DNA of 64,000 bases from NCBI GenBank assembly GCA_009746045.1, contig RPFO01000366.1, positions 392,501-456,500 of the forward strand, read 5' to 3'. The position numbers and the translations under genes are program-made. Positions 1-64,000 of the stretch are shown piece after piece. Within the stretch, counting starts at the first letter, position 1, and each line of letters starts with the position of its first letter. The DNA comes from Mesostigma viride (lineage: Eukaryota; Streptophyta; Mesostigmatophyceae; Mesostigmatales; Mesostigmataceae). The notes under the pieces were generated by a model. It saw nothing but the letters and a program-made list of their open reading frames with translations. It did no database searches and was not told where the DNA came from.

Positions 1-707
1 GCGAAATATCGCCACGCCCGAGGCTCATCTCATAGCTAGGAACGCTTGCTTGCATCGCCGCTGTGGCCGGTGGCTCGGCCCCCGCACCGTTGGGTAGGCG
101 TGCATGGCCGCGAGCATGCCAGGGAACTACAAGCTGCTAGGGGATCATTGACACGTGTGCAATTCCTGAGATTAGATAGTCTAGACATTGCCATAACAAT
201 GATGTTTACTAATTACTAAATGTACTATTTAAACACCTGAATACTCGAAGTCAGGAAGTAGCGGCTAGTTCTGCTTCCGGCTGTTGCAGGCATCACAGTT
301 CTGGTCCTGTGAGCGGGCTACGGTAGGTTCCCAAAATAAACACAGGGCGGCAAAGGGCCACAGGCATACGATAGCATGCCTGAATTTGTTTGGGAGCCGA
401 GAGAGAGGCAGAAAACACCAACGTGCGAGGAGGTCGTAACGAGATTTGCTGGCCGGGTTACTCCGCATTATTAATTTATAAGCTTTGGGTATCTTGGCAT
501 GGCTTCGATTACCATGGATCGTAATGCTACGTAGATATTAGTGTCTGTGTGTCGAGGAGCTGCCAGGGGAAGAGGCGGCGTAATATGCACCTGGAATGCC
601 CTTGCTAATCTCGATGCGTGCATGAGCAAGATTGGCGAGAATTCCGAGCTTGAACTGCCCACGCCGGCCAAAATTTACTAAATTCTGGTTATAGCTCGGC
701 ATTAGCA
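1..707. other. Upstream region of p28, no gene seen
   Basis: No supported coding region was found. Only short open frames occur, on both strands, without similarity or codon structure. The part just before 708 is presumably the promoter and 5' leader of the p28 gene, but no convincing core promoter motif stands out. Confidence 0.4.
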
Positions 708-3591
708 ATGATCCCCCCACTTCAATCCCTCGTAAAATATGACAATCCCGTGCTCATCAGTACCACTAAGGACAAGAAAGGGAAGGACACCAAAAAGGTG
801 TGTGGTTTGGCATTTCTTGGCTCCGCGCGCGTGACGTTTCGGACACTACCAAGGAGGCGCCGTCACATATTCGTTTGCTGCTATCTAGTTTGCCTTGCAT
901 TGATACAACCGTGTGTATTTGATGAAGACCCTAAGCATGAATTCCCGATAACGACACCCACTGACTTCCAGGGCGTGTAGAACGCTTCGCCCTTTGATTA
1001 CGGCGGCGTTTATCTCTTACGTTTTGCAGGGCACGAAGCAGCTCCCTCCTGTTGAACAGAAGCCTGGACTGACACAGACCGAGGATATCCTCAATTCCAT
1101 CCTTCCCCCAAGGTAAGCGTCGCATGCCGCAACTGTTTACCTGGGGTTTCGCCGCCTTCCTCACGTATTTTCTATCGCCTGTGCGTTTGTCTGTTATATC
1201 ACTTAGACACAATCCTGGCTTCTCCCTCACGATGAAATTGCTGATGTTGTTGGTTTTCTCCCGCGGACACCCTTGGTTGTTGCAGGGAGTGGACCGAGGA
1301 TGGTCAACTCTGGGTGCAGTACGTATCGAGCACGCCGGCCACGCGGCTGGACGTTATAAACCTGCAGGAGAAGTTGGACCAGCAGCTCCAGCAGCGGCAA
1401 GCCAGGGAGACGGGCATCTGCCCGGTCCGGGAGGAGCTGTATGCGCAGGTGAGGGGCGCAAGAATACCAAACAGGCAGTGATTGTGAAAATCCTGCGGAT
1501 AGCTAACTATATCACCTTTGCGTGTTCTCCTGCATTGCAAAGCTATTGCGGTAGACAACACAGATATAGGCAAGTAAGCGCGTATCCGCTCAAGTACATA
1601 CCGGCGTTAGCTTCTTATGTCCCTCGTCTATTCGTCATGGCTATCAGAGCCTGACTGCTGTGAATGGGAATAATTTTTACTATATACTTTGATGGCCATG
1701 GATGTGCATGCGTGGATAGTGCAGAGACAAGGGTTAAAGGTGGTTATAGAAGGGTCCTATAGGGTTGAAGGTGCTTATGCTTCCATCCATTCCCCAATAG
1801 GGCGACCCCTACCTGTGCCTTGTATACGCTACCCGATGGCCATGAGAACAGGAGGGAGCTGAGCACAAAGGCACTAATTTGCTGCTCAGGTACTCCCAGT
1901 TCGTACGAGGCACGGCACACACCGTTACAACACTCTCATGCTTCAAACTCTCTGCTGGGGTGAAGCACACCGTGGACCTGCGCATGTGAAAAGGTGCTGG
2001 AGCTGCTTGGCCATTAGGTACTACTATATGTCTTGGGTTTTCAGTGAAGAGGAAACCCTAGCCATGACAAATACCTGAGTCAAGGCCTTGCCTGCAAGGC
2101 GTGCCTACGTTCCACAATACTTGCACCATTGGTAAAGGCATTGCATTTTCTCGGCGTCAAGGACATACAGTTATGGACATGTTTTAATTCCCTGCGCTGA
2201 TCCTCCAGTGCCGGTCCATGGATGGGGCCGCCTTCTACCACCCCCCTCCCCCGTCCTGGATGTCCCCAACCTCGACCTGTGCCCCCTCCATCGTATCCCC
2301 CACCCCCCAACCCCCCACCTCCACCCGCAGTGCTTTGACGAGATCATCCGGCAGGTGACCGTCAACTGTGCGGAGCGGGGCCTGCTTCTGCTGCGCGTGC
2401 GCGACGAGATGCGCATGGTGCGTGGGGGGGAAGAAGAGAGGAGTAGCCACGAATGACCGGAGCAAGGAGTGGGCACAGAATGGCCAAGCCAGTTGGTAGC
2501 ACTGCGGCAGGTAGTTGACAGGGTTGTGGCCACATATATCGACATGACTGCCAAAGAATATTAGCGCTCTTTTGGTGCAGCCATGTTTGGTGCGTTGTCG
2601 CACCCACACATTACAACTTGATAGCCAGCCACTTGGTTCTTTCTAGCTGGCCGTTGAAGGTTAGATGGTTGTCCACCTAGGAATGGCATTCTTTCTGTAG
2701 ATGGACGTGACCTGGCTGCTCGCTAAAATGGTGATTCAGAGGCCCTACCGTGTTCGCGAAGTTGCGGTGATAAGATCCAAGCATCTAGCATGTTAGCGTA
2801 GCCATGTACCAGGTCCGCACTGAAGTGTTGACGTGTTTCTGCAGGTTGTGGTTTCTGCCCACTGGTGGCCATTGGGCAGTGGGGGTCAACCCCCTGTAAG
2901 GAATACCTCCTTGGGTTTCCTGCGAGGAAGGGCAGAACAGCGGCGCTTGTCGATCTGACTGCTTTAGGCGCGCCCCCATTCCTCCTCGCATTCTTCCAGT
3001 TGCCTTGGACATCCCAGTCAACCCACGTGTCTCCCACTTCCTCCCCGGTCTCCTGCTCCCTGTCTCCTTATGCCTGCACCCGTGCCGCATATGCAAGCTG
3101 CAGACTTGTATCGCACCTTTCTCTTTTGGGACTTTTTGGGAAAAAGAGTATGGAAAAAAGAGTTTTGATCCTTGGTCGCCCTCCCCATGGCTGTGGGCTA
3201 CCTTACTTGTCACTGGGTCGGCCACGGTGCTGCCTGCTCGATGCCTCACTCTCCATGCCATCCCCGAGGTGCCTTCCCGGGAACGATCGCTTGCATAACC
3301 TTTCATACCCTATATATACCCACAACAAGGAATGGGTCTGCTGGGTCCCAGCCCCTGCTCGCAAACACTTCTGCTCTTACTTGTGAGTGCAGTCTCCCCA
3401 CCGGCGCACCTGTTCATCGGCATGAACCCCTAAACCCTGGCCTGTAGACCCTAAACTGTCTGCCTCCCCACTCTAAGACACTTACCCCTCAACCCCTCGG
3501 CACCCTGGATCTTAAACCCTACCCCCCCCCGAACACGCAAACTCCTGAACGCTCCCCCCCCCCCCCCCACTATATCCTATCCCTTCGACAC

Positions 3592-3627
<36 letters not shown>

Positions 3628-5084
3628 AACACAACACACACACAAACACACACAAACACACACAAACACACACACATACACACACATACACACACATACA
3701 CACATACACACATACACACATACACACATACACACACATACACACACAGCCACACACAGCCACACACAGCCACACACAGCCACCACTTTTAACCTCCCTT
3801 TCTTCTCCCCACACCTTACATGAACCTTGCTCTCCCACCCACCCACCCACCCTAAACAAAACTTGCACTCCTACCCCCCTTCCTTCCGCCACCCACCCTA
3901 AACAAACCTTGCGCACACGCACCAACCCCCCCCCTCCTTCACCGCCCCCACCAGACCATTGCGGCGTACCAGACGCTGTACGAGAGCAGCATCGCGTTCG
4001 GCATGCGCAAGGCGCTGCAGACGGAGCAGGGCAAGGCGGACATGGAGACGCGCATCGAGCAGCTCGAGGGGGACACCAAGGAGCTTGAGCGGCAGCTCGC
4101 GGAGTGGAAGGTGAGCGCTGCCAGCGGTGGCCACCAATTGCAGGACAGCCATGTATGCATGGGTTGCGCCATGGGCTGTGGGCGTCCTCCTTGAGTGGGC
4201 TTGAACCGTGCATGTGCTGTATTGGTTTTGATGGAGGGGACGGGGAGGCAGGGAGGGGAGGGAGGGGAGGGGAGGGGAGGGGAGGGGAGGGGAGGGAGGG
4301 GAGGGGAGGGGAGGGGAGGGGAGGGGAGGGGAGGGGAGGGGAGGGGAGGGAGGGGAGGGGAGGGAGGGGAGGGGAGGGGAGGGGAGGGGAGGGGAGGGGA
4401 GGGGAGGGGCAGTTTCTTGCAGGGAGTTCCCGTTCGGTTTGCTGGAAACCCAGATTGTTTGGGAGCTCTGGGGCGGAGGAAGCGGGGGCAAATGCAACTG
4501 ATGTGTTTTTCCACGCAGCACTTAGTATTTTTGCCTTTATCTAGCCGGCTGGTGGCTAAGGTCCGTGTTGCCATTTTTACCCATGGCAACCGCTCAGCAG
4601 TGCATTGCTAGTCCAGATCTACATGTTTGAGGAGGTCTGCAGCTGTCTTGATGGGAATTCTCATGCTCTTTGTGATTCCATATGTCCCGCTTGCCGCTAA
4701 ATGCATCAGTGCACGAATCCCAAACTATATCCCATGCACGACACAGATTTGATGTCATAGATGGACTGTTGATAGACAAGCAGACATATGGTCCTGCCGC
4801 TCTTATACCTGCTCGTTGTCTCGTCAATATCCTACGGAAATTTTATGTGTCTCATGTGGATGTGTCCTATCTTTGACGTCTGCTACCCTTGCCAAACTAC
4901 CTTTGATCATGTCGTTCCTGTCTTTGCCTATGCCCAGGCCAAGTGCGAGGCGATCGAGAAGCGCGAGAATGAGCGGAGAGCGCTGGACGAGAAGAAGCAC
5001 ACGGAGGAGATCGCGTACCTCACGCGCGCCAACAAGCAGCTGAAGGCGCAACTGGAGACCTTCCTGGCCCCCTCCAAGAAGTAG
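708..5084 (+). CDS. Axonemal inner-arm dynein light chain p28 (DNALI1 family), six exons
   Basis: The product is the light chain p28 (IDA4/DNALI1 family), which binds single-headed inner-arm dynein heavy chains with actin in the ciliary axoneme. Exons read from the sequence are 708-797, 1030-1112, 1286-1448, 2331-2417, 3955-4110 and 4938-5084. All have GT/AG borders, and they sum to 726 nt, giving 241 residues. The protein begins MIPPLQSLVKYDNPVL, a family signature. It contains LPPREW, the RETGICPVREELYAQ segment and the NCAERGLLLLRVRDEMRM segment. The C-terminal third is a coiled coil ending LAPSKK. The length is close to the roughly 250 residues usual for the family. Every junction keeps frame and no break is seen. 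A TGTAA motif at 5414 may be the polyadenylation signal. The gene implies that this organism builds motile cilia. Confidence 0.95.
3424..3525. repeat. Degenerate CCCTAAA telomere-like motifs in p28 intron 4
   Basis: Several scattered CCCTAAAC, TTAAACCCTA and similar words occur within about 100 bases of intron 4. They resemble the plant-type telomere unit CCCTAAA but are imperfect and not contiguous. Confidence 0.4.
3590..3785. repeat. (CA)n microsatellite with CATA and CAGC variants
   Basis: About 190 bases of CA dinucleotides, with interspersed ACAT and CACAGC units, lie in p28 intron 4 upstream of exon 5. The CACAGC units cluster at the downstream end. Confidence 0.95.
4247..4409. repeat. 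(GGGGA)n microsatellite in p28 intron 5
   Basis: About 160 bases of GGGGA/GGGA units lie in the last p28 intron, shortly after the exon 5 donor at 4111. The G-rich strand is the transcribed RNA sense, so the intron RNA could form G-quadruplexes (inference). Confidence 0.95.
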
Positions 5085-5550
5085 CCGCCTGCGGGTGGGG
5101 ACCTGCTTTCTACTACCTGTGGGGACCCGGTTGCTTTGCATGTTATCATCTTGCGGGCCAGACCTTGCGATGTCTTTTTCGTCGTTTGTCACAAAAGATG
5201 GTTAGATTTATTTAGCAGACAAGCATGTTTGTGTGCAACCCGCAGCAGCGCGGCTTCCCGGCGTCCTGCGGATCTTTTTCTCAGGGTTTAAAACTATCTT
5301 CTAAAGTCATCTGCGTGCAAGGCAGTTAGGAAGCTAATGATTTCTTGTACATGATGCAGCAGCGAACGCAACGTATGAAATAATGGTGATTCCATTCACT
5401 AATGATCAATGATTGTAATGAAATGAATGAAATTGACAAAGTATATGTCGCAGGCGTGGTCCATTGAGCCTTTTTCGGATCTGCCCCTGCTACTGTGCTG
5501 TTGCAATTGTGCTCCGTATCTCCCATGCAACGAGACACGTAGCTAATTAG
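5085..5550. other. 3' region of p28 and intergenic DNA
   Basis: This is the 3' untranslated region of p28, with a TGTAA polyadenylation candidate at 5414-5418, followed by intergenic DNA. No further gene is seen. Confidence 0.45.
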
Positions 5551-5554
5551 CATG

Positions 5555-5846
5555 AAGGAGACAACCAACGCAGGCCATAAATCGGGAGAATCCGGACATG
5601 CTAGCTCGAGCTTACCGTTATCTTGTCCGCGTTTTCGAGTCGTTCAGGATGATGAATATGAATGGAGATGGAAATGTGTACCCTTGTGCATTGAAATTAT
5701 CAAGGAGACAACCAGCGCAGGCCAGAAATCGGGAGAATCCGGACCATGGTAGCTCGAGCCTGCCGTTATCTTGTCCGCGTGTTCGAGTCGTTCAGGATGA
5801 TGAAGATGAATGGTGATGGAAATGTGTATCCGTGTGCATTGAAATT
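5555..5846. repeat. Tandem duplication, about 147 bp x 2
   Basis: Two copies begin AAGGAGACAACCA at 5555 and 5702. They share the words AATCGGGAGAATCCGGA and GTCGTTCAGGATGATGAA and differ at scattered sites. The second copy also forms the left part of the inverted-repeat element at 5701-5954. Confidence 0.85.
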
Positions 5847-5954
5847 ATGGCTGGCTTACGTGTAGAGCGACTAGATGACCTAGACAGCATATTTGTGTGG
5901 TAATTTAATTAATTACATTTGGCCCATTTCTGGCCTGCGCTGGTTGTCTCCTTG
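5701..5954. mobile_element. MITE-like element with 29-bp perfect terminal inverted repeats
   Basis: The 29 bases starting CAAGGAGACAACCAGCGCAG at 5701-5729 recur as an exact reverse complement at 5926-5954. Only 196 bases lie between them and they are non-coding. No clear target duplication flanks the pair, so the superfamily is unknown. The same GAGACAACCAGC word appears near 16577 at the start of a LINE fragment, so these repeats may instead be rearranged LINE leader sequence. Confidence 0.5.
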
Positions 5955-6089
5955 ACATTTTGGGTACTTTCCAACCAGTCAGTGCCCCTTTGTTTTTGCC
6001 CCTTCATCGATATGCATTATGTCAACAAGAAACTGTGGAAGCCCCCCCGGGCTCCCCCGGGATAGATCACTCAAGCTAGTTGAGAGATC

Positions 6090-6925
6090 CACGAAAATGG
6101 CTGACGGCGGAGCTCAGATCTTTTGCGTCTGAGCCCCAAATTCGGTCAGACCACTTGCATTCGATGCGCTTTATTCAGACGCACACGCCAGTATAATCGG
6201 TTACGGCTGAAACGCAGTATTGCCAAAGTTATCACGTGACAAGCAGCTATGACGACCCCAAAAGCAAAACCGGGTTTGGACAAGGAGCTTTCCGGCTCCC
6301 AGCCCAACCCACTCGCCATCGTCCTTGCCCAGCAGCCTGGGCTTGCCAACCCATCGCCAGCAAAACCATCGCCAAGCGCCTCGCCTGAGCCCAAGAAACC
6401 ATGCCACGACCGCCACAAATGGAGCCTATTCTTGCCCGGCGACAGCAGGTTCTCCCTCCTCGAGTGGCAGAAACTGTCGCCGCAGGAAGTCGTCGAGATC
6501 CTCCGGTTCCTCACACAGGAACGGAAGCTCTTCGTGCCCCAGAAGGGGGGGGCGGCTATCGACTACCGCGACACGTCCTGGCTCTACACTTATGAAGAAC
6601 CACACCAACGCCTGTTTATCTTGACCAGCTACTACCAGCGCAGCCTCGGCAACATCAGCAGAGTGTCAACGCCCCTGCCCCCGCACAGCCGGCAGCCCCT
6701 TCGGCTCCCTCCCTCTGCAAGGATGACATCCGCGCAGTGCTGGAGGAGCACGTGACCTGGCCGCTGTCCGAGAAGCTGACATCGCTGAATACCACGCTCA
6801 ACACGGTCGAGGCCCGGGTCTCCAATGTGGAAACCCGGGTCGTCCACAAGCTACAACCCCAGTTCACGGCGCTACACACTACGGCGCAGGCTTCGGAAAC
6901 GCATGCTGCACTTGTCTCTCGCCTT
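6090..6925 (+). mobile_element. LINE fragment: 5' leader and N-terminal ORF1
   Basis: The leader at about 6100-6248 matches that of the element at 27065, including the word CAGACCACTTGCATTCGATG. ORF1 starts at 6249 with MTTPKAKPGLDKEL and runs through a Pro-rich segment. After a frame break near 6650-6735 it continues as a coiled-coil segment, EKLTSLNTTLNTVEARVSNV. The copy stops at 6925, where it passes into a 24-bp minisatellite. It is a decayed, 3'-truncated ORF1 with no endonuclease or RT. Confidence 0.75.
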
Positions 6926-7640
6926 AACCCACAGACCGAGCACATGTTCACCCCACTGACCAAGCACACACTCAGCCCACTGACCAGACACGCGTTCAAC
7001 CCACTCACCAAGCACAGGTTCTATTCACTGACCAAGCACACGCTTAACCCACTGAACAAGTAGTCTTAAGCACTGTCAGACAGGTCCAACCCACTGACCA
7101 AGCATACCCTCAACCCCCAGACCAAGCACACATTTAACCTACTAACCAAGCACTCATTCGACCCCCTGAACAAGCCCACGTTCCACCCATTGACTAAGCT
7201 CACATTCAACCTCGTACTGACCAAGCACAGCTTCAACCCACCAACCAAGCGCATGTTTAGCCCACTGGCCACGTACACGTTCAAGCCACTGACCGAGCAC
7301 ACACTCAACCCACTGACCACGCATAGATCCCGCATACTGACCAACCAGATATTGAACCCACTTAGGAAGAACAGTTTCAACATGCCACTGACCAAGCACA
7401 CATTCAACCCACCGACAACCTAGTGCACACGTTTCCCCACTGACCAAGCACATGAGCACCATACCGACCAAGCACATGTTCAACCCACTGGTCAACAAAG
7501 CATGCCACAGTCAACCCACTACATAACCACACGCACACGTTCAACCCACTGACCAAGCGATATGAAGCACTGACCAAGCACTGTTTCAACCCACTGCATC
7601 ATCATGACCAAGCACACGTCCAACCAACTGAGCAAGCAAC
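6925..7640. repeat. Degenerate 24-bp minisatellite, about 25-30 units
   Basis: Units read approximately AACCCACTGACCAAGCACAC plus GTTC and vary in length and sequence. The array begins inside the ORF1 relic, just after the codons for AALVSRLN. Its open frames in both directions are products of the repeat and not genes. Confidence 0.85.
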
Positions 7641-9818
7641 CACAGGTCCCCAACGGAGGTCAAGCACACGATCAACTCACTGACCACGCAGACATTCAAC
7701 TCTTGTACTGTCAGCAGCGGAGTGGGGTTGACACGCGGGGGCTGCCGGGCCGGGGCCTGCTGCAGCTGGGGGGTTGCTGCAACAAGTAGTAGTACTGCAA
7801 TACTACCAGTATACCAGCCCCTTGTAGGTAGTATACCAGCCCCTTGTAGATATTTAAACCTTGACACGAAGTACGTACAAAATACGTACCAGCTTCACCG
7901 AATGAAATGGAATGGAATGGAGTGGTGACGGGGCGCTGAAGATGGAGGATCCCGACCAGAACGAACAAGGCCGCTCGACCCCAATAACTATGCCTGGATG
8001 CAGCATGGTTATTGGCGATCGCGTACTATCCAATTATGTACAGTACGTACGGGACTTGCTTGCTGAAAGCAGCTCGCGTGCAGATCAAGCGGTTTCAGCC
8101 GACAATTGTCATAGAAGCAAAAAGAATATGAAATGAAATGACGTGTCAGTGATCGCCGATAACTATCATCCACCAGAGCTGGATGGGGCATGGCTTTAAT
8201 TCACATGAACTGACATGTGCAGCTGGAAATAGATTGCATATCATCGACTAGAAAATGAAAGAATAACTTGTTCATAAAACAGCGGCAAAATACGAAAGAA
8301 GGGGGAAAACGCGCCCCCTTAATTAGTGCTTTCACCTACCTAAAATGAAGTGAAACGCCTTGAAATGAAAAATGAATGGCGCAGGGCAGCAGGCTGCAGC
8401 GCCACCGGGTCGACAACGTTAAGTCACTTTGCTCAAGCCGGCATATTGTACACATAGTACACTGAACTCATGAATTCTATTCAGTGAGGGTTGAACTAAT
8501 TAACTAGTTCATTTTCTTCTTCTTCTTCTTCTTAATATTATTATTTTCATTTTAAAATGCTTTTTTAGCGCGCAAGACCTCCTACCGTTCCTACCGGGGG
8601 AAATGGTTGGCTTGATCGACCGGTAAAGTAGGAGTTCGGGACTCCGCTTGGAAAGAGATTGCTATTAACGAGCGAAAATATGGAGAATTGGAGATGAGGC
8701 ACATCCAACTTAGGAACGATCCAACTTTGGACTGAGGCACCCCACAGGCTGCACAAGGGTACAATTGGGCCAAGCGACACGTGTACCGCTGGACGTGTCG
8801 CCAGCAACGGCATGCAGGACGCGGCGTCCCTCCCGACGCAATGAACCTGTTTACCTACTGTTTACCAGTTTACTCCAACTTCGTGTTATTTTATGTCAAA
8901 CTTTTCAATTACCAAGGATCGCAATTACCAAACCAAGAGCTAAACGCATTGGGAATTCACTGGTAACTCAGGGGTAACTGCCCAGATTCTGTAATGTTTT
9001 ACGATGGCAATGGATACTATGACATGTACGGTTGCATCATCAGAGACACCCGCGCATAAGAGTCAGCAGGTGTTGTTGTTGTTGTGTCCCACGCCGCAGA
9101 TGGGCAGCAGAGAATCTATGAGTCAACAGTATGTAGATAGTTTAACAAACGGCGCTCGTACGGTAGTTACCTCAGTCATTTCAGTGGCAAACTGGCAATA
9201 TCCCCGCTAGCGGTCATAAATAGCTGATCGTATATTCCCTAATCCCTCGGTCAAAACCATGAGAAGTTTTAGAAGCATGTCCCATTACTATGAATACTAT
9301 CCCCTATCCCACTCCGTCAGACCGTCACGCGAGTGTCGATGGTCACGGTCTCACGGATGACCGGCAAGAATACATCTTGTTGCATGTGAACAGCCTCGGC
9401 GGATTCCGTGTTTGTCTGCAACGTCTGCTTCTCGGTTAGCTAGATCCAGGACACGTCGAACCTTTGTTCAAGTTCCCATCAATTTGAAATACGGGCATTT
9501 GCTGAGGACGTACGGATGAACACCCGCGATCACGCCGTAAATCGAGCTGGCTGTACGTATCATGTCTGTAGCGAATTCCAAGTGCGCGTAGAGAGTTCGC
9601 TTGCCAGGAAGCCTGCCTCCGCATGCTTACAGTATTCCTGGTCTCGCTCATGTTCGTTTTCACATCCACCCGAGGCCACACTTCTAACGTCGTTAACGTT
9701 GCCATCCATAGCGGCCTCGCCAATAGAATTCACAACATCCATGAATTCGGTAGTGACCGGGCTTGAATGTAGCGTTGTGAATTGCGGTTGCGGCCGCACC
9801 TAGGGCAAGCACGGCGCC
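7641..9818. other. Intergenic region without recognised genes
   Basis: It holds a short duplicated TATACCAGCCCCTTGTAG pair near 7810-7848, a short (CTT)n run at about 8516-8534 and AT-rich unique DNA. No coding structure was found. Confidence 0.4.
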
Positions 9819-12800
9819 ATGTATGAAGACACGATAGCCGAGGAGGGTCATGGGGAACCCCCGCTTCCTGATGCTGAAGCTGGGGATGGCCAGCCAGACG
9901 TTTTGGACGAAATTGCCCCTGAGCCTAGAAGATACCGAAGACTGCCCCACTTTATGGGCGGTGGGCTAATTGAGATACCATCCACGCCAGAGTACAAGAA
10001 AAAGATCAGGGCAGAGTTTGACGATTTGAAAAAACGGAGAAGCGTTTCACACCACAGAGTGCCCAGTGGTAGGCGTGTACCCCGTGGGCAGCCAGGGGGC
10101 TCAAACAAAGGCCGAAACCAACGCGACGGTCGCTTAAGGTCTATAGGCGAGGGTCTTGGCGACGACGATGATGGTTACTCGCCGTCTGCTGAGGAATTGG
10201 GCGGTACGTTTCCGCCCGCCTTCGCAACTAATCGTGTCGCTCGCAGTTAACAGTTCTTCTAGTTATAGGCACAGCGATCAACACCGCTTTGCATCGCTTC
10301 ATGTACGGGACACACATATGTGAAGCAGTGGGATCTTTGAGCAGTTCTCTCGGGTGCAGCTCGCCAGCCACGATTGGATGGCGTGAACGGGATGCCCTTG
10401 TAGGAAACCATCAAAGTTGGCCTCGTGTACTGTGTTGCCGCGTGAGGTGGTGGCTGGATAATTCAGCGAGCAAGTTCTATTCTCCTCATTCCCCTTATCC
10501 CACCCACGTTCCGTGTCTTTCCTTCCCCCTCCCACGTTTGTTTCGAGTGGCCGCACCCGCCCCTTGTATTCTGTCGTAATTCCTTCTACCACAGGCCTGA
10601 AACCGCTCACTTACAGGCCCATTCACCCGCGGGTGCATTTGCAAGTACTACTAGCACTCGCACCGCATAGGTTGCCTACGCCCATGACCCCCTTTTCTTC
10701 TGTTCCACTTTGATACCCCAAGGACTGACGCGTGCCCATCATGCAACCGCAGCAGATGCATGGCACATGCAAGATGCTCGCACGCAGCGAGCTTGCCAAG
10801 TAGTAGTGCCAGTATTACGAAGCAGCAGCATTGTCAATTCACTCGAGTGTAGCGTCTAGTAGTGGTCGCGTCACTGCCATCCTCCCATGCTTCCTGGTTG
10901 ACCGCAAACGTCCAGGTTTACTGATCACGCCACAGCTGACCTTATTCTAAATGCCCCCCCCCCCCCCCCTCTCCCCTTTTATCATGCGCGCGTTTCTCCC
11001 GCCCATTCCCACCCCTGTGGACAACGCACGACAGAAGTGTCCACCACTGCCACCAAACCACCACCACCGTCACCAAACCACCACCGCTACCGTCACCAAA
11101 CCACCACCGCTACCGTCACCAAACCACCACCGCTACCGTCACCAAACCACCACCGCTACCATCACAAGACCACCACCGCTGCCGTCACCAAACCACCACC
11201 GCTACCGTCACCAAACCACCACCGCTACCGTCACCAAACCACCACCGCTACCGTCACCAAACCACCACCGCTACCATCACAAGACCACCACCGCTACCGT
11301 CACCAAACCACCACCGCTACGGTCACCAAACCACCACCGCTACCATCACAAGACCACCACCGCTACCGTCACCAAACCACCACCGCTACCGTCACAAGAC
11401 CACCACACTGCGGCCACCAAACCACCGTATCCCCCCCATCCTGCTTTCCCCCACGACGCACCTTTTCTCCCTCCAGCAACACCATCACCCACTACCACGA
11501 CTACCACCGCGACGACCACTGTTACTAGTACCACTGCTGCTGATATTACAACCGGTGCTGATAATAATGCTACCACTGCCACTGCTACCGCGTACTGCTA
11601 CTACCACAACCACTCTACCTACCACTCCATCACGACCACCCCAACCAAAACAAGAACATCGGCGATAACAACAACAACCACCACAACCACAATTACAACC
11701 ACTGCCACACCAACCAACCAACCAACCAACCAACCAACCAACCAACCAACCAACCAACCAACCAACCAACCAACCAACCAACCAACCAACCAACCAACCA
11801 ACCAACCAACCAACCAACCAACCAACCAACCAACCAACCAACCAACCAACCAACCAACCAACCAACCAACCAACCAACCAACCAACCAACCAACCAACCA
11901 ACCAACCAACCAACCATGTTCGCTCGCCATAAAACACCACCCTTCAGCGCTAGGCGACCTCCAGCTACAGTCAGCGGCCGCGACCTACATCGAAGCCCGT
12001 GTGCGGGGTTACCTCGTCCGCCACCACCGCCTGGAGGGTCTCGCCGTGCGCGCGGCGCTCGCCCGCCGGCGCGCCGCCATCACCATCCAACGCAAGGTGC
12101 GCGGTTGCCTGCGCCTCGGGCCCCTGTGGCGTGACAAATGCCAGGTTCTCCGCATCGAGCGCGAGATCCTCCGGCAGGAGAGAGCCGCCGAGGAGGCCCG
12201 CGTCCGTCAGCTTAAGGCCGAGGAAGACGAGCGCCTCCGCCGGCACTCCGCCGCCGTCACCATCCAGCGGCACGCCCGCGGCTGGGCCGCGCGCAAGAAC
12301 TACGAGCGGCTGCACGCCGAGGCGGCCATCTGCTACTGTAACCGTGTCCCGTATGGCGACCTGCTCGCGTGCATGGACTGCTATGAGCGCTTCCATGTCC
12401 ACTGCGTGCTGCGCATGAGCCCCGCGGAGCTCGTGCAATCCCATTGGCCGAACAATAGGGGTCCCGCGGTCGTGGCAGCGGGGGTGGGGGGGTGCGAGTC
12501 GCCCGTGTTGGGGGGTCATTATAGCAGAGGGAAAGGAGGGGATGGCCGGCTGGTGAGCCAAGACGATGGCAGTGGGGGGAGCATGGGTCGGCCCGTGCCG
12601 GCGGCGAGAAAAAGGGAGGCGCGGCGGAGCAGTGAGGCGGACGCGGTGCGGGTTGCCAGCATGATGCGTCTGATGGAGGTGGCCGAGGAGGGCGAGGAGG
12701 AGGAGGAAGGGTGGGCCGTTGGGGGGCCACCATCCGGAGGAGGAGCGGGAGGGGGGGTATGTCGAGAGGGAGAAGTAGCGGGGATTTCCTCGTCTGTGCA

Positions 12801-15678
12801 AAATGGGCCATCATGGGATGGAGTTGGTTCTCCCAGCCCTGACTCCCCCGTGACGGTGGGAGCATCCAGCACAGATCAGGCCTCGTCATCGGGGCCACCC
12901 TCGATTCGCACTAGGCCGACGAAAGAGGACGACCTTACGGGCACGCCTCCCTCGTTGCGGGCGCCCCTGCGGTCGGATTCCCCCGGCCTGCCCTCCTCCC
13001 CCTCCTCGCCCACCCTGCCGACGTCACCGCTGTCCCCGATGGGGTCGTCTTGGTACCTCACGCAGGCGAGGGCTCACGGGTGGCGCTGCCGCCACTGCGA
13101 GGCGCTGCACTCGGGCGTCAAGCTGCGGGTGCGCGTAAGCTCATGCGTCGACGTCCCTTTCGGGTCCGCTTTCACCAGCGGCAGCTCCCCCACTGGCATC
13201 AGCGACACCCACCACAGCGGCAGCCACGGTCGACGTCACAGCCTCCCCGTCGGCTCCAGCGGTGGCATAAAAAGCAGCGTTCAAGGTGGCGGTGACGGCA
13301 TGCTGGAGCAGCGCAAGCGGCCGGTGCAGAGCACCTGCCTCATGCGATCCTCAGGCTCCCTCCCGGTCACCGTGAAGGCATCCACGGCCGCGGCAGCCAG
13401 CATTAACGCGTCCCTCGCGGCGGCGACGGCGGCCACCGCCACCGGGGGTGCTGGCGGGAACCAGCTGTTGGAAGCCAGGCTGGGGACGGACGCCGGCAGT
13501 GGCAGCGGCGGTGGCGGCAGTGGTGCTATTAATCGCGGGGACCGTTTCGCGCCGCTCTCGGGACCGGCAGCGCCGCCTGAGGTCCTGGTCTGGTGCTCGG
13601 GAATCGCGACGCCCCCCGCAACGCCGCCGGTGGCGTCTGGCAGCAGCGGGAGTGGTCCGTTGGGGCTCGATGGGGGGATCCTGCCCGCCGGGGCGTCGGC
13701 ATCCTCCTCGTTGTTGTCGCCGAGCTACTTGGCGCGGTCGTCATCGTCGTCAACGCCGAGAGGTGCAACAACTTCGAGGCTGGCAGGCGGTGGCGAGTAT
13801 GGTCCTGTTGCAGCGGCCAGCAATAGTGGTGATGGGGCTGCGTTGCCCCCTGGAAATGGCCCCGATTTCGACCTGCAGCAGCGGTTGCAGATGCCAGGGC
13901 AGGATGCGGCCAGGCTCGGCCCCGGCGATGGGCTGGCCATGGCTAGCGGGGGCGGCATCACGGGTCCTGGTAGTGACAGCGACCGGCAGAACAAGTTTGC
14001 TAACCCGCTCCGGGCCGGCGCGGGGGACAAGGAGGGTGCCTCGGCGCTGGATTTGTCGGAGGACAGTGACTGCGTTGTGATTGCGGGCGACTTGGACCCC
14101 TTGATGGCATCCCCGCCGGTGAGCCCTGGGGCCAGCCGGGGGGTTAGTGCCAGGACTACCCCTGTCTCCGTTGGGGGCGGTGTCAGCAGTACTGCGGGGG
14201 GGAATAGCAGCTCGCCCGTAGCCGTGGGCGCCACCAGCATGACCCCCTTCAACATGGGCGGGTTGGCCGGTCCTAGTGGCGCGTTCCCATCCCCTAGCCC
14301 CACCCTTGTGGGCGTGTCATTGGCGCGGGCGGATAGCCTAATCGCCAGGCAGGGCCGCGTGTCCTTGGACCCGCTACTGACACCTGTCCCGACCTTCCCC
14401 CCGTCCCCGACTGGCAACAGCGCTAGCGCCAGCATGTCGCCATTTGGGCACGGTCCCCCGCCGCTATCCCTTGAGATGCCCACGCCCCCGTCGGCCATTC
14501 CGCCCGCTCTCAGCCTTCCGGGGTCGAAGGTAGGCCCGGGTGGCAGCCCCCCGGGGTCGAATGGAGGTCCGGGTGGCCCGGGGGAGCTCCCACGGCGGCC
14601 GAGTGCGCTGCGGCCGTTACGGATGCCAGATCCCGTACCCGCGGGGGCAGTGGTGACGGCGGCGGCGGCAGCAGGGATAGGGGTGACCAGGGAAGTGGGG
14701 TCGGTGCCCCCTTTGGTGGCATCGCCCTCGCCGCGGCTCGGTCTGTCCTCGTATAGCAAGGCGTCATCGTGGGCGCGGCGTAGCGACCCGAATATTCTCC
14801 TCGACCCTAGGGCGGGCGCGTCGCTGCCATCACAGGGTGGAGGCGCCTCGGGAGCTCTGGGTGGTGGCACGGGTGGCGTTGGGGGGAGCGGGGGGAGCGG
14901 TTTTGGAGACGCACGTGTCACGAGCGACACTGGTGACTATAGCTCTTCTGCCATGCTCGCTAGTGGCGTGACGGCGGACGGAAGCGGCTACACCGACGAA
15001 CAGCTGCAGAAGATGGCGGCGATGACGCCTCGCTCGGCGGCCGCGTACGCGTGCTCCCTCCCCGGTGGGAAACGGCTCGTCGCGATCGCGCCAGGTGTCT
15101 ACCGCCGCTCGCTCGACAGCGCCGATTTTGCCAGCGAGGTCAAGGGCATCGGGGGCATCGCGGGGACACCCAGCGGGATGCGGACGGACCGATCGGCCAG
15201 CTGGGTCCCTGGGGCATCTTCCATGGCGTCACCCTCGCTGATGAAGCCGCCCCCCCCGGGTGGTGGATTTGGGGGGGGCGGGACAGGGCACGGGGCGGTG
15301 GGACTTGGGAACTGGGGGGGGCTAAGTGGGGAAGGGGCTGGAATGACAGGTGGCAGCGCGAGGGATGCCCCTCCAGGGCAGGCCAGGTCCACAAGCTCGG
15401 CTGTCCGACGGGGGAGTCTTGGGGGGGAGGTCAGCCGGGGGCCCCTTGGTGGTGGGGTTGTGGCGGATGGTGGTAGTCATGTCGGCCAGGGTGGCGGGGG
15501 GGAGCATTTCCTGCCCTCGGTCGCGCCATCCCCGGTTGCAACGGCGGCGGCGGCGGTTCGAATGAGCTCAGCGTCGCAGTGCCGTACCGCATCGCCGCGT
15601 GCGAGGGAGGGGCCGAGTCAGCCCGCTGTCGGCACGTTCCCGGTGTCGCTGCCTGCCATATGTGCGGGGCGCAGCTGA
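9819..15678 (+). CDS. IQ-motif and PHD-finger protein, two exons
   Basis: I read exon 1 as 9819-10203 (donor GTACGT) and exon 2 as 11948-15678 (acceptor after TTCAG). The junction keeps frame and the sum of 4,116 nt gives 1,371 residues. Exon 1 contains a conserved-looking block, [20 protein letters not shown], of unknown role. Exon 2 opens with three IQ motifs (calmodulin-binding type) at residues about 143, 175 and 234. A PHD-type zinc site follows: Cys257/259, Cys270/273, His278, Cys281, then a displaced Trp-Arg-Cys-x2-Cys pair at 509/512. Between residues 281 and 509 lies low-complexity sequence. The remaining 850 or so residues are Gly/Ser/Pro-rich and look disordered. PHD fingers usually read histone tails; combination with IQ motifs suggests a Ca2+/calmodulin-linked chromatin role, which is inference. 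I do not recognise an orthologue. Confidence 0.7.
11041..11415. repeat. 23-bp minisatellite in the IQ/PHD gene intron
   Basis: About 15 units of a 23-bp sequence, CCACCACCGCTACCGTC plus ACCAAA, lie in the predicted intron 10204-11947. Because 23 is not a multiple of three, the open frame through it cycles through three reading registers, which argues against real coding. Confidence 0.9.
11711..11915. repeat. (CCAA)51 microsatellite
   Basis: About 205 uninterrupted bases of CCAA lie about 30 bases upstream of the predicted acceptor at 11947. It is open in several frames on both strands but is intronic in the model given here. Confidence 0.95.
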
Positions 15679-16574
15679 TCTACTCTTTGTGCTTTTTTAT
15701 TATCGGCCGTCCTTCTTTGGATTCTTGGAAGACTTTGTGGTGTTTTGGACGTTTGTGGTGGGGGGGGCGGGGGGCCAATGGGATTATTTGGCCCCAGCGA
15801 TGCTTCCAAGCGCGTTTGTGTTAAGAAAATTCGTTGGTTATTTATAGGGTACTCATGTCAACATTGGAAGCAGAATAGATATAGGAATATGACATCTATG
15901 TAGGAATAATGTAGATGTCGACAGGGAGTAATTGCTGCTATTGTGCCTCTGTTGACTCGTTCAATGCTGCATCTCCTGCATCAATGTTTCTCCGAGCGCA
16001 GCGTGGGTGGCTGAATTCATGTGGCTTTTACTATTTCTAAGGTTGGCCTGCGGCTCCTCGGAGTAGTAATGATTATGGCCACGCCACATCGACTTGTCTT
16101 GCGGCCCAACCCCGGGGTTCATCGAAATGGCGTGCGTTACCTAGTACCTTGTCATGGTCCCTGTGGTTCAGTGAACTCGTGATGCAACCGACCTAGACGC
16201 TCCACAAGGGACACCCCGGTGGGCTCCGCTTCCTACGGCGTAGACGCAGTTTTGTTGACTACCCAGCATGGCCAGCCTGGTGAGCATCCGGCTCGGCCAC
16301 TCTTGTGTTTCGCAGCCTCTTGTGCAGGAGTAGTCACCAGGCTGCAGGCCTGCACTGCACTGCACTGGTTAAGGAGGTTATTTTACATAAGCATTTCCCA
16401 TGTGTATTATATCATGTGATGATGCATGTATGATCTCTGTAACCAAGAAGATGATTGCCGGTCAACCCCCTGACAAAGGCCGTCTGAATCGCCCATGCAC
16501 CTCCCAACAGAAGCTCGCGTTCAGTAATCATTACTAGTAATAATCATGCAAATCATTTGACTACATGTAGTAAC
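15679..16574. other. 3' flank of the IQ/PHD gene, no gene seen
   Basis: The first part is presumably the 3' untranslated region. The rest is unique-looking DNA with no supported gene. Confidence 0.4.
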
Positions 16575-17945
16575 AATGAGACAACCAGCACAGGCTTAGA
16601 ACCAGCACAGGCTAAGAAATGTGGATAATCCGCGCCATGCCGCAGCCCAGGAGCACCGCCGCCAAGCAACTCCGCTTCTACGCCGCCGTTCTTCTTCAGG
16701 GACTACGCTTCGCTTTACGACCTGTGCCTCCATCTCCACGACAACAATCGCCTCCTCCTCCCGGACGGCCGCCGCTGTCTCCACCTCACCTTGCTGCCCG
16801 GGTGCACCCGCCCCGAACTCCAGCACGCCATCCTCAACTCCCTTCTCCAGCGCTCCGACGGCGAGATCTGGGCTCCATCCATCTCCGCCCCCACACTTCG
16901 TTCCATCCTCGCGGAAGCCTTTCAGCAGCACGTGACCCCCCTTGCTGCCGACGTAGCAGCCATCGGCGGCACGCTGGCTACTGAACTTCCTCACATTTCC
17001 ACCGCCGCCGCCTCCTGACCTCCACTGCCATTTCCGCCTCCACTGCCGACATCACAGCCCAGCTCCTCGACCTCGACCAACGCCTTCAAGCCACCGCCAC
17101 CGCCCTTGAGTGCTTGCATGACACCGCCGGCCTCACCGCCCAGGCGGTGAAGGACATCGCCGCCCAGCCGGCACCTGCTGGCCCGGCCGGCGATGCTCCC
17201 TCCACCTGGGCGGACTTGCTTAAGCAGCACACCACCTCCACCACCTCCACCATCTCGGCACAACTCAAGCAACAAGCCCTCGACCTTCGCGAGGAAGCCG
17301 ACATCGCCCGGCGCAGCCACAATGTCATCGTCAAGCACTTCGACCAGCCGGCAGGTGAGACCTCAACGAGCCTTCTTGAGGCATTTAAGCGCGCCATTTT
17401 TGCCCCCATGTTACTCACTGGTGAGCTGGACATGTCGGCTGTCCGCCTCCCCCGCGCGCGGGGGAAGGCTGGCCCGGCACCCGTGCTCCTCACCTTTAAG
17501 TACATGGCGGACACGCTGGCGTTCCGCAAGAAGCTCTCGGAGACTCGCTTCACGCTGGACGACAACTTGACCCTGGCCCAGCAACAGCGGCGACGCGAGC
17601 TATGGCCGACCTACCTTCAGCTCCGGCAGCGCGCAGGGGGGAAGCCGGTATACTGGAGGGGGGCGGTCATCCACGTTGACCACAAGCCCTGGCAGGCCCC
17701 TCCTGCCACCTCAGACTAGGGAATATATACCAGTAGTGTAGATTTACTAGATTAGACAGGCTTAGCCTTTGCATGTGGCCCACGCGCATGTGCGCCCATA
17801 CATACATGTAATGGCCCCCATGGATGATGCTTTCAGTATTTAGCCACGCCCTGCCTACAATGGGACCTCCCATGGATGATGCCATGCATCAGCCATGCAT
17901 TGACTCCCAACGGAGTGATGGTGATAATTAATTAATTAATTAATG
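16575..17945 (+). mobile_element. LINE copy with ORF1 followed directly by a 3' tail
   Basis: ORF1 begins around 16619-16637 (MPQPRSTAAKQLRFYAAV), changes frame near 16682 and again near 17000, then runs open to a stop at 17719. The last part has a coiled coil (QLLDLDQRLQATATALECL), a middle segment VIVKHF and a C-terminal block, QQQRRRELWPTYLQLRQR, resembling LINE ORF1p C-terminal domains. No endonuclease or RT follows. About 200 bases after the stop comes an ACTCCCAACGGAG motif and (TTAA)n at 17928-17942. This is a different ORF1 subfamily from the copy at 27 kb but has the same ORF1-plus-tail layout. Confidence 0.7.
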
Positions 17946-18279
17946 GATTATGCATTAAGAATTTAGCCATGCTATGCCTATGCAGGGAGTTACTCTCTGC
18001 TGAGATGCCATGTGTACACCAGCTATAGCCTAGCCACATACCTTCCACCCCATATGTCATGCAGGCCTTCTAGGCCCTCTCCTCAAGCCGCCCTGGGTGC
18101 CTGTGCTTGTTAAGGAGGCATGAACCATCATGGCGGTGCAGGTGCACCTTGTGCACCCAGAGCAGGTGATAGTTGTACATCCTCCACCTGCAGGTTGTCG
18201 CCCTGATTGTATTACAAACCCATAGATGTCCCTTTCTCAGGGCTATGTGTTACATATGCTCCCAACGGAGCTATGATTA

Positions 18280-19870
18280 CGCCGCCGTTGGACCTGACCA
18301 GCTCCCAGCCCCGGTGATTAAGCTGACGGCGCTCACGAGGTTCCTGCTTGACGTCTGCAACCGGATCCTGCTCGCCGACGCGCCGCCGATTCCTGAGTGG
18401 CAGCACAGCTGCCGTATTATGCTGTACAAAAACAAGGGTTCCCCTGACGACCCCGCCAACTACAGAGGAGTCTGCATCCAGAGCGCCGCACTCAAGCTGT
18501 TCATGCGCATGATCCTCAACCGCCTTAGTTCTGCTCTCGTCACCTTGGGGAAAGTCAAATGGGCTTCCGTCCTGGGCGCAACACCGTCATGGCCATATCT
18601 TCGTCGCGCGTCGCCTCTTCTAGGAAATCGCTCTCCTATGTACAACCTGGTGAGTTTCCCGCCATCCTGATCTTCGTCGACTTCCTCAAGGCTTTTGATT
18701 CTGTCCTCTGGGACGCTCTATGGGCTGTACTTGCTCGCGCTCGCGTCCCCACTCCCGGCCCTGATTACCGTCATCCGCACGCTGTATGAGGGGTCGACCA
18801 CTTCGGTGCGCACTCAACACGGCATTACCCCGCCATGCCCACTGCAGACCAGCGTCTGGCAGGGTTGCGTCCTGTCGCCGTACCTGTTTATTATTGTAGT
18901 GGATTATGTTATGCGCCAGGCACGTGCTCGCTTTGCTAGCGGTTGCAGGCCGTGCCCCTGGCCTATAGCGATCACGAACGAGCTTGGAGAAGGGGGGCCG
19001 ACGAACAAGCAGAATTTACCAGCTGACCTCATTTATGCCGACGACATCACGCTCATCGAGAAGCCGGAGTCTGCCCAACTTTGGCTTGACTGCCTGGCGC
19101 TCGAGGCTCGGGCGCCGGTTGGTCTAGAAATCAGCCCCAAAATGGAGGCCCTGGCCCTCGGCATGGCAGGGCCCCCACCCACGCTCCGCCTCTTAGACGA
19201 TGCCGAGGTCAACTACCCTCCTTCAGGCCGCTTCAAGCTGCTCGGCAGAACTTGGCTTCCCGACTGCGAGGACGACATGACGACACGGATCGGCATGGCG
19301 TGGGCGCACCTCCATGACCACCGCCGCTGGTGGAGCAACCCCGCCCTGCCCGGCCCGGATCGTCAAGCGTGACCTCTAATGTTCAAGGTCGTCATTCTGA
19401 CGATCCTGACCTACGGCGCCGAGACCTGGACACTGACGCAGGAGCTGGAGCAACGACTCGACGGCGCCGTCATCAAGATGCTGCGCAAGGCCCTTAACAT
19501 CCCCTTTGGTTTGCACATTAGTAAATTATCAGGACTTGTACGCTGATTTGCCCTATGTTTTCCACATTTTTTGGCACAGGCGCCTGGGCCTAGCCGGGCA
19601 CCTGGCCCGCACAGATCAGGTAGATACATCAGATAGACTAGCTGGCACCAAGCCTGCCCAGCCTGGGCGTTATGTCCTCACCTGGCGTGCCCCCGGCCGC
19701 GCGCAGCTAGCAGGGCCGCCACCCGTGGTGGACTTTTCGTGATAGACTCGGCATGGACATGTGCTACACTAGACGTGACGGGCTCACACCCGGGCAGCCT
19801 CCTGATTTGTCTGTTATATGGAGGCAGATGGTGCGCAAGGATAGTGTCAGTGCTCCCAAGAAAAGTCCTT
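18280..19870 (+). pseudogene. LINE reverse transcriptase relic
   Basis: Fragments of one RT in different frames follow in order: PIPEWQHSCRIMLYKNKG, then MGFRPGRN, LIFVDFLKAFDSVLWDAL, WQGCVLSPYLFIIVVDYV and LIYADDITLIEK (the catalytic YADD near 19034). A thumb-like region and a C-terminal RRLGLAGHLARTDQVD end close it. At least four frameshifts or stops break it, for example near 18560, 18700 and 19370, so it is inactive. No endonuclease domain is present in front. It is closely similar to the copy at 49.5 kb. Confidence 0.85.
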
Positions 19871-19959
19871 ATTTTAGGACCAGTTTGAATTTAAAAATAT
19901 ATGTGCAAACATAAAATTTTGACCCGGCCGGGCATTTTTACCCATGACAGATAACACAC

Positions 19960-21775
19960 TTCTATTCCCACTATTACCAATCCACCAACATTTGATTAAA
20001 ACAATAAGTGGGCAATTACAGAACCCATGAGTGAGCCTAGCTGCCACGCTGCACCCATTTCATGATTGAATTGTAGTTCTCGTTACCCTAGAAACAAACA
20101 CAAGAAGAGGGAGGGAGGGCGGGACAAGAAAAAGAGACCTAGAACATTGTGCAAATGGCACTTTAGGGCGGCGTAGCCCGGGCTCGCCTCTGACATGAGC
20201 CGTCAGCAACAGTAACTTAATTGCTACTTAACTTAACGAACTAGAAATGGCCATACAAAACTGGCCAACTAATTCTAACTCATGGAACCGGTCCAGCCCA
20301 AGGCCCACCGTCCCGTATAGTACCACTCACATAGCGGCGTTCATTCTCATCTGTTATAAAGAAACTACGTTCAGAGAACACCGATTCTATTCCCACTATT
20401 ACCAATCCACCAACATTTGATTAAATTAACAATAAGTGGGCAATTACAGAACCCATGAGTGAGCCTGCCACGCTGCACCCATTTCATGATTGATTGTAGT
20501 TCTCGTTACCCAACCCCCCTTTCCTGGTGCTTTATCTCCAAAGCTCCGCCAACCACTTTCGCTCAGTGGCTCTCGAGGCTGCCCTGCCGCAACGGTCACG
20601 ACCATTACAATCACCGGCGGCTGTAGCGAGCCTCATGCACGATAACCCTTCGCAGGGCCCCCCCAGCCTTCCACCCTCGGCCAGTAAAAGAGGGTGTTGA
20701 ATGTGCACGCAAAGACAAGGAAGAAGACGCCTCGTTTAACGATCACGGACCTCCCTCAAAGGCCAGTGCCGCCCTAACGTGACGACAACTTGTAGGACGT
20801 CACCCGATGCCACCATATCTCGATTACTGTCAACGTTGTCACCTGGGGGAGTAACTTTCCATATTTCAGGTTTTAGTTGATGAGCAGGCTCTCATCACAC
20901 ACCCCAGCGGCCGATAAAGCGCAAGCGCAACTGGGCCGGCCAAAATATTTGGTCCTGCCCGGCCCAGGTCCGTCTGTTAAACTGGCCCCTTAAGTCTCGG
21001 TCTGAATCGAAATATTGCATAATTCCGGAATTCGTCCCCACCACATTCCCGAGACCTCACGCACCCATAAGAGCGGATGCTGGTAAATATTTTTCTACTT
21101 ACGCGAGGGCCGACAGACTTGTCGTCCATGCATCACAATGCCCACTAAAAGTAACCCGACCACCCTTCCTTCGGCAGTCAGCAGTCAGGAACTGCAACCC
21201 TGCTGCGACATTCCGCAGCAAAGCGGTAGGCACTGCAGCGTGGCACGGAACCCTTACTCATGGTTTCAGAGTTCCGTACAGGTGCCACGCGCAGGCAAAC
21301 GCGAAGTATTTTATAGTCTCTCGTCGGCCAAGAACCCAGCTGCGGGGAGAAAACCGACGAGGGTAATTTTAATTTCTTTTTCACAGTCACGTGACTGTTC
21401 AAGCTATGTCAGTCACGCGCCATCTGTAATCGGCCACCGCCAGCCAAAAAGGCTGACGCGATTAGGGCAGCATTAAATTTCTTGTAATCCGCCATACCCA
21501 TACCCCATACATCCGATTACAAGAAAAAGAGACCTAGAACATCGTGCAAATGGCACTTTAGGGCGGCGTAGCCCGGGCTCGCCTCATGAGCCGTCAGCAA
21601 CAGTAACTTAATTGCTACTTAGAACTAGAAATGGCCATACAAAACTGGCCAACTAATTCTAACTCATGGAACCGGTCCAGCCCAAGGCCCACCGTCCCGT
21701 AGTACCACTCACATAGCGGCGTTCATTCTCATCTGTTATAAAGAAACTACGTTCAGAGAACACCGATTTTTTTGA
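19960..21775. repeat. Shuffled repeat segments in three places
   Basis: A block beginning TTCTATTCCCACTATTACCA occurs at about 19962 and 20388. A second block including GGGCGGCGTAGCCCGGGCTC and AACTGGCCAACTAATTC occurs at about 20122-20380 and 21515-21765. The order of blocks differs between copies, as in rearranged or nested element copies. No coding capacity was seen. Confidence 0.75.
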
Positions 21776-22949
21776 ATTTTGGACAAAAACCTGTGTTCAA
21801 ATAATTACATTTAGTGCCTGAATGGACCCTGACCCATGGCAGGCCTCAAACCGCGAATTTGGTCAAAATGAGAACTTAGGACCAATAGGACCAATTAGTG
21901 TCAACGCATGACCGTGCTATCCACACGGTCCCTTGAGCATCTTATGTACAAGCGCTAGGGGACCCTACGAGGCCTTGGGATGGCGGGGCAGCGTATAACA
22001 AGGCCATACCCTGCTGTGGCTGCCTGTATATATACGCGTGCTTAACGGTGTCACAGATGGTGCAGGTAATGCAATATACGGTTGCATGGTTGCTGAGATT
22101 GCCCGGCTTGAACATGGCCCACCCCGGCCTTGCGGTAAATTTTCTCTAAGCATATGCCAAACCTTCTTTGACATCACGGACATGATGGCCACCACCCAGC
22201 GATGAAAAAACATTGCATTTGCATTGCAACTAACACATGAATGCAGCCAAATCAAGTTACAAAACAACGTTGTGCTAACATGCAACGCTTTGTGAGCGAA
22301 TTCAGGGTGCATGTAACACGTAAACCATACTGTATATACTGTCTGAGAAAACCCTGAACGACTGCAGGCCATAGGACCATGGTTTATAACTAACACATGA
22401 GTAAAACTGCTCTTACGCATGTGTGTTTTGGCTGCAGCGGACGACGAAGATAGAGACGTAAAAAATTGTATGATGTAAACCAACTATGTGTGACAGTTAT
22501 GTGCACAGAGAGCGTCCCCTCTTTTTAGGCATAGCTGGCTGACTCAAAACACCACGACAGCGTTGCCAGTTACACTCATGATCTAGGACACCCCGGCACG
22601 TACCTGCTAAGTTTACGTCGCCTCATTCCAGATGGTTGCAAAAAAGTCGCTGAAATCCGCAGCGAGGTCAGCTTTCCGAGATCGAGCTGAGCGCACCAAA
22701 GCTGGCCAACCGGTTCGAAAATGATATAAACCATGCTTGTGCTGCGTTCTAGGTCCAAGAAATACCGAAAGTGAAGACCTATAAGGCCGGTGCGCTCGCT
22801 GCCCAGCCTGAACGTCCCTAAAACATGGTCGACAATGGAAATCGGGCAAGAATATCACGGCCCAGGCGCTCCCATGTCAAATACTCCGTTTCTATAAACT
22901 CCAGACTATAATCAAAATCGTCCACAAAAATTTCCTGGCTTGATTCGCA
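21776..22949. other. Region without recognised genes
   Basis: Only short open frames lacking any recognisable motif occur. I see no repeat family, splice structure or RNA gene here. Confidence 0.35.
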
Positions 22950-23215
22950 CCACCATTAATTAATTAATTAGGAACATAACTCCGTTGGGAGTATATGTAG
23001 CACATAGCCCAGAGAAGGGGCATATGGCCTATCATACATTCTAAGCTACTTCCTGCAAGGGTGGGAATGTAAACGACCCTTGCTCTAGGTGCACCAGGGC
23101 ACTTGCAGCCCCATGATGTTCAAGCTATGCCCAGCTAAGGGGGAGCCTGTCATGGGGGGGAAGATCAGCATAGCTATACAAAAGCTAGGGCATGGCGTCT
23201 CAGCACCACCATTGC
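22950..23215 (-). mobile_element. LINE 3' tail fragment, reverse orientation
   Basis: (TTAA)n at about 22955-22970 is followed by ACTCCGTTGGGAGT and a stretch whose reverse complement matches the sequence at 18225-18280 (CAGGGCTATGTG and ACATATGCTCCCAACGGAG). It is a short 5'-truncated copy. Confidence 0.5.
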
Positions 23216-23689
23216 TAATACACTAACATGTTTGTGCCGAAATCGACCCTCCGCGAGCAGGCGATCTGCGACCCATTCGTATTGTGCCGCTGTGCTACAG
23301 CGCTACACATAAAAACTTGCGCAGAAAGTTTTCACAGCCTACTATAACTAACAACCTTTCGTTTTTGCTACTGGGCGCCCGAAATGATAATTAAACGCAC
23401 GTGAAAACGCCGGCCACGATTGTCAGGTCGCCATATCCACCTCAGATCATTCCCGCACGCACTTTTTCGCTCCAAAAACGGTTATATTTTTGGTCGAGGT
23501 ACCTACTTTCCCGCCATTATATACCCGGTACCCGGGTACGGAATCCGGGTACCATGTGCCGGTACCACGGGTCGGGTACGGTCCACATGGGGTACGGTCC
23601 ATATAGTGACCCCCCCCCCCCCCGGTACCTCGGTTATAGTAAATTGGTCCTAAATTTAGGACAAAGTCCTAAATTAAGGACCGTGGGAG

Positions 23690-23925
23690 CGCTAACAATA
23701 GATGGCAAGTAGTGATGAAGGAGACCACCCCCAAACCTGTGCATGGGGGCTCCGCGTGTGACCAAGTATGGGATTCATAGTGATTCAGGCCGCTGTGCCC
23801 ACACCCCTGTAACTAGGACCTAGATAGCTTGCACCATCCATTCCATCCCATCTTCCCCTCCCACTGAGGACTTATGCTCACGTGACGCAGTCACGTGTCT
23901 ATTAATGAATTACTTTATTAACTAA
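23690..23925 (+). mobile_element. LINE 3' tail fragment
   Basis: The sequence from GATGGCAAGTAGTGATGAAG to GACGCAGTCACGTGTCTATT matches the tail at 50420-51030 downstream of the RT copy at 49.5 kb. No coding part is retained. Confidence 0.7.
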
Positions 23926-23937
23926 TGCCGCAGCTCG

Positions 23938-24375
23938 AGCCTGATGTTATTAATTAATTAATTAATTAATTAGACTCGTGCTCCCGTTGGGGAGTCACGG
24001 AGCATTAACCCCGATGGATGGATGGATGGATGGATGGATGGATGGATGGATGGATGGATGGATGGATGGATGGATGGATGGATGGATGGATGGATGGATG
24101 GATGGATGGATGGATGGATGGATGGATGGATGGATGGATGGATGGATGGATGGATGGATGGATGGATGGATGGATGGATGGATGGATGGATGGATGGATG
24201 GATGGATGGATGGATGGATGGATGGATGGATGGATGGATGGATGGATGGATGGATGGATGGATGGATGGATGGATGGATGGATGGATGGGTGCAAACAGT
24301 CCTACCGGTCTAATCTATCTACATCAGCTACCTACAACATCTATCTATAACAGCATCCTGATGTTATCTTATCCG
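23938..24375 (-). mobile_element. 5'-truncated LINE tail with expanded (GATG)n
   Basis: Read on the minus strand it carries ATTAGACCGGTAGGACTGTT, then (CATC)n, then GGGGTTAA, a hairpin (TGCTCC...GGAGCA, 23979-24004) and (AATT)n. The same order is present at 34505-34614, where CATC is repeated only about four times. This copy is therefore a truncated insertion of that family in which the internal tetranucleotide has expanded. Confidence 0.75.
24013..24289. repeat. (GATG)69 microsatellite
   Basis: 277 bases of uninterrupted GATG lie inside the LINE tail above. The long MDGW/HPSI open frames over it are artefacts of the repeat. Confidence 0.98.
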
Positions 24376-24549
24376 CGTTTTCGAGTCGCTCAGGATGACA
24401 GAAATGAATGCGCACATGTATGCGTCCTTCATATGCATGCATAACTTTATTGCTCCCGGGCAGGACAGTGTGCATGGTCAACAATGTCCAGCAATTATAT
24501 TGCATGCATGTGTGCATAAGCACATGTATATATGCTCGTATCTCTCCCA

Positions 24550-25735
24550 CCCCCGGCAGGTGCCGCCGCCCCCCCCAATACAAGTTCAGCTCGACGTACG
24601 GCATGTCTGTACGTAGGAGTGTCCACAATTAAGCTGGGCACCCCGCCGAAGACCGCGCAGCGTTTTTCAACCAGTTGCTCGACCTTGAGCGACAGATCCC
24701 ACGTCAATACATCGTTGGCATATTGGTGGATGCCAATGCGACCCTGCCCGTGGCCGCTGGGGCTGCATGTACGCGCGCCGCGCCTAACCGATATAGCAAA
24801 GCCAACACCCCCCTCCAATTGAGCAACTATACTCATGCACTGAGCTAGGTTGACTTGATCGACTGTCAGCTGCCAATACGCTGTTTGCTACATAAGCCGA
24901 CTGCATGATGCGCTAGTGACCGTTGTGGGCCCCGCTGCCATGCAGGGCGGCTGGCTCGGTACTCCCCCGCCGGCGCCGGGTGTGTTTCCTTGGACGTACT
25001 ATACATACTTGTGCGCAAGTGCTGGCGTTCTGCCGTCATCAATGCCCGTACGCTGACCATGCACCCTGAAGTGTCGCATCGGATCACCACATGGTCACCG
25101 CAAACTTGCTGTGGCCTACGTCTTCAGGTGGCCCCGGAGCGCCGACACGCCGGCCCCCGCCCACGCCCTGATTGGACCTGCCTACGCCCCGCATGCGGGC
25201 ACCGGGAGAAGACTGTGGTCCCAGCCGGAGGAGAAGCGCCGCGACGCAATCAGGTCTGCCTTTGTGGCTGCGCAACCCATTGATCACACCTGGAGGCCGA
25301 ACGCGGCATGCATGGATCTCACGCGCCACCCTACGAACTGTTCATCATGTAGTTCGGCCGATCCGTGGATCTTGGCTCTCAACCGCTCCCTGAGCAACCC
25401 CGCGCCCGCCCAAGACCGCTCTACTTGGGCGATGCCCGGGTGGTCGCCGGCGGCCCGGCTGGCGCTAGTGCATGCAGGCCCTCCGCCGCGGGGAGGACCT
25501 GTACCCATACCATGAGCGGCTTACTCAAGCATATCCTGTTGTTTTTCATTTTACTGCCGCACACGACTGAGGAGGAGGTGGAGACACTTGCCGCCGAGAT
25601 CAATCGCCACACGGCCGCCAACCATGCAGCACAAGGTGGCATGGCGGTCTCGATCTATAGCTCGACCGTCTCACCGAACGCCGGGAAACGAAAAGGGCTG
25701 ACATCCCGGGCATGACCCCCAGTGAACGCCTTTGG
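24550..25735 (+). pseudogene. LINE endonuclease-region relic
   Basis: Frame-shifted pieces resemble the apurinic-type endonuclease half of LINE ORF2: AAFFNQLLDLERQIPRQYIV, then GILVDANATLPVA, and later the IGSDHHMV-like words and the linker EEEVETLAAEINRHTAANHA. Stops and frame changes are frequent and no RT follows. At 25776 it runs into an ORF1 fragment of another copy, suggesting nested or adjacent insertions. Confidence 0.55.
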
Positions 25736-25775
25736 TTCAGCTAGCTCTCAGGCCAAACTATCCGCGGGGAGATTC

Positions 25776-27024
25776 CAACACGGTCGAGGCCCGGGTCTCC
25801 AATGTGGAAACCCGGGTCGTCCACAAGCTACAACCCCAGTTCACGGCGCTACAAACCGCGACGCAGGCTTCAGAAACGCATGCTGCACTTGTCTCTCGCC
25901 TTAACCAGGTGGAGGGCAAGTGTGGCGTGCTCATGAAGAAGCTTGAGGCCATCACCGCCCACACCGAGGCCCTGGCCACACAGGTCCCCAAGATAGCGGA
26001 GCAGACGGCCACCATTGCATCCCAGCCACCCCGCGGCAGGATGCTGGTGACCTCCCGCCCCTCTCCTACGCGGACCTGCTGCGGTCAGCGACCGCCTCCA
26101 CCACTGACACCATCGCCACGAAGCTCCAGGAGCTGGAGGACCACCGCCAAGCCCAGCAACGGGAGGTCACCGACCGCGCTCGCCGCGAGTGCCGAGTGGT
26201 GCTACGTCGCTTCCCCCAGAAGCCAGGTGAGACGTCAACCTCTCTTGCTGATCGCGAGCTCAAGAACCAGCTCCCGTTACCCTCATGGGCCTGGTAGGTG
26301 AGGTAGAACTGCGTGGGTGCCACCGCCTTCCCCACTCACGGGACAAGGCGGCTCCCCCACCAGTCCTGCTCACCTTCCCCTCCCCTGAGGATAAGCAGCG
26401 GTTCCTCTCTCGTCGCAAGTCAGGTTGCACGACCTCACCTGGACGCTGGATGACGACCTGACCCCCGCTCAGCAACAGCAGCGACGCGACCTGTGGCCGG
26501 AATACCTCCGCCATAAGCAGGACCCCCAGAAGCCCAAGGTGTACTGGAGGGGCGGGGACCTGACGATCAACCACAAGATGTGGACGCCCCCAGTGAGCTA
26601 GAATAGCCATAGCCCTAGCTTGTAACCATTGGAGTCACTGCCGCTACGGCAGCCATGCCCTGAATGTTTGCCTAGCTGTGCCAACATCCCTAGTCACGTG
26701 CCGCCAACGCACGGTACACAACCAGCCATAGCCTTAGCCTAGTCCTAGTACAGCCATGCTACGCCCTGGCTATGTTCAGATGACTTGCCCACACTATACT
26801 TGTTATGCCACGCTTACATGGGTCTTATTGCACCCACAGTCTGCCGGATCGTTAGCCTGTCCTTTTAGCTAGCGCGCCCGAATGCAGCTGTGGCATGCCT
26901 TTGGCATGAAGGAGACTGGGGGTCTCTGCCCTTTCTCCTGTCGTGCACACACAGGGATTACAAGCACTTCGGTGCTCCGTGACTCCCCAACGGGATCGCA
27001 CGTGTTTAATTAATTAATTAATTA
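25776..27024 (+). mobile_element. ORF1-only LINE copy, 5'-truncated
   Basis: ORF1 is entered at the coiled coil (TVEARVSNVETRVVHKL) and continues KLEAITAHTEALATQVPK. After frame breaks near 26040 and 26290 it continues to TPAQQQQRRDLWPEYLRHKQ and VYWRGGDLTINHK, with a stop at about 26600. There is no ORF2. The 3' region (26600-27024) ends in an AGCAC-TTCG-GTGCT hairpin, a damaged second hairpin and (TTAA)n. Confidence 0.75.
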
Positions 27025-27064
27025 TCCGCGGGGGCTCCTGCAGCATGGACTATTTAGAGAGCAT

Positions 27065-29098
27065 CCGAAAATTAATGGCTGATGGCGGTATGGCTGACGT
27101 CGGCGGAGCTCAGATCTTTTGCGTCTGAGCCCCAAATTCGGTCAGACCACTTGCATTCGATGCGCTTTTTTGAGACGCGCATGCGAGTATAATCGGTTAC
27201 GGCTGAAACACAGCTAGTATTGCCAAAGTTACGCACGTGACAAGCAGCTATAGCTATATGACGACCCCAAAAGCAAAACGGGGTTTGGTAAAGGAGCTTT
27301 CCGGCTCCCAGCCCAACCCACTCGCCATCGTCCTTGCCCAGCCGCCTGGGCTCATAACATCGCCAGCAAACCCATCGCCAAGCGCCTCGCCCGATCCCAA
27401 GAAACCCTGCCACGAACACAAATGGCGAAAGTACCTACCTGATTACGCTCGCTTTTCTTTTCAGCACTGGCTAGAGCTGACCACAGAAGAATGCGCCGAA
27501 ATAGTGCACTTTTTTGCACAGGAAAGCAAGCTCCATATGGGGCCACAGGGCCCATCCCCGACGTGAACCTGGAGAGGCTCTTTACCAGGGGAGACCTCAA
27601 CCACCGCCTCGCCATCCTGTGCATGCAGCTTCTACCAGCTATACCTATGGCCGAAATCGACGCCAAGATCCGCGTGCCCCAGCCTAGCCTGCGCGGCCGA
27701 CAGCCACCTCGGCTTCCTCCCTCTGCAAGGATGACATCCGAGCAGTGCTGGAGGAGCACGTGATCATCAGGTCGACCTGGCCGTTGGCCGAGAAGCTGAC
27801 CTCGCTGAACACGACGCTCAACACGGTGGAGGCCCGGGTCTCCAATGTGGAAACCAACAAGGTCGTCCACAAGCTCCAGCCCCAGTTCATGACGCTGCAC
27901 ACCGCGGCGCAGGCATCTGAGACGCACGCTGCACTTGTCTCTCGCCTTAACCAGGTGGAGGGCAAGTGCGGCGTGCTCATGAAGAAGCTTGAAGCCATCA
28001 CCGCCCACACCGAGGCCCTTGCGTCGCAGGTCCCAAAGATAGCGGAGCAGACGGCCACCATCGCATCCCAGCCACCCCGGCTGGATGCTGGTGACCTCCC
28101 GCCCCTCTCCTACGCGGACCTGCTGCGGACAGCGACCGCCTCCACCACCGACGCCATCACTACGAAGCTCCAGGAGCTTGAAGACCTTCGCCACTGCTCA
28201 ACAACGGGAGGCCACCGACCGCGCCCGCCGCGACTGCCGGGTGGTGCTGCGTCGCTTCCCCCAGAATTAAGCCAGGTGAGACGTCAACCTCCCTTGCCGA
28301 CGACCAGCTCCCGTTACCCTCGTGGGCCTGGTAGGTGAGGTAGAACTTCGTGGGTGCTGGCCACCGCCTTCCCCACTCACGGGACAAGGCGGCTCCCCCA
28401 CCAGTCCTGCTCATCTTCCCCTCCCGTGAGGACAAGCAGCGGTTCCTCTCTCGTCGCAAGCTCGGTTGCACGACCTCACCTGCATGCATGGACACTGGAC
28501 GACGACCTGACCCCCGCTCAGCAGCAGCAGCGACGTGACCTGTGGCCTGAATACCTCCGCCACAAGCAGGACCCCCATAAGCCCAAGGTGTACTGGAGGG
28601 GCGGGGACCTGATGCATGATCAACCACAAGAATCATGTGGACGCCCCCAGCGGGCTATATAGAATAGCTTGTAGCCCTAGCTTGACTTCATTGGTAGCCA
28701 CTGCCGCCATGGAAGCCATGCTTAGAATGTTTGTCTAGTTGTGCCACCTTACCTAGCTAGTCACGTGCACCGCTATAACGCACGGTACACAACCAGCCCT
28801 AGCCTAATTAGCATAGTCCTTGTACAGCCATGCTACGTCCCATGCATGGCTTCGATCAGATTACCTGCCCACGCTCCTTGTTATGATATGCTCACATGGG
28901 TCTTATTGCACCCGCAGACTGCCGGATCGTTAGCGTGTCCGTTTAGCTAGCGGCGTGCCGGCATGCAGCTGTGGCATGCCTTTGGCATGAAGGAGACAGA
29001 GGGTCTGGCTGCCCTTTCTCCTGTTGTGCACACACAGGGATTAAAAGCACTTCGGTGCTCCGTGACTCCCCGGGGAGCACGTGTTTAATTAATAAATA
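27065..29098 (+). mobile_element. ORF1-only (half-LINE) element, near full length
   Basis: This copy has the 5' leader shared with 6.1 kb, an ORF1 start at 27258 (MTTPKAKRGLVKEL) and the coiled coil. The C-terminal block QQQQRRDLWPEYLRHKQD is followed by a stop near 28650 and about 430 bases of 3' region. That region ends in AGCAC-TTCG-GTGCT, a TGCTCC/GGAGCA hairpin (29056-29079) and (TTAA)n. The whole unit is about 2 kb. No trace of endonuclease or RT lies between ORF1 and the tail. Several frameshifts (near 27540, 28200 and 28330) show it is not intact. The layout recalls mammalian HAL1 half-L1 elements. Confidence 0.75.
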
Positions 29099-29099
29099 A

Positions 29100-29344
29100 T
29101 GGACCCCCCCCCTCGCTGGACCCAGCTGCCGCTGCACGCCCTGCGGCTAGCCGCGGCGGACCTCACCCCGCAGGCGCCCCGACCCGCGAAACGAACTTAA
29201 CTTGGCCGGTCTCCAGACTGTCTCCTGCACCGCTCTCGATCCGGTCGATCCCCTGGTGGATGGCCCCTCGGCCCACGACGAGTGGATCGACCCGGGCCCA
29301 GGAATGGGCTGCTGCCATCTCCACCGGTCCGCAGCGATGCTGCC
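29100..29344. other. Short GC-rich segment between two LINE tails
   Basis: A 240-base segment separates two oppositely oriented (TTAA)n tails. Its composition looks coding (LPLHALRLAAADLTPQAP in one frame) but stops interrupt it. It may be a fragment of another element. Confidence 0.3.
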
Positions 29345-30205
29345 ATTAATTAGTTAATTAATTAATTAAACTCGTGCTCCCGTTCAATGGGGAGTCACGG
29401 AGCACCGGAGTGCTTTTGATCCCTGTATGTGCACAACATGAAGAAAGGGCAGATCACCCCCTTTCTCCTTCATGCCAGAGGCATGCCACAGCAGCAATGG
29501 GACATGATAGACGATCCGGCAATTAATTAGTTCTGTGGGTGCACATTCGATGACTAGACCCGCGTGAGCATTATCATCATAACAAGGAGCGTGGGCTTAA
29601 GTAAGCGAAGCATAGCCAGGACGTAGCATGGCTCAGCTGTACAAGGGCTATAAGCTAAGGCTACTACTACAGTATGTATGGCTGCATGGTTGTGTACCGT
29701 GCGTTAGCGGTGCACGTGACTACTAGCTACCTAATAAGGTATGGCCGGTGGCACGGCTAGGCCAACATTCTAGGCAATAATGGCTGCCATGACGGCAGTG
29801 ACCGTACCAATGATTCAAGCTACTAGGGCTATTCTAGCCCGCAGTCCACATCTTGTGGTTGATCATCAGCTAGGTCCCCGCCCTGCCAGTACACCTTGGG
29901 CTTCTGGGGATCCTGCTCGTGGCGGAGGTATTCCAGCCACAGGTCGCATCGCTGCTGCTGCCGCGCTGAGCGGGGGTCAGGTCGTCGTCCAACGTACGTC
30001 CAGGTGAGGTCGTGCAACCTCGCGCGATGAGAAAGGAACCGCCGGCTTGTCCTCAGGGGAGGGGTCGAAGGTGAGCAGGGCTGGTGGGGGAGCCGCCTTA
30101 TGTAATTGTCTCGTAAGTAGTGGGGAAGGCGGTGGCACCCGCGCAGTTCTACCTCACCTCCCACCAGGCCCATGCATGAGGGTAAGTTAAGCTGGTCATT
30201 TGAGC
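29345..30205 (-). mobile_element. ORF1-only LINE copy, reverse orientation, 5'-truncated
   Basis: Read on the minus strand it starts near the PSCMGLVGGEVELRGCHRLP part of ORF1 and continues to RQQQRCDLWLEYLRHEQDPQ and KVYWQGGDL. It then enters the same 3' region as 26.6-27.0 kb, with the hairpins at 29375-29418 and (TTAA)n at about 29345-29370. It faces the copy at 27-29.1 kb tail to tail. Confidence 0.75.
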
Positions 30206-31333
30206 TCGTCGGCAACGGTGCCGTCACAACATGCACCGTGACCCCCGCCAAACTTTGTCTTAAATTATTGTCCGCTTTTTGTCCGAGATCTAGATTTTTC
30301 CCACCACGCGAGAGGCGAAAACGACAAAAACACCCATGGGGCCAGGTCGAGCATGAGCTAGCGTTCTGAAACTTGCGTCTTTGCATGCAGCTGCTCGAGA
30401 TGTCAAAACGAAGCGTACATCACGACGAATTCATGGAATCATTTTGGAATGATACATGCTAAAATTACGATGAGGGCATTGAACGGAACAAGTTATTTTT
30501 TTCACAGCGCACCAGTTTTTCGCAAAAAACAGATTTCTGTGTGGTACGTGTCTCAAGGTCCTCGTCACATGAGGAGATAAAAATCTGGACGCGATAGCTC
30601 AGCTTGTTCGTTATAATATTCCTAAAACCGTTAGCGCGTTACCGTTTTTTGAGCTTCGCTTTGAATTTTCCGGCATTGGCGTGAATAAATATATGGGGGT
30701 GCGAAATCCGTCTGTTAATCTTGCTTCATGCATGCAATGCATAATATCTTCGTCGTCAGTTATAATTAGCTCTTTAGGCTATGCCTGACCTTCATATACT
30801 GCCAGCCTGCGGAAATAAGCCAGCAGGACATATGGGGTGCCCTATGGAGAGGTGCGATGGTGCGGGCGTGCGAGGGCACTATGGGCGGGCGCATGCCAGG
30901 CTGGCTGGTTTGGGTGTTGGGTGGTTATAGGTGGTTCGGTGATCGGGCTGTTTTAGAGTGGTTAGGTGGTTATAGGTGGTTAGGTGGTTTCCGTGGTTAG
31001 GTAGTTTTGTAGCTGGTTGATTGGTTGGTTGGTTGTTAAGTTTCCCAGGGAGTCTTCTTGGGTGGGAGGCTTAGGCTGTAGATGCTTCGAGGGATGCATA
31101 GAGGTGGGTGGTTTCAATGGCAGGTGGCCGGCTGAAAGGTGGATGCCTTGGTAAATGACTGGCTGAGGAGCTGGGAGCACGTACAGGCAGGTGGAGAGGG
31201 TGGGTGGGTGGGTGGGTGGCTGGTCATGGTGGGTGGATGAGTGTTAGCCTGTTAGGGTGATCAGTTATAGGCAGATGGCTAGGTGTCTGGGTGATGATAG
31301 GCTTTGGGGACTCCGAAGTGGGTGGGTAGTTGG

Positions 31334-31404
<71 letters not shown>

Positions 31405-33020
31405 AATTGCATGGGTTTGAGGGTGGTGGTCTAGTGGTTGGGTGGTTAGGGATGCGTGTGTGGGTGCATGGGTGGGTTGGTGGGCTGGCCATCGGTGGAT
31501 GGTAGAGTGGTGGATGTGTAGATGACTAGATGTGGGTGGGTGGGCTAAGGTAATGCCATCCATGCCTGGTAAAGCTTAAGCATCGTTTTCGTATCAATGT
31601 TTGACGTTTATATATACGTTCTAGCTTAATTGTGTAGCACATTCTTTTTGCATTATTCATGCTCTTTCTTGACCCTGGCCTGGCCCCTTTCTAATACAAC
31701 ACCCTTCTTAGATGCTTCCCTCAGTCAGTTGACCTGCCACAGGGTGATGGTGATACGTTTTATAGAGGCTGTATGGGTTTGATTACCTCCATATATGTTT
31801 GTTATACATTTCCCATATACACAAGTATTGCATGAGTGTGAGGAGTTGGCTGGTCTCTGTGGCATCATCAAGCACGTAACTGGTGAGTGAAAGCTTCCCA
31901 TTGACAGCATGTGCCACCAGGTGTGCTAGCTGGCCATCACCTGGCAAGCTATAGCAGCTTAGGCCTAGTTTACATGTATCCTTGCTACTAGGGCAGGCTG
32001 AAATAGGCTCAACATCACTAGTTTGTTGGTGGCTGCCTCCTAGAATGCATGCCTTGCGTAGGGTATCCGTACCACGTTACCTACGGGCATGGTGGACAAG
32101 GTGGCACCTGCACATAGGTGCCATGTAAGGGCAGTGTGATCATGCAGTTATTCTGATTTGGCACGCCGCAAAGGTGAAAACCATTTGTGTTCAGTGCCGG
32201 TCTGCGGAAAACGCGATCTGCAAATGAATCCAGTCCGGAATCGAACTGGGGATCGACCTCTCGCACAAACTTTTGCTGACTATAGGACGGACGTCTCCTC
32301 GGATCCTAACTAAGGCATCGATCGCCAGCTGACACATGCATGATGCAGTTATGTTTCCCCATCATTGCGAAAGGGAAATGTATTGTTTGGCATGGTTGGT
32401 GGCCATTAATTAGTAGGTAGTATGCCCAGGTGCCCCCACCCCCTTGGTTGCTTTTTACCAATGGTACCCCTACTATGGGCTGTACCGGGCGTAACTGCTG
32501 GTATGCCCACCCAAATGATGACCCCAATGGCTCAAACTGTTCAGCAACTAATTGTTTATCATCCCTGAAGTGGTAGGTGCCTAGGTCTTATAACATAATT
32601 CAAAATGCACATTCTACCAAGAATGAAAACGCGCGTCTTGACCCCCCTGACTTTGACGGCAGTTATATATAAACTGATAAGCACCTGAAGTCCAGAGGGG
32701 CACATGATGCTCCTGTTTTCCGGCTCCCCACGGGCCCCACGGCCCATTGCTAGAATGCAGGGTAGAAGTCCGCAGGTGGAGTTTATTGCCCCCGAGGATG
32801 ATAGCCGCTAAACAGTACCGCCTCGTAGACCTGCCATTACACTGAGTAGAGGACAACTCATTATTACTCACTGGATTATATCCCTCTCTAGTGACTACAT
32901 GGTTGGGGCATGATGCAGAGGATATTCATTGTAACTTTCTTGTAATTATTTTCTAACTTGAGATTAGCATAGTAGTACTCAACCGTGGCATGCCCATGCG
33001 CATGACACACAAGCGGTACT
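30206..33020. other. Non-coding stretch with simple repeats
   Basis: About 30.9-31.25 kb and 31.41-31.55 kb are rich in GGTTAGGTGG and GGTGGGTGG words, and (TG)n is at 31335-31400. From 31.6 to 33.0 kb I see AT-rich unique sequence with no supported gene. Confidence 0.5.
31335..31400. repeat. (TG)33 microsatellite
   Basis: Uninterrupted TG dinucleotides flanked by GGTGGGTGG-rich sequence. Confidence 0.97.
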
Positions 33021-33025
33021 TACTT

Positions 33026-33045
33026 ACTACTTACTTACTTACTTA

Positions 33046-33076
<31 letters not shown>

Positions 33077-33089
33077 CTTACTTACTTAC
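33026..33089. repeat. (CTTA)n microsatellite
   Basis: About 16 tetranucleotide units with a few interruptions, just upstream of the LINE RT relic at 33.1 kb. Confidence 0.95.
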
Positions 33090-33129
33090 TCATACTCCGT
33101 ACAGGACGTAGACAGGACCTCGGCAAATG

Positions 33130-34614
33130 TTTGGACATGATTCTGGTGTTACAGGGTGTTTACTTGCATTCCTCACGGTGACCTTACGCGCCTTCAGCCT
33201 GGTGAGTCCCCTCTGCACCTTGTGCTGGTGGACTTCATCAAAGCCTTCGATTCGGTTTTCTGGCCTGCGCTTTGGGACATCCTCGAGTTGTTCCGGATCC
33301 CCCGCCCCCTTGTTGCTGTCATCCGCAACCTGTATGAAGGGTCCACCACTTCGGTGCGCACTTCTTACGGGACCACGCCCCCATGCCCTTTACAAAAGGG
33401 TGTGTGGCAGGGCTGCGTGCTGTCGCCCTACCTGTTCATTATTGTGGTCGAATACGTAATGATTCAGGCGTGCAAGCGATTTGCCCGCATCGTGGGTAGG
33501 GAACCAGGGGTGCAGGTCGCTAACAAATTCTGGCATGGCGGAGCGGACACGGAGATTCGGCTGGCAGACATCATCTACGCAGACGACACCACCCTCTTTG
33601 AGGACACTGGGCACGTGCAGACATGGCTTGACTGCCTGGCTATCGAGGCCCGTGCAGTGGGGCTTGAGGTCAGCAAGAAGACAGAGGCCCTAGCGGTTGG
33701 GCTCACCCACTCGCCGCCACCCCTCTATCTCCTCGACGGCTCTCGAGTCCTGTATCGGGACCGCGTCAAGCTGCTGGGCAGCCTGCTCCGCAGCTGCGAG
33801 GTTGATGTGGACCATCGCATCTCCCTCGCCTGGCACGCTTTACGCCAGTACCGGGCCCTGTGGCGCAAGCCCCTGGGCAAGATCGAGAAACAGGACCTGT
33901 TCAAGGTCCTCGTCCTTCCTGTTCTCACATATGGGGCCGAGACGTGGACCCTCACCGCCGACCTGGCCCGCAAGCTGGACGGCGTGGTCACCAACATGCT
34001 GCGTTCCATTTTCAGAGTAGGATATGCTGCTCATGTCCGCAATGAGGACCTGTACCAGGGCATGCCATATATCACCAGCACCATTAAGCAGCGGCGCCTG
34101 CAGCTAGTAGGGCACTTAGCTCGCACCAACCAGGTAGACACCTCACGTGGCCCCCCCGCACGTGGCCCCCCCGGCAGGTCTGCGACCAGCTCAGCCTGGC
34201 CGGCACCTCCTGACGTGGGCCGGGCCCAGTCATCATTAGACGCCGCAAGGCCCGCACCTTCAAAGAACAGCTAGTAGAGGACATGGGGGGCCTAGGCCTC
34301 TCCGTAATCTGGACGAAGATGATGGACAAGGCCAAGTGGGCCCTGGTCATAGAGGACAACGAGCCCCCCCCTGCGGGGAAGCGCCCGCGTGTGCAAACCC
34401 CTGGGAGGCACGCCAGCCAGCTCCCCTAGGGCAGCGTGAGGCTGTCTAGATAGATCATGTTGTAGTTAGAATGCTGTTTGATAGATGTCGTAGGTAGCTG
34501 ATGTAGATAGATTAGACCGGTAGGACTATTTGCACCCATCCATCCATCCATCGGGGTTAATGCTCCGTGACTCCCCAACGGGAGCACGTGAGTCTAATTA
34601 ATTAATTAATTAAT
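33130..34614 (+). mobile_element. 5'-truncated LINE: RT domain and 3' tail
   Basis: One long frame, in phase from about 33190, encodes LVDFIKAFDSVFWPALWDIL, LYEGSTTSVRT, WQGCVLSPYLFIIVVEYV and IIYADDTTLFED. The two RT aspartates are at the YADD near 33575. A thumb/connection region and RRLQLVGHLARTNQVDTS follow. RT palm motifs A to E are intact over about 330 residues, making this the best-preserved RT in the window, but the endonuclease and fingers are missing. The tail carries (CATC)4, a TGCTCC/GGAGCA hairpin at 34561-34586 and (TTAA)n to 34614. Confidence 0.85.
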
Positions 34615-35413
34615 TACGCGCGTCACTTGGCTCCCCTGCCAGGTCACATAATGCTCCTTTCTAAACCTTTCACCTATCACACTACCCTCAGCAGTGTGAT
34701 AGGTGAATATATAACCAGCTGGTCGATACATGGTACCTCTTAACCTAACGATATTCTTATTGGTTAATAAAAAATACCCATTTACCCGGAAAAAATTCTG
34801 GTGTTGTCGGCGTTCGGCAAGCCAGATGCCGAATATATGAAAATGGCCGCCTTGGTTGGTTGGCGGGGTCGAGTCAGTTCTCAATGGTCGAGCGAATGCC
34901 CGCCATGAGACCGGGCAGCCGGCTAACTTTGGGCGGCACGCAAGACTGAACTGCTCAGTAGAACTGCAATATCAGGGTCACATCCGTCAGCCAGCACATG
35001 GCTGGCTTTGCACGGTGCGAGCAGGCCGGGCGTGCTGCGGGCCGGGTCCGCTTGGCGGCCGTCGGGACGAGTTCAAGACCGGGATTGGGACCGGGGCGGA
35101 GATGGCGCGGCGTTTGGCATGATGTGCCACGTGCACACGCGGGAAATGGCAGCGCTGCCGTGCACACCTACTTGCCTGCGCTTCATTCCTGACTTGGCAA
35201 GCGCTGCGTACAGGAAGCAGCGCAATAATGAGTGGCCCGCGCATGGCAGTCTCTGCTCGCGACTTGCAGCCCCATCTCATTCATTTTAAGCTTGGAGATA
35301 AGGAGCTCCTTTCCTCATGAATAACCACAATACTGGTAACGGTTGATCGCTGCAAGCTGCAGAGTTGAAACTGGTGTGGGCAGTGATGTAAGCAATTACA
35401 GATCCCCTTGAAA
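34615..35413. other. Intergenic region upstream of the 35.4 kb gene
   Basis: No supported gene. A perfect CCTATCAC/GTGATAGG pair around 34672-34706 could form a hairpin. The remainder probably contains the promoter of the next gene. Confidence 0.35.
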
Positions 35414-38047
35414 ATGAATCACATGACCATGAAGGGCACGCCCGGCCCTTTATGGCTACGCTTTCCAACCCGGGACGAGCTCCTGGAAAAGTTCAACAAA
35501 GTCGCGGGCAAACTGTCCAATGAGAAGGCCGTATCGAGAATGCTCCATACCGAGCTCGCAAAACTCGTCGCGGTGGACTTATATTCCGCTTTAATGACTG
35601 CCTACTATCTGGTCGTGAAGGCCGACGTGACATGGTCAAGCAGGAATTGCAAGAAGATTATCGAGGCATTGGACGAGACAATGAAGTACAACAACTGCTC
35701 CATCGCGGCATTAGTTTTCTGCGTGGTCATCCTTGGCGACCTGTGGCAAAAGAGCCACGACGCCATGGTTGGGAAGAAGTTTGACTACATGATCATGGTC
35801 GGCCTAAGCACGTCCACGGCGCCCATTGACCCGCGCGACGACCCCATGGGCGCCCTGGAGTATTGCCCCGGTTACGTGCACACGAGAGCCAGCTGGCTTC
35901 TCCCAGAGTCCAAAGAAGGCCGCATCCGGGTTTGCAAGCAAATGCTGCGCGACGAGCAAGCGAGGAGTGGGCGGCCCCCGCAGGCGACAGGCGGGGCCGG
36001 CAGGCCCTTACCCTCATGGTTGGATGACGTCACCAGCTTGCCCGCCGCCGCGCACCAGACGCGGGCCGACAGCGTTGACTCCTCGGCCAGCACCCCTTCG
36101 CAGGGACAGGGAGAGGCTCCTGGGAATGCAAAGGGGCGCGGTACTAGTGCCGGAAGCGCACCGGGCAGGCCAGGTGGCGCCACCCGGGCCAGCGACACGG
36201 CTCCTGCCCCCCCCATGCGTCGTGATGCGGAGGAGGAGCGCCGGGCACGCATGCGCGAGCTTCCCCCGGAGGAATGCGCGCCGCTGCTCAATGTGTGAGC
36301 GCGCTCACGCTTGCGGCTTATGCTGGCAGCTCTGTTTTTCAATCTACACAGGGTGCTGCTGGTGCTGGGGGGACTATAGCCTGCGTGCGTCTTGTGGGGT
36401 GGAAGAGTGGGCGCGTGAGGGCCTTCATGCGGGTGCTGGGGGGACTGTAACCTGTGTGCGTCTTGTGGGGTGGAAGAGTGGGCGCGTGAGGGCCTATATG
36501 CTGGTGCTGGGGGGACTATAGCCTGCGTGCTTTTTGTGGAATTGAAGAGTGGGCGCGTGAGGGCCTTGATGCGGGTGCTGGGGGGACTGTAACCTGCGTG
36601 CGTCTTGTGGGGTGGAAGAGTGGGCGCGTGAGGGCCTTTATGCGCGCTCTGGGGGGACTATGACCTGTGTGCCTCTTGTGGAGTTGAAAGTGCGGCCCGC
36701 TGCTCAAGGCGAGTGTTGTTTATGCTGGCGGCTTGCATGCACTGCAATCTAATGTAGCAGAATGCTGGTGCTACCTTCCCTCCCCGCGTCCCTCCTTCCC
36801 TTCCTTTTACATGTCATGTACTCGGGTGTGCTCACATGCCCTGTCCACCTCCCTCTTTTCCACCCCTACCCCGACGCCAACCCTAACCCACCCGCCCACC
36901 CACCCCCACCTCCACCCCCACCCCCGGCCCCGGCCCCGGCCCCGGCCCCGGCCCCGGCCCCGGCCCCGGCCCCGGCTCCGGCCCCGGCCCCGGCCCCGGC
37001 CCCGGCCCCCAGGTCACGGTCCCCGAGCTCAAGGCCTGGCTGCTGGCTTCCGCCCCCGCGCCCCCGCTCGAGCCCAAGTCCCGAGCCGCGCTGCTGGCCC
37101 TGCTGGACGACTACCCGCGGACCGGGCAGGTGCGGCTCCAGGGTCCCTGCCCCTCCTGCGGCAAGCTCCTCCCCTCCATTTCCGCGCTGTACAGCCACCT
37201 GGTGATGGAGCACTTTCCCAACCGGTACTATGTGGACGAGTCGCTTCCGTTCCAGGGCATGCTGCTGATGAATCTGTTTCGGAGTCATGTTTGTGGGAGC
37301 GTGCCGGCCGATTTGGCGCATTACCTGGACGTGTTCCAGATGAACTCGCCCCCTGGGAACGAGGAGGGGAAGGAGAGGGGGGGGCGGGAGGTACCGAAGG
37401 GGCTGGGTGCGGGCTGTCAGGGGATAAATAACTTCCAAATCAAATATAATAAAAAGAATAGTCTCAGTGATCCCGAGCAAGGCTCGTCCGTGGGACAGGT
37501 GGCAGCACGCCACACGCAGGAGGAGCAGCTAACGAGAGGAGCGGTGGCAAAGGAGGAGAATGGGGTAAAGGGGAATGTCGGGGCGAGCGACAGCACCGGT
37601 GGTGGCGACAGAGGCGAGGGGGCACGAAAGAAGGGCAACCAGGGGGGACGCAAGCTGGTTGGCAGCGAGGACGCTCTCTTGGCAGCCTTTGGGGCGCGGC
37701 TGGAGGCGGCCGGATCACACGCAATGCTGGCACACCACGCGCTGGCGGAGGCCGGCGAATGCTCTTCGACTGTCCTGCAGACACTCACCCGACTGGCAGG
37801 CGTGCAGATAGACGTGTTGTTGGTGGTAGGGTTTGGGGAGGAGGTGCGGGACACCGTGTTCCACCTGGCGGCGCACCATTGGCTGGATCGGTCGCTCTGG
37901 ATGTTGCTCGATCGGGAGCTGGAGGCGATTGAGATTCAGGTGATGATGGGGCTGAAACAGGTGGGGACTGCGGGCCACAGAATGGGCTTTGCGATGAATA
38001 CCCCTTTAGAGTTCTCTAGTGCTAGGTGCAGGTGGCAGAGGAGCTGA
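35414..38047 (+). CDS. Unrecognised protein with possible SAP-like segment and C2H2 finger
   Basis: Exon 1 is open from the ATG at 35414 (MNHMTMKGTPGPL). It encodes a mixed helical region (about residues 1-180) and then a low-complexity tail ending PPEECAPLLN. I propose a donor after 36292 (GTGTGA) and an acceptor at 37012 (CCCCCAG). This joins in phase to VTVPELKAWLLASAP, which resembles a SAP-type start, and then to a C2H2 finger (CPSCGKLLPSISALYSHLVMEH read as two overlapping pieces). The frame stays open to 38047. This model gives about 637 residues. The weak points are the donor and the far C terminus: a GTGGGG after AAACAG near 37970 could be another donor. No function can be assigned beyond possible nucleic-acid binding. 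Confidence 0.5.
36355..36712. repeat. 71-bp minisatellite, five units
   Basis: Units start GTGCTGGGGGGACT at 36362, 36433, 36504 and 36575, with a fifth, divergent unit near 36646. The array lies inside the proposed intron 36293-37012. Confidence 0.9.
36926..37010. repeat. (CCGGCC)n microsatellite at an intron 3' end
   Basis: About 85 bases of CCCCGG units directly precede the proposed acceptor CCCCCAG at 37012. It acts as the C-rich tract before the exon. Confidence 0.9.
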
Positions 38048-39206
38048 TGCCGAAACAGGGTGTGGGTTGGGGGTGGATGGGGGTGGTGAGGGCTGATTGT
38101 GCGCAGCACATTCTAATAATCAATATTTCAATCAACTAAAACAATAGGTCATTTGGGCAGATTGTTAAACCTTGAAAAGCTACCAGTGGTGCATGACCTG
38201 ATGTCGAAAGAGTGTTGGTGGGCCTTGGGCCAGGAGCGGGTGCTGCCTCAGCGAGTGGGTAATTCCCGTGACAGAGTAAAGTAGATTGATCAAGGGGCGG
38301 CTCGTAAATGTAGTCGGGTAAACAGAGTGCGATAAGTGGAAAGGAAAAATGAGGCAGAATTGCGGTAGTCACATATCACAGCATATCATGAGCCCTGCCG
38401 CAACCTTATTGCAAGCCCGTAATCTTCATGGTGGGGGTGTAGGGAGAGGAAAAGTGGACGAGTGAAGAAATAGTCTCAATCGTTGTCACTGTACGTCATG
38501 GCTGTTCCCCGTATGTATCGGTACATCATGTGGTTTGGAAATATTTCTGTCAAACTTCGCAATCTTCCTGGCTTGCCGACATTCCCATTTGGCGTGTGGC
38601 CATCTGGCCATGTGGCATCTGCCCGCTCTCGTCTCCTCCATGCTCCCCTGTGCACGTGACTCCGTACCAGTCGCACGTTATAGACCTTGGATCCCAGTTT
38701 CGCTACAATGATCAAGACGCCAGTTCCTTGCATCAATCAAGACGTCAGTTCCGGGCGTTGATCACGACGCCTACACCAACCAAGGCTCCCCTGCATTCAT
38801 ACCACGTCTTTCCCCAGTCTAAATACTATGACGTCCTGTTTTTCGTGCTATTTATATTCATTGAGAATGATACATTGCGGAGGTGAGAGTGGCATATTTA
38901 TGTGAGTAAGGAGCAAATAGTAAACTAAATGCTGCGCTATCTATAGTATCCCAGTACGTACGCAGGTATCCTCTTCATTTTCCCTCGTCTATCGTGTATT
39001 CAAAAAAAGAGGGTGCTGGCGTTGGACCTGGGTGGAACCTTTTCACCTCAACTCCACTATCATATTTTTCTCAGTACCATGCTCACATAGTTTCTCACAG
39101 GCTTGCTCCCTCCTCGTCTCACGCCTTCTCGCTACGCCTTGCCCACCACGTGACGTCGGAACCGTGCCATCCCTCTTGCGCGGACAAACCAACCCACGTC
39201 GCGGGA
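38048..39206. other. Intergenic region between two genes
   Basis: No supported gene. The frame of the next gene is open from about 38994, but its first ATG is at 39207. Confidence 0.4.
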
Positions 39207-42200
39207 ATGACGAGGCAGGAGCCAGACATGGAGGATGCCCCAGGGACCCTGAAAGACAAGCGGTCCCGCGAGGAGATCCGAAGGCGCGGGTTCCTCCAGG
39301 CGCTGCAAGATCGTGAGAACCTGCTGAACGCCTGCAAAATCCTGTCCACTGTAACTCCCTTTCCATACGGCCCGCTGGGCAGGGACTTATCTCCAGCACT
39401 CGCGGTGACTGCAAATGACCCCGATGCCACGGGCGGCGGTGGCGGCAGTGGCCACGGTGCTGGTGGTGGTGGCGGCGGGGGCGGCAACACCATCCTCACG
39501 TCAACTTCTTTTTCCTTTCCTCTGGCCAGCTCCCTTTTTTTTTCACCCAGTGAGGGGCACCAGGTGTTCCCTGGGCTCCACGTGGGTGTGGTCCCACCGG
39601 ACAGTGGGGGTGGCCAGGGGGGCCTGCCGGGCCGCACGGGCGAGGCTGGTGGCGGCGAGGGCACAGGTGTCAGCAACAAGAGCAAAAAGAGGAGCAAGAA
39701 AGGACAGGGGGACAAGGGGCACGGGGCTGCGGAAGCAGGGGGGATGGGGCCGCAGGGCGTGACGAATGGCAACTCCGCGGCAGGGCCGAGTGAGCGTGCT
39801 CATGGGGGCGTGCCAGTTGCCAGTGTAGCACCTGGCAAGGGCGCTGCCAGTGACGGTGAGCTCATCATATCGCTGAAATACCTGTCCATGTACATTCCAA
39901 CTCACCCGCTGGCTGATGATTCTCCGGTCGCAGGTGCTTTGCCGGTGGCGGGTGGCAGTGCGGGGACGATTGCCGCCACTGTCTCAGGAATGCAAATGAG
40001 CAGAGGAGGGAGTCCCTTCCATCCTACGGGGGATGCATCGTCGGGCGGCCGCCTCCCAATGACATCGCCAGGCCTCCGCCACGCGTTCTACGAGCCGGTG
40101 TCCGTCGGCGCGCTGGGGATGTCAGCGGTGGCGGCGACGTCAGCGCTGGTCGGCATGGTGATGGAGGGGCTCTTGTACCGCCAGGCGATCACTTTCCTGT
40201 CCAACTTTTTCTCCCTGGAGATCGAGAAGTTGGAGCAAGGGGTGGCGGCGGCGACTTCCCGGGGAAGGGCGGGCAGGGGCACGGGCGCAGGGGCTGCGGT
40301 CGTGGCCGGGGGTGTGGCCTCTCCCCCCCTTCACAAGCTGCTGATGGACCAGGGGGGGCGCGTCAAGAGCTCCCACAAGGCGCTCAAAGACTTGGACGAG
40401 CTGTACGAGGCATGCCTTGAGGCGGTAAAAGCCGGGGCCGAGCTTGTCATGTACGTGCAGGATGTATTCAGGCCGGCATCTTCCAGCGCTGCTGGCGGGC
40501 ATAGCTATGCTCATTGGCAATTGGGTGGTGTGGGAGGATCTGGCCATTGGGTGATCTGTGAGTCGCCGGCTGCCGGCACGGGGGAAGCCGGCTCACCTAC
40601 GGCCCCTGCCCCTGAGGAGCAAATGGAGGCGGACATCTGGAACGAATGTATGGTCATGAGCGGCAAGTTTGTCGCGTTCGTCAAGCACCTGGGCGCGCAC
40701 GAGGGCACGGTGGCGCGGCATCTAGACCCTGTAGGGTGGGCCGAGACGTGCGCCCTGTTGAGCGAGCTCGTCGCGGAGCTGGCGTCCACGCTCAAGAAGA
40801 GTGCGGATGTCCAGATTGTGGACCAGGACGGGGAGTGCGAGGTTATCGCCACCATGCACGATTTTGCGCAGGGCTTGCCGGTGGTGGCGAAGGAGGGTCT
40901 GTTTGGGCAAATCTCAAGGATCACAGAGATGCTGGACCAGATGGTGAGGATGGTGGGGGGGGTATCAGGAGTGTAAGAGGAGGGGATAGAGGAGGGGTGG
41001 GGCAGGTGGTAAGGACGGTGGTGGACGGGGGGGTGGGGGGGAGATTTCGGAGAATATGGTACGGTGGTGGTGGGGGGTTACGACCCCAACTCTTGAGGCA
41101 CGCGTGTGCCCAACTCATGGGCACGTGAAGGAAAGGGGTGGACCGTGGCCGACAGGAAGCAGACAGATGGTAAGGGAGCAGAATGTAAGGGGGGTGGGGG
41201 TGGGGATGGAAATCAAATATAACCATAAGCGGAAGGTGAAGCAGGGGGCAAGCATAAGGATCAGCGTCCTCAGTACTAAGAGTTGCACTAGCAAAGGCGC
41301 CTCAGGGGGCTAGACAAGGGCCAGGGAGATTGCAGGGGACATAGTGGTAGGGGGAGAGGACGGGAGGGGAAGGGAAGGGAGGGGAAAGCGTGCACTGGCG
41401 GGGGCAGGGGAGGGAGGACGTCCTGGTTTATATACGTACGGTTATGTGTTATGTCCTGCGTCAGTAATGTGGGTGTGTTGGCGCAAACCGGGGAAAAGAG
41501 TGAAGGGAAGGGAAGGCCAAGGGGATAGGGGTGGAGGTCATCGACCTCCCAAAGCAGACACCTGTAAAATTCATGTCTACAGTCATGGATCGTCAAGTAG
41601 TTGGGCACTGTGGCAACCGTGCTTGCGTGGGTACTATGTTCTTTCCGGTGGTCCCACCCCGTGTGAGTACGTCTGATGCTGGGGTGCTAGCATCGTGGTG
41701 TTTTTGAAACAATATAGAGAATGTTCCCATTTGTTTATTACTGAACCCCTTACACACACATTCACACACACGCAGTATGATTGTTACCCCTGTCGGCCCC
41801 GGTGGTTGCTTGTATGTAAATAGTTTCGATGGGCATGTGCCTGCACTACCCACACACAACTGTCACGGAAGCAAGAATCATTGCTTGTATGATTGTGCCT
41901 TTCCATCTCTATATACCTGCCCATCCACCCCGCCTCAACCAGTATGACATCATCCTCCGCTGGCGCAGCCAGCTGTCGGCGGAGCTCCACCTGCAGACGA
42001 TCCAGAGCTGCCTGCTCTCCTTTTACGCGCCGCTGCTTCTGCTGGCACATGCGTACCAGGAGGTGGTCAAGGTGGGGTGGCACAGCGTGGCTATGGCTAT
42101 AGTGACAAGTATCGTGACCCGCTTTACTGTTGCGAGGGTGGCCAAGGTGGGTGGCACACCTTGGCCACACCGCTTTAGTGACCCGCTATACGATTTGCGA

Positions 42201-45200
42201 GGCTGGACAATGGTGTGTGCGTTCTGCTACTGCTTTGCAAGGCATTCCCCTACTAATATATACTACAGCAAAGCATAGTAAATCACCCAGCATCCTTTCC
42301 TACTGCTTGGCAAGGCAATCTCCCACCACTTGCTTCTCTATAGCTTCTTATAGTTAATCACCCAGCATCCCTTCCTCCCGAAGGCAATCCTTGAGTGGTT
42401 TGATTCTAATTGTCTAGTGGATGAGCCAAGGAAGGTAGGTGGTCCATGAACTGACACAGAAAGCATGAAAGGGAGGCACCGCGCGCACGCGTAGCAGGGC
42501 GACAAGCATCATGAATAGCGCACAGGTGACCTGGCTGTGAGTGTTTACGGTGGCTTGTGCCGCAGCACGTTTTTCTTTGTGCATTGTAACTTGTACTTTC
42601 TCGGTCCGGTTATTGATCTACTGGCCAATAGCTCTCTGAAATGCTAGTCTTGTTGCGAGCCCTATCCCCTCCACTCCCCCTCTTTCTCGCTTTCCTCCAT
42701 CCCCTTTAATCCCCTTCTATACTATCCCTCTTCCTCAACCGCTGCCATATGTATTCCCTCAACCCCTGCCATCACTCTTCCCTCAATTCTCGCCCCTTTC
42801 CTCAGGACAAGCTGGACATGGCGGTCAGCGAGCGCAGCCAGGCGTGGTTGCTGCGGGAGCTGATGGGGGAGGAGGGCGACAGGGGGGCAAAGGGCGAGCG
42901 GGGCGCCAGGCAGGCGGAGCAAGGGAAGGCCAAGAAGGAGGCCAAGGCCAAGGGGAAGGAGGCCAAGGAGAGGGAGGCGAAAGAGGCCAAGGAGAGGGAG
43001 GCGAAAGAGAGGGAAATGAAAGAGGAGGCGAAAGAGAAGGAGGCAAAGGAGAAGGAGGCAAAGGAGAAGGAGGCAAAGGAGAAGGAGGCCAAGGAGAAGG
43101 AGGCAAGGGACAGGGATGAGAAAGAGAAGGAGGCACAGGAGAAGGAGGCAAAGGAGAAGGAGGCCAAGGAGAAGGAGGCCAAGGAGAAGGAGGCAAAGGA
43201 GAAGGAGGCAAAGGAGAAGGAGGCACAGGAGAATGAGGCGAAAGAGAATGAGGCGAAAGAGAATGAGGCGAAAGAGAAGGAGGCGAAAGAGAAGGAGGCG
43301 AAAGAGAAGGAGGCGAAAGAGAAGGAGGCGAAAGAGAAGGAGGCGAAAGAGAAGGAGACGAAAGAGAAGGAGGCGAAAGAGAAGGAGGCGAAAGAGAAGG
43401 AGGCGAAAGAGGCCAAGGAGAAGGAGGCAAAGGAGGCAAAGGAGAGGGATCTGAAAGAGAGGGAGGCGAAACAAGCCGAGGAAAAGGAGATGACGGCAGA
43501 GTTGGAGCCGCATCTGAAGGCAGCCAAGGACGAGAGAGGGATTTGGGAGGAGGAGGCAACGAGAAGGGCGCGGCTCTCGCATGAGACGGCTGCAGAAGAG
43601 GAAAACGATTTAAAATCATCCGAGGCGGTAAAGGGGGCAAAGGAGGGAGAGGCAGCAGCAAGGGCAAAAGCAGCAAGAGAAGCAGAGGAGGCGGTGGATT
43701 TAGAGGAGGCGGAGGAGGCCCAGGTGAGGACAAGATGTGACTGGGAAGCTAGAGGATTTGAACCTCTAGAAGGACTTTTTTTTTTTTGCTTGAAAGGCAT
43801 GGCAGAGAGGTGCACGAGAAGGAGGAGGCCCAGGTGAGGAAGCAGAAGAGCAGGATCCAACCTTTTTCATAGCGGTTGCCTTGCAAAGCATAGCAGCAGC
43901 GGCCTAGGCACTACATTGGGCACATCGCGGTCACTGCAGTGGGAACCCATTGCGGCTGACTGGCAACGCGGTAGGAAGACCGTGACTGGGAGAGCTTGCA
44001 TGGGACTTGGGTGATTGGAAGGTGGTTGGTGAGGGCCAGGAGAGGGGTTAAGGAAGGTGAGGGGAAGACCTTGCTAGTTCGTGGGGGGCGGGGGAGGTAT
44101 GAAGGAGGGAGCAGGTTGGGGAAGGCTTGGGGAAGAGGTTTGGCAGGGGTATTTGTTGTCGTGGAATAGGGGGTTGCTTTCCTTGGGGTGTCGTGGAATA
44201 GGGGTTGCTTTCCTTGGGGTGTCGTGGGATAGGGGGTTGCTTTCTATCTTGGGCTGAAATCAGCTTTAGCAAACAAAGCATGTTGGGGACCCGGGGGACG
44301 GCAGGGGAAGAAGTGGATTTTGGAAAGGGCGAATGGAGAAGTAAGCTTAGTTTGTGTCTACCATTCTTGGAATGGAGCCTGCCTTTTGGTCTTGTTGGAC
44401 AGGACGCAAGGGGCGCGTAGACACCAACGAAGCGCGAATGATATGGTCGGTGCTCGCGTGCTCGTTGGCCCGGTATTCACGGCGGTCATTTCCTCCCCCG
44501 CCGTTGCGCGCCTAGCTACCGCCCCCCTTGCTCCCCGATGCCCGCTTGTGTCCTTTCTTTCGACAGTCCGTGATGTGTAGCCGCTGCATAGTCTCTAACT
44601 TGCTCGTGCGTGCTGGTTGCAACCGTGTGTTAATTGCCACCATGGATTTTTCTTCTTGCTCCACGCCCCCTCCCAAAAGCGCCTGTTCGAGCGGTCCACC
44701 GGTGTCCGGGAGCAACCGCAGCCGCAAAGGGTGGATGAGCTCCAGGAGTTGGAGTCGCGGAGGTAAGCTCCTATCTCTATATGTATGACGTGGAGACGCA
44801 GAGGTATGCTCCTATCTCTGTATGTATTAGGTGGAGTCGTGGAGGTAAGCTCCCATCTTTATACTAGTATGTATGATGCGGAGTCGCAAAGGTACGCTCC
44901 TATCTCTACATGCATTGTTGGATTTTCTCTTTTCTCTGTCTTTGTATCTGTTCGCTTAAGCAATCGTGCTGTTATCTAGGTGGTTGGGTTGTTGTCTGTA
45001 GTCATTATTATTATTGTTGTTTATTGTTATTTTTATTTAGACGGCTTTGTACGTGTATGTGCTAATGATGTGTGTATGCTGTACACACATATCCATACAA
45101 ACTGTTTGCATACATAGTTTACATTTTTTACGCAGGTTACTTTGTTTGCATACACAGACTGCTTTGCGCTTGCCCACACGTATTAAAGGACTTGAGGCTG

Positions 45201-45268
45201 AGATGAGGTTTGCTGAGCTGCAGATGTTGGACCATATCTTTTGTGCAGGTGTTGTTGTGTGCATGTAA
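39207..45268 (+). CDS. Unrecognised 999-residue protein with long charged helix, five exons
   Basis: Exons are 39207-40943, 41943-42071, 42806-43723, 44680-44762 and 45136-45268. All have GT/AG borders and the sum is exactly 3,000 nt. Exon 1 (579 residues) has an N-terminal segment, [18 protein letters not shown], and Gly/Ser-rich linkers. Two conserved-looking helical parts follow: [20 protein letters not shown], and the block from [20 protein letters not shown] to [11 protein letters not shown]. Exon 2 gives [20 protein letters not shown]. Exon 3 is dominated by KEAKE pentapeptides (about residues 665-850). The last two exons give a short basic end, [26 protein letters not shown] at 45282 is a likely polyadenylation signal. 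I cannot name the family; a cytoskeletal or scaffold role would fit the long helix but is inference. Confidence 0.7.
42937..43490 (+). repeat. Coding repeat: KEAKE pentapeptides (single alpha-helix type)
   Basis: About 185 codons of exon 3 are almost only Lys, Glu and Ala in a five-residue period, with some Arg, Asp and Gln. The underlying DNA is a 15-bp minisatellite (GAGAAGGAGGC[A/G]AA[A/G]). Lys-Glu spacing supports i to i+4 salt bridges, as in ER/K single alpha-helices. The minus-strand frame over it (SFASF) is a shadow. Confidence 0.85.
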
Positions 45269-45834
45269 AATCTGAGGCCATTGTAATTCTCTACTGGGTC
45301 ACCGTGTTACATGCATCACACATCGCAACCAGAACTCTCAATGGCTGCAACAGCTATTTGCAGGCATACCTTCATGATTAGGTGCTTAGTGTGGCATGCA
45401 AGGAAATTGAGTCATGGATGGTTTCATGCTCTGAAACGTGTCGCTCTGAAAACGGAGGGCGCTTTCAGCTTATGTTTCATTGCCTGGTGATAGGCCTGGG
45501 GCACTGGCTCGTAAGGAACCTCTTTGCATGCTGGCAACAGCAGTGCACGGATTAATCGCAATTAAGTTCGCAATAAATAGGGATTTTAGAAAATATATCA
45601 GGATATGAATATTACTTTGCACAATTTCCCCCCACCTTGATTGCAACTGAAGTGTTGATAGAGTGCTGTCTTGTACCGGTAGCTCGGTTTGAGCTTGCCT
45701 ACCCATCCCATGCCCCCTCACTCCCGCGGATGTAGCAAGGCATCCACTTAGCCTGTGATCTTGGCTCCTCCTTACTCTCTTCGTTTTACTTTGGTCGCAA
45801 GACGCATGCCTCTTTTGTTCCTTGTGCGTCATCC
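45269..45834. other. 3' flank up to the TTAA element, no gene seen
   Basis: Apart from the TGTAA signal at 45282-45286, I see only unique sequence. Confidence 0.4.
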
Positions 45835-47185
45835 TTAACCCTTAGTCCGCTGACCCATTTTTGGCACTTTCATACCCCTGAAAATGAAAAAAATCATAAC
45901 TCACAGGCCACAACTCCAAATACCCCCAACCAAGATGCTAGGAGTATCTACACTTCAAGGGCTTTCAGAATATGCAATAATACCACGGCTTTATCAAAGC
46001 ATTTGGATGATAGCTCTACTCAAAGTTGGCCAAAAGACGATCTTTTTTCCCCAAGGAAAAGTCTACCCCCCCCTAACTTTCCAGGTAGGGTAGGGAATCT
46101 CAATATCAACATTGGACAACTTAGTTGGATAGTCCAATGGTGGTTTCCTTGGGTCAGACCACCCGGATAACCCATTAGACCCATATAAGGTGCTCATATA
46201 CGTGTGTGGGTTACGCGCGCGTAAACAGCCATCTATGACATGCAATACAAGAATGCATTATAACAAGCTATAAAAGATTGCCAAAGGTGCTGGAATACAA
46301 ACATGTTGCCTACCTGCATTAACGAAATGATATGCTCCAAAGAAATGCCATAAACTGGTCACTTTCAGGGCTAATACCGCTCTTTACAGCAGGCATGGAA
46401 GCTTGCTGAAAGGTGCACTAAAATCTCGTCAAATATAATGCATGGGAGACGTATTCCGCTGCAAAAGACACGCAAACACGTTGCCGTATCTGGCTCGTTC
46501 ACGTCCTGACCGGATTCCAGTGGCCGGGAGCCTCATATCTCACACATACCATTGCTTTACAGGCATAGGTCGCCATAGCCGCATCATGCATGCATCCTTT
46601 ATGATTACCAGTTGATGCTGCGTTCAAAGATTACCTATAAACGCGTCCGCATTCCCAGCAAACGCATCAGCGGACATCCCGTACCTAATCTGGATGCTTG
46701 GGCTGGCGCAGACTGCCCGGCCATGAGGATAAAATGGAAATGTGATAGGCGATGACTTGTCTGGCACTGACGACCAAGAAGGCAGTATTTTCCTACCTGT
46801 ATTTTCCCAATCCTAAAAATCTGGCCATGTCTGACCTACGAAAATCACGCATCATCATTCTGAGCAACATTCTAAACCGTTTCTAGCCGCGAGACGCAAA
46901 ATTTCCCTGATAATGGCACGTTGGCAGCCATATCTCGTCACGCGCGCGCGCGAGTGAAAATTTCCCGCCAAAGTCACGTGATCCCCTATGATTACAGCCC
47001 TATAATTACCAGGCTATGGCGGATATTACCCCCAAACCTATGCATCACCTTCGTCCCTAAGTGTTCCCGGACCCACCGGACAACTGTCCTCCGTCACGGG
47101 TGGCGCGGTGCTCTCGGCGCGGCGCGAAATTCGACCGTTAGTCAAACCCCCCGACAGGTCGGGGGGTTAGCGGACTAAGGGTTAA
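45835..47185. mobile_element. piggyBac-like non-autonomous element with TTAA target duplication
   Basis: TTAA at 45835-45838 and 47182-47185 bracket a 1,343-bp element. Its left end is CCCTTAGTCCGCTGACCC and its right end, reverse-complemented, is CCCTTAGTCCGCTAACCC: 17 of 18 matching. TTAA target duplications together with ends beginning CCC are the hallmark of piggyBac elements. Inside the right end lies a perfect palindrome with a CCCCCCGAC/GTCGGGGGG stem at 47147-47166, as a subterminal repeat. No open frame over about 85 codons exists and no DDE transposase is visible. It must therefore be mobilised in trans or be dead. Confidence 0.75.
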
Positions 47186-47353
47186 TGTGCTTGTGTTTGT
47201 CATCAGTAATCTGATCTTCAACATGCTGCGTGGGACTGGAAAGCAAATGTTCTATGCGTGGGCAACCAATTAGCCGCTCTTGGCAGGTTGAAGCGATGCA
47301 CAAACGGGGTTCATTCATAATCTGTGTAACAGGAATCTGATGTCCATGGCCCG

Positions 47354-48436
47354 ATGGAACTACTTGCTTATACTAGGCTTATAATATGGCGGCATTGGTT
47401 GTTCAACCTTGGCCGTGACAGGTCGGCAATTGAGGAAACGCCGGTGCATGCGCACCAGGATCTGCATGAGCAGACCGTGGCCGCAGGGGCTAGAGCCACC
47501 AGAGGCCAGACACAGGAGCCGGGCCCACCCGGCCGCAGCGCCGCCCCTGTATCAGCAGCGACGCCCGCACAGTCAGTGGCTGCGGTGGGTCCACGTGCCC
47601 GGGCCGCGACCGGGAAGAAGCCCATCCGACCATCCCCCCCGGCGATGCAGCCAGTGACGCCGCCCCTGCTTCCGCTGCAGAAGCGGTACGCGCACATGCA
47701 CGGGATGGGCCCGGCCGAGCTGGCGCGGCTGAACGGCCTGCTCACGTCCCTTCTCAAGTCCCAGCTGCTGGAGCCGAGCCAGAGCCCTTACTCTGCTGGC
47801 ATCCGCCTCCTGGCCAAGCAGGAAGGCCTCTCGCGCCTGGTGCTGGACTACCGGCAGCTGAACGCGATGACCGCCCTCTCCGACAACCGCTCGCTGCCTC
47901 GCCTCGATGACAAGCTGCTGGGCCGTGCCTCGGGCGCCGCGTATTTCACCCTGGCGGGCTGCTCGCACGCCACCTGGCAGGTGCGGCTCGCGCCGGGGGA
48001 CTGCATGAAGACAGCGTTCCTGACGCCGTTTGGGCGGTTCCAGTTCCGCGTGCTTCCGGTGGGGCTCGCGGGCGCGGCCGATTCCGTCCAGCTACTCATG
48101 AACGAGGTGTTTGGGGCGCAGATGGGCCTTCGATTGAGCCAACGCGGGGCCCAGGTTAGCTCAACTGGTAATAAAGGTTCATCAGAGAGCCGTGCAGGGA
48201 ATAGTGCCGCATCCCACAACAGTCCCCGCCCTTGCATGATAAACTACCTGGATGATCTCGTGGTGTACTCGCCCACTGCGGAGGGTCACATGCAGGACAT
48301 GGCCACGGTGCTGCAGGTCATGGCCGCAAATCAGATGACCACCTGTCACATCGCGGGGATGTGGTTTGATAGGCCAGTGACGGGCCGGTGCCGGACGCCA
48401 TCAGGCGAGACGGTCGGGACGGATCCCGATGAGTAG
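47354..48436 (+). pseudogene. Ty3/gypsy reverse transcriptase fragment
   Basis: The frame encodes a gypsy RT core: QKRYAHMHGMGPAEL, then LLKSQLLEPSQSPYSAGIRL, LSRLVLDYRQLNAMT and TAFLTPFGRFQFRVLPVGLA. The catalytic YLDDLVVYS is near 48245. The motif A position, normally FxxLDLxxGYxQ, reads FTLAGCSHATWQ, so the first catalytic Asp is absent. A 40-residue unrelated insertion lies between FGAQ and MINYLDD. There is no protease, RNase H, integrase or LTR. It ends at a stop at 48436. This is a dead fragment; gypsy-type retrotransposons are common in algae. Confidence 0.8.
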
Positions 48437-49489
48437 AAGTAAGTCTGGTGGCCCCTGCTTTCGTGGGACTGTGGGCATGGGCTACATGACCGATTCGGTG
48501 GCACGTCATGCTGTACGTAAGCGTTGCGTGCATGGATTTATGCCTGCTGTCAGATGTCATCGGCTGGGGGCGCGCTAGGCATGCTTTATACAGTCTGGGT
48601 TACTATTTATTAAGTTGCCTGAAGATGGGAAAGCCCCCACGGCTGTGCGGGCAACAAGAAAATTCATAGTTTGGTGTTTAGCATGCATGGGCCATTGCGG
48701 CAGATGAAGAAAGATCTGGCGTGCGAGTTTCATGCTGCAGCCTGCTATGGTATGAAATGATAAACCCTGAGGGCAGGCAGGAAACATCACTAGTTGTATC
48801 TGCTTAGCTTGTGTATTCCACGGCGACCTCGCACGGTACAGCCAGTACTTGCGCGGCGTAAGTGGGCCGGGGTGTCGCCGCGACCCCCCTGCAGTGGCTG
48901 CCGGTGCCGTGGGCTGCCAGCATTCAGTGGGCGGAACTTGCGCTGCGGCGCACACATACCGCATGACGCAATGTGAACGTCAACGCACTGCCTAGCTGGC
49001 ACATCCCAATGCGCCGCGCACTGGCGTCCGCGACGACTTTGGTTCGGTCTTGGGCGACACTGGGCCAGTCCCCACCATGTATATATTGCACACGAGCTGA
49101 CTTTGCAGCGTAGCACGGTTATTAGGCTGTTTTACTTCATTCCGCGGTGTGGATCCAGTGTCCCATGCCGGCTGTAGTTGTTTTGTCGTTGTATCTCTTG
49201 TTACAGTAGCGTTGGCTTTGTTTATTTTTACGTGGGTGCCTTCACTCTGATGTGAGTAATTATATTTTTAAATATGTATGTATGGAAAGGTGCCAGCCAC
49301 GTTGGGCCAGCCACAGCTAGCCCCGCACTAGTCAGGGCCCCACCGGGACGTACGCGTCTACCTGGTCATTCGTCAGCTAGGATTTGTCTGCGCCCGGTAA
49401 TTAACTGGCCATCCTTTATTAGCCCCCAGGCAGCTAGGCCCGCGTCCGGATCCACTGGTGGTAGCATAGGCATTAATTGATTTTATTAT
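48437..49489. other. Region without recognised genes
   Basis: Only short open frames are present, with no recognisable motif, splice structure or repeat family. Confidence 0.35.
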
Positions 49490-51050
49490 TAATATCAATC
49501 GGATTACGTTATGCGCCAGGCACGTGCTCGCTTTGCTAGCATTGCAGGCCGTGCCCCTGGCCTAGCGATCACGAACGAGCTTGGGGAAGGGGGGGCGACT
49601 AACAAGCAGAATTTACCAGCTGACCTCATTTATGCCGACGACATCACGCTCATTGAGAAGCCGGAGTCTGCCCAACTTTGGCTGGACTGCCTGGGGCTCG
49701 AGGCTCGGGCGCCGGTTGGTCTAGAAATCAGCCCCAAAACAGAGGCCCTGGCCCTCGGCATGGCAGGGCCCCCACCCACACTCCGCCTCTTAGACGATAC
49801 CGAGGTCAACTACCCTACTTCAGGCCGCTTCAAGCTGCTCGGCAGTTGGCTTCCTGACTGCGAGGACGACCTGACGACACGGATCGGCATGGCGTGGGCG
49901 CAACTCCATGACCACTGCCGCCGGTGGAGCAACCCCGCCCTACCCCGGATCGTCAAGCGTGATCTCTTCAAGGTCGTCATTCTGACGATCCTGACCTACG
50001 GCGCCGAGACCTGGACACTGACGCAGGAGCTGGAGCAGCAACTCGACGGCAACGTCACCAAGATGCTGCGCAAGGCCCTTAACATCCCCTTTGGTTTGCA
50101 CATTAGTAATGAGGATTTGTACGCTGATTTGCCCTATGTTTCCCACATTATTAGGCACAGGCGCCTGGGCCTAGCCGGGAACCTGGCCCGCACAGATCAG
50201 GTATGTAGACACATCAGATAGACTAGCTGGCACCAAGCCCGCCCAGCCTGGGCGATATGTCCTCACCTGACGTGCCCCAGGCCGCGCGCGGCAGGGCCGC
50301 CACCCGTGGACTTTTCGTGATAGACTCGGCATGGACATGTGATACACTAGACGTGACGGGCTCACACCCGGGCAGCCTCCTGGTTTGTCTGTAATATGGA
50401 GGCAGATGGTACGCAAGGATAGATGGCAAGTAGTGATGCATGAAGGAGACCACCCCCAAGTCTGTGGGGGCTCCGGCGTGTGACCGCGTATGGCATTCAT
50501 AGCGATTCGGGCCGTGGTGCCCACAACCCTGTAATTAGGACCTAGATAGCTTACATTCCATGTGATGGACACATCATCGATAGACTGGCTGCATTGCAAT
50601 GGCACCAAGCCCGCCCAGCCTGGGCGTTATGTCCTCACAGTCACCTTACGTGCCCCAGGCCGCGCGCGGCAGGCCGGGCCGCCACCCGTGGACTTTTCGT
50701 GATAGACTCGGCACATGGACATGTTGTGCTACACTAGACGTGACGGGCTCACACCCGGGCAGCCTCCTGGTTTGTCTGTAATATGGAGGCGCAGATGGTA
50801 CGCAAGGATAGATGGCAAGTAGTGATGCATGAAGGAGACCACCCCCAAGTCTGTGGGGGCTCCGCGTGTGACCGCGTATGGCATTCATAGCGATTCGGGC
50901 CGGCCCGGCGTGGTGCCCAGAACCCTGTAACTAGGACCTAGATAGCTTACACCATCCATTCCATCCCATGTTCCCCTCCCGGCACTGAGGACTTATGCTC
51001 ACGCGACGCAGTCACGAGTCTATTAATTAATTAGTTAATTATAAATTAAT
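49490..51050 (+). mobile_element. 5'-truncated LINE: partial RT and duplicated 3' tail
   Basis: The copy enters RT at YVMRQARARFASIAGRAPGL and keeps an open frame through LIYADDITLIEK (YADD near 49630) to RRLGLAGNLARTDQV, with a stop near 50221. It lacks the endonuclease and the first half of RT. The frame is better preserved than in the related copy at 18.3 kb. The 3' region is duplicated in tandem (about 50215-50560 and 50580-50950), both copies starting near GACTAGCTGGC or GACTGGCTGC. It ends with GACGCAGTCACGAGTCTATT and an imperfect (TTAA)n. Confidence 0.85.
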
Positions 51051-52560
51051 TAATCGATCGGATTTCTTTGAAAATGGTTTAGTGTAGTGGTACGAGCGAG
51101 ACCGCCGCACGCGGCTGGGACAGCTGCCGGTGTTATGTCCCGCCAGCCGCGCGGGTTTCACGGGCGTCAGACATAAATTAAATATGGGCAATTGTGGGCC
51201 GGCCGTGCCCTTGGTCAGGCCGTGCGCCACTAGTCCTTAGGCAGCTAGTACGGAATGTATGCCATTGCTGAAAAACTGGCGTCACATGCTAGTGACGTGG
51301 TGATGGTCGCCACTTGTCAGTGGCCATATTTTGCATGTGACGAAAGCCCTTTGCGTGGCAAGCCCTAGTGGGCTTTGAAAGTAGCTAGGAGTAGGAATAG
51401 TTCAAAGCTTGTATAGTTCGTAGGGAGTTTGTTACGCAAGTCTGATGTTACACGGAAAGTGAATGAAGTTTGTCAACGGCTGTCCTGCTAATGGCCGAAG
51501 GGGAATATAGCCCATCGCAGTTTGAACATTGTCTAGGTAGTTTCTAACATCCGCCCACCCACCCCTTTTTTCGCTGGTGCTGGGGGCATGCACTACGTAC
51601 GTGCTGAATTGTTTTCTTATTCGGATACACCTTGCCATTCATTCATGATGGCCCAGTCCACTCATTGTTCTAATAAGAATGGGTGATTCCTGGGAGTGAA
51701 CGGGTGTAATAAACATAGCATGATATTTACAACGCCTTTGACAAGCATGCCCCTCCGCATGAATAAGTCCTTGCATGCTTAGTACGTGTAATTATACCTG
51801 ATTGTCCCTTTGATCCCTAGTGTAGTCACTATGGTCGCTACGGTCGTCTTTTTGATACCAGGATCCAGCTAGGGGGCGGCAGAAAGATAAATGAAATCGA
51901 TTACCATGGATAGGCCAGCATAGGCACTAGGATATGTTGCGTGTAATAAATATATTCAATTGACATGCATAATGAACAATTCGCATGAAATCTAAGGCAT
52001 AAGACTGTACTTTGTACAATATTGATTGATGACAATGCAAGAAGACCAAGTGATCGAGCCCTTTGCTCACATTGAAATGGTTAAGTATATGTTTTGTGCA
52101 TGTAAGCATCCTTTGGGCAATTACGGTTTGAGGTGTATACACATATGGTAATCGCACTAGACATCTTGCATGCATGAACAGCTTATAGTCAGGTAGTCCA
52201 CGAGATTTACAATGAATGGAATGGCTAGGACGCGACCGGTGTGGCTAGCGCTCCCAGTGGAGCTAGAGCCTTGATTTGCCGGTGCGGGAGAAGCTATATG
52301 GTCACAGCGGCCCGCAAGCCCAACTGGGTACAGCCGTGTGTAGCTGCACACGCGTGCATGGAAAACTGGAAACGCTGTATACGAAGTATCCTAGAAGGTA
52401 CACAGCGGCGCTACAGAGGCAGGGACATGTATCAATCCCGGCCAATCAATGTGGTAGTCCAATTCAGGCTATCAACAATCGGAAGTGAGGTTTATGAATG
52501 TAGCATATTTGTGTGTCTCGAACTGAAATTGTTGATGTATCACGTTGTGGGCTCGGGGCT
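51051..52560. other. Downstream flank of the micro-exon gene
   Basis: The part next to 52561 is the presumed 3' untranslated region of the minus-strand gene, with a TGTAA candidate (minus strand) at 52207-52211. The rest shows no gene. Confidence 0.4.
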
Positions 52561-52607
52561 TCATTCGAAGTCTGCAGCGTCCAGCTCGGACTCCTGAACG
52601 TCCAGCG
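52561..52607 (-). other. Terminal type A exon with stop codon
   Basis: After the acceptor ATGCAG the exon reads (G)CG CTG GAC and encodes ALDVQESELDAADFE followed by TGA. It aligns residue for residue with the internal type A block AYDMMESELDAEDFE, so the gene ends on a degenerate A module, with the stop at the point where internal copies have the splice donor. Confidence 0.8.
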
Positions 52608-55600
52608 CTGCATGTACAGTAAAACATTGGTTGCACATTCAAGCTTTAAAGCATGACTGGTCGTGAAAGCCAGCACAACTGTGCAAAAGTATCAGGGTAA
52701 TATCCAAAGACCAATCCCGTCCTGTGGACCTATCCTTTGGATATGTCCACAGTGTTCAGCGCTACAAACAGAAGTGCTCTCACACATCGAGCATGGAACA
52801 GATTACCAACAACAAGGTGCCCAATATTGTCAGGTAACAACTCAGTGCTGGCCTCGGAGGACATGTATGAGCATGCAATGCCGATACATACCTGCATGTC
52901 CTCGCAATTATCATCAAAACCGTACGTACTAGTTGTGCATCAACCCAGTCTCTGGAAAGCCGGAGTGCTTATGGCTGGAACATCATCCCACTTGAGGCAG
53001 CAAGAGAAGATAGGGTGCCCTTCCTCCTCGTTCTGTAGAGGGGTTCTTTATTGGCACCTGTGTGGCGCAGTCACGTGCCCCAAGATCTGCGAGTCCTCTC
53101 CGTGGAACCCCTATAAATAGTAATGATAGACAAACGCTATGGGTTGCCTTGTGAATAACTCATATCAAAACAGAGGTAGCGTGCTTACTTACCTCCAGCT
53201 GGAGCCGGCGCAGGCGCGGGCGCGGGCGCGGGTGCTGGTGCGTACTGCAGCAGCTTACGACCTGCAAATGATCAAACAAGGCATGGTAGACACATAGCAG
53301 GAAGGCAGTCGGGCTTATTATCTAGTGACCCATGGGCGATGCTAACAAGCGACAGAATCAAATTGACAGATAGGAGAGTCTTATCAGCGGGTGCATCAGC
53401 CAAGAGTATCAACTTCAATCGACGCATCTGCTGGACGGAATGGCTACATGCAAAGCTGAGGCTTCCTGCTTGGTGGATACTGTTAAGCGTCCCTTGCACG
53501 TTATTTGGTTCGAATTGCCTCTTCTTTTTCCCCCTTTCTCTTCTCCTTTTCGCGCTCCTCTTGAGTTAGGGCTGACTCACCGCGCTCACATGGAGAGACG
53601 TCACTCACCAGCCTCAAAGTCCTCCGCGTCCAACTCCGACTCCATCATGTCGTAGGCTGCGGTATGCATGGGTCGACCCCAAGAGCCAGCCAAGAACCAC
53701 ACCCCAAGTTCCAGCCAATAACCAGGCAAGTACCGGCCCAGGGAGCAGCCAGCCAAAGTTAGCGAGAATACGATAATGCAGGACCAGGGACAGAGGCAGG
53801 CCCGGGACAGTGGCACCAAGAATGATCAGTAACATGTCAAAGCAGCGAGCTTGCATCTTGCAGTCCCAGACATAATTTTAGAAGCGCACGCAAAAGTGCT
53901 TTAAGTGTCCCATGGACCTTGTGATCAGGAGAGGCATGTGGCACCCTCCCGGGCCAAACAAGAAATGTTGTGACAAAACATGTTCCTGGTTTCGCTCACC
54001 TCCTGCGGGGGCGGGTCCCGGCGCGGGGGCGGGGGCGAACTGGAGCAGCTTCCTCCCTGCCGCGATCAAATTCGGTCGCCACAATGTAACGAAGAAAGTA
54101 AGTCGGTTAATCGAAGAACCATGGTAGGTCCTGCATGTGGGTACTGCTACTGATGGTGCAGTCAGATATTGACACTCATCAATCAACATGCGGGAAACAC
54201 AAACAAGCCAAGGAATGGTGCCTGTGCAGGTGGGTCTCTCTCTGTCACAGGAGGCCTAGCCGAATACAGAGAAGGAAACAGAAGTGGACCACTCACTAGC
54301 TTCAAAGTCCTCCGCGTCGAGCTCCGACTCCATCATGTCGTAGGCTGTGGTGGGAGGAAAAGAAAAAAGGAAAAAGAACAAGAAGAGAAGAAAGAAGAGA
54401 AGAAGCACAAAGAGTGAAGGGAAGAAGGAAAAACACCAACATTAGTACCCCAACCCTCATCAATTCACAGGATACCGCGCAAGGGCGAAGAGGAAAAAAT
54501 TAAGTTGATGGAAAGATCTCAAGAACTGCAAAGTTAAAACAAATGATATCGTGAAATTGGTGGAACAAATGTACCATAGTAATGCCCAGGGTCACCGGAG
54601 TAGGTAAAATCCAAACACATGTTTTTAAGTACAAATCTCAAGGTGCGTTTTGGAAAGTGGTAAAGCAGAAAGACAGGAGGGTGGGCTGATTCACTTACCC
54701 CCAGCTGGGGCAGGCGCGGGGGCCGGGGCTGGGGCAAACTGGAGCAGCTTCCTCCCTGTGAAAGCGAAAGCAGGATGGGACGAGGTAAGAAGCAAGCCAC
54801 AGGAGAGCCAGTGTGAGAGAAGCAACAGCCCAAGAGAGATGTTGGGGAAAAAATATGCACGGGCATCTGAGGTGACTGCAACTGACAAGCATAATTAATG
54901 CCCCCGAGGCAAATAATGCCCCCAACGCAAATAATGCCCCAAGGCGCAAAACATTATGCTTGCTAATCACAAACGGCAGATTTCACTCACTGGCTTCAAA
55001 GTCCTCCGCGTCCAGCTCCGACTCCATCATGTCGTAGGCTGTGGTGGGACAAGGGCGGAGGATCAGCAGGGATCATATAGTGACCACGCATTGAACCCCA
55101 GAGAAAGATGAAATGCAGAAAACCTGTTATGAAAAATGTAAAAAGAATCGACGTATTTGTAGTACACAATAGCCCTTGTCTGTGTGTCAAAGGAACCTAC
55201 TGAACAAGACTGGCCGGACTAACTGCGACCAATCGTTAATCCAGGTAATGGTTCAAATCCATACACTGAAGGCAACCATGCCAGGCTGAAATTCCAATAT
55301 CATTGAATAAGTAGCGCGCAGACGTAGTGATGTAGGAGTACAGCTTTTAGTGGCAACAAAGCAATATGATTGAACGGGTGCATATGTGGGAATTACCGAT
55401 AACAACATGGGTCAACATGCCGATGGAGGCCTCGATACCATAGGATGCACAGAAGAGCGAGGGAAATGCCGTTCATTGCTTACCGCCAGCTGGGGCAGGC
55501 GCGGGGGCAGGTGCAGGGGCAAACTGAAGCAGCTTCCTCCCTGCATTGTGCAAAGGTGGACAGGCAGAACCAAACCCCCCAGATCCCGGAATCAGAGTTT

Positions 55601-58600
55601 TTGCCAAGTTTTCTCATCATACGCAAGGCCATACAAAAAACGTCTAGAAAGTTAATCGTGCTTATATACTCACCAGCCTCTGTGTCCAGCTCCGACCCCA
55701 TCACGCCAAGTGCTAACTTAGGTACTAACATACGTACTAAACATACGACTGCAACTACTACAGTCTATAGTGTGCGTTCAAATACTCACTGGCTTCAAAA
55801 TCCTCCGCGTCCAGCTCCGACTCCATCATGTCATAGGCTGTATGAGGGACATACGGTTGGAATGAGCGCCGGAAGGGACAGGTTTGACAGAAAAAAGTGA
55901 CAGTCAGAAACATTTCGGGATAAGTAACAGAAGGAAAAGATTTGGAATGAAGTACACAAGGAAAAGGCCTCGGATAAGTGACAGCTGACAGAATGAACCA
56001 ATTTCCCAGAAGTGCTAGGTCAGAGCGCAGCCATCCTCTTTCCACTACAGAATGTGAGGGAGTGATCTTTGGCGCAGCGCATAAGATATGAAATAAAAGA
56101 TCCTAATCACTATTGTGTGATAAGAATTATGTGTTTAGTCCTTTCACCAATCACTCGAGCTGCAACTGCCCAAGATTTTCAAAACTAGGGTCTGTACAAG
56201 ACAAATTTCCTTTGCAGGCAAGCACTGATAAGTGCAAGGGAAACCCTAGATTGCTTACCGCCAGCTGGGGCAGGCGCAGGGGCGGGCGCAGGGGCAAACT
56301 GGAGCAGCTTCCTCCCTGCTCGTGCAACGGTGGGCAGGGGAAAAGGCCATCAGGAAAGGAGGGTGGCAGTGAAAAGGCCATCGAATTCTGAGCAGACCAT
56401 GGACCCTTGTCTATTGTATGCAGCGAAACTGGGCCTTGCCATAACACAGAAGCAAGGTATAGCTAGCAATGCGTCCAGTGTTCAAAGCACCGTGAGGAGG
56501 ATAAAGAAGTGCAGCCCAATGTCAAGGCACCTCTCTGCCCATGAGGGAACAGCAAAGCAGACTCAAGGCATGTCAGTTAGTGCACCATACTAGGTCGGAG
56601 CTTCCAGCGTCACTCACTGGCTTCAAACTCCTCCGCGTCCAGCTCCGACTCCATCATGTCGTAGGCTGAGGAATGGGATGCGCAGATGGGCAGACAAGCA
56701 GGTTTTAGGGGTGGGAGGGAAAAAAAGGGGGAGTGAAGAGAGGAAGAGAGTTATTTTAGGGGAGGTGGGGGTGAGAGCATTGCAGTTTTAAAATGCAGCA
56801 AAGTCAGAAACAGTGAATAGGGGACGTACAGTCACATACTATGAGAGTTGAGACTCAATAGGAACTTCGGAATGGCTCTTGTCAAGATGTTAGGGTGCAA
56901 CGATCGTATTATACTCTTACCTCTGGGGTTCATTTCCCCCGACTCTCCCTCATTGGTGCGGCTGCGCAAGCATCAATTATGGTTGCATGGCTGCAAACAG
57001 AGTTGTGTCCTGCGATCGCGACTAGGTATACCCCTACCAAGTGCCGACAGCTTTAGTCAACAGGAGAGCGCCAATCGGCAAACTTCCTTGGCCAATCGGC
57101 AAACTTCCTTGGCCAAGCGGCATTCCTTGGCCATCGGCAAGCTTCCTTGGCTTATCAATCGATAATAGCCAGTAACCTACCCCCCAAAAGAGGGGACGCC
57201 CTGCTTGCTTACCGCCAGCGGGCGCCGGGGCAGGGGCAGGGGCAGGGGCGGGGGCAGGTGCAAATTGAAGCAGCTTCCTCCCTGCGCAAGCAAATCCAAA
57301 TCCACAGCAGAATGCCATGAAATGATGAGTCACTGCAACCTGGAGCAGCTTTTTCCTCCTTGCAGGGGTAATGGACACGTGGAACCAAGCAAGGGGCACA
57401 ATCCAAGAGTGCTTAAAACCTACGGCTTCGCAAGGCAACCCCCTAGAAAGTCTTTTTAGGAGTGACCGAGCAGCTGTCCATGGCAGCAGACACTTAGATA
57501 GGCAAGAAACGGAACAAATGGATGGGCAGGACGCTTAACATGTGGGAGATGGAAACTTGACACGTGGCGGATGGCCGGGACAGTGCAGCCGCAGGCAAGA
57601 GGCCAATGTGCATTTACATGCTGGCAGACATAATAACCCTAGCCCATACTTGTTAGCAGGGCAGAGCACGGCATGCGCCCTTGTGGATAGCATTATTTCT
57701 ATGGCTCTGATACCGCGCACGATTTTACTTGGAAGGACTAGCGATGAGGTGGCACATGGTGGAACGACATTTCTGCCCTCATGCCGCGTTAAATTCTACT
57801 ATTCCAGAAGCCAACTCACTATTGCCAGGGGGTTATGGGATGTGAGTAAAAAGTAGAAGCTCACTCACCAGCCTCAAAATCCTCAGCATCGAGCTCGGAC
57901 TCCATCGCATCATAGGCTGATGCGTAACAAGCAGGGAGAAGTCGACCGGGTGGAGTAGTACAGCCACTCAACGTATTATCAGGCACGTTTTTAATACTAA
58001 GATGCCATGAGGCCACTAGCCTGGAATGCTGAATAAGAACTGAGCAACCTCTGAATAAGTCAAAAGGTACATGGGGAAAGTCATGCAATGCAATGTCCTC
58101 CATAACTATCTGTACTGCTCTAGATATGACTCTGAATAAGGCAAAAGGTACATGGGCAAAGTCATGCAATGCAATGTCCTCCATAACTATCTGTACTGCT
58201 CTAGATATGACTCTGAATAAGGCAAAAGGTACATGGGCAAAGTCATGGAGTGCAATGTTCTCCATAACTATCTGAACTGCTCTAGATATGACTCTGAATA
58301 AGGCAAAAGGTACATGGGCAAAAGTCATGGAGTGCAATGTCCTCCATAGCTATCTGTACTGCTCTAGATATGACCTGAATTGCAGGGTCCCCAGGGTCAT
58401 GACTGCCTAGGTAGCCCCACAACACACAAGGCCTGGCACAAGGCATGGCGCAACACTCTCTGCTGGTGCTATGCTCCTGCCATCTTCACTCAACGAGTTT
58501 GAAGGTGGCATACAACATAGAAACACTAGCCACACGCTACTAAGCCTAGAGAAGCTGACCCACAGGGAGGATAACGTAGGCCGGAACGGCAGGCAGGAGC

Positions 58601-61600
58601 GAATGCAGAGCATATATGAACATGCAACACAAGAACTAGTACAAGGGTCTGCACTAGGATGGTTTCTCCCTTACATCGGAACATGCAACACAGGAGCCCC
58701 CGCGTGTGTCTGCACTGGGATGGTTTCTCCCTTACATCGGAACATGCAACACAGGAGCCCCTGCGTGTGTCCGCACTGGGATGGTTTCTCCCTTACATCG
58801 GAACATGCAACACAGGAGCCCCCGCGTGTGTCTGCACTGGGATGGTTTCTCCCTTACATCGGAACATGCAACACAGGAGCCCCCGCGTGTGTCTGCACTA
58901 GGATGGTTTCTCCCTTACATCGGAACATGCAACACAGGAGCCCCCGCGTGTGTCCGCACTAGGATGGTTTCTCCCTTACATCGGAACATGCAACACAGGA
59001 GCCCCCGCGTGTGTCCGCACTAGGATGGTTTCTCCCTTACATCGGAACATGCAACACAGGAGCCCCCGCGTGTGTCTGCACTAGGATGGTTTCTCCCTTA
59101 CATCGGAACATGCAACACAGGAGCCCCCGCGTGTGTCTGCACTAGGATGGTTTCTCCCTTACCGCCAGCAGGCGCGGGGGCCGGGGCAGGCGCGGGGGCG
59201 AACTGGAGAAGCTTCCGCCCTGCATGCCAGAACCAGCAAAAATTCACGTTCAGGGGCAGGCAGGAAGGTGGAGATGAAGAGGGTGCGTGAGGGGGGAAGG
59301 GGCGGATTAAGAAGAAGGGTAAAAGGGGGGGGGGCGGGGTGTGAGCAGAAGGCGAGCCGTGGCAGCTTTTTGACAAGAGAGTTGGCTGGGGTAATGTGCG
59401 CTTTGAAGAAACAAAACGCAAGTTCACATACTCCTATGGCTGTGTGCCTTGCTCAAAATAAATTGTTAAAGGTTCTTGAAGTATATGTTGAGAGTAGAAA
59501 CATGATGGGCACCAGATATCCAACAAAAACTGCCATCTGCACTCAACAGCACACAACCTCACCGTGCGAGCACCACTCATCAGCCACTCATCAGGCAAGT
59601 CTTCATCGTCCAGCTTCGACTCCATCATGTCAAGTGCTAACATACTACGTATTACAACTATTACAACTGTTACTACTATTACTACTATTACTACTATTAC
59701 TACTATATTACAACATCTTCTACTACTATAGGCTTTAGTATGCGCTCGAATACTCACTGGCTTCAAAGTCCTCCGCGTCCAGCTCCGACTCCATCATGTC
59801 GTAGGCTGTCGCGAGGGAGAAAACCCAAAGAAAAGAAACCAAGCACACAGACGTTGACCATGTCATGCCAGTCCTGGAAGAATGGAGGGGGTGCGGAAAC
59901 CAACCAGTCAAGTGCTGGGCTATGAGATCTGAAGCAGATGGAATTCGGCCCCAACCGCCAGACAGCAGGGCATTGGCCATGAGGGAGCGTGGTGATTCGC
60001 ATGCTGAGGTGACAGGTGATGCAAATGCTGACCACATGCGAAACAGGGGAACTGTGAACAACACACCTGAGACAAGAAGCCACTTGACAACGTGGAGGGG
60101 ATGGCACATGCAAGACTGGCTATCCGGATGAGTGGCGCGCCTAGTGACAAAAGAGGGGGGGGGGGATCTCGAAGAGACATGTGGCCACGATGGTACTGCA
60201 AAGCAGCTTGCTACTACTCCAGAAGCCCTTACATCACATCATGACCCTAAACATCCCAAAGACACTTCCAGATCATGTTCATAGCACGGTGCAAATGAGA
60301 ATATGCACGTGGTCGCATTTGGCTTGTGACTGTTAAGCTCCCTATGGAAACCTTGACAAAATCACTACTTAATGCGGCAGGTGTGCTTTTACTGAGGAAG
60401 CATCATTGCAGGAAATTTTGAAGCATGGGGAAAGCATGAGCAGGCCCAGGGCAACTTGTCGCTCAGTGTAGACAAGAGCTTACCGCCCGCGGGCGCGGGT
60501 GCAGGCGCGGGCGCAGGCGCGGGCGCGTACTGCAGCAGCTTCCTCCCTGCTTGCGCATTCGCCCACAAGGACATGAACGCGTTGCGGTCTTTGGGAGAAT
60601 AGTGAGAGCGGCGCGGGGGAATGGAACCGGGAGCAGCACCATTATCATCATGGTTGCAGGCAAATTATCAGTGTGCACGGCTACCAACCCACGTAAAGAA
60701 ACATCCAAATACCAAAACAGCGCTTTTGTGGTGGCTGCTGGCACTCTTAAGTGGCACCATCGTTTTGCAGTGCTCAGTCCTTCCACACAAAATGCACAAG
60801 GCAGCAAAGGCTTGTGTACCATGCAACTATGATGATAGCCTTGAGAAAAAACTTCAACTATGATGATAGCCTTGAGAGAAAACGTAGTCCTCACAGACAG
60901 GTGCGCCCTTGAGAACATTTCAAGCCGTGTCTGGGCATGTCACCTAGCAATGCCGCAGCAACGTTTAATGCCATGTCTACAAACAGAGGATGTGCCCTGT
61001 TGGATACTGGACAGTGCTCCATGTCTGGGTATAGGTCATGTGCCATGGTATAGACAAGCCGGCCACATCTTCTGTTGACATGAACCCGACATGAATGGCT
61101 CATCCCTGAGTCTGCCAGCGACCTTGCACAGAGATGGGCACGCCAGTCATAGTGTGCTGTATCCATGCGTAGTCTCCCCTAGCTGTCCCCTGCCCCCTTC
61201 GAGGCAGGAACAAGGAACAATCTATAGGCTGTCAAGGAACCTTCGAGGCAGGAGCCATCTATAGCCTTGCAAGCTAGGTTTTTGTCTGTTCAGTGATCGG
61301 TAAGCCTGTTCACATGGATCTGGATGCAAACAATGGTTTGTTAGCGTATGACGCAAGATACTAGCCAACTCCTACACTGACCGAAGACAAGCGCAAGGAC
61401 TACACGAGCCAACTCCTACACTGACCGAAGACAAGCGCAAGGACCACACGAGCCAACTCCTGTACTGACCGAAGACAAGCGCAAGGACCACACGAGCCAA
61501 CTCCTGTACTGACCGAAGACAAGCGCAAGGACTACACGAGCCAACTCCTACACTGACCGAAGAAAATCGCAAGGACTACACGAGCCAACTCCTATACTGA

Positions 61601-63424
61601 CCAATCTCAAAGTCCTCGGCGTCCAGCTCCGACTCCATCGCGTCGTAGGCTACGCGGGCAGTGGACCATTGAGGGCACATCCATGTAGATAAAAAGCACA
61701 AGTCGACGCAAGAATGTGTGTGACAGCAGGGATGTGTGAAGGGTTCAAGGTGATCGTTTAAATGGGATGATGTTGCAGGCCAGCAGCCAAATGCCGAACT
61801 TTAAGTACACATTTCTGGCTAGAGAGTGAGCAAGGAACACATGTTGCTGGGTGAACAACGAGGAATAATTGCCTGCATCAAACCTGCAACAAAATAGTGC
61901 CCAATTTTTCTGAGGACAAGTTACTACAAGGCCCAAGGCCCACGCCCAGGTACAATCAGATTTGTGGTGAAGTATACACGCTTAATGAGAGCCTTCTTAG
62001 AATATCAATGAACAGGTCAGAGCAGACCTAGACATAGGGCCTGCAGGTTGGTGTATCGTAAGCAGCACCGCAAGAATTCCAAGAATCTCAGCAAACCCAG
62101 AAATCAAAATGCGCGACCCTGCCCCATGCGTCATATCTCTTTAGTTAACGTACCAAGGGATAAGACCCAGAAACTACCACAAACATAATGCCCGACCCAG
62201 CCTCAGAACACCTCATTAAATTAATTTTACTTGATTTTTGCGCCTCTGGAAACATTTTTCAGACACATGATGTTTCTTAGCGTTCACGCTGCCACCGCAC
62301 ACACCGCGCTGCCCACTCACCGCCCGCAGGGGCAGGTGCCGGCGCCGGAGCCGGCGCAAACTGCAGAAGCTTCCTCCCTGCATGCACATACAATCAGCGA
62401 TGGGAGGTGGCATCAGGCAAGGGTGGGAAGTGTGTCGCAAACCAAGTTAATGGCCATCACTATTCAACATGACAGCCTACCTGGGACTATGCACTGGAAA
62501 TATGCAGAACAATATAGGCACCAAGATCGCAAGTGGACAGACCCTACAAGTCTGGCTGTCAGTGGGCGTGCAAACTGGAATGACGCCTAAGAAAGGATCT
62601 TGAATGCAGGGTGACCTGAGCAGTGAAGTAGCGTGCCCAAAGAATGCCATGAGTAGCATGTGCTGGCACGCATTTCGGAGTTCATGCCTGCTTCAGGAAG
62701 GACCAGCCAAACGCCATTTCCGGATAATCAGCCTCCTGCTACTGCAAATACTTGGACAGCTGCCTGCAGTTTGTCTTGTGACAAGCGGTAATTAGGATTG
62801 CCGTAAGTTTACGAACCTGCATTAGAGCCGACGACCAATTTATCATGAAGCACCCTCCCTGGACAAAGGCAGAGGACAAGCCAACGCAGCATGCACAGGC
62901 AATTACAACTGATTGAGGGTTGAGAAGGAGGCGGGACGAGTAGGAGGAGGGAGGAGGGCGGCAAGCTGTTTGCAGGGGAAACAGAAGAGAAGGTATGACT
63001 TGCGCAAGAATTTGTCAGTCAGTGCGTTGCAAGGTCTTCATACGATTTCGTCATGCATTATTAGCAGGAGCGACTTCCACTTTCGTTAAGGCAGCCTGTC
63101 AATAGGCGTCACCACCACAGCTGCCGCTTACTATAAACTTGCCATAACCACCCTGCCATATTTTGCTCGCAGCTGGTTGTATTTCATTTCCAAAGCCGTA
63201 TCGGAGCTGCCACGCTAACTAGCGAGGAGAAAGAGTATCCGAGCTTGGGATCGGTAACCTTGGGCTGGTGTGGAACCCTAGGGGGGCAGCATTGGTCGGC
63301 AATGTAGGGGAAAAAAATGTAGGACCGGGACGCCATTGCCGTCCCAATAGTTTCTCAACTTACCGGTGCAGAGCTGCAGACAACAAACCAGGGCCAAAGC
63401 CAGGAGGGACGCGCGGAAAGCCAT
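52561..63424 (-). CDS. Secreted Ala-Pro repeat protein encoded by alternating micro-exons (20 exons)
   Basis: Exons, in transcript order: signal 63424-63364; B 62377-62321; A 61649-61602; B 60546-60484; A 59805-59758; B 59219-59163; A 57916-57869; B 57281-57213; A 56665-56618; B 56315-56259; A 55837-55790; A' 55712-55674; B 55540-55484; A 55038-54991; B 54755-54699; A 54344-54297; B 54056-54000; A 53656-53609; B 53261-53193; terminal A 52607-52561 with TGA. Every internal exon is phase 1-1 with GT/AG borders. The total of 1,074 nt gives 357 residues. B encodes (G/R)RKLLQ(F/Y) plus four to seven Ala-Pro pairs and AG. A encodes YDMMESELDAEDFEA. The N terminus MAFRASLLALALVCCLQLC is a signal peptide. 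Ala-Pro runs are classic arabinogalactan glycomodules after Pro hydroxylation. Hence the inferred product is a wall or matrix glycoprotein. RRK could also be a processing site. I know no named family with this layout. Transcript evidence is absent, but the frame agreement over 20 exons is strong. Confidence 0.82.
57335..57363 (-). pseudogene. Relic of a type B exon
   Basis: Minus-strand sequence GGAGGAAAAAGCTGCTCCAG differs from live B exons (GGAGGAAGCTGCTCCAG) by a three-base insertion. It runs into non-repeat sequence instead of the Ala-Pro codons. It lies 54 bases upstream (in transcript terms) of the intact B exon at 57213-57281, suggesting a lost duplicate. Confidence 0.5.
58023..58378. 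repeat. 81-bp minisatellite in a micro-exon gene intron
   Basis: Nearly four units start AACTATCTG at 58104 and 58185, with variants at 58266 and 58348. They share GATATGACTCTGAATAAGGC and GTACATGGGCAAAGTCATG. It lies in the intron between B 59163-59219 and A 57869-57916. Confidence 0.9.
58620..59162. repeat. 61-bp minisatellite ending at a splice donor
   Basis: Nine units with starts at about 58620, 58681, 58742, 58803, 58864, 58925, 58986, 59047 and 59108 contain CATGCAACACAGGAGCCCCC and GGATGGTTTCTCCCTTAC. The last unit ends exactly at the exon border 59163, where CCCTTAC is the minus-strand donor GTAAGGG. Every other unit carries the same GTAAGGG word. Confidence 0.92.
59592..59636 (-). 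pseudogene. Decayed A' exon with donor GT changed to AT
   Basis: After a good acceptor (GTTAG) it encodes ALDMMESKLDDEDLPD. The expected donor reads G|ATGAGT in place of G|GTGAGT, so it is probably skipped. It corresponds to the splice-competent A' exon at 55674-55712, which also follows a full A exon and shares the CACTT start and the TACTA-rich intron. Confidence 0.65.
61364..61601. repeat. 44-bp minisatellite ending at a splice donor
   Basis: Units start at 61364, 61408, 61452, 61496 and 61540, with a partial one at 61584. They contain CCAACTCCTACACTGACCGA and AGACAAGCGCAAGGAC. The array abuts the type A exon at 61602, and the ACTGACC of its last partial unit supplies that exon's minus-strand donor, G|GTCAGT. 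The same GGTCAGT word recurs in every unit. Confidence 0.92.
62378..63363. other. First intron of the micro-exon gene
   Basis: A 986-bp intron separates the signal exon from the first B exon. I searched both strands by eye for a further A or B module and found none. Confidence 0.55.
63364..63424 (-). other. Signal-peptide exon of the micro-exon gene
   Basis: ATG at 63424 in the context ATCATGGCT begins MAFRASLLALALVCCLQLCT. It ends in phase 1 at a strong donor, G|GTAAGT. The next exon in frame is a type B module, giving LCTGRKLLQF. The hydrophobic core LLALALVCCL and the small residues before the RKLLQ motif fit a cleaved secretion signal. Confidence 0.82.
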
Positions 63425-64000
63425 GATGCAGGAGAGTAGCACGAGGGTTTGCGGCGGCCATCGACCGCTCCTGCGGGAAACAGCTGTTTAAATGCCAGGC
63501 CATCCTGTGCCGCGCAGAAAGGATGATCGAGCGGCAGATCGCTGATACAAGTAGAATACAGGCCCTGCATGCGCGGGGGGGCGGGTGACCATTGCATTTC
63601 CGAACTAACGCCGACATGACCGCTGTGGTGCCCTGTGCTGCTCGACTGTACAGTACGCATTTTGTGTAAGACGATATTCCGTTTTTGGAGGGTGCATCGT
63701 ACTGCTGGATTTCCAAGGCCGCTCGATCGCGCGGCAAATTGTCAATACTTTCATCTGACGGTCCAGAAAAGATTACAATTGGACGGCTTTGACACTTGTG
63801 AGTTCGTGGAACGCTGTTGCCATTTGCCACATTGTACTAACGGCACCAGTCCTGCTTCTTGCGCATGCCATGGCCATTCCATGCGCTGGCATGGAAGCCT
63901 CATTGCTGGCCACTGTCCACTACTGGCCAGACGTGGCCCGAGAACATCTGCCGGTGGCCACCGTACAGTACAGTCGCCAGTACGGGTGTGCGTGCCAGCC
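63425..64000. other. Putative promoter region of the micro-exon gene
   Basis: This is the sequence upstream of the minus-strand start. No coding region and no clear TATA or initiator element was identified. Confidence 0.4.

Follow-up and report, generated by a model that had tools for sequence, protein, structure and literature searches.

Plant AGP classes include arabinogalactan proteins, AG peptides and phytocyanin-like AGPs; the classical AGPs contain at least 50% Pro+Ala+Ser+Thr and a C-terminal GPI-anchor signal. X-Pro-X-Pro sequences, where X is Ser, Thr or Ala, are often hydroxylated, and the resulting X-Hyp-X-Hyp is a preferred site of arabinogalactan addition (PMC6523594). The HypSys and other multi-peptide precursors of plants are described as secreted precursors with several Hyp-rich peptides (PMC11371470), and SBT6.1 substrates, such as GOLVEN1, contain sites of the forms RXLX and RXXL that are recognized by this enzyme (PMC4983112). 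In the known plant precursors, the SBT6.1 cut is a pre-processing step that is required but insufficient for production of the mature peptide (PMC4983112, PMC7162652). Outside plants, tropoelastin (ELN), an animal protein with lysine cross-linking domains, is a low-complexity secreted protein with two alternating kinds of domains, each encoded by a single exon and separated by long introns (PMC7947355). The schistosome micro-exon genes (MEGs) start with a signal exon that is followed by many small, mostly symmetric exons, the central ones mostly below 36 bp, and encode secreted products (PMC4671649). Very small exons of streptophytes have been described as microexon tags, with conserved microexons of ~1-15 bp surveyed in 16 genomes including that of M. 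viride CCAC 1140 (PMC11096116). The gene described here resembles each of these systems in some respects but, by the tests made, is not a classical AGP, a MEG or a phytocyanin.

The gene spans 10,864 nt on the minus strand of a 64,000-nt stretch (hereinafter the window) of the genome of Mesostigma viride, a unicellular scaly green alga that is an early-diverging streptophyte and belongs to one of the first offshoots of the lineage that led to land plants; the earlier note, made from the letters alone, correctly recognized a green alga. With the exons placed by their borders on the minus strand of 52501-64000, the core model consists of 19 exons, namely a signal exon, nine exons of type B, eight of type A and a terminal A exon, which join into 1,035 nt and encode 344 residues with no internal stop. 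The first exon (63364..63424, 61 nt) encodes ATG and the signal-peptide-like MAFRASLLALALVCCLQLCT(G), and the hydrophobic N-terminus MAFRASLLALALVCCLQLCTG was judged by eye to resemble a signal peptide. The B modules consist of RKLLQ, an aromatic residue, 5-7 Ala-Pro pairs and Ala-Gly. The corresponding exons are B1 (62321..62377, 57 nt, (G)RKLLQF(AP)5AG), B2 (60484..60546, 63 nt, RKLLQY(AP)6AG), B3 (59163..59219, 57 nt), B4 (57213..57281, 69 nt, RKLLQF(AP)7AG), B5 (56259..56315, 57 nt), B6 (55484..55540, 57 nt), B7 (54699..54755, 57 nt), B8 (54000..54056, 57 nt, with one GP replacing AP) and B9 (53193..53261, 69 nt, RKLLQY(AP)7AG). The A modules contain the acidic motif YDxMESELDAEDFE and are encoded by exons of 48 nt, namely A1 (61602..61649, (A)YDAMESELDAEDFEI, with a weak donor gtcag, score 2.8), A2 (59758..59805, YDMMESELDAEDFEA), A3 (57869..57916, YDAMESELDAEDFEA), A4 (56618..56665, YDMMESELDAEEFEA), A5 (55790..55837), A6 (54991..55038), A7 (54297..54344) and A8 (53609..53656), and by the terminal exon of 47 nt (52561..52607), which encodes (A)LDVQESELDAADFE and ends with TGA. 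Thus, basic, Ala-Pro-rich B modules alternate nine times with acidic A modules, which bears out the description of the product as an acidic/Ala-Pro repeat protein that has a signal-like start and in which each half-repeat comes from its own exon. For locating the protein, the peptide stretch YDMMESELDAEDFE is named as an antibody target. Rfam searches (at gathering scores) and a tRNA scan found nothing. The window also contains a reverse transcriptase frame that aligns over 68% of its length, at 90% identity, with a protein labelled Mesvir1, a label that we read as Mesostigma viride.

All 18 core introns have GT-AG borders and lie in phase 1, as originally proposed, and all 17 internal exons are divisible by 3 and symmetric. 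The earlier note counted 20 exons and 1,074 nt, and it is the 20th, a shortened A exon of 39 nt (55674..55712, minus strand), that is doubtful. This candidate is open and phase-compatible, with a good donor (score 11.6) and a weak acceptor (0.7). Among the 18 accepted acceptors, the weakest scores 0.8 and the rest range from 2.1 to 10.0, so that borders alone cannot exclude the shortened exon. What mainly casts doubt on it is another A copy, in a more advanced state of decay, that lies in the intron after A2 (59594..59636, minus strand) and has an acceptor score of -6.5, no good in-phase donor (the best scores -0.2) and an out-of-phase donor of 6.4. The A2 and A5 introns are partly alignable and harbour their A copies at corresponding positions, which suggests that both copies are leftovers of one duplication. 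Accordingly, the use of the 39-nt stretch as an exon is uncertain.

Exons account for 9.5% of the gene span and introns for 90.5%, in agreement with the claim of more than 90% intron. The mean intron of the gene, computed from the exon list, is 546 nt, whereas genes of M. viride have on average 4.81 exons, with published mean lengths of 329 bp for exons and 1,142 bp for introns (PMC6947507); hence the introns here are not long and their share is ordinary for the genome. What is unusual about the gene is the number and small size of its exons. If micro-exons are defined, as is common, by a length of 51 nt or less, the A exons belong to this class and the B exons slightly exceed the limit. Compared to the MEGs, the signal exon followed by symmetric exons is the same, but the exons are larger (47-69 nt) and of two types that alternate nine times. 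They also differ from the plant microexon tags in being repeated modules of one gene. The design resembles that of tropoelastin, but the modules are an Ala-Pro run and a conserved acidic motif, lysine cross-linking domains are absent, and no sequence relation to tropoelastin is seen.

Comparison of the repeats gives pN/pS of 0.089 for the eight full A exons and, for the nine B exons, 0.035 in the first 12 codons and 0.028 in the last 6 codons, with pS between repeats of 0.50 to 0.65 (i.e., 50-65% of the synonymous sites differ). The 60-nt intron flanks are on average 26-29% alike, the highest pair reaching 53%. The combination of free third positions with a near-constant protein excludes chance, and the modules are coding exons under strong purifying selection. 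The high pS along with the conserved protein further indicates that the repeats are old as a set and are held by selection on the protein, although A2 and A6 have identical coding letters and some central copies are nearly identical, so that later copying also occurred. An exchange between D and E is found in one of the 56 acidic codon copies of the A modules. For comparison, at the Ala, Ser and Leu columns a third base of the minority class (purine or pyrimidine) is present in 5 of the 24 codon copies when A is taken alone and in 42 of 132 when B is included (Fisher p values of 0.008 and 8e-7, respectively, which are optimistic because the codon copies are related). The A module therefore is conserved as a sequence, beyond its charge. 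Given that the identity of D versus E is kept far better than charge would need, the A motif might serve specific binding or docking.

In the assembly of 439,911,974 bases (2,243 contigs, ~440 Mb), the searches, at the sensitivity used, detect the tight A and B modules nowhere outside this gene. The back-translated pattern RKLLQ[FY]APAP has nine matches, which are the nine B exons, and none in the reversed control; when up to 3 mismatches are allowed, a 43-base pattern of the A exon has six matches, all within the gene; and one A module searched as a protein (E up to 10) has eight matches, each of them a full A exon. Missing from the latter matches are the terminal A exon and the more distant A exons discussed below, so this search misses such relatives. 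There is no motif match that would indicate a tandem neighbour copy in the 10 kb on each side of the window (one side covered partly). A shorter phase-1 exon-start pattern, G-R/S-x-LLQ, has 48 matches in the assembly, nine of them in this gene, against 248 in the reversed control and thus is not enriched genome-wide; with 39 other matches against the same 248, G-R/K-R/K-LLQ exon starts are rejected as a general feature of the genome. A few of these 39 matches spell RKLLQ or RRLLQ. The full 344-residue protein has no match at E up to 10 among the 7,995 best word-sharing candidates scored in a protein database that includes the Mesostigma JGI proteins. A Pfam search with this model yields nine rows, two of which, C4bp_oligo and DUF7082, are over their cut-offs; these are read as composition artefacts of a low-complexity chain, no stretch of which passes alone. 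In the literature searched by titles and abstract openings, with most subscription journals outside the coverage, nothing on this gene is found.

When the search is restricted to the last 125 residues, a single match is obtained among 7,989 proteins scored, namely P0121, a 167-residue Mesvir1 (Mesostigma viride) protein with a signal-like start and an Ala-Pro run. The match (E 3.4) is not significant alone but was taken up because of the species, the exon phase, the Ala-Pro context and the relatives of P0121 in a gene cluster. In P0121, SFDVQESAGDAADFE shares 11 of 13 residues with the core of the terminal A exon, DVQESELDAADFE, a score reached by none of 2,000 shuffles of P0121, a protein that was itself preselected for similarity. 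A stretch of P0121 resembles cucumber stellacyanin (E 0.03) and umecyanin (E 0.05), and Pfam gives Cu_bind_like with E 0.015, under its cut-off; the AlphaFold model, with a mean pLDDT of 38.9, is uninformative. The exons of P0121 have five same-strand matches in the assembly with 72 to 97% identity, some of which extend into intron letters, and 13 of the 18 assembly matches to P0121 lie within 65 kb of contig C1402. In the P0121 gene, the Ala-Pro run ends an 87-nt exon and the acidic motif makes up a separate 57-nt exon; each of the two exons is symmetric and in phase 1. A motif scan of 70 kb of this region (eight loci) reveals WDAVESQGDPLDFE (score 40), FDAHESSEDPEVFE (32) and LDARESLEDPEAFE (26), compared to 71 for the self-match of the P0121 motif and 27 for the best chance-looking match; thus, two further A-like exons are above the background and the third, LDARESLEDPEAFE, rests on its context. 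All four A-like motifs of the cluster are in AG/GT-bordered exons (57, 60, 57 and 57 nt), and for three of them Ala-Pro exons are found, each lacking RKLLQ. The order and strand of the exons suggest their assignment to individual genes. The motif common to the A exons of the window and the acidic exons of the cluster is D..ES..D...F. Related Ala-Pro and A exons of similar size, symmetric and in phase 1, thus occur in a phytocyanin-like gene cluster, which lies on a different contig from the gene in the window.

Removal of the Ala-Pro and acidic stretch from P0121 restores an unbroken alignment with stellacyanin and improves the E-value from 0.03 to 9.6e-7, which indicates that the cassette in the P0121 gene is inserted within the phytocyanin domain. 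The insertion point is just before HSIW, which aligns with HNV of stellacyanin; the histidine of this motif in stellacyanin is a copper ligand. The same exon order in the other genes of the cluster suggests that they carry the insertion as well. In contrast to these genes, the 344-residue model from the window contains no plastocyanin-like domain.

The Ala-Pro clusters behind a signal-like start liken the product to plant AGPs, and the X-Pro pairs, which form nine runs with 5-7 pairs each and include a single Gly-Pro, fit the Hyp-glycosylation rule. To this extent the arabinogalactan-type assignment in the earlier note holds, but it does not extend to the classical type: residues 22-344 contain 26.6% A, 15.5% P, 2.8% S and no T, so that Pro+Ala+Ser+Thr amount to ~45%, and the protein ends with ...ESELDAADFE, with no hydrophobic tail of the kind expected of a GPI-anchor signal. 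The absence of such a tail and of a phytocyanin domain, along with the nine acidic modules, sets the protein apart from the plant AGPs. The same note had suggested a cut at RRK, but this triplet is present in only five of the nine units, the residue before RKLLQ being R in five B exons and G in four. The dibasic RK is present in all nine, and so is the complete RKLLQ, the invariant part, the first copy of which directly follows the signal-like sequence. In each unit, RKLL before Q fits the RXLX/RXXL rule of SBT6.1.

Taken at about an even chance, the gene encodes a secreted AGP-like protein that originated from a multiplied exon cassette and is cut at RKLLQ into about nine glycopeptides. The gene would have been made by multiplication of the two-exon cassette B + A, and its product would be secreted with removal of the signal peptide, the Ala-Pro runs being hydroxylated and given arabinogalactan-type glycans. 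A site-1-protease-like subtilase would then cut RKLL before Q in each unit, releasing about nine near-identical acidic glycopeptides, possibly subject to further trimming, in which the A motif would be the recognition part. The N-terminal Gln of such peptides could cyclise to pyroglutamate. The lack of RKLLQ in the three Ala-Pro exons of the cluster is as expected if RKLLQ separates units; together with the invariance of RKLLQ and its fit to the SBT6.1 rule, this makes cutting the likeliest use of the motif, with the scales about level. RKLL itself also appears among the cleavage motifs given for PMEs of flax (PMC4008260). Two points speak against this reading: the GHGTFVAG form, which we take to be the S1P signature, is found by a motif scan in none of 24 Peptidase_S8 matches (best candidates only), and the SBT6.1 cut does not suffice to yield the mature peptide in the plant precursors studied (PMC4983112, PMC7162652). 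Among the studies listed for RRLLQ/RKLLQ, none is an algal study by title, and a prohormone precedent from Chlamydomonas was set aside: it concerns dibasic sites, and RRLL and LLQ are missing from the main text of the report (PMC6313938). The likeness to the HypSys precursors and GOLVEN1 is one of description, and the gene in the window differs from both in having nine near-identical units, each with two exons of its own.

A structural polymer would account equally well for the near-identical units, and the varying number of Ala-Pro pairs per unit (5, 6 or 7) is a point against a cut precursor. The main rival explanation, a serious possibility that we nevertheless place well short of an even chance, is an uncut extracellular structural glycoprotein of the matrix or scale layer, in which glycosylated Ala-Pro rods would alternate with acidic modules in the whole chain, and the basic RKLL heads would pair with acidic tails or calcium, leading to side-by-side assembly of the chains. 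The alternation of charge (at pH 7, about +1.8 for B and about -7.2 for A, with a pI of 4.07 for the mature chain), the elastin-like design of one exon per alternating domain (PMC7947355), and the fact that Mesostigma bears scales and has no cell wall (PMC6947507, PMC10762512) all speak for such a polymer. However, a generic acidic role would permit the D/E swaps that are nearly absent from the A modules, and RKLLQ has no obvious assembly role right behind the signal-like sequence. Generation of diversity by splicing, in the style of the schistosome MEGs, is improbable. Because every internal exon is symmetric, exon skipping would produce many in-frame secreted isoforms; all 8 possible junction codons between exon ends are sense codons, and the signal exon with mostly symmetric small exons is shared with the MEGs (PMC4671649), but skipping of near-identical modules would alter their copy number, not their kind. 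Finally, a decayed or unexpressed gene, to which the lack of full-model matches in a database with Mesostigma JGI proteins might point, is very improbable given that the core borders are all intact and purifying selection is strong, and that annotation would probably easily overlook a low-complexity gene of tiny exons.

Returning to the cut glycopeptide precursor, its modules and those of the cluster can be brought together in a tentative scheme, given somewhat less than an even chance, in which an Ala-Pro glycomodule exon and a D..ES..D...F docking exon form a portable phase-1 pair that serves as an extracellular cassette and occurs as a single copy in phytocyanin-like domains, just ahead of the copper-binding His, and ninefold, behind RKLLQ, as a glycopeptide precursor. 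If true, this would mean that exons for a signalling or matrix motif were shuffled in a unicellular, early-branching streptophyte. The presence of a related Ala-Pro and acidic exon cassette in phytocyanin-like genes is new, and with relatives of the modules embedded in another protein family, the steps of shuffling and multiplication are readable from sequence. The gene, which may have escaped automatic annotation given that none of the 7,995 proteins scored matches it, is a clean early-streptophyte case in which every half-repeat of an extracellular-type protein has an exon to itself. Should the protein be cut at RKLLQ, this unicellular alga, related to land plants, would have a multi-copy glycopeptide precursor of the SBT6.1 type, which would bear on the question of when plant-style peptide processing arose.

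Two minisatellites lie in introns of the studied gene (52561..63424, minus strand), one with a 61-nt unit in 8.5 copies (58647-59162), which repeats the donor-like sequence GTAAGGG, and the other with a 44-nt unit in 5.5 copies (61363-61602), which repeats the donor-like GGTCAGT. Both start exactly at 5' splice sites of the gene. The repeated units thereby form arrays of potential decoy donors. The intron with the 61-nt minisatellite also contains 4.1 copies of an 81-nt unit (58049-58380). An out-of-frame ATG (63459-63461) precedes the start codon of the gene model by 37 bases.

Elsewhere in the window, reverse transcriptase frames are found at 33141-34274 (90% identity to a protein labeled Mesvir1, taken as M. 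viride) and 47330-48436. An IQ calmodulin-binding motif lies in a long open frame (10951-15678), together with a PT repeat that derives from an ACCA microsatellite. Tandem repeats include a 71-nt unit in 4.7 copies (36357-36692) and an open array of 32.9 copies of a 15-nt unit (42979-43471) that reads as a KEAKE-type coding repeat.

A pattern search of the M. viride assembly (G000) identifies CAG followed by phase-1 codons for RKLLQ or RRLLQ outside the studied gene at C1:13993556-13993575 (minus strand), at C224:4377207, C1391:2746765 and C2167:837600 (all plus strand), and on contigs C1513, C1579 and C1668; these may be chance matches. Phytocyanin-like gene pieces are clustered on both strands of contig C1402 (3066501-3136500, scanned as loci L019-L026). 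The cluster contains both Ala-Pro run exons and acidic exons resembling the A modules, and for one of its genes the insertion of such exons inside the phytocyanin-like domain was demonstrated.
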